Assembly: GCF_000003815.2 (NCBI RefSeq)
Contig: NC_049982.1
Span: forward strand, 7,177,440 to 7,241,439
DNA from: Branchiostoma floridae
Lineage: Eukaryota; Chordata; Leptocardii; Amphioxiformes; Branchiostomatidae
DNA: 64,000 nucleotides
Reading direction: 5' to 3'
The notes under the pieces were generated by a model. The model was not told the origin of the DNA and did no database searches. It saw only the letters and a program-made list of their open reading frames with translations. Numbering within the stretch: the stretch's first letter is position 1; each line of letters starts with the position of its first letter. The translations under genes and the position numbers were made by a program. Positions 1-64,000 of the stretch are shown here, in pieces.

Positions 1-168
1 TATATCTAATTCGTATCTAAAACCTAACTGACCTTACACATTGAAGACGCAAGGGACAGAATTTTTTTTTAAATTTGGTTTTATATTTCGCTGCACGTAC
101 AGTGTAAACACCACGTTTCAAAGAAGTAGAAACTAAACATGGTGTACTAGAAACAACACCAAATTTCC
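1..168. other. 3' flank of the esterase gene
   Basis: AT-rich sequence downstream of the esterase stop codon (the gene reads leftward). No canonical polyadenylation hexamer on the minus strand was found here, so the 3' UTR probably continues past the window edge. Confidence 0.4.
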
Positions 169-1836
169 TCAGGTGTAAATGTCCTCTCTGTCCCAAAAGT
201 CGCATTTTTCCTTCCGATAATCGTGCATCAGGCTGTTCTGCGGAGTCGTTATGTTCAGGATAGGATATCCGTTGTCCTTGCTGTACTTTGACCAGTTCAG
301 GTTATCTGGTATGTTGAGGTAGGGACGGGGGGGATGGTGGTTTGGCTTGTTTGGGTCCCCTGTGTGTGCGAAGTTCCCGTAGTGGTACGCGATGGTGTCA
401 GCCAGGACCTGCTCGTCAGGGGTCATGCTGAGGTTCGCCAGCGGCGCGGTTTGAAAGACGATTGGAATGTCCTCCCCGTGGCAGACGTAGCCGTTGCAGT
501 ATGGTTGGTCGTCCCAGGCATGTTTGAAGGACCAAACGTGGTCGAAGACGTAGAGCCAGACGTCGGGTTCTCCACCGGCGATGGCGCTGCGTGTGACGTT
601 GCGGGTCGGACAGACCCAGACCCAGTCCGTCACGGCCTGGGAGAGAACAGGCCGATAGTCTGAAGATGGTGGCGGGTCATATTCACGAAGGGCCTGGCCT
701 GCCTTTAAACGCATAAAGGCTACAGCAACGCCGTCCAGTTCAAGTTTTGTCATCTTGCCTTTGAACGCGCCAAGTATGAATAAGATAGCTTCTTCGCTTA
801 CTGTGCCTATGATAAACGGCTTTTTTTGAAACTGTCCTTTTGCAAACTTCTCCACAAGTTCTTCGGTTAGAATATCGCCGTCAAAGTGGGGTCCCCACTG
901 CACAAACAACTCAAAGAGACGAAACGGGTTGGCGATGAAGCTGCCTGACTTACCCTGTGCATCTAAAAGTTCGGCTGTGGTTTTGGAACGGATACACTTG
1001 ATGTCGCCGTGCGAGCAGTTCAGCTGTTTGGCGAAGTGGTTTCCGAGTCGAATGGCGTCGGCGCGAGACTTGTGATAGATGGTGAAAGGTACGCTCAACA
1101 TGATGCCCTTTTCGAACAAGTCCGCAGACCCGTTGTACGTCATCAGAATACCGACTGAATCGGACCCGGCACTCTGTCCGAAAATTGTGACATGCTTTTT
1201 GTCTCCTCCGAAGTTGCCGATGTTTTCCTGTACCCACTTTAAAGCCAGGATCTGATCCAGTGTCCCATAGTTCCCTGTCGCGGCGTCTTCCCCCTCGCCG
1301 GCCACCAGGAAACCCAGAGCCCCGAGTCTGTAGTTGGTTGTCACAACAACGGTGTTTGTTTTATTGGCCAGAAAGCGTCCGTCGTAAATGATGGCAGAGC
1401 CGGTACCTGTCTCATAGCCACCTCCATGGAACCAGACCATAACGGGTAGCTTAGTGGTAGAATTTGTCAGGACAGTGCGTGGAGCAAAGATGTTGAGGTA
1501 CAAACAGTCCTCGCTGATTTTCCCGTCCCTAGGACATACGAATTGGGGGTCATCATCGTCTGGCCCGCAGCCGCCCCGTACACATGCCGGGCCCGGGACG
1601 CTGCCGTCGCGGATGTGCGGTGCCCACGATCCCGTGAACGGTTTGGGAGGTTTCCAGCGGAGCTCGCCAACTGGAGGTTGTCCGAAGGGCAGGCCGAAGA
1701 CGACGGCGCCTTCTTCTATGTACACGCCCCGCACGTCTCCGTACTGCGTGTGGAAGATAGGGCCGTGGTCTGTGGCGGACATCCCCGCCACAACCGCGAA
1801 CCAAACTACAAGCTGGGGAAGGGGTAAGCTAAGCAT
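169..1836 (-). CDS. secreted carboxylesterase / cholinesterase-like hydrolase, single exon
   Basis: Type-B carboxylesterase of the alpha/beta-hydrolase fold, expected to hydrolyse carboxylic esters outside the cell or in the secretory lumen. The frame is open up to 1890 (573 codons). I prefer the methionine at 1836 because it begins directly with a hydrophobic signal peptide (MLSLPLPQLVVWFAVVAG). In 573-residue numbering: the oxyanion-hole HGGG is near 155, the EDCLYLN family signature near 127, the nucleophile elbow GQSAG near 238 (Ser240), the acidic triad residue in VSEEA near 366, and the catalytic His in CHGEDIP near 471. The C-terminus ends in the common CDFWD pattern. The length matches the family and no GPI or membrane anchor is obvious. 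The gene has no introns, unlike its neighbours, so retroposition is possible, or this may be a native single-exon paralogue. The exact substrate cannot be told from sequence. Confidence 0.93.
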   Translation of the reverse strand: MLSLPLPQLVVWFAVVAGMSATDHGPIFHTQYGDVRGVYIEEGAVVFGLPFGQPPVGELRWKPPKPFTGSWAPHIRDGSVPGPACVRGGCGPDDDDPQFVCPRDGKISEDCLYLNIFAPRTVLTNSTTKLPVMVWFHGGGYETGTGSAIIYDGRFLANKTNTVVVTTNYRLGALGFLVAGEGEDAATGNYGTLDQILALKWVQENIGNFGGDKKHVTIFGQSAGSDSVGILMTYNGSADLFEKGIMLSVPFTIYHKSRADAIRLGNHFAKQLNCSHGDIKCIRSKTTAELLDAQGKSGSFIANPFRLFELFVQWGPHFDGDILTEELVEKFAKGQFQKKPFIIGTVSEEAILFILGAFKGKMTKLELDGVAVAFMRLKAGQALREYDPPPSSDYRPVLSQAVTDWVWVCPTRNVTRSAIAGGEPDVWLYVFDHVWSFKHAWDDQPYCNGYVCHGEDIPIVFQTAPLANLSMTPDEQVLADTIAYHYGNFAHTGDPNKPNHHPPRPYLNIPDNLNWSKYSKDNGYPILNITTPQNSLMHDYRKEKCDFWDREDIYT

Positions 1837-1890
1837 GGCTGATCCACCGAGCAGCCAACTGCGTGGAGTTTGTGACACCAGGACTGACAA

Positions 1891-3053
1891 ATACCTGTTC
1901 GTACCGCTGGCGTCTTACGTGTATGTTTGAAGACATTAATGAGTAGCCCCATATCACCAAGCAGGTCCAAAAGGTCTCTTTAGCGACCTACTGAACTTTT
2001 GACATCCCCTCACCACCATCTATAGAAGAATGTTCAAATGCTTTGTGGGTAATGTGTCTATTCTAAAAAGTCTCCAGACTGGGACAAAGTTTTTGAGGAA
2101 AAGATTTTAAGATCACTTTGGCTATGTTCCCATTTTGAGGCATCCACTTCGCCACTCAACTGTGAGGTCTGCAGAACAGTCTTTTTCGCCTATCGGGATT
2201 TACATGGTTAAGTGGGCATCGACGCTTCAACATTGATAGTGGGGTGTAGCAGTAAGATACCAAAAGTGACTACTTCAGGGTACGATCTACAAAGTATGTA
2301 ATAATGAGCTTAAATTTGTCTGCTCGTTCTCTTTTAAAAACAACTTTTATTTGATACCCAGCGGAAGTCATCATATCGCAGCAGGTGCACCGAAGTTAGC
2401 GGCAATTCAGGCGCAAATTCAAGCCGAGCGACCGAAAATCGAAATCAAACTACTGCAGTCACAAAACTGACGTATTAGGATACTTTCCACCAAAGTTTCC
2501 GCCTCGTTGATCGAAGTACACCATCGGCTTTGTCAAGTACTGTGACGCACTACTTCATGCCCGAACTACTATTGACACGGGGGCGCGGATAAATACTCAG
2601 TGTCCTGCGACCTTATGGACATGTTTTGGTAGATAGCTTTGGGGTTAAAGAGTAAGTGTCTTACAACATATAACAACTTTTCACCTAGTTTTGCCCATTA
2701 TTGTAAAAGCAATACTTGAAAGTTTGTGTCTGGTTCGTTGGGTTCCGAAATGACCCCAGCAAATTATACATCATTTACTACGTAATATGAAGAAATTTCA
2801 ATAAAATAACAGGCATTCCTCATCATCGCTGTTATAGAAACAAGTTATAGTTGCTTAGAAGTGTAGAACCACGACAAATTTTTGGAAATAGATATAGCAT
2901 TTTAGTGTAAAACAGTTTTACATTCTGCATAAATTATGATAATTAGAACTGCTTATTTATGCTAATGCAGGTGAAAATGTTTCTAAACAAGTAAGAAACA
3001 ATATATCGAATGTTTTCTCTGGAAATTTTGGCAGGATTTAGGAATTTATATCT
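1891..3053. other. intergenic, nothing recognised
   Basis: About 1.2 kb of AT-rich sequence upstream of the esterase with no supported gene on either strand. It should contain the esterase promoter, but no TATA box or initiator stands out. Confidence 0.5.
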
Positions 3054-3061
3054 GTCACACG

Positions 3062-3785
3062 TAGTGGTGCGTACCTAAAGCCCGGACTTGGAATTGGACC
3101 TAAAAATGTTTAGGTCCAAGTCCAAAGAAACCTAAATGTCCGGAACCAAGCCCGGACTTGCAGAAATCTGTCATTTATATTCCTTTTTTTTTGGTCTAAA
3201 CCATCTAAAAAACTTTCCATAGACAGTGAGATTTACACTTGAGAAAGCCAAAAAACATTTTGTGTTTACACTGGCTGTATATAATTTGCATATATTTTGA
3301 ACATTGCATTTCAATGCTAACATGAAATTTTATAATAAAGTTCATTGCAAATTCTTGCCCATGGTCTCATTGCAGGTAATATAAAAGATTCAAACAGTGT
3401 AAAAACAATATCATAAGTGTCTACTCTAGTCTAAAGGTAGTAGAAACTAACTCTAGATTCTGGGTTATTGGGTTCGACTCCTTAAGCTTTTTCGAAGACA
3501 GTGGAAGACGAAAGATCCTACCTTTTCTATTATGTGTGGGTTTTGTGATGTTAGAAGGAGAACTGTTTTCTTTTTGTCAGTTAATGTGGGGAAGTTTGGG
3601 TGGAATTTGATGGCCTCTTTGAACATGCACCATCCCCCTCCCCCCCCCCCCTCCAAAAAAAAATTCTAGTTCACATAATATGCAATGACGGGTTCAGGTC
3701 CGGACTTAAAGTCCGGACCTGAACCTGAACTGCTGGACTTGAATCCGGACCTGAACCTGAAAATGAGTTTAGGTACGCACCACTA
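3062..3785. mobile_element. non-autonomous hAT-like DNA transposon, 724 bp
   Basis: The ends are perfect inverted repeats: TAGTGGTGCGTACCTAAA at the left and its exact reverse complement at the right. They are flanked by a perfect 8-bp direct repeat, GTCACACG (3054-3061 and 3786-3793), which is the target-site duplication size of the hAT superfamily. Inside, both ends carry repeated AGGTCCGGACTT / GTCCGGACCT palindromic words. There is no transposase frame, only AT-rich filler and a poly-C run near 3635. It is a MITE-type passenger copy. Family assignment rests on TSD length and TIR shape only. Confidence 0.88.
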
Positions 3786-4049
3786 GTCACACGGGTTACT
3801 TCGGATAAGCTCTATGATAATAACGTAATACTCCTCGGTGTATAATTGTGTCATAAGGCCTTGTCCTTTGCTATGACCAGCGAATAAATCTACCTAGCGA
3901 GCGAATACACATCGAGGCAGGTCATTAAGCCTTGGCAGTTTTTAGGTGCTATGTTCCTTATGTTAATCGCAACAACATACAAATACATGTGGATCACAGC
4001 GTTACGTATAACTAAGACATACCACAGTACGCCCGTTAACCACAGTAAG

Positions 4050-4313
4050 TACGGGATGTTGCCGAGGACCGGCCAGGCCCATGGTCCGGGCGGGAGGTTT
4101 CTGTGACGCTGCAGGTACAAGGTGAGTTGCTTCAGCGTTCTTTCTGAAGGGTATGCGGTTGACTTGAGGTTGCCCACTGCTATAATGCCCACGTACAACC
4201 ACACTCTGCTATCAGCTACTTTTCAAAATAGGGTAGGACAACAGGCAGGTCGACATGGCCACCAGGATCGTCGGAAGATCCACGAAGTGTCGGGCCGTCG
4301 CCGCGGTCTCCAT
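4050..4313 (-). pseudogene. orphan, interrupted copy of the CYP2-like P450 first exon
   Basis: Two blocks closely match exon 1 of the P450 at 13322-13501. Block 4232-4313 encodes the N-terminal anchor ([17 protein letters not shown]). Block 4050-4113 encodes the proline-rich hinge ([16 protein letters not shown]). They are separated by about 115 bp of unrelated sequence that brings a stop codon into frame. The copy also diverges at its 3' end, where the intact exon has its splice donor. No further P450 exons follow to the left, so this is an orphan duplicate exon and not a second gene. It lies just beyond the 3' end of the intact gene in the same orientation, as expected from local segmental duplication. 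Confidence 0.85.
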
Positions 4314-5925
4314 TAGAACACTCATCTCACACCTGTTCCACGGCGGTTGTGAGGTAGGTGTGCGCGCTGGCGTTATCAGCTCACCGGGTTAAACCGGTCA
4401 GGCGGGGAAAGAGCGCCGACCCTTCCCCGAGTGACCGTATACAGTGTATATACATACCTTCTGCAGGGGACAAATATTTGCTTTGCCGAGGCACCGCTGT
4501 TATTGTGGGACCGACTGTGCTGATAAACAGCCGCAGGTAGAAACTGGGTCAAAGTTGGCGGACGACCTACCCAGTAAGCTGGCTTAAGGTACGGTGAGAC
4601 CGTGGGAAATCAAATACAATGGTACGACCATCAAAACTGCCCGTTGGAAGAAAACCTCTCAGAGGACCGATTGGATCTGGTCTTTACGGACAGATGATTA
4701 CTGCAGACAGATTATCTAAAGGACCACAAAATATTTTCACTTCGGCCAGTTGGTCTTTAAGTAGAGGTGGTCACATGTACAGGTTTGACTGTAACTACAT
4801 TAATAGACCCCATCACGAGAAAAAAAAGTCGTTAGATTATCTATATAACGTCAGCTTATGAATAACACAGGTAGCAATATCAATAACAACAGTTGGCTGC
4901 ATTCGTACAAATGGAATTTTATTGAGAATTCATTCTGTTAACAAAATTCTGTAATGACCTTATTCCATTTATAACTCATTCGATATGAAAACGGCACGGC
5001 TCCGAATTAAATAGGGTCTTTTCAAGACGATTTCCTATATATAACTGTGACTAATGCCACTTTCAAGCAGCAGCAAATTATCTAAAAAAAATTAAATCTC
5101 AAATTCATTAATACAAATCTTTTAAGATTAAAAGCTCTTTTCTGCAAAGTTACACATTTTGAGGCGATGTTTTCCGCTTTCATGAACGCAGTTACAACTG
5201 TATTGGTGTATATTCCCAGGGTCATTGCACATCCTGCAAACACGGTAAATATTTGAGCACATGTACGGTTACTGATTACTGACGAAATGTAAAAATAGCC
5301 TTCACCCAACGAATAGGGGAACATGCTTCCATTGCGTAGCTAGTAACCTCGACTAGCTTGTCTTGCCTGTCCAAGAGGAATTTGCCTTTTGCACAGACTT
5401 TGCGGCGCTACACAATTCGTAAATTGATTCGAATTAGACGAATAGCAAAGTTGAAACAAACCTGAGTGGACAATATGGCTACCACTTGGACTGGTGGAGT
5501 GAACTGCACTTCATCATTTTATCAATGATTGTTGTCATTTTTCGTCTCAGAAAGAAGAAAAATTGGTGGCTAAATGCAAAGAAATAAGACCCTTTCCATT
5601 GTTGGTTGACGCGTTTGGGTAGTCTCTGACGGACGTAGGTTATTGAAAAGTCTCTACCAGGCTTATTGGTTATTGGAGCAATAGTAGAAATTGACCAAAT
5701 AGACGGAATAGTGCGCAAAAGGAGTTATACTGCCATAGTAGTTCATTTGGCTACCTAGTTTGCAATATTTGTTTTCCAGAAACCCCATGGAGTCTGGTAG
5801 GGACTATAAATCATTTGTTGTTTTCTTTTTTTTAGATCCTCCCATGGTCCGTAGCCATGGGCTTTATTTTTTTGTTTACAATATTACAAAGAATAATTTG
5901 GTGTTTGTAAATTGATACACGCCCA
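4314..5925. other. intergenic, no gene recognised
   Basis: Spacer between the P450 pseudo-exon and the P450 3' region. No coding exon with conserved features was found. It may carry the P450 3' UTR on the minus strand: a TTTATT (AATAAA on minus) lies at 5863-5868, about 420 bp past the stop, but the link is speculative. Confidence 0.4.
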
Positions 5926-5931
5926 GCCAGT

Positions 5932-6190
5932 GATGCTTATGGTAGCAGGACACAGTTTTCAGCCTATGTGGATTCTATACTAATTTGAGGGCCACAGGGT
6001 GATTGTTTTCGACATGGTAAAATGTATAGTAGGGTGCACTAGAGAAATGCGAAAAACGAATGTGTTTGAATCTAGGGTACAGCCTCCAAAATGTCTTAAG
6101 AAATCTTATGACGCAATCTTTGAAATAGCACTCTGTGGAGATCAATATTGAACTGCAGCAGGCTCATCAAGAGGCAGTTGCATAAGAAGG
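5932..6190 (+). repeat. dispersed repeat, copy 1 (second copy at 39621-39905)
   Basis: This block and 39621-39905 share the same order of words in the same orientation, for example ACACAGTTTTC, GGGCCACA.GGTGA, AGAGTGCACT-like and TTTGAAAT.GC. They are roughly 70-80 per cent alike with small gaps. No coding capacity or clear terminal repeats are visible. It is probably a non-autonomous interspersed element of unknown class. Confidence 0.6.
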
Positions 6191-6286
6191 CGCCTGTCCT
6201 GCGGCTTTCTACACAGTCTTCAGGTATGTCCGTTGTACTGCTTTTCGTCCTTTCCGTGTTCTTCTAACTTGAACCTAGTATTGGCA

Positions 6287-6471
6287 CTAACCACGTGAGA
6301 CAGCACACAGGTCAAAAGGGTGCGGCATGTTGATCAGGGCGGTCATGTTGCCAACGGACGACGGTGTAGGGGCGCCCTCTGGCAGTTGGAAGGTGAAACG
6401 CTGCATCAAGGAAACGTACAGCAGGAAAAGCTCCATCCTGGCCAGCTGTTCTCCCAGGCACACTCGAGGAC
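6287..6471 (-). CDS. P450 exon 7: haem cysteine and C-terminus
   Basis: After splicing it gives [17 protein letters not shown] with the thiolate ligand Cys458, then the C-terminal beta-sheet (LPEG...) and a TAG stop at 6287-6289. The acceptor is CTACAG|GTCCTC on the minus strand. Confidence 0.93.
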
Positions 6472-9400
6472 CTGTAGTTTTTAAGCGCACCAATTTCAAA
6501 AATTATTCGTGGCAAATTGCTGCAAGCAAGAAAACAGAAAGCGACAAAATTACGAGAATAAAATACATTGTGGGGCGCCTAAATTCCATGAGCATTGTAG
6601 TGGTAACTAGAGTTCCACGAAACACATACCTTCGCCAGACAATCAAGGGTTGTTATGGAGAATGCCTTTATCAATGACTTAAAGGTTTTATAGCTTCTCA
6701 AGTTATGTTATCCGCACTCACACACACTCACACAGAGCCCGCTGCAGTACCGACGAAAGATACCGAGCGAACCATTTTCAAACTCAACCTTTGTTTCTGC
6801 GACCGCTACTCAATACCAAGTATCATGAAGATCCATCAATCAGTTCTCCAGTTATACTGCTGACCTACATAAAGACTCACCTAACACTATGGCTTAAGCC
6901 TTAACCAAAAGTATAATCTTCTTGGCGAAGGTAATGAAAAGGCCACAAACCACCAAGCTTCCACTTTTCCCTGCCACATAAGCATCACCAAAATAAGGGG
7001 GAAAACACCCCTTCACATCAAAATGGAGAAACCCCTTCCCATAGTGCACAAACAAACAACATGGCGCTTGCATTTAGTGAGAACTAATAAACAATGTGTT
7101 AGCAACAATAACATCTATGTTTTGCTGACACAAATATGTCATGACCTCCACAAGCCTGGAGCACAGATGTAGTTACCGACACTGAGCACTGATTGTCCAG
7201 AAAAGAGGTCGATTGAAGGATTTACACATTCTTCTAATTATCATGTAAATTAAGCCCCGATTTGCATACAATACATTTCAGGATTTTAATCATTACCTAA
7301 GGTATGTACATACCAAAAATAATGCAAATCCACCAACCCCTCCTAGACTTATACTCTACCAAAGATAATGACAAAATCGCCCGGTGCAGTACAAAACAAG
7401 CCGCCAGGAGGCCAAAATTTGCACTACTTAATCCCTGCCCAGAGACGTATCCACTACCCAAAAAGCGTAAACCTGACACTTCAGGATAACTATAACGCCA
7501 ACTTCGACACTCCGCTGCAGTACCGCAACTTGTCGCCAGGATGCCCATTATCGAACTTGACCGTGGTTTTCCAAACCCCTAAATAACTACCGAATATAAT
7601 GCAAAACGATCCACAGCGTCAAAAGTTATCTTGTACGCAAATACACACACACACACACTCACCCCGCTGCACTCACGACAGAAAGCGCCAACAGTACCAT
7701 TTTCGTACAAAACCTTGCTATACGCAACCGCAACTCAAATACCAAATATCGCGACATTCCATCCACAGCTACCAAAGTTATTTGAGATTGACCTATATAC
7801 TGGGACACAAAAAAATTTTCTAACCACTAGAGTTCCACGAAACACATACCTTCGCCAAACATTCAAGGTTCGTTATGGAGAATGCCTTTATCAATGACTT
7901 AAAGGTTTTATAGCTTCTCAAGTTATGTTATCCGCACACACACACACACACTCACACACTGAGCCCGCTGCAGTACCGACGAAAGATACCGGGCTAACCA
8001 TTTTCAAACTCAACCTTTGTTTCTGCGACCGCTACTCAATACCAAGTATCATGAAGATCCATCAGTCAGTTCTCCAGTTATACTGTTGACCTACATAAAG
8101 ACTCACCTAACACTATGGCTTAAGCCTTAACCAAAAGTTTAACCTTCTTGGCGAAGGTAATGAAAAGGCCACAAACCACCAAGCTTCCACTTTTCCCTGC
8201 CACATACATGTAAGCATCACCAATATAAGGCCCGGAAAAACACCCCTTGACATCAAAATGGAGCAACCCCTTTCCCATAGTGCACAAACAAACAACATGG
8301 CACTTGCAAAGTGAGAACTAATAAACAATGTGTTAGCAACAATAACATCTATGTTTTGATGACACAAATATGTCATGAACAACACAAATCTGCACCACAG
8401 ATGTATTTCAACACTGAGCACTGACTGTCCAGAAAAGAGGTCAATTGAAGGATTTACACATTCTTCTAATTATCATGTAAATTAAGCCCTGATTTGCATA
8501 CAATACATTTCAGGATTAATCATTACCTAAGGTATGTACTTACCAAAAATAATGCAAATCCACCAACCACTGCTTGATTTACTCTCTTTCAAAGATAACA
8601 ACAAAATCGCCCACTGCAGTTCAAAACAAGCCGCCAGGGGGCCCAAACTTACACGATTTACTCCCTACCCAAAGACGTATCCACTAGCCAAAAATCCACA
8701 ACCTGCCACTTCAGGATAACTTTAACGCCAACTTCGACGGTCCGCTGCAGTACCACAACTTGTCGCCAGGATGCCCATTATCGAACTTGACCGTCGTTTT
8801 CCAAACCCCTAAATAATTACCAAATATAATGCAAAACGATCCACAGCGTCAAAAGTTATCTTGTACGCAAATACACACACACACACACTCACCCCGCTGC
8901 ACTCACGACAGAAAGCGCCAACAGTACCATTTTCGTACAAAACCTTGCTATACGCAACCGCAACTCAAATACCAAATATTGGGACATTCCATCCTCAGCT
9001 ACCAAAGTTATTTGAGATTGACCTATATACTGGGACACAAAAAAATTTTCTAACCATAACATGACCTTCTTGGCGAAGGTAAAAAGGTAGCCTGGATTCC
9101 ATACCCCAACCTCAAGATATATCTTTCGTGTTGGTCAGTGGGAGGAGAACCTAGGATTGATGGCCACTCTCACCACAGGTAGCCAGCTACAACACACCAC
9201 AGTTGGTCAGCAGGCTATCACAGTAGCGAATCAGCTACGTTATGGATTCAAAAAGTACAGTTGGGGGTCTTTAACCAATCATGGCAGGGGTGTAATTACC
9301 TCCTGCTGATCCTGTGTTGTTCTATTGGTGGGGGTTTTTGCCCACTATAAGGTGCAAAATTGAGAAGAGTTCCTATCCCATCCGGCCAGACCCCTGCACG

Positions 9401-12400
9401 ATAGATACTTGAGATCGGGCTGGGGTTTGGTAACCAGGCTAGTAAAAAGGCAGCATTTGCGAGCAAAAACGTAATGGTTACCCTCATATGTTCCAACAAA
9501 CTACAGCAAGTGCTCTGTTTATCATTCAAAACACATTCATATGGTAACCTACGCCTCCAGCTCTAGAGATCTGTCCTGCCACTTGCTACATTCTGTAATC
9601 GAAACCGAACAATACAATGTGTCTGCTACACCACAAGTAACGCCTGGTCCAGATCATAGGAGAAGCGGAAGTTAAGATGAAAAGGAGCAAAAACAATTAG
9701 TTTGAAAGTTATCATAATTGGTGTCACTTCCAACTCACCGACAGAGAACGGGATGAGCGCCTCGTGTTTGACGAAGTTCCCGTCCTGATCCAGGAACCTG
9801 TCGGGGTTGAACGTCCGTGGCTCCGGGAACAGCTGAGGGTCCATGTGCACCGACCAGATATTGGACTGGTAAAACACGACATAGATTAGGTTATATTTCG
9901 CATGTTTATTTATCTATTTTTTAAAGTTACTTAATCTTACCAAATTTGTTAAAGGATCTACATAACAGGTGACTATCACCTTTTCAAATTTTGACGAATT
10001 ATTTTGGCGACGCCTCAGGGGCAAGGTACCTACCACTAAAAAGCACGACCATAGCATGTCCAAAAACACGTGTTATCAGAAGCACAAGTTCTGTTGCAGC
10101 ACCGTAGAAAGCCGCTAAGAGGCCCATGATCAAATTTGACCTTCCTTTTCCTAATCCTGCACACCAATCAAATATCCACAGCTTCTCGACTTATGTCCGC
10201 AGAAATGCATGGACGATGAATAAATGATGAATTCCTGGAATTCCACCAAGCGGGACAATATTGCTAGCCTAACTTTGAATTACAACAGAAGCTCCCGTTC
10301 GCTTCATAGCCTTACATGTCATGATCAATCCTTTTTGTGCTATGTTCTAGTACAAAAATTATCAATCAAAAAGAGAAATAGTTCACTAGCGAATATGATT
10401 GATGGCTGTCACATAAACACGTACCAGGATGGACACGTCGGCGGGGATGGTGTAGCCTTTCAGCGTAGCTTTTCTGGAGGGGGAATGCGGAACGCCGAGC
10501 GGTACTGCCGAGTTGATGCGCTGTACTTCCGCTAGGGTCGCTGTTGTGTAGGGCATCTTGTCCCGGTGGGAGTAGGACGGAACAGCCTGTCCCAGGACAG
10601 AGTCGATTTCTCCATGCACCTGTAGCCGGGACAAGAAAGCAGTATAAAAAGATTTGTGAATAACATGATAATGGCCGAATACTTCTCTGATGCTAGAAAA
10701 AGGCGTCGTGCGTCGAAAAACAGCAACAACAGAGAACTTGCCTTTTCCTGTATGTCTGGATACAGCAGCATGTAGAGCATGGTATAGTAAAAAAAAACAG
10801 TATAATACACCTGGTGTATTATTTGCAGCCAGTAGGTACCCAATTTTTTTGTAATGAGTCTGATCATGATTTTCGTGCTTGAGGCACCTCCTCGAACACG
10901 GGACCCCCGTTTTACGTCCCTTCGTGATTCGTGAATTCTTGGTATAAAAAAGACTCATTGATAACATAATAATGGGTGAATACTTCTCTGATGCTGGAAA
11001 CTAGGATCCAACTTTAAGGCGTCGTGCATCGAAAAAAACAACAAAGAACTTGCCTTTTCCTGTATGTCTGGATACAGCAGCATGTACAGCAGAGCCCAGC
11101 ACATGGTCGTAGCAGTGGTCTCGGTACCAGCCAGGAACAGGTCCATGATTATCTGTGATGGATTTTTCAAATTACACAATCGTGAAGGCGCTTCAGACAG
11201 ACTGACGCTGTAATACAGGATACATTTGAGTTTTTCCCCTTACTCTGTTCCACCCTTGAACGGCTAGCTTCTTGAAAGAAAGAATTAGCCAAGTTTTACG
11301 ATAACGATCGGACATTTGTCACTACATACTGGAGTACAGAGAGTTGCCACGGAGAGGACTAAAATGCCTATTGATACAGCATAACATGTCGTGCTGCCCC
11401 TACGGCTGATTAAAAGGCTATGGGACTACTACTACTACTACTATTACTACTACTGGAGTACAGTACAGAACACATACTCTAACTAGGTGATAAATATGTC
11501 GAAGCGAAACATCATATGAGCAGTAAGAAGATGGTAGGCCAAACCTCCTGTAGCTGTTTGTCCGTGAAGCCATTCTGTGTCTGGTCTCCTCCAGCGTGTC
11601 GCTGTTCAAGTAGGAAGGCATCGATGAAGTCACGGATGTCGTTAGGGTCAAAGGTCTCCCTGTGCGTCTCTATCTGTCCTCTACAGTACGTCTGGAGTTT
11701 GGACGTGCTTTTTGCCAGTTTCCTTTGTTCCGGCGACCCGAAGGGGAGGTGGCGAAGCACGGGGTGAATGTTGGCCAGCAGGTCCTCAGCTGGCCTTACG
11801 TCTACATTATCGTTCAGTACCTCAATCAGCCACAAAAACTCGGGGTCGCCAAACTCGAACCGCTTCCCGAACACGATGGAGCAGATGATGTTTGAAACGG
11901 AATCCTGCATCAGGTGCTTGATGTAGAACGGCTGGCCGTCTTTCGCCACAAGTTCCTGACTAATAGCAGCGGCCTCCTCACAAATCTTCCCCTCCAGGCT
12001 CCGCTTGCCGACGCCGAAGTCTCGGAGGGTCTTCAGGGCAAATCTCCGCTGCTGCCTCCAGTCCGGACCGTACTCGGCGAACAGAACGCCTGAATGGAAT
12101 TTGATGTTGTTTCAACTAGTTTTTAAAGCCTTTCAATCAATCAAATGGTTTATTCGCTAAAAAGGCGTTGTAGTCAAGGGCTGAATCATTTCCTCTTTAC
12201 AAGCAAAGCATTGCACTACATCAACTTCCCACTGAAAAATCGCCAAATTCACGAAATTGTGGAAACTAAAGGCAAAGTGCACTAGCATATATATGTATTT
12301 TTTTTTTAATGTTGCCTCACCTTTAGTTGCCTTGGTGGACGTCCCATCCCCGCGGGCATCGACAACCACTGCAGGAACTTTCCTGCTGGAAAAGTCCTCT

Positions 12401-13501
12401 GCCCTCCTGACCAGAACGTCGCGGATCGTCTGGTACCCGCTGACGACGATGTGCAGTTCCCGCGCGATCCAAAGGGACATGACGTCACCGTGCTTTTGGG
12501 ATAGCTCGTACAGGACATCTGGGCCAAAGGCAGGCTGGTGGGCCGAAAATGAAATTTAAAAAAATTCAACATTGTTTTTTTTTTCCACACTAGCGGCAAA
12601 CCGAAATATGGTACACGTCGATGAAATTTAAACATCCAGATAATAAGATACGTACGCCATAAAGCAGTTACTCAAGCAACTTGATATGATTTTGGAATTA
12701 AGCTCCCTTTAAGGCGTAACACTGTAGTGTTGTACACTAAGAACAAGCTGCATAAGACCGGGCTGACAAACTACATTTGCCCACACCTTCTTTTATCGAT
12801 GACTTGTGTATGCCATTATGTTTTTTTTAACGTGCTTGAGGTGTGGCTCTCCTCAACCTCTGAGGTTACCGCTACGCCTCACGCATAATGTGACATCTAC
12901 AGGTGGTGCAATTCGTAACACACAACTACAGAGCTCTAGATGACCCGCTGTTACCAGGAATGACAGTGACCTGAAATTGAAGAGCGGCTAAAATTGCAAC
13001 TGGACATTCCTACCTGCGCCAGAAGAACTCCACTCTACTCTACTCTACTACTCTAGTCTACATTGATATCTGTTGTTTAGATCAACAAGATATCTATGTG
13101 CGACTTGTGAACTTTGATCAGCAAACTGGATAGATCGCAGACCACAAGCAAATCGTGACTTAAAAGTAACTCCATACACGATGCACTTTCGATACAAGTT
13201 CTGACAACAGAATGCAGTATATGGCGATGGGTGCAATTTAAACACCAGCCCATCTATCCACGAGATAGTATCAATAACAGTGGGTGTTTATACAAGGTGA
13301 CTTTACTGTCACCACACGTACCGCTTTCGAAGCCAAATACGGGATGTTGCCGAGGACCGGCCAGGCCCAGGGTCCGGGCGGGAGGTTTCTGTGACGCTGC
13401 AGGTACAGGTAGGACAGCAGGCAGGTCGACATGGCCACCAGGATCGTCGGAAGATCCACGTAGTCGCGAACTGTCGCCGCGACCTCCGCCAACGTGAACA
13501 T
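6287..13501 (-). CDS. cytochrome P450, CYP2-clan monooxygenase, seven coding exons
   Basis: Microsomal haem-thiolate monooxygenase; family members oxidise lipids, steroids or xenobiotics with electrons from P450 reductase at the ER membrane. Exons in coding order: 13322-13501, 12321-12534, 11545-12089, 11054-11152, 10425-10619, 9739-9865, 6287-6471. Phases agree throughout and give 1,545 nt, 514 residues plus stop, the normal length. Visible motifs: N-terminal membrane anchor; LPPGP hinge (40-44); I-helix AGTETT (321-326); K-helix EVQR (ExxR, 377-380); FNPDRF; and the haem loop FSVGPRVCLG, with Cys458 joined across the last splice. The start is the ATG at 13501. CYP2-like affinity comes from the hinge, the [18 protein letters not shown] segment and the I-helix; the subfamily and substrate are unknown. 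Exon 4 uses a GC donor. The gene is head to head with the lectin/EGF gene, about 1.9 kb away. Confidence 0.95.
6605..9056. repeat. tandem duplication of a 1.22-kb unit inside P450 intron 6
   Basis: Unit 1 (about 6605-7826) and unit 2 (about 7827-9056) are collinear and highly similar. Both start CTAGAGTTCCACGAAACAC and end with the same ACAC, AAAAAAATTTTC and TAACCA words. Each unit contains CA microsatellites, the word TTCTTGGCGAAGGTAAT and its inverse ACCTTCGCCA near the left end. No coding potential was recognised. The unit boundaries may coincide with an older mobile element because they carry the inverse GGCGAAGGT/ACCTTCGCC words. Confidence 0.85.
9088..9441. mobile_element. MITE with 9-bp target duplication in P450 intron 6
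   Basis: The termini are TAGCCTGG...CCAGGCTA, with imperfect inverted homology for about 45 bp (for example CCCCA.CC..TCAAG and TCTATCGTG-like words on both sides). The direct repeat GTAAAAAGG lies immediately outside both ends (9079-9087 and 9442-9450). There is no transposase. The 8-9-bp duplication points to a hAT- or Mutator-type source; the superfamily is not resolved. Confidence 0.8.
9739..9865 (-). CDS. P450 exon 6
   Basis: It encodes the meander region with [12 protein letters not shown] and ends in the first part of the haem loop (FSV plus one base). The acceptor is TACCAG|TCCAAT and the donor GTCG|GTGAGT on the minus strand. Confidence 0.92.
10425..10619 (-). CDS. P450 exon 5: K-helix
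   Basis: Sixty-five codons, phase 0 at both ends, carrying the invariant ExxR as EVQR. The acceptor is CTACAG|GTGCAT and the donor CTG|GTACGT on the minus strand. Confidence 0.92.
10640..10790 (-). pseudogene. partial duplicate of the end of P450 exon 4 plus its donor
   Basis: This intron segment repeats 10945-11100. It includes the exon 4 tail ([11 protein letters not shown]), the GCAAGT donor and the following intron words (ACTTCTCTGATGCT on the plus strand). It lacks the I-helix AGTETT part, so it cannot replace exon 4. It lies between exons 4 and 5 in the same orientation, as expected of a small tandem duplication. Confidence 0.8.
11054..11152 (-). CDS. P450 exon 4: I-helix, GC splice donor
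   Basis: Thirty-three codons containing the oxygen-activating AGTETT motif. The donor reads GAAAAG|GCAAGT, a consensus-perfect GC-AG donor. Joining it to exon 5 gives the expected [17 protein letters not shown] continuity, and there is no nearby GT alternative. Confidence 0.9.
11545..12089 (-). CDS. P450 exon 3, long fused exon
   Basis: 545 nt covering the C- to H-helix region, including the W-R-x-x-R C-helix pattern ([17 protein letters not shown]) and [15 protein letters not shown]. It corresponds to what vertebrate CYP2 genes spread over several exons. The donor is GAG|GTTTGG, phase 0. Confidence 0.9.
12321..12534 (-). CDS. P450 exon 2
   Basis: It begins [19 protein letters not shown] and ends in ATK with phase 1 (AAAG|GTGAGG). 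This is the beta-1 sheet and B-helix region of the P450 fold. The acceptor is CACCAG|CCTGCC on the minus strand. Confidence 0.9.
12600..12700. repeat. dispersed short repeat, copy near 25615-25690
   Basis: Shares AAAGCAGTTACTCAAGCAAC, GATATGATTTTGGAA and neighbouring AATAAGATAC words with 25615-25690. Both copies are intronic. It is probably a fragment of an interspersed element. Confidence 0.55.
12722..13321. other. P450 intron 1, distal part, no feature recognised
   Basis: Apart from the short dispersed repeat next to exon 2 and a CTACT-rich simple stretch near 13030-13060, nothing interpretable is visible. Confidence 0.4.
13322..13501 (-). CDS. P450 exon 1: membrane anchor and proline hinge
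   Basis: Sixty codons from the initiator ATG, phase 0 at the donor (GCG|GTACGT on the minus strand). It encodes a short acidic N-terminus, one hydrophobic anchor segment and the LPPGP hinge that positions the catalytic domain over the ER membrane. A broken copy lies at 4050-4313. Confidence 0.92.
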
Positions 13502-15417
13502 TTTGTAAGGCTTGTGTCCGACGAAGACTGTCTATGACCGTACGGTGGTTTGGAGTTTTCGTGTCGAACTTTGACCTGCGGGACAAACCACTACGGAAAC
13601 AGGGGAGCCTATCGTAATATCGGAAGTTTTTATGTCGGCATACATTTGCATAGAATCAAAATACCTGCTGCGAAGGTGTATCTAAAAATGAACCTATCAA
13701 AATTTGGTTCATAGGTTGGTTTGAAATGTAATGGAGAACGAAAATGTTTCGAAGAAAATATGGAAGGACCCCAGGACAGTGACCGTTAGAACGATGACCC
13801 TTAGATCCTGGTTATCCATTAATATCAGTCATGTCAGTTGTTCAACTGGTGATTACCCTTCAAGGATTGGAATCCAAGGGACCAGCTGTTGAAAATGGGG
13901 CAAATCATGATAACTTTAGATCCAACCTCTGCTTGAAGAGTAAATGGATGTTCCTCGGTCGAATGTTTACATTTCTCCCACCATGTTTCAATACTTTTCT
14001 TGCTCGCATTTGTATGTTTAGGGGAGACGTAACCATTCGAATTTTCCCCAGTAATACATACAATCCAATGGGAGAGTTGAGGAAACAAATATGCAATTAT
14101 CTCAAGAATAAAAAGTTCAAGCCATACAAACGTACCCTCAAATTATAGCCTACTATGTCCAGTCTCATCAAATTTATTTGCCAGAATTTCTAAACGGCTA
14201 GTTTTTAGATACACCGCCCTAATCAGAGCCCTTGGGTGGGTCCTTTTGGCTAAAAACAGCATCATCCAGGGGATGATACCACTGTCTCATGCCAAAAAAC
14301 CCCAACTGGTTAAACTTTAAAGGTCAGTATTTTATAACCGATTCAACAAGTTTAGGGTCTTTCCTACCGCTCCCACCCCCAAAATGCCCAGATTTAACAA
14401 AAATCCCACCAAGAAAGGATTTTCAATGGTTTAAAGCAGGCGCTAATTGTTGCGTCTCCCCTTTAGACCGAGTAGGGCAGGGTGGAATCGGTCTGTCTGC
14501 AGGGATCTGCACTGGGAATACTGGACAATCAGACGAATTCAAAGCGCCATAGGGTCAGTTCTGTGCCGTGCATCACATGACGTGGTCACCTGTTATCAGA
14601 CAAGTCTCAATTGAATATTATTTTTAAAAATTCTTCACGCAAATGCACGTCGGGTCTAAATCTTATTTCACGAAATGTTGGATTCCATTTTTGATAACTA
14701 AACTCTGAACATAAGAGATAAACAGCTGTACATTTAATACAGGTCCCAGTCTTCCCGGTTAGACTGGCTCAGTGACTGACAGAGTGGCATTTGCATCCTA
14801 CTATCCGTTTTCTTCCGTAGCCATTTGTTGGTTCGTTAGTTTGTTACCAAAGCAGAAAACAAGAAAAATGACTGGATATTTCCTGTGATTTTTGTAGTCA
14901 AAATCTTTAGCGCAACTGACACATAAGCCCTCTAACAGCTTCTCAAACTCCACGCCCTCTAACAGCTTAATTCAAAACTACATAGAACATTGCTACTTGC
15001 GCGCCGAGGTAGTGTGATGAGGATAAACAAAAGAATTACATTTTGTCATGGCAGACTTAATCGGAACTTCATAGGATTCGAATAAGCAAGCTAGAGCACC
15101 TAACTGCTAAATATTTTGCCCTATACTATCGCGAAACTCTTTCTTTTTGTGGGATCTTTTTGCTTAGAAGGTTGTCCAATCTGTCCCCACTGCTTCAGGG
15201 CCTGGCCGGCCGCCCCGTGAAATTGTTACCAAGGTCGACGTTTCACGTTTGGCCATTAGACCTCCGTCAGTGCACATACACTAGTGTAGCTCGATCGCGT
15301 CTCACCGGTCAGCTGCGTGGTTCCCATGGCCCTACACCCCACCGTAACCTTGTCGCGCACAGTACACAGCACATCGCGCACATCACGGCTCTGTAGTCAG
15401 CCCAACAACCAGTCAGG
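13502..15417. promoter_or_regulatory. divergent intergenic region between the P450 and lectin/EGF genes
   Basis: The P450 starts leftward at 13501 and the lectin/EGF gene starts rightward at 15418, so both promoters must lie in this 1.9 kb. No convincing TATA box was found. The last 250 bp (15170-15417) are GC-richer than the rest, which suits a TATA-less promoter of the lectin gene. Small frames here show no recognised domain. Inference from gene arrangement only. Confidence 0.45.
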
Positions 15418-22920
<7,503 letters not shown>

Positions 22921-23037
22921 CACGTGACCACACATGAACACCTGACTGAAGCTGCCAACTCCCATTGTATCAGTTTTTGGCCACTTGAATTTTTGTCTCA
23001 GATATTGTGGTTGGAGTAACGTTTCTTCTTCAAATCA

Positions 23038-23043
23038 AATAAA
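23038..23043 (+). terminator. polyadenylation signal AATAAA of the lectin/EGF gene
   Basis: Canonical hexamer 118 bases after the stop codon, with AT-rich flanks. Plausible cleavage would follow near 23055-23065. Confidence 0.6.
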
Positions 23044-23069
23044 TTTACTTAAAAATTTATTTCCGGATT

Positions 23070-24701
23070 ATTTCATCTTTTAGTTCTACGCACCACACGC
23101 AAGGCCCCCATGCCACTAAACGGGGATCGCACTGCGCTCTCACTGCGACCTAAATAGGATAAGTGTAACCATTGATTTCATACTGGGTTGATCATACAGC
23201 ATGTAAAAGTGTGACTGAGAGAACAGCAAAACACAAAAAGTGTAAAAAAAATTGTTTCTTTTTTATACAATTCGTTGAGCGATCTTTCAAATTTTAGTTC
23301 GCACAGAGAGCGCGACAAGAGTATAAATGGACATGTGATGAGTGAGTGAGATATTCCATGTATGATATAAGCGCATGGTTTCTTTCTCTGGACTGAAACA
23401 GTTTCTTCCGACCTGTACGCCGGTCCACGACAATGTTAACATATAGACTGCAACGAAATGGAAATACTTATCAGAAACAGAATTCACACTACTAGTGAGG
23501 TACACTGGTATTACTTGCCAAGCTGGCAACTACATTCATGGCTTCCATATTGGTGGTACTTTTACTGCTATCCGACAATTTTCACTTCTGCAACTATAGT
23601 CATCATGGGCTACTTCCCTTGTCTACAAGTACGATTATTAGTCTACAACACAACATGCTTGCCTATTTTGGTCTATCTGACCATCCTCGAACAGACAATT
23701 TTTTTCTGAATTCAGGCAAAAATTAATGAGCGCGCTGATGTCATCCATAAAATTTGCTTGATGTGGCCTTATAAAAAATCATGACAACATAGCGGCAATA
23801 TTACCTTTGTCGTTAAAGGTACTTGGGGGGAAATTTTGTGAAATTATGGCATTTTGCCGGTTGATGGCATAGTATGGGGTTTTAAGAAAATGTTTTTGCA
23901 AAAAAGAAAAAGAATTTTGTCCATATATGGTGTCATTATCTGACCCGTTGCGTCACTCTTCCCAGCTAGCTTTGGGCTTCTTGAGTTCTTGAGGGACAAG
24001 GTCATTAGGTCAAAGTGCACCAGTGTTTACGCCTGGGTCTGTAGCTAGAAACTCGCCGTATCGAATTTCCCGAGACAGTATGGACTGATTACATAATAAT
24101 CCACTACCAGAAGGTGAGTTTTTGTTACCAAAACGTATGAATGGTGAGATATGATGCCTTGTTTTTGTCTATCTTTCCATATGTTTCCGTTCTTACTTTA
24201 AGGCTAATGCTGGCCTCTTCCCTTTAGTAGTTTTGTTGGGGGACAGGTGTCGACAGCCGGAATGAGGCATAAGATTTTTTTTTAAGACGTCAAATGCGGC
24301 TAGTAAATGTATCCTCGTACTCTTAACGATTCAGAGAACCTCATGGACTTCAATCGAAGTGTCAAATTGTATCTAGATATGATTTTCACCGAGACAAAGT
24401 TGACCTTCAACATGCTTGCTTAATATAATATGCCTTATTTTGGCGTAGATTTCGCACTGCATGCTACCGATACCGTCTACTTCCGGGTTTGCCGACGCCA
24501 CCAACGGTTGAGCTGGTGCTGACAGCACTTTCATTAATCCTCATTGATGGTTTTTGTGCGGGTCGTGATACATTTTTTATGCGCAGGGAGGACATGTTTG
24601 ACTTTGAAGCTTGCATCCGTGTAAGGATTAAACGTTTTCTCAACCGTGAGCTCGTACCCAGGGAACATGTTGCATTTAACCTGATCTCGTACACAGGAAA
24701 C
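23070..24701. other. intergenic and 5' leader of the dehydrogenase gene
   Basis: No supported gene. The dehydrogenase frame is open upstream of 24702 to 24489, but that extension does not look like a dehydrogenase N-terminus and is probably 5' UTR. Confidence 0.45.
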
Positions 24702-27700
24702 ATGGAGGTCTTCACCTTACTTGAGGTCATCGCTGTCTTATGGGTGACGTATTTGGTGTTAAATTGGTGGCTGGAGAGACGATATGTATCACAGGTCGGT
24801 TTGTTGACGGTTCGGCATGATATTTGGAACATGTATAGAAGTTACAAAAAAGGTCAAGTTCGATAATGGGTCTCCTAGCGGCGAGTTACGGTAATGCAGT
24901 TGAGCTTTAAACTTGAAGGTCAAATTTCTAAAGTTACATTTGTGATTAAGGGTTATGTATGCGCGTGTAATGCGTGTAATGCGTGTAAAGCTCACAGACC
25001 GCATATGGACAGGGAATCTGGGTCAACGGGCGAATCACTTCCAACGCGTAGAAATACAGGCAAGGAAGTGACACTCGGGCCCAAAACCAATTTGCACCAA
25101 AAACACATCACTTCTTACGCTTTTTAGTCATGCCAGTATCAAATGCCACTCCGCAGCAGATTATGAGAAATTTGAACTCAAACACGGACCCTCGAGACCC
25201 TTTCGTCACATTTTTGTCGCGCACTATCTTTTTTTTATCAGGTAAAATTTGACTTTAAGGAGTTTTATTTGTATGTTAGCTGACAGACAAAACCGTTCTA
25301 ATCACGGGGTGTGACACGGGCTTCGGGAACCTCCTGGCCAGGCGGCTGGACCAGCTCGGCCTGCGGGTGTTCGCGGGCTGTCTGACCGAGGCCGGCGTGG
25401 CAGAGTTACGGCAGTCCTGCTCCGAACGGCTGCAGCCGATCCGGATGGACGTCACCAGCTCAGACAGCGTGAAGACTGCGTTTCGTGTGGTGGAGAAGGC
25501 TGTGGGGAGTAAAGGTGGGCATATTTCCCGATGGACAAGATCTTTCAGTTTTCATTATTCCATCTTCTGGTCAGATGTTTCTATCAGTGCTTCGATACGT
25601 CGATGAAGGTTAGACATCCAGGTAATAAGATACTCCAAAAAGCAGTTACTCAAGCAACTGGATATGATTTTGGAAATTTTTAGATTTTTTTCATCAGTGC
25701 TGATTCAGAGAATGGTAGAAGGAGGAATTTCTGTAATTCCATTGTCTTTTAAGAACAGACTTTAATATACCTGTAACATATGTCTCTGTGCCGGGTGATA
25801 TATAGATAGGAGCAAATTATGCCTAATTTGCATAATTGGTGCGAAATTACCATACTTTCTTATGTCACATGATAGCAAGTTCCATGCGTATAAATCAAAG
25901 ATGTACATCTCCTGTCATGTTTGAATCATTAAAATGCGGAGGTCATTTGCAGAATTGAATACTAGTATTTGATGTCAACATACAATATACAACAGCATTG
26001 GAAAGAGATTGTCATCTAAAGTACATTATTCTTATCATAATCTTACCGATGAGACAAGAAATTTACAAAATACTCATGAGTTGGAGGTATGAGATCTTCG
26101 TCGAGTTGGAGCCTCCGATGTATTTTCGATATGCTTCAGATATAGTGCGCTTGAGAAGGTTTTGTCTGCGTTTGTTATTCTCTGCCAGGTTTGTGGGGAC
26201 TGGTGAACAATGCAGGCATAGTCGGATCGGGGGTAGGAGCCATGGAGTGGTCAACTGTAGCCGATTACCAGGTTTGTAGCTGATGTATGCCTTTGGCATT
26301 AACGAGGCTTTTAGCTAGGATTTTATTATAGGGAGTCCAAATTTATTGGTGAGTCGTGGTAAGTGACTATTGTAGGGGGGTCCAGGGGCATCCAACTTCC
26401 ATTGTGTAGAGTTTTTGTTGATTTTAAGTTAAAGAATACTGTTACTGAGGTCACAGTAGGAGACTGTGACCACAGATGACCTGGTAGCTATATAGTACCC
26501 CTCGTCAATCAGAATTGCCTTGACATGTGCCTGGCTAAAAGCCTGGCGTTAACGCATTTTTGTACATCCTTGTGGTTGTTGTTAATTTGATATTTCGCAA
26601 AATTCCTCTTGTAAAGCCCAACCAATTGACTTTAACGATAATGGCTAAGCCTTTGGCACTTTGCAATGATGGTAGTGCTACATGTAGGCAACATGTTGGA
26701 GACTGTGGAAAGCGCACAGGTGAACAGAATTCACAATATATTCACTTGCAACAAAACATGAAACGTTCAACGTACAAGGAGTAAGTTAACGACAAAATCT
26801 GTACATTTTACGATAGCCGGCGATCTACAATATTAGTATTTATCTATCAATATCATAACGCATGCATTTGCTCATTAACAGCTATACATTAACAGCATGG
26901 TCGCCATCCTTTCTTTATTTGGAAATGGAGCTGGGAAAGTGATGCCTCTGAATGTCATCCACAAGTCAGTGTGTCCTTAAGGGGCACAACATCAATTGTA
27001 GATGTAGTGTTCTTCATAACTTTTAGTTTTTTCCTCTGTCATTTGCATCCCCAGGCCGTCATAGATGTGAACTTGCTGGGGATGATTGACGTCACCAGGA
27101 CTTTTCTACCTCTTCTCAAGAGGTCACGTGGCCGTGTCGTCAACGTCGCAAGTGTTGCTGGGAGGCTGGCCTTGAACTACATCACACCTTACTCTGTCTC
27201 CAAATTCGGCGTGGAGGCGTTTTCCGACTCCCTGAGGTGAAAATACCTATATGTATCTGCTCGGATATGATGTTTACTTTATAGATATAATCTTACCATT
27301 ACACTATAAACTCTTAGAAGTCTTAGATTATTGCTATGGTTTAGACTACAACTTCCATTGTCATTTGTCATCTTTGTTATTTATAGAACGAGACACACAA
27401 ATTCACCCTTCATTTTGGTGCGCTGGTGGACTTGGGTTACATCTTTCTTAAGTTGGAAACGGAGGGCAATTAATGCCCCTGAATGTCATCAACATAATCA
27501 AGTCAGTGTGTCCTTAAATCACTCATGGGACAAAAACAACTGTAGTTTTCTTCATTAATTTTAGTTTTTCCTCTGTCATTTGCATCGCCAGACCGTCCTT
27601 CGTTGCCGATTTATACAGTAGTTATTGTACCAGTAGATGCCTTAATTTGTACCTTGAGGAACTGTTGCAATAAAGTTATGCTATTGTTGGTAATGAAATC

Positions 27701-28853
27701 ATTTGTGTTTTCTTCCTCCATAACTAACACATCAATTGTTTTTAACCCTGTCAACTGTCAACCCTGTCGTGCGTCCAGACGATCCATGAGGTGCTTTGGG
27801 GTGAAAGTTCACATCATCGAGCCTTCATTTTTCCGGACAAACATCAATAACATGGAGGTGATCATCCGTCTTCTGGACAACATCTGGCAGCGGCAGAGTC
27901 CAGAGACGAAGAAGGAGTACGGACAAGAGTTCCTACAAGCTAGTGAGTTATTCAAACATCTTGTTATCATGACCATTCATGTAAGAATTTTGGAAAACTT
28001 GATGCTGCCACAAAGTTTCCCCGAGAACCATGTGTGTTAAGGTGAAGGTAATGTGTGCAAATTCTTTTCCACCCTCTCATCTACTAACGCTACTGTCGCA
28101 GGTGCAGGAGACGCCACATGTATGACGGCTCCAGCAGATGCAGATGTTTTATTTGAAGTATCTATCTCCTAGGAGGGCTTCCGACCAAGGCTGCAAGGGG
28201 CTCCTCCTACCCCTGACTCGTTAAGAGAGTTCGCGTTACGTTGACGTTGTTAAATTACGGTAAAATTGTCTTATAAATATGAATGACTCATGTCTCATGT
28301 ATAGCGGGTGCGCCACGCCCGAACATGCCCCTAAGGCTTGTCACTGCGCTAGCCAAAGCTATGTACTCATTTTCACCTGAGCCAAGTGACGTAAGTCGTG
28401 TAAAATACCTACGCCCCCCCCCCCCCCAAGCCAAGGGTACAAGATCACTGACATGACAGGTTCGAACTTGGAACCTTTTGGGCCTGAGCCCAAAGCGCTG
28501 CCGATTACGCTGGTTGGTCATTGTATTTATAATCTGAACATGCAAGTAGCTGGTAGGGGTTCTGACAACCGACCCTCCATAAGAATTACATACTAACAAT
28601 TGCTTTATATCTATCAACAGCGAAGGACGTAATCATAGCTGGAGATGGGAGAAAGTTGGATCCAGTAGCTGTTGTCGACGCTATGGAGCATGCGCTGTGC
28701 GCTACCCGCCCCCGTAGCCGCTACGTTGTGGGCTGGGATGCATGGCTGGTCTTTGTTCCCATCTCCTGGCTTCCTACCGAACTGGGCGACTTGGTGTTAC
28801 GGGTGTTAAGTCCAAAAATAACACCAACGTGTTGTAGGAAGGGTGGAGAATGA
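24702..28853 (+). CDS. short-chain dehydrogenase, retinol dehydrogenase / 17-beta-HSD6-like (SDR9C type)
   Basis: NAD(P)-dependent oxidoreductase, probably acting on retinoids or hydroxysteroids at the ER membrane. Six exons: 24702-24794, 25280-25514, 26189-26271, 27055-27236, 27779-27942, 28621-28853. Phases agree (0,1,0,2,1) and give 990 nt, 329 residues plus stop. N-terminal hydrophobic anchor ([18 protein letters not shown]); cofactor motif TGCDTGFG (40-47); NNAG (116-119); catalytic Ser170 in NVASVAG; Tyr183 and Lys187 in [14 protein letters not shown]; and the C-terminal [20 protein letters not shown] signature of the RDH/17-beta-HSD6 group. The start was chosen at MEVFTLL because it opens the anchor; a longer frame upstream (24489) lacks family resemblance. 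The exact substrate is not readable. Confidence 0.94.
27445..27598 (+). repeat. duplicate of the 3' end of dehydrogenase intron 3, with acceptor
   Basis: Repeats 26911-27060, including GAATGTCATC, AAGTCAGTGTGTCCTTAA and the polypyrimidine/acceptor block TTCCTCTGTCATTTGCATC.CCAG. The exon 4 body does not follow: only a CCGTC stub remains after the acceptor. It lies in intron 4 and could act as a decoy acceptor. Confidence 0.82.
28360..28525 (-). mobile_element. tRNA-derived SINE in dehydrogenase intron 5
   Basis: On the minus strand it has an A-box-like GCGTAATCGGCAGCGC, a B-box AGTTCGAACCT about 45 bases later, a poly-G run, then TTTACACGACTTACGTCACTTGGCTCAGGTG. The last block corresponds to the core of the SINE at 62080-62350. 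The poly-C run on the plus strand (28416-28430) is internal to it. Confidence 0.7.
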
Positions 28854-29145
28854 AATGCACTGTTGATGATGAACTGGTTCATTTGGTACATAGCACAGCT
28901 ACATGGTACATCGTCGTATCCCTAGGCCCAAATTGCAGTGTACTAAAATAGATCACCTCACCAGATGGTATGTAAAACACTTGTCTATTCATATCTAAAA
29001 GACTTAGACAGACATTCTCACAAAGCTTTCAGGAGTCAATGAATGTAGCGAATAGACCAGAAGTTTGCATTTATCCAGATGGTCATATTATATTATACTA
29101 TCATATGATATCATATTATATAGAATCTGGAGAGAAACAGAGGAA

Positions 29146-29151
29146 AATAAA
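29146..29151 (+). terminator. candidate polyadenylation signal of the dehydrogenase gene
   Basis: AATAAA 293 bases past the stop codon, in AT-rich sequence. Confidence 0.45.
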
Positions 29152-29757
29152 AGAACATATAATAATCCTACCTGAAGAACATATGGAGTGAGTTTTTGTG
29201 GTTGTTTGGGGTATTTTGTCTGATTATAGGCATTTTGATAAGCATTAAATATACTATTTTGCAGACATTATTACTCGACAATAGTAAACGAATTCGGAGA
29301 ATTACATCTATTTATCTTTAGGCTGTAGCCGGCTACTGTCGTGGAAGAGAGGCGTTCACTATACCCGCTATGGTGCCGACCGTGGATAAGTTAATAGTGA
29401 CGCCCTCTGGTGGTTTGGATTTAATTTATCCTTATAGTTGTGCCGATGAGACAAAGATCAAGCAACCCCATAATGGCCACAGATGGAAATGTTGGAGGCG
29501 GAAATCTTCAGGTAAATCTATAAGCATATAAAAACGGATAAGACTTGTGGACTTTTGGCGCACTGAAACGCTCCTGCATGACATCATGATCACATTTGCA
29601 TTGAAGGACAAGTCACCTTTTCGAAATGGTTTTAATCAGTCTAATAATTTGCCATGCAGTCTATAAACATTTACAGCACCCGTAAATTTTGTGTGCTTAG
29701 GTAAGGTAATTATATTTTGTTTTTATGCATTACTTTATCATTTATTTTTCTCCCCAG

Positions 29758-30235
29758 ATATGGACTTGCGCAACCCACAACCTGTACTGTATAACTGGGT
29801 TTGTGGACCAAAAGATCGAGATCCACTGTGAAAGTACCACCCTTTACTATTTCATGTAAGGACTTTAACCTTAGTAGTCTCCAAGTAGACCTTACGGTGC
29901 CTTAGAGATAGTATCAAAGCTGGCCCAGGAGTGTAGCCGGTCAAAGGGAGTCAAACGGGCACCTGGTGCCGCTATACTAATTAAGTCCCTTGCCAGCTTT
30001 GGTACTATCTCTAAGGCACCGTAGGGTCTGCTTGGAGACTATTTTAACCATGAAATGTTCCCTATATATCTATCCTGCATTCTCAATTGCTTTCCTGTCA
30101 TGAAATTGATTCCTATCTTGTGCATTACGTACCGGGATGAGTATCAGGTCTGATTAGTGTACGGTGTCCTCTTGCGGTCCCGGTTGGTACTTCAAGGACG
30201 ATGGTACGACTGGGTTCTCCTGTATTCATGGCTGA
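29758..30235 (+). pseudogene. decayed copy of the last two exons of the lectin/EGF gene
   Basis: 29758-29833 matches exon 22000-22077 (DMDL.NP.P..YNWVC) with its acceptor, but cysteine codons are lost and a deletion shifts the frame. 30133-30235 matches the terminal exon (SSCGPGWY ... GFSCI.G stop) but has an in-frame TAG. Similarity continues into the 3' UTR to about 30345. No other exon of that gene is found here. A 163-bp hairpin MITE has inserted between the two remnants. Confidence 0.85.
29877..30039. mobile_element. palindromic MITE with TA target duplication
   Basis: GTCTCCAAGTAGACC...GGTCTGCTTGGAGAC, with about 50-bp arms (CGGTGCCTTAGAGATAGTA pairs with TACTATCTCTAAGGCACCG). It is flanked on both sides by TA, consistent with a Tc1/mariner-type source. 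The interior is about 60 bp of non-coding sequence. Confidence 0.82.
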
Positions 30236-30518
30236 CACTTGACCGCACATCATCACGGGGTTGAAGCCGTTCGACCGCCATTGTTTCAGCTCTTCGCAAG
30301 TAAAGCTTCATCTCAAATATAGTGATGGATTAGTGTTTTTTCCTTCTTTGTAAATCACACAGATCGATCAAAGAATTTCATAGATCAAGAACGAAGTTGT
30401 TTTGAGTATGTTTTGTGTCTCACTTTTGCTGCATCACGTGCACGTTTCCTCGTGCGTGCTGGAACCTGGCGAAAACAATGTGATCTTGAGTAGGTGAGTT
30501 GACACGAAGCCAGGTTAA

Positions 30519-30814
30519 CATAAAGCTAAGGGTACAACCCGCCGTACGTGCAAATACGTGCTGTCTACTTGACAAAACGTGGGCAATCTTTTGGGATCCG
30601 TAAGAACAAGTAGGGAATCCGACGGATTTTGCAGCACACAGACACGCCGTAGAACTTAACATGTAGGCAAAACTTTGTGTTGCTGTGTTGACGTACTCCC
30701 TCCCTGCTCTTGCCAGTCGTTCCCCGCGTTTTCAGAAATACGTGGCGGAAGTGGCCTCCAAAAAAACGCACGGACAAATTGTACGTACGGCGGGTTGTGC
30801 CAATAGCTTAAGTC
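30519..30814 (-). mobile_element. MITE family A, copy 2 (inverse of 20728-21064)
   Basis: Ends GGGTACAACCCGCCGTACG / CGTACGGCGGGTTGTGCC. The interior words match the first copy in reverse. It is flanked by a diverged direct repeat of about 40 bp (30379-30420 and 30847-30888; AACGAAGTTGTTTTGA). Confidence 0.8.
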
Positions 30815-31101
30815 ACGTAGGCTTGGTGCGACCGCTAATATCTTCATAGATTAGGAACGAAGTTGTTTTGAATATATTTTGTGTATAAGTTCCCTTTTGA
30901 ATCAAAGATGTGGTTTGCAAGGAAGTACATCGAGTGACGGGTGACGATACAAACGAGTTCGACATGCACATATGCACGCTCGTATTTAGTATCGCCCAGA
31001 CAGCCATCCCGTATAACTGGTTTGTGAAATTTTCGATCTCTGTATACAAAAGGCACATGTGTAGAGTCACTGCGTCATTGACTCCGAACCTGTCACCGAA
31101 C

Positions 31102-31744
31102 ATGGCGCTGCGACTGCGACTTGTCGCGGTCTGTCTGCTCCTGTTTCTCGGTGATACGGGAGTCGCTGCCGGCTTCAACGTTACAGACATCGGCGGCACA
31201 CTCACGGACAATCTGACGCTGAGTCTGTCGGAAAGCCCTTACAATGTCGTACGGGACCTTGAGGTACCAGCTAACACCATTCTCACCGTCGAACCGGGCG
31301 TCCGCCTTTGGTTCAACGCGACTGGAATTACAGTGAGGGGGACGCTGATCGCTAATGGCACCGCGGACGACAAGATTGTCCTGCGGGGTCATCCCGACCT
31401 GACGGCCGACTTCAACCAGACCAGGGCTCGGTCATATGCCAACGTCAGACTGAATCCGTTGCGGAATCGACAAAATGAAGGTAGACTGGAGATTCTTCAC
31501 AACGGACAGTGGGGTACGGTCTGTGACTGGACCGAGTCGGGGACGTGGTCGGACACAGAGTCGACTGTGGCCTGCAGGATGCTCGGCTACCCTGACGGAG
31601 GACGCTACTCCAGCAGCTACAGGTACTACAGCAGGCCCAGCGCGTGGCTCTACAACGTCAGGTGCGCGGGAACGGAGGCATCACTTGAAGATTGTCAGTA
31701 CCCGGAGGTGGGCAACGTCAACACAGGAAGACCAGCTTACTGTG
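31102..31744 (+). CDS. giant gene exon 1: signal peptide, module A beta unit, most of SRCR-A
   Basis: Leader, then NVTDIGGTLTDNLTLSL, the SPYNVVRDLEVPANT beta unit and an SRCR domain (GRLEILHNGQWGTVCDW ... VACRMLGYPDGG ... LYNVRCAGTEASLEDC). The SRCR is completed by the first codons of exon 2. The donor is TGTG|GTGCGT, phase 1. A truncated copy is at 33795-34155. Confidence 0.92.
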
Positions 31745-34700
31745 GTGCGTTTGGCCCTGTTTTTTTTCTGTTGAATACTGAGAAAAGGATTTGTTTGGAA
31801 ACCTGCAGCTGCTTACTGATATGATAGTCGCTTTGAAATCAGTTATGAACCGGTTAACAACCCGCAAACTTTAAAAATTTGAGGATTCTGCATGTGTTAA
31901 GAAGCAATGACCTTCAGTCATTGTTAACTACTATATCCAATGAAACTTGTGTTGCTTTTCTTTTGGGACAAATTACATCTTGCCAGATTATCGGCATCTT
32001 TGTGATTGTCGTTTTAAAAGTCAGAGTATGTTAAAGTTAAAGTTTAGCACTGTTGTTTGAAGTAATGTGCATTCCCTGCCATGACACAGCGCGGGCGCAT
32101 ACATATAGCTTCTTTTGTTAATCCTACCCTAATGTTGCGCAAATGCTTTTACTTTTGCGTTTCTTCGGATTTTCTCGCCCAAAACAACGCTTGAGTGGTT
32201 TAAAGTATGAACAGCATGTGTTGAACAAGCATTCTCTTCAATCTGAGTTAGAAATAAATTGCCCACTTCATTGTACGTAAATACCGGACCTGTGACGTTG
32301 TGTGTGTGATATTGGGTGTGACGGAAGCTGGCGGAGTATGGGAGAAGGTTTTTCATACCTTTGCCATTTGCCAATTATCTTGTCTGACAATCAGTCGACC
32401 GAGTTAGATTGTAGCAGGGTATTCATGTCTGGATATCTTTATATTCTTACGACGTCTACAAAAGAACAAGCCACCCGCGGCAGCGACTCGGACATACGAT
32501 ATTTCCTGTTGGAACTAATAAGATTCGGTCTAACTTAATAAAATTAATGTAAAAGTAGGCGCCTTAATCACGAGATTATGAACGCTTGACTTGGTATATC
32601 GACTGATACAGCAGGGCTAGGCACTACTTTGCGCATGTCCACTGCAACGTAATCGCTTTTGCACACGGCTGCTGAATGGTTTCCAAACCTGTGGTATGTT
32701 CTCGAGACGATCTCACGGTGTTTACTGAACCCACCGAGCCATGGGTACATTTTGACCCACGGATCAGTCTGCCTGGGGGTAGCTTATTTATAGGCAGTCT
32801 GAAGAGCGAGTTCTTCTGCCCGCAGCTGTCAGCCTGTCGGGAATTTCACTGATAAATTACAAGCCCAATCAATTCAACGTTCTTTTGTGGTACATGTGTG
32901 TTATTTGGGGTTTTGGGACAGCAAGTTGATTGCCTGTGCTTTGCCTCTGTCAAGGCTCTAGGCCATTTTTTTTGCTGTTCACGTTTCCTTGTGTCGTTTT
33001 CTTGTGCCGTCTGGCACCTGGCGGATGACTGCATTGACGTCTACTTAGTAAAATTAGTACGCTAGAGGCGAGGTAAACACATTGAAAAAAAGTTACACTA
33101 TAAAAATTCGTTCTTTTGTGGTACATGTGTGTTACTGGCACAATCAAAAGTTGTTTCTAAAAGTAATGCAGTAATGTGGAAAGGAAAAGAACCCCAGGCT
33201 GGTGACTTTAGTGACTTTAAAGCCGGGACTACACGATGTCAACGACTGGCGATGACCTTGTTGATAGCCTGAAAGGTCGCTGAATCTCAAAACCGCCATA
33301 GAATAGACCATTTTTCCCTATCACATTTTACGGGGCTTGCAAACATCAGGAGATCTCTGAAATCACGCAGTGATCGAAAGGCCACCGCTGGCATACCGCT
33401 GTCACATGTAGCGAAAATCGATCAGACGACGAGTCTGCGAGCTCTAAATGACATTTTCGACATTAAGACGTCCGGTGTTCTCTCGATCATCTTGCGATTT
33501 TTAGGGATCGCCGGCGATTTTCAGGGGTCGTACAATGGTCGCGGTGCAGCGAAACATGTTCTTAACATAAGCAGCGACAGGTCGCCGGTGATCTTTGAGT
33601 TCGCATAGTTCGTTACCGAGTCGCCTGCAGGTCGTCCGTACCTCGCCTAGGTATCGGTCGACATTCGGTTGATAGTAGGACGTCAATCCAACGATTGAAG
33701 ACCGATTTCACCTCCAAAAATCAGACGATGCTCGCTAAAACTGAAACGGTGCCGCAGGAGTATCGCACAAAACTCTTGCGGCCTTCCTCCACATTTTGTC
33801 TGTTTGCTCCTATTTCTCCGTGATACGGGAGTTGCTGCCGGCTTCAACGTTACAGATATCGGCAGCACACTCACGGGCAATCTGACTGTCGGAAAGCCCT
33901 TACAATGCCGTACGGTACCTCGAGGTACCAGCTAATTCCATTCTCACCGTCGAACCGGGCGTCGGACTGTGATTCAACGCGACTGGAATCACAGTGCGGG
34001 GGACGCTGATCGCTACTGGCACCGGAGATGACAAGATTGTCCTGCGGGGCCATCCCGACGTGACGGCCGACTTCAACCAGACCAGGGCTTGGTCATATCC
34101 CAATGTCAGGCTGAATCCGTTGCGGAATCAACAAAATGAAGGTAGACTGGATATTTTTTTGGAAAAGTGGACAACATCATGAAAAGCCAAAAGGCGACTA
34201 TACGACTTAAGAGGAAGGTTTTTTAACCAATACATCATCCCAGTGATGACCTATGGAAGTGAGACATGGGCACTAAACACTACTCAAATGGTGATGCTTA
34301 GAGTTGCTCCGAGGAAAATGGAAAAAAGCAATGCTAGGTCACTCCGTGACAGAAAAAGAAACTCCTGGATCCGACTTCAGACAGAAGTTACAGACATCAT
34401 CACAGCAATAAACACAGCTAAACACCGCTGGGCAGGACACGTAGCGAGGCTACAGGACAACAGATGGACGCTACGAGTCACGGAGTGGACTCCCAGAGAA
34501 TGGAGGAGTCGCAGAGGGACGCCATGCACCAGGTGGAGAGACAACCTGCAGAAACACCTAGGTCCCACCTGGCCACAGACTGCAAGATGCAGAAGAGTCT
34601 GGAATAGTACGAGCGAGGGGTTCCTCAGAGAGAGTGACAACGCCCTGCCATGATGATGATGATGAGTGAACCTTATCGACAATTGTACATGATAGAAAAC

Positions 34701-35040
34701 ATATCGAACTACGAAATATTATAGATAAGCGTATTTATGTCACATTATCATATAGCCAGGCCCCGCGGAGCAATCAGAAGGCCCCGTTCCACGTTGGTTA
34801 TGACGCAGTAACATATAGATTCCGGCCAGGCCGGTGTGTTCGCTCCTTCTGATTGGTCGAAATGAAGTAAAAAATTTGATTGTGGATGTAGGAGCCTTAA
34901 GTTGGGCATTATATCGGTAATGATAATAGCAATTCGAAAATATCGGTCTGTGTACCAGATATAGATTGAAGTGTGTCCCAGTATATCAACGCGTCGTCTC
35001 CCCCTGTCTGTGTGTTTGTCTCTCTTTGTCTCTCTGTCTC

Positions 35041-35092
<52 letters not shown>

Positions 35093-38000
35093 TGCGATAT
35101 TGCCCTGACATGTTGGGTGGCTGGTGTTTCTCAGTATTGTAATGCCGCCGGTAAACAGTTAGATATAGACACAAATGAGACATGCATCAATACTTTCACT
35201 TAATGTCGGCTAATGGTGGAATAAATTAGCAACAGCACGTAGGGGCGATCTAGAATTAGCCACGCACTTTCAACTCTGAGGTATCAATAGTTTTCCCACT
35301 TTTACATCTCCCCGGATTTCGATACTAAACCCGTATCATTTGTGTACGTGACATTGTGGGACGCAAAAGTATGCGTTTATATAACTTAGCAAGTTTTATT
35401 TATGTCATTAATTCTGTCTGACAATCATTTTTGCTATGACTGCAGCCATAAAATATTTCCTGGTGAAACTGTAATAGGTCAAGCTTCACAAAAGGAAAAA
35501 AAAATCTCTGCCTTAATCTCAAGATTATATTCCCCCGGCTAGGTATAAGGTGAATGACCCACCAAAAGCTAGACATCACTTTGGATAGGTTCATCGCAAA
35601 GTATATGGTTATACACACGACAACCGAATGAATCGAATTGAATTGAATTGTGCACGGCTTTAGGACTAGGACTTGATAAAACGTGTGGGATCTGCTATAT
35701 CATGGTGCGATATCACAGTTTTTACAAAAATACCAAATTATGAGTACATTTTGAACTGCGTCACAGACCAGACTGACTGTGAGTAATTTGTTTTTGCAGA
35801 TGACTGCCGGCCAATTAAACTGATAAATTACCGGCTCAGTGAAGTCAACACCCAATTTTCTTTTGTGTTACACACAAAGGTAACAGTCTGTACCAGTCTG
35901 ATACTGGCAACATCAATACGGTCACATTCGATGTGTTTGGGGTGACCTGCGATTACTGGCCGATCTCCAAAATCCTGCAGTAGTTGAGAAGACAGCTGTC
36001 CTGTTGCTGACGTAAACCCACGGTTACACATGTGATCATGGCCCCGACCAATAGCAAACCGTGGTTGACGGAAGATCGGGAGCAGTCTGGCCAGTTTTAA
36101 GTCATGCCCATCTTTTAGCGCTACCGGCATGCATGTCCCAAACATGTCCTAACCATGTCACAACCATTTCCTAACATGTACCGAGCCCCGAATGTTTTAT
36201 AACTACGCTCAACCATCTATACCCCTAGTCGCAGGCTGCCGAGTCCTTCGAATTCCTCGCTGATTTCTAATCGATAGCCAACACTCTCACGATTGAACTC
36301 AGAAGTCAGATATTATCAAAAGAAGTACTATTTTCTTTTATAACCCAAATGATTTCATTCGGATGATTTACGTTGTAAACATCATCGAGAGAACAAAATG
36401 GCGATCACATTCAGCTTCAATGCGACTTTTAGGGTTCTTCAATTTTGGGGGGCTGATGAGTGGCGGTTGGGTGAAGGTCTAGGTTCGAGTTTCTCTTTTC
36501 CTTCCGCGAGAGAAAGTATAGTCAAACCTATCTATAGCTAATATATCTGCGCGATTCAACCTCTGCTTGGAGAGTATATAATTTCGGCCTCTCGTGTTCG
36601 GGGTCTCTCTGGTACCTATGGGTCTCTTTTGAGTAATTAAACTCATTTGTTAGAAATTGATGATTGAGATTCACAGATTGGGTGTTCTAGTGATAAAGAC
36701 ATAAACAAATTAACTGAAAATTTGTTTTTCCCAGTAAGGAGAAAGCCCATAGTCGATGGTCTTTTTAGCGAATGCCCACAAACGCCCACTCTGGAGAAGT
36801 CCGCGCTGCACGAATCTCATTTTTTTTTGCTTGGAATATGTCCACGTTGTGCTCCCATGTATTAATCCTGAGTTTCAAGTCAACCCATCGTTCCGAAGTG
36901 ACATAAATCAAAGTTGACGATTTTCGATGGTCTTTTTAGCGAACGCCCAGCAAAATGTCTTTTTAGCGAATGCCCACCATATCCACAAAAATATCGGCCG
37001 TCGCGCAACGGCACCTAAACCTACCGCCACAAACATGTTCAAGATGGTGTCCCATTAATGTGTACGGAGTTTCCGTGCTCTACAAGCATTTTAAGTCCCT
37101 GTTTTCGGTCAAAATGTATGGCGCCGATACTGCCAACATTAACTATTACAATTCAAAATGGCGGGCACTAGTCACGTGACCTCCTTACGGGACTGTTCTA
37201 TAAGTATCGCGGGAGGGGCTGTTGTAGCATAGCTTATTATACAACCATTTTAGAGTGAATTCTGAACAAGATTTTCAATTCATAGTGCTATCATCTGACT
37301 GATATTTACATTGTGGTCCTTTTTCCTGTGCTATTATTACCCGGGTTTGAGGGACTTAGTGCAAATATGGATATTGATTCACCTCAGTACCCAATTAATG
37401 TACAAAAGGCTCAGACACATTAGTATTATAAACCTGACTAGGGGCAGGTAACCAATACTAGAAAAACATAGCTATTTATTATTAACTGTATTTCCTTTGA
37501 TTACAGACCAGGTAAGACACCGTACAGGTGAGTAAGGTGCGTTTCCGTTTATAACTGACCAGGTAAGACACCGTACAGGTGAGTAACGTGTATTTCCTTT
37601 GATTACAGACCAGGTAAGACACCGTAAAGGTGAGTAAGGTGTGTTTCCGTTTATAACTGACCAGGTAAGACACCGTACAGGTGAGTAACGTGTATTTCCT
37701 TTGATTACAGACCAGGTAAGACACCGTAAAGGTGAGTAAGGTGCGTTTCCGTTTATAACTGACCAGGTAAGACACCGTACAGGTGAGTAACGTGTATTTC
37801 CTTTGATTACAGACCAGGTAAGACACCGTACAGGTGAGTAACGTGTAAATATAATGTAAATTATAATGTAAATAGTATTGTTAATAATAAATAGCTATGT
37901 TTTTCTAGTATTGGTTACTTGCCCCTAGTCAGGTTTATAATACTAATGTGTCTGAGCCTTTTGTACATGAATTGGGTACTGAGGTGAATCAATATCCATA

Positions 38001-41000
38001 TTTGCACTAAGTTCCTCAAACCCGGGTAATAATAGCACAGGAAAAAGGACCACAATGTAAATATCAGTCAGATGATAGCACTATGATCTATGAATTGAAA
38101 ATCTTGTTCAGAATTCACTCTAAAATGGTTGTATAATAAGTTATGCTACAACAGCCCCTCCCGCGATACTTATAGAACAGTCCCGTAAGGAGGTCACGTG
38201 ACTAGTGCCCGCCATTTTGAATTGTAATAGTTAATGTTGGCAGTATCGGCGCCATACATTTTGACCAAAAACAGGGACTTAAAATGCTTGTAGAGCACGG
38301 AAACTCCGTACACATTAATGGGACACCATCTTGAACATGTTTGTGGCGGTAGGTTTAGGTGCCGTTGCGCGACGGCCGATATTTTTGTGGATATAGTGGG
38401 CATTCGCTAAAAAGACATTTTGCTGGGCGTTCGCTAAAAAGACCATCGAAAATCGTCAACTTTGATTTATGTCACTTCGGAACGATGGATTGACTTGAAA
38501 CTCAGGATTAATACATGGGAGCACAACGTGGACATATTCCAAGCAAAAAAAAATGAGATTCGTGCAGCGCGGACTTCTCCAGAGTGGGCGTTTGTGGGCA
38601 TTCGCTAAAAAGACCCTAGGTTCGGCCTCTCGTGACCGCCGTCTCTCGGATACTTATGGGGTCTCTTCTGAATAATTAAGCTCATTTGTTAAAAACTGAT
38701 GATTGAAAATCACAGAATGAGTGCTGTAGTGATAGAAAACATTAAAGAATTGATTGAAAATTTATTTTCGCAGTTATGAGAAAGCCCCCACACGTACAAT
38801 GGTACAGTTGGCCCCTCGTGCCCGGCCTGTGGTGACCCATATGGCTGGCACGGGGAGCGCTCCTTACCCCACTCTCTTTCTCACCAAGTAACATTGTCCC
38901 GATCGTCTCAAAATTCAACTGACCCTGTTAAATCTACACAAAACCATTAATATTACCATGCGCAATGGTGGTAAATTCGCTGACTTCTATGGCCGCTATA
39001 GTCAGGTTTGACGGTACATTTTCTCTTTCACAGTTTGCCAAGTAAGCCTGGAATGTAGGTCTTTCTTCAAAACTGGTGAATGGGTAGAATTTGTAGCACT
39101 TCTGGCTGCACGGTTTTGCATGGTTTGCAGTTTGTCTACCTGTGTTCGTTTTGTCACGGAAGAGAGAATAGAGGCACAATAATCTAGATGTGACAGAACA
39201 AGTAATTCTATGTTCTACCACAGGGAAAGAAGTGTCAGCGGAAAACAAGGTGGTTCAGCTTACCGGGGCTTAAATGGACGAATTCAGAGCCCGTCAGACT
39301 CATCTCTATTTAGTCATCCTGGATTAAAGGATGTATTGCACAGATAGGAACAAGATTATTGAAACCCCATTGTCAGGCCAATAATTGCAAAGGCATAGTT
39401 TTTCAACCATATATTATCATAACTACTTGTATGTTGTCGATATCCTTTAAGTGTAAAATGAAGGGGCCTTCATTGTAATATGGACCTATTATAGCAAACC
39501 AATGATATAACTTAATGATATGATGAGTAAGCCGAGAAAAAAATATTTAGCAAACTGTTCTTCTGAGGAGGGTTAAACGCGCCAACGTTTAGGGTCTATC
39601 AGTGTTCATGGCAGGAATGCATCTGATGCGTGTAGATTGAGATAGCAGAACACAGTTTTCGGCCTATGGGGATTTTTATAGTTAAGGGCCACATGGTGAC
39701 TGGCTTAGACGCATTAAAAAATATAGTAGAGTGCACTTTTGGAATACCATAAACGGATATGTTTGAGTTGAAGGTGCGGGACACAAAATATTAAAAAACA
39801 AAAAAAATCCTGTCGACGTATCGTCTTCTCACGCCCTCTTTGAAATGCCCCTCTGCGAAGGTCACAGAACTGCAGCCGGCTTACACTAGAAAGACAGTTG
39901 CGTAATGGGGCGTATTTGTACACAAAATTGAATACTTTCACAATCCAAATTATGCATTCTCAAAGTCGACACCTTCTGTGACTACGTAGCACAGTTTATA
40001 TCTGGATGCCTCTCAAATAAGGCTGTTTGCCGCTCCTTCAACAGTTTTATATTTACTACTTTATCTACCCCCGGGATTCACCCATTAATACTGTGTTCTG
40101 CTACCTTGAATGGCAGACTGTTCAAAAGTGAAAGTGAATCAGACTCGAATGAATGAAATGAGCCGTGACCTTTGATCTTATCTCCAGGCACGGATGATGA
40201 CGTCGGGCTCGTCTGCGACGGCACGAGGGACATGGACACGGACGGAAGAGACCTGTGGAACGGTGTCCAGTTTGATGACGCCGCCTACACAACCGTCACC
40301 GAGGGTCGCGTCAGATCGTCCCGGTCACCATCTGTCCTAAACCACGTCACCATTGACGGAGCCGGGGCGGCCTCATGGCCTGCGTGGGTGAGCACGGCTG
40401 TGGCCATACGCGGAACGCCTCCTACCATGACTAATCTTATTATCATCAACTCATTCAGGTCTGGTATCAAACTGCTGCACATGAAGTCCGACCTTCGCAT
40501 GTCGAACATAAACCTCACCGGAAACGGCGCCATCAGCGTGGAGACGAACCCACTCCACAATGTCTATCTGCACAAGGTGAACATAGAGGACAGCAGACGG
40601 GAAAGTCTGCTGTTCAAGGAGAGGAACCCCAATGAGACCCCACGTGACTTCTGCACCTTAGACACCACTGGCAGCGGCGACCAGATTAGATTACGTTTCC
40701 CGTCGTACTTCAGGGGTATTCCCGTCGATACTCCACCGCAGATTGCGTTAAGGTAAAACGATTCTGTTTGTATTAGAGACATTTTTAAAATACAGTTACA
40801 CATGGAATATTATCTGCTTTACGTTTATACTGATTCATAGTCGATTAATTTCTATGCCAACCGACTTGATAAGTAACAGAGTTTTTCGTGTTGTGGAAAA
40901 AGACATCAAAATGGACGTAGGTTTCAATTCATTACACTAATAACATTTGAAAGCAAGTTTGTGCTTGAATTATTAACAATACTTACATATATACAACGAA

Positions 41001-44000
41001 CGAGACACAAGCGGCACCTGTTCCTTAGTATTATCGAACTATCCCATCCCAGGTCATAACGACAGACCCTGGGAAGATGATCACAGTACAGTACATCACC
41101 ATGTCATCTGACCCACGGAACGGACACTCGCCCATGATGTTTCAAGTTAGAGATGGGGCAACTGGGGATGCACCTTTCCTGGACGACGGTAGCAGAGTCA
41201 CGGCGGAACGCAAGTCATTGACCACCGGACAGTACAGCATCTGGCTCCGGCTCCGGTCTATGTACTACAGCGAGGATAGGTTCACCATTGTTTTGACCAG
41301 TCATGATACTCCAGGTAAGTTCTTGCATATGTTTCTATTAATTTATTCGAAATGTTTACCTTGTACTACCTCTATGGTAATTTGATATAAAAATTGAGTG
41401 GGTGGTTCGCGATAGCGCCATATCCTGTAGTCACATACAATAACGTTCGCGAAAGTTTTTAGTTCACGGTGAAAAGACACCCGTGAAAACTGGGAACGTA
41501 AAACCATTGCGAACATTTCTGCATCTAAAGTTCATATTGTTCATGCTCTGTATTTTTTACGTGGTAGTCGTTTTAATTCTACGTAGCTACACTCTTCTTG
41601 TTTGCCATATTCGTCATCCTCTATTCATTAAAAACGCCGGTTGTATAACGTCAAACACAAAACCACACCAACAGGTCCAGCCATTCTGATCGAGGACTGC
41701 AAAGTCGCCAACGGCATTAGTCTGTCCGGGTACAAACGCGCGGTAAAGATCGACGGTACCGAGGTGTCGTCATCGGAGGGGACAGGTCTGTTTTCTGAAG
41801 GCAATGGAGACCTTAGCGTGACACAGACTACCTTCACGGGAAACTCTGATGGAATTGTTGTGGTTAGAAGGAACGCCTTTGACCAGGCAAACATACAAAT
41901 AAAAAATGTCACCTTTCATGAGACCAGAAAAGTAGGCCTGCGTCTGGAGAACCCCATGGGGCTGCGCTTATCGGTAGAGGACAGTCAGTTTATTCAAAAT
42001 AAGGGCAAGTCCATCGTCGTAACCGACTTCGAGGCAATTGAATCTACAGTCATCAACAGCACATTTTCGAATAATTCAGATGTTTGTATAGTTTTCTCAA
42101 AACAAAGCTCGGTAGATCACCCTTTCGACGTTGCCATAACAGGAAACAGCTTCTTTCAGAACAGCGGACCGCGTATTGTTCATCTCGACATACCGGAGAA
42201 CAGCGACCCATCAGTGACGTCTGTTGTAGAGTTCGTCGATAATATATTAGAGGCTAACACAGTTTTGAATCCGTTTCAAAGTGCGTATGGATGTTCCAGT
42301 AAATGTCTCTACGCAGTTCTTGTCGTACACGAGGTGGTCACAACCCTGCAAGATAATATCTTCACGAACCCAGCCGCTCGATATCAACTATCGACTACAG
42401 GCTCGACGTCACCGCAACCAATAAATGCAACGCACAACTACTGGGGAACTACAGAGGGACCGGATATCGTAAACATTCTCTTTGGCAAGTCGCACCGATA
42501 CACTTTGAGAGAGATATTGTTCGCACCTTATTTTCTATCTCCAACAAAGGCAAATATAAGTGCACCATATTTCCCTGCATGGCCTGATTTCTACAGAAAT
42601 GACAGTATCGGCGGCGTGGTACAAGGAGACCTCTACCTGTCCGCTGCAGGCAGTCCGTACTATGTGTCCGGTGACATCATCATCCCCTCAAACAGCTCCC
42701 TCTACATCGAAGCTGGAACTACACTTGAGTTCGCGCAAGACGTAGGTTTGTTCGTTCAAGGGAGACTAGTGGCAAATGGCAGCGATGAAGAAAGAGTTCA
42801 GTTTATGTCGGTTAAGAAAGATAACGGCAGTACGCCATCAGACAGAAAGGACTTTATCAGGCTCACGGGAGGTAATCACACGTGGGAGGGGTATGTACAA
42901 GTCTTTGTGAATGAATCTTGGCAGGCCGTTTGCAGAGATAATGACTGGCTTGTGACAGATTCCGAAAGGATCTGCCATCATCTTGGATACAAGGGCATAG
43001 AAACAGACGTCCATGGCAGGCGACCATTTTCTGAATCCACATGGCAGCGCAATTTGACATGCGGTGACCTGTTTGAAGCAGGACAAACGCGATGCCTGAA
43101 TCCCGTCAACACCACAGAATGTGCATCGGTGTTGTATGTAGTTTGTGACGAGTCCCCTTGGCTCGGTTTACACTTCACACTCACAGCAGCGCCCAGCGTC
43201 CTGCGGAACATCGACGTGTCCGGGAGCAGAACCGGGCTGCGCGTTGATTTCCACAGCCACAGGATGTCCAACATCCGCGTGCGTGACGTACAGGAAAACG
43301 GTATCATTCTTCGACAACGCAATGCCCTACGGAAGCCCTCAATGTGTGACGACTGCAGTCTTGAAAACATTGGAGGTCACGGTATACAGGTCTATTCCAC
43401 GCCTTCATTAATCAGGAAGACCTCCATTCAGAACGTCGTAGGAAACGGTATAGACATTAGGGGCATCACACCAGAAGACGTCATGAGGGCAACGTCACTG
43501 ACACCGCTTTCTGTCAGACACTCTATTTGCTCCGGTAACAGAGCCTTGGATGCGGGAGAACGTGTTTTGGTAGAGCTGAATAGCGTCGATAGCTGCGTGG
43601 AGTTTTTTTCCACAGTGCCAGGCCACGTCATTGCGGTACAGGCCATGTTTCAGACTAGCGATACAATGCTGTCGCTGAGCATTCACGATGGTGGTTCAGC
43701 TGAATCAGGCCAGGAGTGGACCATTGATGACGAGGAAGCAGACGTATTTGTTTCAACCAGTCAGACCATTGCCCTTGTATATGAACCATCTGGATCGGAG
43801 AACAAGACATATCTTCTGGTAGAGGCATTGCAAAATAGCGATTGGCAACATCTGGTTAGTGAGGACATGAAACGGGACATGATGATTGAACACACAACCA
43901 TATCTAACGCTAACATTGGGATTTTCTTTGATCAATCAGAAGAAAATAATGGTAACCTACGCCACTTCCTAATGACGGATTCGTCAGCAATGGGCTGTAA

Positions 44001-47000
44001 TCATGGTATCAAAGTGGTGAATATTTCTGCAAACGTTATCGTAAAACAAAGCACTTTGAAAGGAAACAAGGAAACTGGCATCACAGTGGAAGATGTAACA
44101 CGAAACAAAGCATTAATCAGTTTGAATGCATCGAAGATCTCTTGGAATGGGGGAATAGGGCTGGAAATGGCGTTTTCAGATACTACATATGAAAAACAAA
44201 TTGTGGTTTCTGGATGTCGTTTCGAACGGAATGCAATGGTGGGGATGAGCATTGCTCTTGAGGAAATCCAGGGATCTGGTGACCACCTAGTCGGCCTGTC
44301 ATTCAACACATTCCTTAGTGCGGGGGATCCTGCCATGAGGCTCACAGGATCCACTGCTAAATGGGACATAAAGGAAAATACTTTTGACAACAATTCAATA
44401 GTGATGGAAATAACTGGAGAGATGACGACGTGGTACTTTGAACAAAACTCCTTCATTCGCAACCGTGTACGAAGGTATCTAATAAGCACGGTCAATGTAT
44501 CGTCTGCAGTCGTCATCCTAGAGGGAAATGCCTTTACTAACAATGAAGTAGAAAACGGTGGTCTGTTGGATGTAACGGGGTTTAATAACAACTGCACAAT
44601 TTCATCAAACGTTTTTCAGAACAACTCGGAATGGTATGTTATCGATATCGCAGTTTCTGGACATGGAGTCGATGATACAATCTTACCCTTCGTCACAGTG
44701 TCTGATAACCGTCTAGAAGGGAACGTATTCAACCAGTCACATGAGTTTTCCGGCTGTGCTATCTTTGTTGGACCGATGCAGAACGTCCCAACATTCCAGT
44801 TCAACCGCCTGGATAACCCTCAATTCAACTGGGAATTGTGCATGGACGGAAGTGACGCGTTCTCTGACAGCATCTTCGAGGCACCTCTAAACTGGTGGGG
44901 AAGTGATGACGCAGCTACAATCCGGAGCAGGATTTTCGACTTTGACGATTGGAACGATCACCCTCTTGTCGACTTCAGTCCTTTCCTGATATCTGCAGAG
45001 GGGAATATGTCACGCCATTGGGCCAGGATCTCAGAAATAGGAGGACGGATCTTTGGCAATATGACACTTACGATCGATGGCAGTCCGTATCTTGTATCCG
45101 AGGATATCACAGTTCTCCCAAATGCTACATTAAACATCCACCCTGGCGTCGAACTGCAATTTGCTCCAAACGTAGGGATATTGGTAGAAGGTGCATTGAA
45201 AGCTATAGGGGAGGAAGATAACATGATAATGATGACATCTGGTTCTCCGAGCTTGATTCCAGGTATAAGATCGGACAGGTTTTACGGAATACGCCTTGTC
45301 GGGGGTGGTAATCGATTCGAGGGAAGAGTGGAGATATTTGTCAACGGACAATGGGGAACTGTCTGTGACGATGGATGGGGGCACTCTGATGCCGTTGTGG
45401 CTTGCAGACAGCTTGAATTTGGTCCACCGTTAGATTACTGGCATCGCTTTGGTGGTGGAACAGGTCCCATATGGTTGGATGACGTCAACTGCAATGGTGA
45501 TGAGTTTGAGCTGCTAGCATGTAGCTCTAGAGGCATAGGATCCCATAACTGTGGCCACCATGAAGATATCGGCATCAAATGTGGCCCTGGATATGACCGG
45601 CAAAGAACAGCTTTATTTACAAGAGATGATCGTTGGGGCAACATTCGTGTCCGCACAACAGACACAGAGTCGTCTAACGATGTACCAAGCTCCGTACTAC
45701 AGTACGTCACAATTTCAGGAGTAGGCATGTTACATGGGATTGAGGTTCCGGCAATACAAACTATTGGTAATGTCATAACGCTGCAGCACGTAAATGTGTA
45801 CAATTGCAGCTCACACGGTATCGAACTGGTGTCACCATCAAAATCAGCAGATTACAACACTGTCAAAGTTAACATGACGTCATCGAACACAGCCATGAAC
45901 TTGGTGGAATACAACAGAGATGTAGTATTGGAGAACATAGAGGCGACTGGAGGAGAGTATGGTATCCAGTTCAAGTCCCTTTGGGATTACAGCAAAACAG
46001 CCCCGTACCTAGAGACGGGTTCAGCTGCCTTTGTTGAAGTTTGTGACAAAACATCCACGGTATCTGTGGCCTCTAAAATTATCATTTCACACCGCAACTC
46101 GTACCTGTACAGATTTGCAAGAACAATTCACTGCAGTGTAATTATCAAAGCTCCGAGAAACCATAGAATCCATTTGAATCTGGACATATCGTCAGCTGGA
46201 GGAGGAAACCGACTGTACCTGTACGACGGGTCGTCTGGAAATACAATATCATCCTATAGCTATGCACGAACAGACGAGCAAACATCTTCCTCAGACTCTG
46301 TTCGGATGGTGATGACCGGACATATTCATTTCATCTGCCAGACTACAGTAGTTTCAAGTAACAGAATAGGTAAGGCCAAAATTTCTGCTGTCTATGTTGT
46401 ACCTTAAACAAATATTGAGCAAGTTAATAGAATAATTCTTCAATTCAGTGACATTGAAAACACGTAAAACACGTACCTCCAAATTTTCGGTGTCTGCTCG
46501 GTACAACAAGATGTATGTACCCAATATTTATGCATGAGGTGGTTTATGATAGTCTTTTAGTGTTTCAGCCAATGGTGTTGACAATGTCAAAAATTCTAAA
46601 ATCTAAAACTTTATTCTTGTTTTCTATTTTTGCTCCTCTGCAGCTCGAGTGGATCATATCGTAGCAAACAGTGTGATTGAAGGAAACAGCGAGGGCGGGC
46701 TTGTTTACACGGAACAGGGCACAGCAAGCACGCGTCTCCGCATCGTGAACACGGTCGTTAGGGACAACAGTGTTACGACATCATCCAGTTCTTCCGCCTC
46801 AATTTCGATTCATGCGAGAGATGTTTTAATTGAAATGTTCAACAACACTGTGCAAAACAACAACGGTGGGACCAAAATACAACTGGATGACCCAGAGAAC
46901 AGCAACATGGAGCCAGAAGATACAAAGAAGCATACGATTACAAACAACACATTTAGTGACAATTATGGCTCAGAAGCACTATATTTCGAACCTCCGCAGT

Positions 47001-50000
47001 CCCCCCAAAAGGATCATGTTATTCTTAAAGAGAACGTTTTTGAAAATAACCAAGTATCTGTCGCTGGAAGAGGCATAGTCACCCTTAAGGGAGTCCATAT
47101 AGACCTCAAAGAAAATACGTTCGGAGGAAACAAAGGTGAATATGCCTTTGAGTCTGTAGATAGAGATAATGAAGATGCAAAAAGAAACATCAGTATCAGA
47201 GCAAACGTTTTTGAAGAAAACGATGTAGACCGAGTCGTGGACATATCCGGGACCGGTACAAGAGTGATCGCGGTGGAAAACCAGTTCCAAAGTCATCAAG
47301 CTCCTCTTCTTCGCGTCACAGTGTCAGAGGGACATGTCCGAATAGTAGAAAACAACTTTCGCGGAAATAGAGACGGGCTTCTAGCATTGGAACACAGTAG
47401 TAAATCATTGGTTGAAATTACGGGAAACGAGTTTCGTAACAACACTCGAGCTTCAAATCCTCTTATCGACCTCCGTAGCGACAATACTTACGTAGTCACG
47501 AAGAATCTACTGTCAAATAACAGCGCTCCTATCATGATTCGAGTCTCCACGACATTTCTGCATGATAACAGCTCAACCACTACAGATGTGTCGATGATGG
47601 GAAACATTCTGAAGGACAACAAATACGACAACAGTACCAGTGGTGGCATTGTGGGAGGTTCCTGTGCGATTCTATTCGCAGCTGACCAAAATGTTATAAA
47701 CTTTAACAAAAATTCACTACAAAACTACGAGTTCCCATTGGAACTCTGCATGGACACTTCCATTGCTTCCCTCGAAAACGTTCAGGATGCGACCGAGAAT
47801 TGGTGGGGAAGTCAAAATGAAGACAACATTCGGCTGAGAATCTTCGACTTTGATGACAGAAATGACCGCAGGATCGTTAACTTCAGTCCATATCGAGCAA
47901 GTGAATACGGAAACGACAGTATGTACGCGGACATCAGCAGAAATGCGGGTAGTATCTTACATGGACGGATACACAGATCTCTTACACTAGAGTCATCAAA
48001 GAGCCCATACATAGCCACAGGTGACGTCACTATCCTGCCAAACGTAACTCTCAGCATAGAGCCAGGTGTTGAGATCCGTGTCCAGCAGGATGTTGGGATC
48101 CTTGTCTTGGGGAGTCTCCTGGCGAAGGGTACTCCGGAGGACAAGATAAGATTTGTACCGGTCGATGAAGCGGTCCATTCTCCAGTAGTAACTACATGGA
48201 CAAGGAGCACCAGGATCCGGCTTGTAGGTGGCGGTCAACCTTGGCAAGGGCGTTTGGAAATGTTTATCCGCGGTCAGTGGGGAACTGTCTGCGGCCGCAG
48301 GGGTTGGACCTGGCAGAATAGCCAGGTAGTCTGTAGAGAATTAGGTTATGGTCCACCAACTGGATCCCACACATATCAGTATGGGCAAGGCGAAGGACCT
48401 ATATGGCTCGATGGGGTCCAATGCCAGGGTGATGAAAGAAGACTTCTTCAATGTAACTCACAAGAAATAGGCGTTACCAGCTGCTATGCTCACCACTGGG
48501 ACATTGGAATCACCTGTCAGGCTGCTGACCCAGAAGAAGAAAGCAACGAGATGTCAGTGAATTCGTGGGGAAACATCCGAATTTCAGTTAGCAAGTCTGG
48601 CGTGCCAATAGATCAACAAATCACACTAGAAAACGTAGATATTTTACATGCTGGACGGCTACACGGAATTGACGTTCCAAGCTTGCAAACCATTGGCGTC
48701 GACTCAGAAATAAGTGACGTATCCATCGCGAATTGCGTGTCGGACGCGATTGAGGTTGTGTCTGCAAACCGTGTTAAGATAGATCGGTTGTTTGTTGATG
48801 GCTGTAATTCTGCTGTCTCCCTTGCTGAAGTGTCAGGGGACACGCATATAGGCTCATCAACCGTGACCTCGAACGAGGTCGGAATCAGCATGACAGAGGC
48901 CTTAACTTACAGAGAGGTGTACATACCTAAAGGACATTTTAGTTCCTTTGGATTCATCGACATCTGTGATCACCAAAACGTCATCGAAGTGCAGACAAGT
49001 TTGAAACTTTATCACAACTCCTATTACGTCACGCGCGTCTCATGCTTCAAAGTAGTCAAAACAAATCCAGAATTTCTCCTTCGCGCAAAGGTATCGAGTC
49101 AAGACGTGCACCAAACAGTGACAATATATGACGGGGAGGTGCCATCAAGGGATAAGCGCCTTGTTTACCTGACGCCTTCTACAGCCACCGAGTCTACCAG
49201 AAAGAAGGAAGTTTTCTCCGCATCCAACAAATTGTTGATCGTGGTAAATGACCCAATAAGGTTTCTTATAGAATTCAACGTCATTAGGAAGTCAGGTCAG
49301 TGTCATTTTCTTCAGATTAGTAACATTTATTTCTAACTGTGCCACTGTATTTCTAATTCTTCTGTCCTCTACATCACATTCAAACTACTACTAATATGAA
49401 ATTGACGCGTGCTCCTTTGTGTAGCACCAGTTAATGCATCGTATTGTTCAGATTGCACTGGCGATACGTTTCGTAGGATTTAGAATAAACCAAAAAGAAT
49501 TCAATGATGGTAAATGGTTAAAGAATTTGAAAAAAATTGACATTTAAAAAAAAAATTGAAATTCCCATCCAAACGCAAATTTATGCGTTATGGAAGCTTT
49601 ATACACTTATTCTTTCACTTAGTAAGTACAACTTCGTCTCAAGACATCTTAATTCAATGCATCATTTAAGAAAGTCTGACATTATGTCACAACTAACGTC
49701 GACCTAGAACTGCTTGTTATACTTCTATACTCTATATCTAAAGGCTCGGCGGTCTATTACTGTTGCTTTTTTCAGAGAGCTGCAGTTTCGAGGATCTGTC
49801 ATGTCCTTGGACGAATTCCCGAGACACGGCATGCCGGGAAGAGGATATAGAACAGGAGTGGAGACTGCGGACCCGCGGGGTCGATCATCAGTGGTTTTCT
49901 GGACCACCGGCGGGCAAAACATATGGCATGTTAAATCAAACCAATCATTGTACAACTAACGCAGCGACCTGGCTTAACCTCTTTTTCTAGCTCTGCCAAA

Positions 50001-53000
50001 GGTTCTGGTCTCTTTTGTTGAATACAGTACACATAAGACCAGAGCTATATTCAACACATCTAAGTGTCTATCTGCAAGTATTTTGGAATTATATCACCTT
50101 GAAATAGACAAAGGTAACATAGACATGTATATTAAATGTTTTGTTTTTTTCAGATTCTGGTTATTATTCACTTGGATGCTGGAGGGATACATCGAATCGC
50201 GCTATCCCGTCGCTGGAAGGGACAGACTCTCGTCTCGATGGTCGTTACTACTGGAGACAAAACCCCATACAGAAATGTCATGGTGTCGCCGTGAGTCGAG
50301 GCTTTCAAGTGTTTGCTGTCCAAAATGGCGGCGAGTGCTATTCAGGGCCTGACGCAGAGTCGACGTACATGATGTACGGCCAGTCAACGGGATGTAGGTC
50401 AGACGGTGAAGGCGGCTACCGGGCCAACCAAGTCTACAAGATTATCAACGGTAACCACTTGATCTTATAGGAGCCCTTGAACTTCGTCGTCAAGCATACT
50501 TCGTAATGTGAACTTGACTGCGATGCGAATACATGTAAACAGCAAGAACCAAAGCATGATGCGATGATTTACCAGATTATGATGGAAATTGTAATCTTTC
50601 TTTCAGGTCAGTATCTGTACGCCGGGTCACACTACGTCGGCCATCCACAATACCAGATTCATGCGACCTTGGAGAGTACTGCCGACCCCGTCTCTAGAAT
50701 CTGTGGACTGTCGTTCTACTATTACCTCGGCTCAGACAGCTCTAACCACCCGGTCTCCTTATCTGTAACCGCGGGAACTGAGTACAACAAATCTGAAGTT
50801 TTCTCAGTCACAGCTGTCAGATCCAGCGACTGGGAACTGGCAAACATTGCCCTCGACGAAACGCAAAATGTCTCCTCGGTTGCTATAATAGCAAGGTATT
50901 GGAAGGGCCAAAGAACAAGTGTATCGTTTGATGAACTAAGAACATTCTACTGCAGACAGAGTAAGTTGTGTCTCCCTTTTCTACTTCACAATCCATCCAA
51001 TTAGGTGACTCTTTTGGACTAAACAATGATTATTATGACCATTTATATATCTGTTTAGGAAACTTAATCTGATTTTGTTTGCAGGCGTCCGATCTACAGT
51101 AATCACGGAAACTGTCGTTGAAAACAACCAAGAGAGCGGAATTGTGTACAAAGGTGAAGGAGGCGCTGTAAAAGTAGAAAATTGTAAAATTGTTGGTAAC
51201 GGCGTGGTGACTGCCGAAGCAGAATCCACGCATGCTGTCTCCCTGACACTGATGAAGACTTCCCTCGTTTTCAAGAACAATTACGTAGCACACAACCAAA
51301 ACGGAGGCGTGAATGTGAACATATTAGCGGGAACCAACTGGCTCACCAAGTCACGGACTGTCACACATTCACTTTTGAACAACTTCATTTCCTACAATAA
51401 CCAATCAGAGGCACTGGTCATTCAGGACAACAGCGATGATGGCTATCTGTCAGTGCAACTTAGGGGCAACACAATTAGTCACAATTGTCCTGAAGACACT
51501 AAAAACGTTCTCAACATTGAAGATGCAGGATGCCAAGTTTATCGCAACACCCTATACAACAACACCGGTCTTCACGCAGTGAAATGGACAAGGGCTGTAA
51601 GTAACGAGACGAGTGTGTTCCGCGGTAACCGTGTGCTGTACAACTTGGGGCAGTCACCGTCGTCAAGGATATCGGTCTTGACAAGCTCGGGTATGGACTA
51701 TCACAGCAACAGGTTTGTGAATCCGGCCAACGCCTTTGAAATGGGCAGCACGGACAGAACACAAACATCGTCAGTGATAAACGCCACCATGAACTGGTGG
51801 GGTTCTGCTGACGAGGAAGTGATCAGAAGGCGGATTCGCGACGATGACGTGCAGCCAGAACTGATTGACATCGAATTCATTCCTTTCCTGACAAAACTTC
51901 CCCTGGTTACGTCTGTAGGTTCGTATGTGCCAAATAATCTCTGTATTGTAAATGTTAGAATTTTTTTAACAGATTTGGCATTCATGCCTAAGTCACATCT
52001 ATTGCAAAGTCACATCTATTACATGTATGCACTGTGCAATTGCCCACTGAAATGATGTCAAATATCATTTTACATTATGTCATATGATACTGTCTGTAAC
52101 AGGAGGGTGCCCAAGTGACTGGTATGCGTCTACGTTCGGCTGTTACATGTTTGGGGTAGGATCCCTGAACTGGGAGGAAGCCCAACAAGTTTGCACTGTG
52201 AGTTGGTCTTTCATACCAATGCTCATATTGCAAAATAAGTGATAATTTCTGATTTGTTATATATAAATTTAGTTGTTGTGTGAGTAGAAAAACATGATTC
52301 GTTGCGATGTGTTGATTTTGAATGTTCCACATCAGTCCCATGAGGCACAGGTGGCGACCTTTGCAAGCCTGGAGGAAGTCTCGGATGTCGTCACCAACCT
52401 GATCTTCGAGGCGGGTGATCGGGGTGAGGAACAGAAAATCTGGATCGGCAGAGGGGGACTGCCCGCAGTTGTCACGGGGATTCCCGGTCCAGATGAAGAG
52501 TTGCTGACAGTGGTCATTGATAATCCGCAGCAGGTATGGAACCATCATACAGTAAGCATTTATATGTTTGTTATCATATACAAGATTGGCTGGGAAATAC
52601 GAATGCCCACTGGAACAAAAACGGTTTTGGCGAAGGAGCTGAGGAAATAAAAATGCGGTCCGTCGCCACACCATATATAGTGATTAGGGCGACGCTTACC
52701 TCCGCTTTTGTAGACTTGGATCAGAGAGGGCTAGCCCACTACTAGGTTCGTTTGGTTAACTGCCATACAACTTTATGTGGATAGATCTATAGATATCTTT
52801 GAGATATGAGTCAGCCTGGGACCAAACCCGCAACCGACCGAATGCGAGGTGAGCAGTCTACCTTTACTATGGGATATGACCAAATGACTGATCATATTTT
52901 GTGTTTAATTTTGCAACAGGTATCTTCTGATATCGGTAGCCAGATCAGCCCAGGAGTTATCGTGATTTCTGACAAGTCCCTGGTGACGATTGAAACTTCT

Positions 53001-56000
53001 CCTGCTGAGGCACAAAGGAGACGGAATCCCTTCATTTGCAAGAAGGATCTGGGTAAGAGCCTGTTTCGTGAATTATCATAATGTTTCAGACGTTTTTATG
53101 CCTTCAGATATAAAGGTGCAGTCACACGAGCGTGTATATCAACTACGAACGTATGAGTTGCATATCTACAGTTTTGGTTATCGGTTCGATAACCACGTTG
53201 CACATTAAAAGTCTAAGTAAAATGCAACTTCTTCTCGGCAAATTTTACATAAATCGAAAGAATATGAGAACCCGCCCTAACAGACAAGTCCGTATGTGTT
53301 GCCTATTGACATTCTTGTTGACCTATGTTACCTCAAACCATAACCATGTTCTTCGGATACAGTTGTCCTGTGTCCGTTTGCGTGCTTCCATAGGGGCCAG
53401 TGTGTCGGCAGAACATGCATCTGTAACAGAGGCTGGGAAGGAGAAGCGTGTGCCGAATTCCACTGCAGAGATGTCAACAACTGTGGAGATTTTGGGACTT
53501 GTGTTGGACCAAACAACTGCAGGTGTAAGTTCGGATGGCAGGTACGTACTGTACATCCATGTCTTAATTGATTAACACCATTGAAGAACGCACTTTACAA
53601 TGATGGTCTAATCACTGCGAGTGAATGTTGCATTTATTAACATTATTGAATCATCGTCCATTTTCATCAAATTTCAGGGCCGCGCATGCTCTGTGAGCTA
53701 CTGCAACCGCTTCGACACGTGCAGGGCATGCGCGAGAGAGACCGGATGTGGATGGTGTGATTCGTCTCAGCAGTGCCTGTCGGGTACCGGAAGTGGTCCA
53801 GATACGGACTCCTGCTCCACCTGGTTTTACTACGGCTGTCTGACCGCTGGGGCCGCAGAGACATGTTCGGACCAGATCCAGGTGAATCAGACTGCGTGTA
53901 GATTATAAATTTTTTTGAAAATTGTGAGTTATGCGGCTTAAGTTTGCAAGTTTACAATTTCGCTAACTAGTACACGTGTTCGGATCAGATTCAGGCGAAT
54001 GAGATGGCAATATGTTGTTAATGAAACTTAGAAAAACTTTGAGTCATGTCGTTTGACTAATGTGTACGTAACGTATGTTGTTGATGGTATACAGAAAATT
54101 GACTGTGAAGGGCGGCAGTGCAATGACGACTTGCCTTCGTCAAACATAGCAACGTGCAGCAAATGTCTGGACTCTCAATACTGCTACTACCAACCGGTAA
54201 GCCCTACAACGTCCTCATTGCTGTTTTATAGATGTAATTCTATATGTGATTATCTCTGTGAAGTGCATGTCAGATAAACATAAACTAAACATAAGTAAAC
54301 TACATAACCGCCAATGTATTAGTAAGAACTTGCATAAATTGCACGTTTCTTTCGCATTTACATTGACGCATTTATGTTGTTAACTGATATGGTTTTGTTT
54401 TAGGACTCTTTAGGCTGCCACGGCTGGAACGAGACGAGATGCCCCCACGGAGAAGTCAGCCCAGACTACAGCGACCCATCGAGGATAACCCGGGTCCAGT
54501 GGAGGGACAACGTCCGTCCGATCGACCCTAACGTCACCACCTTGTTCCTCTGTCAGGTCACTCTGGCAGAGGAGTACGGTGAAGAAGCAGTGCTCTTCGT
54601 GGCTCCCACTCCGACTGACTTCGCTGTTGGTAATGTTGTTGTCAGCGGTCAGGCGGGTGGGATTATGCATCGAGTTCAGGACATTGGCCTCGCAGGTGAC
54701 AGACATATACTGATATAAATCATTAGAACCACGGATGATAACATCATTGTTATAGGGTGGTGTATTGGTCATAAGCAAAATTAGGCTTCATGCTTGAACT
54801 AAGTTTCAAACTATTAACTAGGGTTAACGACCCCTACTTTCGCCAAATCACTTTAAACTTTACAACTGGTGTATTGATTGTGTTTGTCGTTGATTATGTA
54901 AATTATGGCTGATCATCTCGACCTAAAAACAGACGTGTACAATCTATGTTAAGAAAGAAGACTTCTGAAAATGTCTAGTGTCTGTAAATGATCATCATTT
55001 GCATAATTGATGTTCAAAGATATTCACCTGTACATAACTTCCAAATGCTACAAGTAATTTACCACAATGGAATTATAGCATTTCCTCATGAATTTTATGC
55101 AAATAAGTTCTTTATTTGCATAATGTTTATCTATCAATATTCTTCTCCTTCTTAGTTACAAATGTCACATGTTGCAATAGTCCTATAATGGAACAGGCGT
55201 TCTCACGTTGGTCACACAAACACACACACACACATACAAACGCTACCCAAAATATAACCTTGGTGAGGGTAATTATATTCCAGAGTTTTAAGCATTGTAT
55301 TCATACCCATGTGTTGGTATTCTTAATACTGAAAACTTGACGTTCTGTTTTACTATACAGGTGCCTTCGCCTTTGTTGTTGGCATTCCTGCGGCTCTGGA
55401 GGAGACGGTTGCGTACAGCGACTTCCGGCAAAACGTAGAGCTGCGGTCCATCGACGACAGCGCGACTGTAGAGGACATACCTGATGATGACCTACTGAAC
55501 AGCGTTCTGAATGGCAGTCTGGCTGTCAACGCCACTATCAAAACTATACCAGAGGGTATGTTTCTTTAAGCCTTCGTCACAATCATGAAAACACAATGGT
55601 GAAAACACACTGTAACAACTGTGTTAAAGGCTTCAGCATTCGATGGCAAGGATTTCTTGATAGGTTTCAAGCGCTCCAGTATTCACCATTTTGGTTTTCT
55701 ACAGTTACAGTCTTGACATTACTGTTACAGGCTTGAACTCCCGTGACTATACCACATGGTTTGTAAAAGCCTTTCTTGATTTTTTGAATACTTTGATGCC
55801 TGTAACAAGACAAGATCATTGAATGTTGTTTTAGGAGTTACCGTTTACAAATGTGTCGGAGATGTCTACAACATCGATGACGAGGACGAGTGGAAGTCGG
55901 AGTTCCTTGTGATGAACTCCAGTCAGTACTCCGAGCTGCAGCTGAGCGCTGGAGACTTTGTTGCGAGTACGGTGACGTCAGGGTGGATAGAAACAGTTGA

Positions 56001-59000
56001 AGACGTTACCGAGAGTTCATCCATGCTGTTCGTGACCACGACATTGACGAGGTGTGGCCATGATGTGCCGGAAAAACCTAGGTATCGCCACAAACTTATC
56101 TCTACTGATGCACACTCTTCTTTGTAGATGTTTCTGTCTACGGTTGTCGGTAAAAGTGCCGAGAAGGTTGGCAGGTCAGTTTATAATAGAAGGACATCTT
56201 TACTATATCTTAGCATGAAAGTTCATCTGTGTTGGTAGAATACATTATAGAAAATGCTAAACTTTCTTTCCAACACTGAATTAATATAGGGACTTACCTT
56301 AAATTTTCGGTCGAACTCCGTCAACCTTGTTCACAGAATGACCCTATCTCCAGCAGTGACGTCAGGAACACGCCACTTTTGCAGGAGGGGGTCATAAGTA
56401 TCTTGACCCACACGGATCAATACTTAAACTAGAGTCTAACCACCTTTTGGACCATAAATTAGGGGTGATCCGCACCCTGTTCCATAGAGCGGAGACTATA
56501 ATCACAGACCAACAAGACAGAGAGAAAGACCACGTGATTCAGGCACTGAAAGTGTGCGGCTACCCAGATTGGGCGATTAAGAAGGCCACTACACCTAAGT
56601 CTCAACCTGGAAATAACGCCACTCAAAACCGGTCTTCTACCAGAGCGAACAGAGGTATAGTTGTTTTGCCCTATTTGAAAGGAACCTCAGAAGCCCTTAG
56701 GAAGGTTTTTAACAAATACAGAATTAAGACTTGTTTCAAGCCGACACGTACGCTTAAGAACTTCCTAGTGGCACCCAAGGACAAAACTCCCAAAAGTAGG
56801 TGCGGGGTGGTATATCACATCGCGTGTCAAGGGAAAACTAACAAAGGCCCTTGTAAGGAAACTTACATTGGTGAGACGGAACGTGCTCTGAAAACTAGGT
56901 GCCTTGAACATCGGCGTCCTAGCTCTGTCAAATCATCTGAGGTGGCGCAACATATACACATAGAGTCTCCGGGACATTCCATTACGTTGGACAAAGTCAA
57001 AATCCTAGACTCAGAACAGGATTTCTTCGCGCGAGGAGTGAAGGAGGCAGTGTACATTAGAGCCCACCGGCCTACGCTCAACAGAGACGGGGGGCGACAT
57101 AGACGTTCTGATACTTATGACCCCCTCCTGCAAAAGTGGTGTTCCTGACTTCACTGCTGGAGATAGAATCCTGTATTTGTTAAAACAAGGTCGACGGAGT
57201 TCGACCGAAAATTTAGGGTAAGTCCCTATATTAATTCAGTGTTGGAAAGAAAGTTTAGCAATTTCTATAATGACATCTTTGCTAATTAACAAGATCTCTC
57301 TGTCTCTCTCTAGAAATTGTTTATTGTTTATTGTTCATTGACTCCTTTAGTTGTTAACATATCATTGCAACAACTTATCTTCCAGGAGTAATACACATAA
57401 TACTTGGACACATACAGTTTGCAACATACACACATACAACATGTCAATAAAAAATCATTAAACAAAACGCATGTGCCTTATCCAAAAATCATCAAGTCCC
57501 TCATGTGTCTTTAGCTAAGTCCCGCATATGTTTCACCAGCTGCCGTCTGAAAATCCTGGATGTGTTCACAGTTTGCAACTCATGTGATAGTTCGTTCCAT
57601 TCTGATGTTGCTCTATATGTGAAGGATTTCTTAAGGCTGTTTGTCTTTGGTTTCTCAGTTCTTACGTTTTTCCGTGTTGCATGTCTTGTATGATGACTGT
57701 GCTGGTTAGATACCAAATGAAGTCTACAGTTCAATGATGACGGCTCCTTGGAAAGGAGTACTTTGTGAAAGGTACACATGCTGCTTACATAGAGTCTTTC
57801 ACTTACAGTCAACCATGATAAGACATTGTGCATGTGCTTGATCGGGGTGCGGTTAGTTCCCAAGGTAAGTCTGCCTGCGTTATTCTGCATCACTTGTAAT
57901 GCGGTGATGTTCTTTTGTGTGGTAGAGGTCCAAACCGCTGCACAGTAGTCAAGATGTTGCAAGGTAAGTGTTTCTGTCAACATTTTCAGTAAGGACTGAT
58001 CCAAGTATGCAACACTCCTTCTGATGGTGCCCAGGGACCTAGCCATTTTCTTTATGGTTTCTTCTACATGGAGGTCCCACGTGAGACACTCATCCAAGGT
58101 GCTCCCAAGTAGCTTCATTCTTGTTACTTGCTGTATAGGACATCCGTCAGCAAACAATAAATAGTCATTTATAACCAAATAGTAACTTGGAATAGGATAC
58201 GGAAGAAATACGAAAACAATAAGAATACTAGCCTTCTTAGCAATGCAAATGACACGTTGACCCAATGAACTATAAATCTGACAGTGCGTAATACGTATGT
58301 TTGTTGATTGTCTCCAGGCTGCGTGTATCTAATGCCACAGAAGACGTATACTTGAGACCAGATATTTCGTGTATCGGTGGAGACAACAACCCGACACTTC
58401 TGACCTACGACAACAAATCTCGTGATAGCTTTGAAGTAGGCAACATAATCATTGGAAGGCCAAGTGGACCCGTCTTGTCAAAGGTGCGACAGGGCAAGCT
58501 AACAAATCCTACATGTAGCTACATACTGGTTGAATTTGTGATCAACTTCATTTCTAAACTTTCAAAAGATGTGTCCTTGCATCAAAACGCCTGATACTTT
58601 CTCAGCGTTATATATGCGTAAAGATTGCGTATTTCAAGTAGAAGGATAACATATTTTTACCATGCGCTTGCTGAATGAAGATCTGTCTAACACTAATTTG
58701 TTGTAAACGTTTTCCCCAATTGTAGACTGCATCGGAAACATCACATGCACATTACACAATTGCCTCCCCAGGTCATTTCCATGACAGACAGAGACGGGTG
58801 GATGTACGTGGAGGTCAGCGCGGTGTCTACAGTTAGCGATTTCTCCAGTGAAGCAGATGGGGGCAACACGACAACTAGTACTAGGAAACGGCGAGCAACT
58901 ATCAGAGATACAATAGGAGGAGCTAGAGCTAGAGTTGCAAAACGTACAAACGTCGAGGTAAGATAAATATATTTTCTGAAAGAACTCCTACTTTACTCGT

Positions 59001-62000
59001 GAAGAAATGGGTCCTTGATTTATCTAAGCTGGACAATTTAGCTAGCTACTGAGGTGTCAGGGCTATGACACCCCAGCAGAAAACACACCCCTGGTACCAA
59101 GTCGTCACCCTAACCCCGAAGAAGTTGAGTTTATTGAGTTAGTGAAGGCATCATTTTCATCATCAGCCCTCTATCGGCCCCCAGGGTTGTCAGAGTTAGT
59201 CTCTGCACCATCTCATTCCTCGACTGTTCGTGCCGGTATATGCCGGTGTCTTTGGAGATTTCCTCACACATCAGAGGAAGGATACAACAAAGTAGTTAAG
59301 TCCTGAGTATGATATTACTAAATACGTGGTCACTATGTTTCAGAGGTCAGGCAGTGCCAAGCTCACCGTGACACCATATGCCAACCTGGCCCTAGGTCTT
59401 GAGCTCAAGCTTGAGCTAGGACTGTCTTACCCCTTTGTTCACTCGGCGAGTGCAAGGCTCTTTGGATCAGCAGGCATTGGCATGAAAATTCGTTTTGACT
59501 TTGAAGGAAGGTAAGGCCGAATTTCAATATCTATCAGTTTATCTATTTCTATCTATTTTGTATCCAAAGAAATAGATTAGACTGTATCTAAAGAAAAATA
59601 CGCCATGACGCCATCGAGGTGAATGATGCCATGCATTGGCTGTCAAGCTACAGCAGAAATGTTCATCTTCTATCAGGTAGTGATTTTAATAGCCCTGTAA
59701 TGACTAATATGTTCGTGAGAGATAATATACGGACGGGGAGCATTTGATCTCTCCACAAATAACGTTAACTTTAAAGCAACTTCCTACAGTCTTTCCCTTT
59801 TTTACTATGAAAAGTGCAACAATTTCGTGGCCAAAGGACCAAAATAAACCTTACAGAAGAGGAGTGGCCAAGCGGAAGTTCTGTATACCGATGACCCCTC
59901 TGTTCTGTCTGCCGGGGAAAATACTGTACGAGGTTTATGCATCCGTTACGGCAACGGCGTCAGTAAGTAGACTATGATATTGATGCCACACATGATTGTG
60001 AAAATAATTGTATTGCTGGGTCTATTTCTTGAACAATCATACGTATTTTACTTTGCATGTCTTTAAACAACTCACACTTCTTTTGTTTCGGTTTTTCCCT
60101 ACGCATCCTGCTTGCTGATGCTGATGCTTTAAAATGTATTTTATTGTGCGCTGTTGGTTTGTTACAAACATACAGGACGTTTTCTCTGTTTCTTTATTGC
60201 CATTTCTTTTCTACCTCTTTATGACATCTTTCCCAGGTGAAAGGATTCGTATCAGTGGATTTCGGCACGTCTGGCTCAGCTTCTATGGGCGCAACGTGGA
60301 GACATTCTGGAGGCGTTACCCTTGAACGAAATGTGAGTTGGTACACGACATACGACAAGAGCTTCGATTCTTGTCTTTGGACGAGTGCCTAATCCAATAG
60401 TTTTACGGGACTGTATTGCATTGGAATACTATTGGAAACCTTTGCTCCCAGTTATCAGTTATAAGTGTTTTAAAATAATTTTGCAGGTACGACTCCAACC
60501 ACCGAGACCAACGTACGACGGAAAGCTGGAGGAAGCCACAGCGTCCATCACAGGGACCCTGACTCCGAAGCTCATCGTCCATTTTCCATCAGCCGCAGTC
60601 CCTATAAACATTCCTAGATTTCTTCGAAGGTTACTGCCGAGAAGCATTCGACGTTTCCTTAGTAAGTGTATGCAAGTGTTGTTGATATATACTTCATTAT
60701 TCGTTTCCGCAAACATCCCGTCCGGGGCCCGTTTCGGAAATGGCACAAAAACCTTACAGGGCATTTCGTATGTTGTTAGAAAAAGACTTAGTTGTTCTAC
60801 GTACATGATTATGCAGTACTGCAAGTCATAACAAAGCAAAAGCATATGCTTGTTTCTTAATGACAAGAGGGCGATTGCGGACTACGGCAATCAGCTATGT
60901 TAGTACAAAAGGTTCTCCAAGCAGAGGTCTAGGTCTGGGGGGTAGTAGTGGCCGGGATTTCTTAAAACACGATTAACATTCTACTGATTTTGTTAACGGG
61001 ATACAGCCGTTGTAAATTGCTTTGGATATTCAAGACCCAGGGCAAAGCACGTCGAGATCCGCAGTCTCTGTGATCGTGGCTACCGTGGATCTGCCGGTTG
61101 TAGCTTCAGTTTCTGCTGAAGCCTGCTCCTCATCCTGCCCCGTTCCGGAGAAACCACTCAAGTTAGCTGCACAAGTGGGCGTGTCAGAAGTTGGGGCGCG
61201 GATCAACATCGGATTTGAAAGATTCAATTTTGATTCGGGTCGTCTGTCTGCAGGTCTTCCTTTCGTGGCTACACCAAGGTACGACTGGAAGATATGTATT
61301 TAGCAGTAATAGTCACAAATGGTTTGGTTAGATCTCAACCATGCACACTCTAGCAAGCAGAGATGACTAAGTCACACATATAGTATACATAACTAAACAA
61401 AATGAATGAAACATAAGGCATATAAGATGATAAGCCATTCGTTGTATTTCACACTCAGAATTTATAAAATCTGCGTCATTTGTCAACAGCAAATGTATTT
61501 CTCAAGTGCCTCCATGCTGCATCTGTGACGACGGGGAACCAGGAGTACAAGACCCGGAAACAGACGAGTGCCTCTGTGAATGTTTCTGTGATCCGCCCGA
61601 GAACACCATCAAGGGATTAAAGGTTTGTGTCTGTTAAACGTAGGATTGTCAGTACTTTGCAATGTGTAGATAAGGTTATTAATGAATAATGGAGCTAATA
61701 GATCATTTTCTTCTATTTTCTATCTTTGCAATTCATCTTTATCATATCATCTTTATTTTGTGACACATTATTGATTGTTTTGTGCCATTTCATAACATAT
61801 GATGATATGCGGATAAACATCACCACCCCACACACAAACACACATAACTAAATTGCTTGATATTTGTATTTTCTCCAGCCAAAAAGCGGCGGGGAATGTG
61901 ACTGTGAACGGTGTCCAGACAACTCGCTGAAGAGGAAAAATAACCCAATAGAATGTCCATGCACGTGTGATGATGGACAGGAAAGAGAGATGGAAGATGA

Positions 62001-64000
62001 CGGGTCATGTGATGTGAGTGATTTTTACCTCCCCAGTTGGTGTTTGTTAGTAGTGTGTCCTGGTGTGTTGTGGAGCCGTGTGTCATAACTGCAGGGTAAT
62101 TGGCCAAGAACCCAGATGTCCAGGGTTCGAATCCTATCAAGCTACCGATCTCTGCCTTGGGTAAGGCACTGTACACAACCTTCTCTCTCCATCCAGGTGT
62201 AACAATTCGATTGGGGACGTAAAAAGACTTTGGGGCTTTGGGAGAAGAGGGTTAGGCTTCGCTTTCTAATACCGTGCCCTAGACACAGTGGAAAAGAATC
62301 CACTTCACCTGCGGCTCTAAAAAGGCTATGGAAATACCTTTACCTTTTACCTTATCTGGTGTGTGTCTGCTGTGGGCTAGTCTGTCAGAAAGTAAGTAGA
62401 AAACGGCAAGATAGGATATAAGAAGAACCGGTCATCTGGCTTGGTTATGCTCCAATGCTGTAGGCAGTAAGTGGTAACTGGCGCATCACTCACATCCATA
62501 CATATCTGGGATGTAAGTGAGGGACATCCGTTTAGAATTTGTTTGATATGGCGCTATAACACTTTCTGGGTGTGTCTAGGTTTGGCTATCCATATAGTGA
62601 GTGACATGTTTCTTTTCGATTCCGTGTAAGAAGTCTAAGGAAGATTCGGTGTGTCTTTTGATGTAGCTGTGTGTCCTAGTCATTTGCATGCACAGTCAGT
62701 AGATTGAGTGGGAATATATTACCAAAGTTTACAGTAAGTATATTTTTCATATGCTAGTTTCCCAATGATTCAATTGAACACGTTGTGAACTTCTATGATG
62801 ATATTTAGAGCAGTAAAGATTATAGCAAAACAACAGGCAATTTTCATCAGATCTGAATGGCTTGTCGTTGATCCGCTACTTTAATACAGATGCACATACC
62901 TGACCTAACATCTGGGTTCCTTGCAGTGCGAGTGCGAATGTGCGGACGGTAGCACGGACACGATCGCCTATGATGGAACCTGCCCCTGCCGCTGCGAGTG
63001 CAAGGACTGCAGCGAATCCGTGCTGGGACCGGACGGCTGTATCTGCTCTAACGATAAGTACGGCCTCGATCGAATAATGCGCAAGTGACTGGTGACCTTC
63101 TATGGCGTGGTTGCGCTGATTTGCAGTTTTCTGATCGCTCTCGCATTCTGATATATATGGTCAAGTATGATCGGTAGACCTAGGATTGGCGTACCAATCA
63201 AGTTTCCAGGCCATATTATCAGAACACGCTCCAAAATTCTCATGAAATGCGTTTTGAGTATACATTGGGACGGTACAATCAAATATGAAATATATGATAA
63301 TTATTTTAATTTTACACTTCATTCATACTCATCCAGAAAGCAAAGAGTGGCCATTCGATAAAGAGATATGTCTCCGGAGAGCAATAATTGTGGGAGAGCA
63401 TCTGGCATGTGCACATAGGTAGGGGAGAAGGCCACAGGACGTGTACTGTGTTTTAATGACAAACAAGAAAGCTTTTGAAAAAAGCTGGCCGGTGCGTATT
63501 TTGGGAAAAAGTATGAATGTTAAACAAAATTACGTGGGGATTTGTTGAACAAAGAAAAAAGTAAGTGGGGTTCCGGAACCCACGCCTGCGAAACAAGACT
63601 GCGATCTAAACGCAGCACCTTAAGTCACTTGGTCACCCTGACACGGTTGCGTAAATTGCGTTTAAAGGGCTTTAACAAGGGCTACGTTGGACGATCCATC
63701 CAAATCAAAGCATCCATCCAAACCAAACAAACCGTTGAACTAACCGCTTCTATTGATTCAAAACTACGCACCGGCCAAAAAAGTGTCATTCAACTGTGTG
63801 CGTTGAAGAATTCAAACATACAACGCGTTACAAAATATATTATATGTTATTATATGTTCCAGCATCCCGATATGCGACGATGGAAGTGAGCCGGTCTCCG
63901 TTAACTGTGAGTGCAAGTGTGAGGAGCCTGACCCAGACTGTGGAGAACCTCCCGCATGCGCGGTGGGGCGGAAAGGTCCCGGATGTGATCAACCTGACTG
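31102..64000 (+). CDS. giant Bark beetle/Anakonda-like protein, incomplete at the 3' end
   Basis: Extracellular protein with about 4,570 codons in view. It begins MALRLRLVAVCLLLFLGD (signal peptide); the frame is open upstream to 30910 but the leader marks the start. Architecture: four modules, each with an N-terminal beta unit (SPY...V.GD...LPN..L.IEPGVE), SRCR, short beta-helix, CUB-like stretch and long parallel beta-helix ending in N-W/Y-WG. The fourth contains MAM and WSC-like insertions. Then C-type lectin domain, EGF, PSI, three beta-rich units, an unknown beta-rich region and a Cys-rich tail. Drosophila Bark/Anakonda is a triple-repeat SRCR/beta-helix/lectin protein needed for tricellular junctions; the module order is what links them. 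Exons are listed in the entries below. Splice phases agree at all junctions except 40752/41053. A membrane segment, if any, lies beyond the window. Confidence 0.85.
31745..33794. other. first intron of the giant gene, proximal 2 kb
   Basis: No coding exon recognised. The word CGTTCTTTTGTGGTACATGTG occurs at about 32878 and 33108. 33210-33700 is rich in GTCG/CGAC words and looks like an interspersed repeat, but I could not find its ends. Confidence 0.4.
33795..34155 (+). pseudogene. truncated pseudo-copy of giant gene exon 1
   Basis: Closely similar to 31133-31495, covering the leader end, the beta unit and the start of SRCR-A (CGGAATC.ACAAAATGAAGG). It has a stop codon in place of a tryptophan codon (CTGTGATTC), a short deletion that shifts frame, and breaks off exactly where a LINE tail begins. 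There is no donor site and it is not expected to be spliced. Confidence 0.88.
34156..34667 (+). mobile_element. 5'-truncated RTE-type LINE, reverse transcriptase C-terminus
   Basis: The frame (best part 34243-34653) carries the RTE hallmark order: VMTYGSETWAL, RKMEKS, RDRKRNSWIRLQT, HRWAGHVARLQDNRW, RRGTPCTRWRDN. Just upstream, RLKRKVFNQYIIPVMTYG reads through, so the fragment begins near 34160. The 3' end is a short (ATG/TGA) microsatellite at 34652-34667, typical of RTE elements. It lacks the catalytic RT core and endonuclease. Confidence 0.88.
34740..36590. other. first intron of the giant gene, middle part
   Basis: No gene. CAATCAGAAGG (34772) and CCTTCTGATTG (34845) form a small inverted pair. 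A (CT)n microsatellite lies at 35044-35090. The word CCTCTGCTTGGAGAG at about 36558 matches the end of the hairpin MITE family seen at 16426 and 29877. Confidence 0.45.
35044..35090 (+). repeat. (CT)n microsatellite
   Basis: About 23 CT dinucleotides, directly visible. Confidence 0.95.
36590..36755 (+). repeat. direct repeat flanking the foldback, left copy (right copy 38627-38795)
   Basis: Both copies read GGCCTCTCGTG, GGTCTCT, TAATTAA.CTCATTTGTTA, TGATGATTGA.A.TCACAGA, AAATTTATTTT/AAATTTGTTTT, AGAAAGCCC in the same order and orientation. They are about 80-85 per cent alike. Confidence 0.75.
36758..38615. mobile_element. foldback element: ~730-bp inverted arms around a 51-bp repeat array
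   Basis: Left arm 36758-37487 and right arm 37881-38615 are inverse complements with only a handful of differences (for example TTTTCGGTC versus GACCAAAA, one TTATAA/TTATGA change). The termini are GGTCTTTTTAGCGAATGCCC, and the same word is repeated inside each arm. The centre is an array of 51-bp repeats. No transposase was recognised; the 69-codon frames in each arm are mirror images with no known domain. Any transcript of the intron can form a very long hairpin. Confidence 0.9.
37490..37850 (+). repeat. seven tandem 51-bp repeats with splice-site-like words
   Basis: GACCAGGTAAGACACCGTA recurs at 37506, 37557, 37608, 37659, 37710, 37761 and 37812, a strict 51-bp period. Alternate units differ (TTCCTTTGATTACA versus TTCCGTTTATAACT), giving a 102-bp higher-order repeat. 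Each unit has CAG|GTAAGA and CAG|GTGAGT donor-like words, and every other one has a TTTCCTTTGATTACAG acceptor-like tract. Because 51 is 3x17, one minus frame stays open as 17-residue repeats; I regard that as a by-product. Confidence 0.92.
38796..40187. other. first intron of the giant gene, distal part
   Basis: Contains the second copy of the dispersed repeat (39621-39905). Otherwise no feature is recognised up to the acceptor TCTCCAG at 40187. Confidence 0.45.
39621..39905 (+). repeat. dispersed repeat, copy 2 (first copy at 5932-6190)
   Basis: See the first copy: collinear shared words, same orientation, diverged. Confidence 0.6.
40188..40752 (+). CDS. giant gene exon 2: end of SRCR-A and short beta-helix A
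   Basis: It starts by completing the SRCR (CGTDDDVGLVCDG), then right-handed beta-helix coils (LNHVTIDGAG, MTNLIIINSFRSGIKLL, LRMSNINLTGNGAISV), then the start of the CUB-like part (FCTLDTTGSG). The apparent donor TTAAG|GTAAAA is phase 2, which does not match exon 3. Confidence 0.88.
41053..41314 (+). CDS. giant gene exon 3: CUB-like part of module A
   Basis: VITTDPGKMITVQYITMSSD ... MMFQVRDG, matching by position the CUB-like segments of later modules (V.V.A..N....L.LYDG). The frame begins phase 0 at this acceptor while exon 2 appears to end in phase 2. A small unseen exon or a different donor is needed. The donor CCAG|GTAAGT is phase 1. Confidence 0.8.
41675..46369 (+). CDS. giant gene exon 4, 4.7 kb: long helix A, all of module B, first half of module C
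   Basis: One uninterrupted exon of 1,565 codons. Long beta-helix A ends at NYWG (about 42438). Module B follows: beta unit SPYYVSGDIIIPSNS, a degenerate SRCR (42871-43155), short helix, CUB-like (43594-43860), and long helix with NWWG (about 44890). Module C: beta unit SPYLVSEDITVLPNA, a canonical SRCR (45301-45590; GTVCDDGWG, CRQLEFG), short helix, and CUB-like with LYLYDG. The donor AATAG|GTAAGG is phase 1. N-glycosylation sequons (NxS/T) are very frequent along the helices. Confidence 0.93.
46644..49295 (+). CDS. giant gene exon 5, 2.65 kb: long helix C and module D up to CUB-like
   Basis: 884 codons, phase 1-1. Long beta-helix C (VDHIVANSVIEGNSEGGLVY ... NWWG at about 47800), then module D: beta unit SPYIATGDVTILPNV, SRCR (48226-48520; GTVCGRRGWTW, CRELGYG, IWLDGVQC), short helix, and CUB-like ending VIRKSG. 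The helix coils repeat every 20-25 residues with N-x-F/I and NN ladders. Confidence 0.93.
49776..49913 (+). CDS. giant gene exon 6: first half of a MAM domain
   Basis: After a phase-1 acceptor it reads ESCSFEDLSCPWTN ... EQEWRLRTRGVDHQWFSG, the start of a MAM domain (C-x-F-E, W). The 3' end is uncertain. A GC donor at 49914 (GCGG|GCAAAA) or a GT at 49950 (T|GTACAA) would both keep phase 1; the first gives the cleaner join. The frame hits a stop soon after 49987. Confidence 0.72.
50154..50450 (+). CDS. giant gene exon 7: WSC-like domain nested in the MAM domain
   Basis: Exactly 99 codons, phase 1 on both sides: DSGYYSLGCWRDTSNRAI, a middle with KCHGVAVSRGFQVFAVQNGG, and an end GGYRANQVYKI. 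It is the small C-W-x-D-x-x-x-R-A-I type domain seen in many lancelet and other invertebrate extracellular proteins, related to WSC domains. Being symmetric, it can be skipped without a frameshift, which would restore a continuous MAM domain. Confidence 0.85.
50607..50960 (+). CDS. giant gene exon 8: second half of the MAM domain
   Basis: GQYLYAGSHYVGHP, then CGLSFYYYLGSDSSNHPVSL, WELANIALDE and VSFDELRTFYC, matching the C-terminal two-thirds of MAM domains in order and cysteine spacing. 118 codons, phase 1-1, donor ACAGA|GTAAGT. Confidence 0.87.
51085..51918 (+). CDS. giant gene exon 9: long beta-helix of module D
   Basis: SVRSTVITETVVENNQESG resumes the helix in the way long helix C starts after its CUB-like part, and it ends with MNWWG (about 51790) and a F-IPFL word. 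278 codons, phase 1-1. This shows that the MAM/WSC exons sit inside module D. Confidence 0.9.
52103..53052 (+). CDS. giant gene exons 10-12: C-type lectin domain
   Basis: Exons 52103-52197 (GGCPSDWYASTFGCYMF ... WEEAQQVCT), 52336-52533 (SHEAQVATFASLEEVSDVV ... KIWIG) and 52920-53052 (VSSDIG ... RRRNPFICKK). The order fits the C-type lectin-like fold with its WIG core, but the usual calcium motifs are absent. Bark/Anakonda also carries a lectin domain after its repeats. Confidence 0.85.
53363..53541 (+). CDS. giant gene exon 13: EGF module
   Basis: LCPFACFHRGQCVGRTCICNRGW then ACAEFHC and a second partial EGF, NNCGDFGTCVGPNNCRCKFGW. Taking the acceptor at 53361-53362 (ATACAG|TTGTCC) rather than the later CCATAG makes the phase agree and completes the cysteine pattern. 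The donor is GGCAG|GTACGT, phase 0. Confidence 0.82.
53678..53881 (+). CDS. giant gene exon 14: PSI domain
   Basis: ACSVSYCNRFDTCRACARETGCGWC, then QQCLSG, in the plexin-semaphorin-integrin pattern C-x-x-x-x-x-C-x-x-C-x-x-x-x-x-C-x-W-C. 68 codons, phase 0-0. Confidence 0.87.
54095..54196 (+). CDS. giant gene exon 15: second, smaller PSI-like segment
   Basis: KIDCEGRQCNDD ... CSKCLDSQYCYYQP, followed after the next splice by DSLGCHGW. The cysteine and aromatic spacing resembles another PSI unit split by an intron. 34 codons, phase 0-0. Confidence 0.72.
54404..55555 (+). CDS. giant gene exons 16-17: beta-rich unit 1
   Basis: Exons 54404-54695 and 55361-55555. They encode LFVAPTPTDFAVGNVVVSG...GIMHRVQDIGLAG joined to AFAFVVGIPAALEETVAYSDF. 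This is the first of three related units (see exons 18-20). No named family was recognised. Confidence 0.78.
55835..56051 (+). CDS. giant gene exon 18: beta-rich unit 2
   Basis: EFLVMNSSQYSELQLSAGDF ... WIETVEDVTESSSMLFVTTTL. The same pattern as unit 1: strand, about 10 residues, F/L.VG/AGDF, G-x-x..V.D, then a hydrophobic strand. The donor ACGAG|GTGTGG is phase 2 and matches exon 58318. Confidence 0.78.
56241..57274 (+). mobile_element. Penelope-like element fragment with inverted flanking repeats
   Basis: The open frame 56447-57148 carries the end of a Penelope-like polyprotein: HKLGVIRTLFHRAETI near the thumb region, then a GIY-YIG endonuclease (VVYHIAC ... CKETYIGETERALKTRCLEHR). Flanks 56241-56402 and 57109-57274 are inverse complements of about 160 bp, so the left flank contains an antisense copy of the frame's own end. 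The RT core is missing. It lies in an intron of the giant gene. Confidence 0.9.
57313..58290 (-). mobile_element. 5'-truncated LINE fragment (CR1/Jockey-like), RT C-terminus
   Basis: Minus frame 57501-58265 reads MKLLGSTLDECLTWDLHVEET, LQHLDYCAAVW, QNNAGRLTLG and FTYRATSEWNELSH, the post-catalytic part of a non-LTR reverse transcriptase. A short AATAAAC-type tail at 57313-57340 (minus strand) looks like its 3' end. It is adjacent to the Penelope-like element in the same intron. The upstream part is lost. Confidence 0.82.
58318..58957 (+). CDS. giant gene exons 19-20: beta-rich unit 3 and possible furin site
   Basis: Exons 58318-58483 and 58772-58957: DSFEVGNIIIGRPSGPVLSK joined to VISMTDRDGWMYVEVSAVS, the third unit. 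It is followed by STRKRRAT, a basic R-K-R-R site at 58883-58894 that fits proprotein-convertase cleavage, inside a Thr/Ser-rich, probably exposed stretch. Confidence 0.8.
59344..61278 (+). CDS. giant gene exons 21-25: unrecognised beta-rich region
   Basis: Exons 59344-59510, 59857-59962, 60237-60332, 60487-60661 and 61041-61278. Short alternating polar/hydrophobic stretches (LALGLELKLELGLSYPF, YEVYASVTATAS, VKGFVSVDFGTSGSA, SVIVATVDLPVVASVSAEAC) suggest an extended beta sheet or barrel of about 260 residues, with few cysteines. The acceptor at 59856 (TTACAG) was chosen over 59789 because only it keeps the frame open. I do not recognise the domain. Confidence 0.75.
61490..63057 (+). CDS. giant gene exons 26-28: cysteine-rich tail
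   Basis: Exons 61490-61622, 61879-62013 and 62927-63057. Dense paired cysteines with acidic residues (CLCECFCDPPEN, ECDCERCPDN, CPCTCDDG, CECECADGS, CPCRCECKDC). The alternating C-x-C pattern recurs every 10-15 residues and does not fit EGF spacing. Probably a disulphide-rich rod; family unknown. Confidence 0.8.
62070..62350 (+). mobile_element. tRNA-derived SINE in an intron of the giant gene
   Basis: A B-box GGGTTCGAATCC at about 62128, then CTTGGGTAAGGCACTGTACAC, a CTCTCTCCATCCAGGTG core and a TACCTTTACCTTTACC-type 3' tail near 62335-62350. The A-box region is weak. The core block matches that of the SINE at 28360-28525. Confidence 0.72.
63058..63862. other. intron of the giant gene, nothing recognised
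   Basis: 805 bp between exons. A frame at 63542-63889 runs into the next exon in a different phase and shows no domain. Confidence 0.45.
63863..64000 (+). CDS. giant gene exon 29, cut by the window edge
   Basis: Joined in phase 2 to exon 28: NIPICDDGSEPVSVNCECKC, then CGEPPACAVGRKGPGCDQ. It continues the cysteine-rich tail and remains open at position 64000. Confidence 0.85.

What the first reader, a model, noticed from the sequence alone, without database searches (positions are those of the whole stretch)
31102..51918. Four-module Bark beetle/Anakonda-like protein in a chordate-type genome
Seen: four successive units with the same order, starting SPY...GD...LPN, then SRCR, short beta-helix, CUB-like, long beta-helix and N-W/Y-WG. 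Known: Drosophila Anakonda/Bark is described as a triple-repeat SRCR/beta-helix/lectin protein organising tricellular junctions. Inference: this is its deuterostome relative with one extra module, so module number evolves and a tricellular-junction role could be older than arthropods.
Basis: partly seen in the sequence, partly recalled or inferred. Interest (0 to 1): 0.75.

Follow-up and report, generated by a model that had tools for sequence, protein, structure and literature searches.

The report
Four-module Bark-like giant adhesion protein
This stretch of an animal genome encodes a giant extracellular protein laid out like the insect cell-junction protein Bark/Anakonda, but with four repeat units instead of three and a much longer tail; the start and end of its repeat unit also resemble proteins of bacteria and archaea.

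Summary
The four units are real. A hand-set model of 21 phase-compatible exons (31102-58957, + strand) reads 4155 residues without a stop. Four modules of 787, 811, 880 and 1002 residues match each other far above shuffles in six of six pairs. Each has an SRCR domain directly behind a beta-helix-type cap. The layout and SRCR spacing resemble published crab Bark.
Two corrections. The opening (SPY) and closing (NxWG) marks are not Bark signatures: all four caps match bacterial or archaeal proteins, and four of six such proteins fetched also carry NxWG. Unit 4 differs from the others: a MAM domain split by a WSC exon sits at a phase-1 intron place shared by units 1, 3 and 4.
No Bark sequence or animal genome collection was available, and structure prediction never ran. 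Orthology, chordate origin and a tricellular-junction role are therefore untested. I call it Bark-like, a new variant of a known kind.

The parts
31102..31744 (+). Exon 1: ATG, hydrophobic leader (by eye), cap of module 1 (SPY at aa 45), most of SRCR 1
40188..40752 (+). Exon 2: end of SRCR 1, short helix and start of the CUB-like part of module 1
   Evidence: phase-compatible splice to exon 1; by eye it completes the SRCR end
40880..40916 (+). Exon 3: tentative 37-base micro-exon within the CUB-like part of module 1
   Evidence: needed to keep frame between exons 2 and 4
41053..41314 (+). Exon 4: rest of the CUB-like part of module 1
41675..46369 (+). Exon 5: long helix of module 1, all of module 2, and module 3 up to its CUB-like part
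42601..45033 (+). Module 2 (aa 812-1622), wholly inside exon 5; weakest SRCR of the four
46644..49295 (+). Exon 6: long helix of module 3; module 4 cap, SRCR 4, short helix, CUB-like part
49776..49949 (+). Exon 7: first half of a MAM domain in module 4; 3' end chosen by phase, weak donor
   Evidence: MAM rises from 36.5 to 49.8 bits when joined to exon 9
50154..50450 (+). Exon 8: WSC domain, phase 1-1 exon between the MAM halves
   Evidence: PF01822 E 1.3e-6, 29.0 bits, cut-off 27.8
50607..50960 (+). Exon 9: second half of the MAM domain
   Evidence: PF00629 E 5.6e-9
51085..51918 (+). Exon 10: long helix and closing NWWG of module 4; 3' end chosen by phase
52103..53052 (+). Exons 11-13 (52103-52197, 52351-52533, 52920-53052): C-type-lectin-like domain; only about the first 40 residues find lectin matches
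53363..53541 (+). Exon 14: two EGF-like repeats, teneurin-like
   Evidence: PF23106 25.0 bits, cut-off 24.3
53678..53881 (+). Exon 15: PSI-like domain
   Evidence: PF01437 18.8 bits, below the cut-off of 23.1
54095..58957 (+). Exons 16-21 (54095-54196, 54404-54695, 55361-55555, 55835-56051, 58318-58483, 58772-58957): C-terminal extension of unknown domains
   Evidence: phase-compatible and stop-free; no family hit above cut-off outside the EGF part in draft pieces
59344..64000 (+). Further coding-like exons, some cysteine-rich; the gene probably runs past the window end

Best explanation
A single animal gene for a giant extracellular adhesion protein of Bark/Anakonda type. Four modules, each a right-handed beta-helix with an SRCR domain inserted behind its cap and a CUB-like domain between its short and long helix, form a long, partly stiff rod. 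A lectin-like, EGF and PSI stem and a further tail follow, presumably membrane-anchored beyond the window. Most likely the rods of neighbouring cells bind each other through SRCR and CUB-like faces and hold epithelial cells together at junctions. Shown here: modules, SRCR domains, exon structure, inserts. Inferred: the fold of modules 2 and 3, the CUB-like fold, anchoring, homophilic binding, junction location.
For: Six of six module pairs homologous. SRCR in 4 of 4 modules; Beta_helix above cut-off in modules 1 and 4. SRCR spacing and a lectin-like domain after the array resemble published crab Bark (passages of PMC6716108). [quoted passage not shown] A phase-1 intron at the CUB/helix border is shared by modules 1, 3 and 4, as expected if one genomic unit was multiplied.
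Against: Four modules, not three. No convincing membrane segment to the window end, whereas crab Bark has one within the 255 residues after its CTLD. At least 4155 residues against 2863 in crab. Module 4 has MAM and WSC inserts. The lectin-like domain has no Pfam hit, and modules 2 and 3 give no Beta_helix hit when scanned apart. No Bark sequence was compared and no fold was predicted.
Confidence: 0.5

Rival explanations
1. A Bark-like pattern-recognition receptor or secreted opsonin: SRCR, CUB-like and lectin-like domains bind microbes, and junction work is not its role in this animal.
For: Crab SpBark is induced by bacteria; its lectin domain binds LPS and it promotes phagocytosis (abstract and passages of PMC6716108). 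SRCR genes are expanded in amphioxus and sea urchin (passages of PMC10855680).
Against: Nothing in the window speaks for immune expression. The lectin-like domain finds lectin matches only in its first 40 residues. Junction and immune roles are not exclusive.
Confidence: 0.2
2. A separate lineage that put SRCR domains into beta-helix scaffolds independently of Bark, or a distant paralogue working as an extracellular-matrix protein.
For: Cap and NxWG marks are shared with prokaryotes, so part of the resemblance to Bark is generic. Tail, MAM and WSC differ from crab Bark as published. No convincing membrane segment found.
Against: The whole order cap-SRCR-helix, repeated at similar spacing and followed by a lectin-like domain, would have to arise twice. 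The three SRCR loci found in bacterial genome bins matched in the SRCR only.
Confidence: 0.22
3. The array and the lectin/EGF/tail exons belong to two neighbouring genes, or the fourth module is an assembly error.
For: The 3' ends of exons 7 and 10 were chosen by phase; exon 3 is a micro-exon; no transcripts are available.
Against: 21 exons are stop-free and phase-compatible. Module 2, module 3 and the first half of module 4 lie in two long exons. Modules differ too much (28-35% identity) to be an assembly duplicate.
Confidence: 0.08

Closest known systems
Bark beetle / Anakonda (Drosophila), SpBark (mud crab)
   Same: Repeated SRCR plus parallel beta-helix units, a lectin-type domain after the array, similar SRCR spacing (passages of PMC8006247, PMC11698045 and PMC6716108). 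QPD and WND are absent from the crab lectin domain (passage) and, by eye, from this one.
   Different: Four units instead of three; MAM split by WSC in the last unit; EGF, PSI-like and a long tail; no convincing membrane segment within the window; at least 4155 residues against 2863 in crab. Only published coordinates were compared.
Right-handed parallel beta-helix proteins of bacteria and archaea (Salinibacter, Haloferax, Halorussus, Methylomonas, Bernardetia plasmid genes)
   Same: Same opening cap (39-47 bits to a profile of the four caps) and, in 4 of 6, the closing NxWG. Pfam Beta_helix passes its cut-off in 5 of 6; Salinibacter scores 19.0 against 25.9.
   Different: No SRCR in 6 of 6 scanned (the Methylomonas protein was read only in part).
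SRCR superfamily receptors (CD163, DMBT1, neurotrypsin)
   Same: SRCR domain of about 100 residues.
   Different: In the 26 PDB sequences listed, the best stretch lies in the SRCR only.

Membership tests
Bark/Anakonda | Repeated units with SRCR and parallel beta-helix | tested here: met
   SRCR in 4 of 4 units; Beta_helix above cut-off in units 1 and 4, by homology in 2 and 3
Bark/Anakonda | Exactly three units (triple repeat) | tested here: not met
   Four units. I therefore do not file it as a Bark member, only as Bark-like
Bark/Anakonda | C-type lectin domain after the array | tested here: inconclusive
   Residues 3-40 match LOX-1 chains (E 3.6e-6 at best) and residues 1-39 NKG2-D (5e-7), but the top two rows and many others are designed armadillo repeats matching the rest; no Pfam hit
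Bark/Anakonda | Single membrane segment near the C-terminus | tested here: inconclusive
   Eight hydrophobic rows in 53-64 kb (two overlapping), none in the 21-exon model; one borderline (mean 1.93) in a candidate exon; the gene runs out of the window
Bark/Anakonda | Signal peptide | not tested
   A hydrophobic leader is visible after the first ATG; no predictor was run
Bark/Anakonda | Closer in sequence to Bark than to other families | not testable with these tools
   I had no Bark sequence, and no animal protein collection is offered
Bark/Anakonda | Tricellular septate-junction location and homophilic adhesion | not testable with these tools
   Needs experiments
Prokaryote-type right-handed beta-helix scaffold | Cap and NxWG closing motif | tested here: met
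   Cap hits for 4 of 4 modules; NxWG in 4 of 6 fetched prokaryote proteins, shuffles 0-16 per 1000
CUB domain | Match to the CUB profile | tested here: inconclusive
   0 of 4 by Pfam; joint profile leads to CUB-bearing chains at E 0.033-0.57 and one antibody chain at 0.57

The most novel reading that the evidence does not exclude
Bark-type junction proteins are animal re-uses of a prokaryote-type beta-helix surface scaffold, into which SRCR and CUB-like domains were inserted before the unit was multiplied. The number of units then changed between animal lineages, with four units and a much longer tail here, and the tricellular-junction organiser predates the split of protostomes and deuterostomes.
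Probability: 0.15. Interest if true: 0.75.

Novelty: new variant of a known kind. Interest (0 to 1): 0.42.

Why it matters
Invertebrate tricellular occluding junctions are described from fly proteins, and vertebrate ones with others, tricellulin and angulins (passages of PMC6894751). The prokaryote-like cap and closing motif give a concrete, testable origin for the module.

Tried and rejected
Gliotactin partner nearby: the esterase frame at 172-1914 (-) keeps a GQSAG motif, so it looks like an active carboxylesterase rather than gliotactin.

Recent duplication as source of the fourth unit: rejected. Branch lengths are 0.63-1.77 substitutions per site. Modules 3 and 4 pair (SH-aLRT 88.2, ultrafast bootstrap 81), but the two other quartets are not rejected by the AU test (0.108 and 0.231).

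Relatives of the module in viral contigs: three scans answered. In the first no pattern matched; in the others 34 and 32 stretches matched and none was a relative. Genome contigs: 35 stretches, 3 loci, SRCR residues only (frames read). Phages with module 3's long helix: none. Module 1's long helix against plasmids: none.

NCBIfam: weak hits far below cut-off in 2 of 6 proteins. PDB search with module 3's long helix: one row at E 0.21. No tRNA and no Rfam match at gathering scores.

Chordate origin from a repeat: the minisatellite at 37483-37847 carries splice-like CAG|GT units. Amphioxus genes show 'mirage' repeats of exon borders (passages of PMC3087553 and PMC3902484). This one lies mid-intron, so it is a lead only.

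Literature: in the listings I saw no paper on a deuterostome Bark; several of these lists were capped. Byri 2015, Hildebrandt 2015 and one review are not held, so what I say of the fly protein comes from citing passages or recall.

The automatic exon chains contain spurious small exons; the final model was set by hand from splice sites, phase and homology.

They lowered one claim: Beta_helix is above cut-off in two units scanned apart, not in three.

Full report
Gene model. The array begins with an ATG at 31102. Hand-set exons give a stop-free reading frame of 3769 residues in 15 exons up to 53881 and 4155 residues in 21 exons up to 58957. Exon 1 joins exon 2 across an 8.4 kb intron; by eye this restores the end of the first SRCR. 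Exon 3 is a 37-base micro-exon needed for frame and remains tentative. The 3' ends of exons 7 and 10 were picked because they fit the phase. Coding-like exons continue to the end of the window, so the gene is probably incomplete here.

Four modules. Module borders are residues 25-811, 812-1622, 1623-2502 and 2503-3504. Local alignments of all six pairs, with module 4 taken without its insert, score 241 to 735; 100 shuffles per pair never exceeded 84. Identity over aligned residues is 28-35% (171/614 to 210/599). Modules 3 and 4 are closest (BLASTP E 1.9e-69). A maximum-likelihood quartet groups them, but the two alternatives are not rejected by the AU test.

Domains. SRCR scanned unit by unit: E 1.3e-18 in module 1, 1.1e-8 in module 2, 1.3e-28 in module 3 and 2.2e-25 in module 4. 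Beta_helix passes its cut-off in the long helix of modules 1 (49.8 bits) and 4 (27.1 bits). Module 2 and the long helix of module 3 give none when scanned apart, although exon 5 as a whole gives 82.3 bits in four stretches. The CUB-like segments have no CUB hit in 4 of 4. A profile of the four gives 5 PDB rows up to E 10: three enteropeptidase heavy chains (0.033-0.052), cubilin (0.57) and one antibody chain (0.57). The domain after the array matches lectin-like receptors only in about its first 40 residues (LOX-1 3.6e-6; an NKG2-D construct 5e-7). The same search ranks two designed armadillo proteins on top, and lists many more, through the rest of the domain; I take these as repeat artefacts. 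EGF_Teneurin passes its cut-off (25.0 against 24.3 bits); PSI does not (18.8 against 23.1).

Module 4 insert and introns. A phase-1 intron lies at the border between the CUB-like part and the long helix in modules 1, 3 and 4; module 2 has none. In module 4 three exons sit at this place: half a MAM domain, a WSC domain, and the other half of MAM. MAM scores 36.5 bits for its second half and 49.8 bits when the halves are joined. All three exons are phase 1-1, the pattern expected of exon shuffling, with the caveat that exon 7's end was chosen by phase.

The scaffold is not specific to Bark. tblastn of each module's opening against 72,556 plasmid records found prokaryote proteins in 4 of 4 cases: module 2, two records; module 3, two; module 1, one; module 4 cap alone, six at a looser limit of 0.1, three of them at 4e-4 to 5e-4. 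For modules 1-3 longer queries were given and every match lay on the cap. Of the 7 distinct proteins, 4 are annotated as right-handed parallel beta-helix; the others carry other names (carboxypeptidase regulatory-like, choice-of-anchor Q, CARDB). I fetched 6 of the 7, leaving out Halorubrum; the Methylomonas protein was cut by the end of the stretch. A profile of the four caps scores 39-47 bits on the 6; 600 shuffled copies reach at most 5.3. These proteins were chosen by their caps, so that score is partly circular. The closing motif was not used for the choice: 4 of 6 carry N[WYHF]WG (two of them close kin, both Haloferax), against 0-16 per 1000 shuffles of each protein. A profile of the four closing segments gives 28.7 bits on the Salinibacter protein, but only 11.1 and 10.6 on the Haloferax ones, 4.2 on Halorussus and no row for the other two. 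Pfam Beta_helix passes its cut-off in 5 of 6 and SRCR appears in none. I infer that each module is a general beta-helix scaffold with animal domains inserted; whether animals acquired it from prokaryotes is not shown.

Comparison with Bark. Crab SpBark has SRCR domains at 106-210, 976-1082 and 1797-1914, a lectin domain at 2512-2608, a membrane segment, and 2863 residues in all (passages of PMC6716108). Here the SRCRs start at 128, 909, 1720 and 2604 and the lectin-like domain at 3506. The steps are 781, 811, 884 and 902 residues, or 627 for the last without the 275-residue insert; crab has 870, 821 and 715. Layout and spacing agree roughly; unit number, insert and tail differ. No Bark sequence was available, so this is a comparison of published coordinates only. 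The crab paper reports Bark homologues in other invertebrates; I saw no statement about deuterostomes in the passages read.

Function. Fly Anakonda mediates homophilic adhesion and is needed on three adjoining cells (passages of PMC11698045). Crab SpBark acts in phagocytosis. I favour adhesion for this protein, but nothing in the window tests it. Species and chordate status were not determined: the genome search did not complete and no animal collection is offered.

Noticed in passing
window 33798-34158: A second copy of exon 1's first part lies in intron 1, 89.4% identical to 31129-31497 but with an 8-base deletion that breaks the frame; the copy stops where the SRCR begins.
   Followed up: partly
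window 36758-38615: Two inverted arms of about 735 bases, 98.1% identical, flank a minisatellite of 51/102-base units (37483-37847) full of splice-like CAG|GT motifs.
   Followed up: partly
window 6606-9056: Tandem duplication of about 1.2 kb, 92.6% identical.
   Followed up: no
window 172-1914 (-), 11515-12111 (-), 19135-19815 (+), 25280-27237 (+): Neighbours: carboxylesterase frame with GQSAG, a cytochrome P450 exon, a C-type-lectin-like exon just under the Pfam cut-off, short-chain dehydrogenase exons.
   Followed up: partly
window 58772-58957: The C-terminal extension holds a basic RKRR stretch that resembles a furin-type cleavage site (the site pattern is recalled).
   Followed up: no
L005:6744-8993, L005:9111-11336 and L003:4156-7332: Long open frames with several SRCR-like repeats (partly by eye), in bacterial genome bins; those in L005 also have cysteine-rich repeats.
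   Followed up: no
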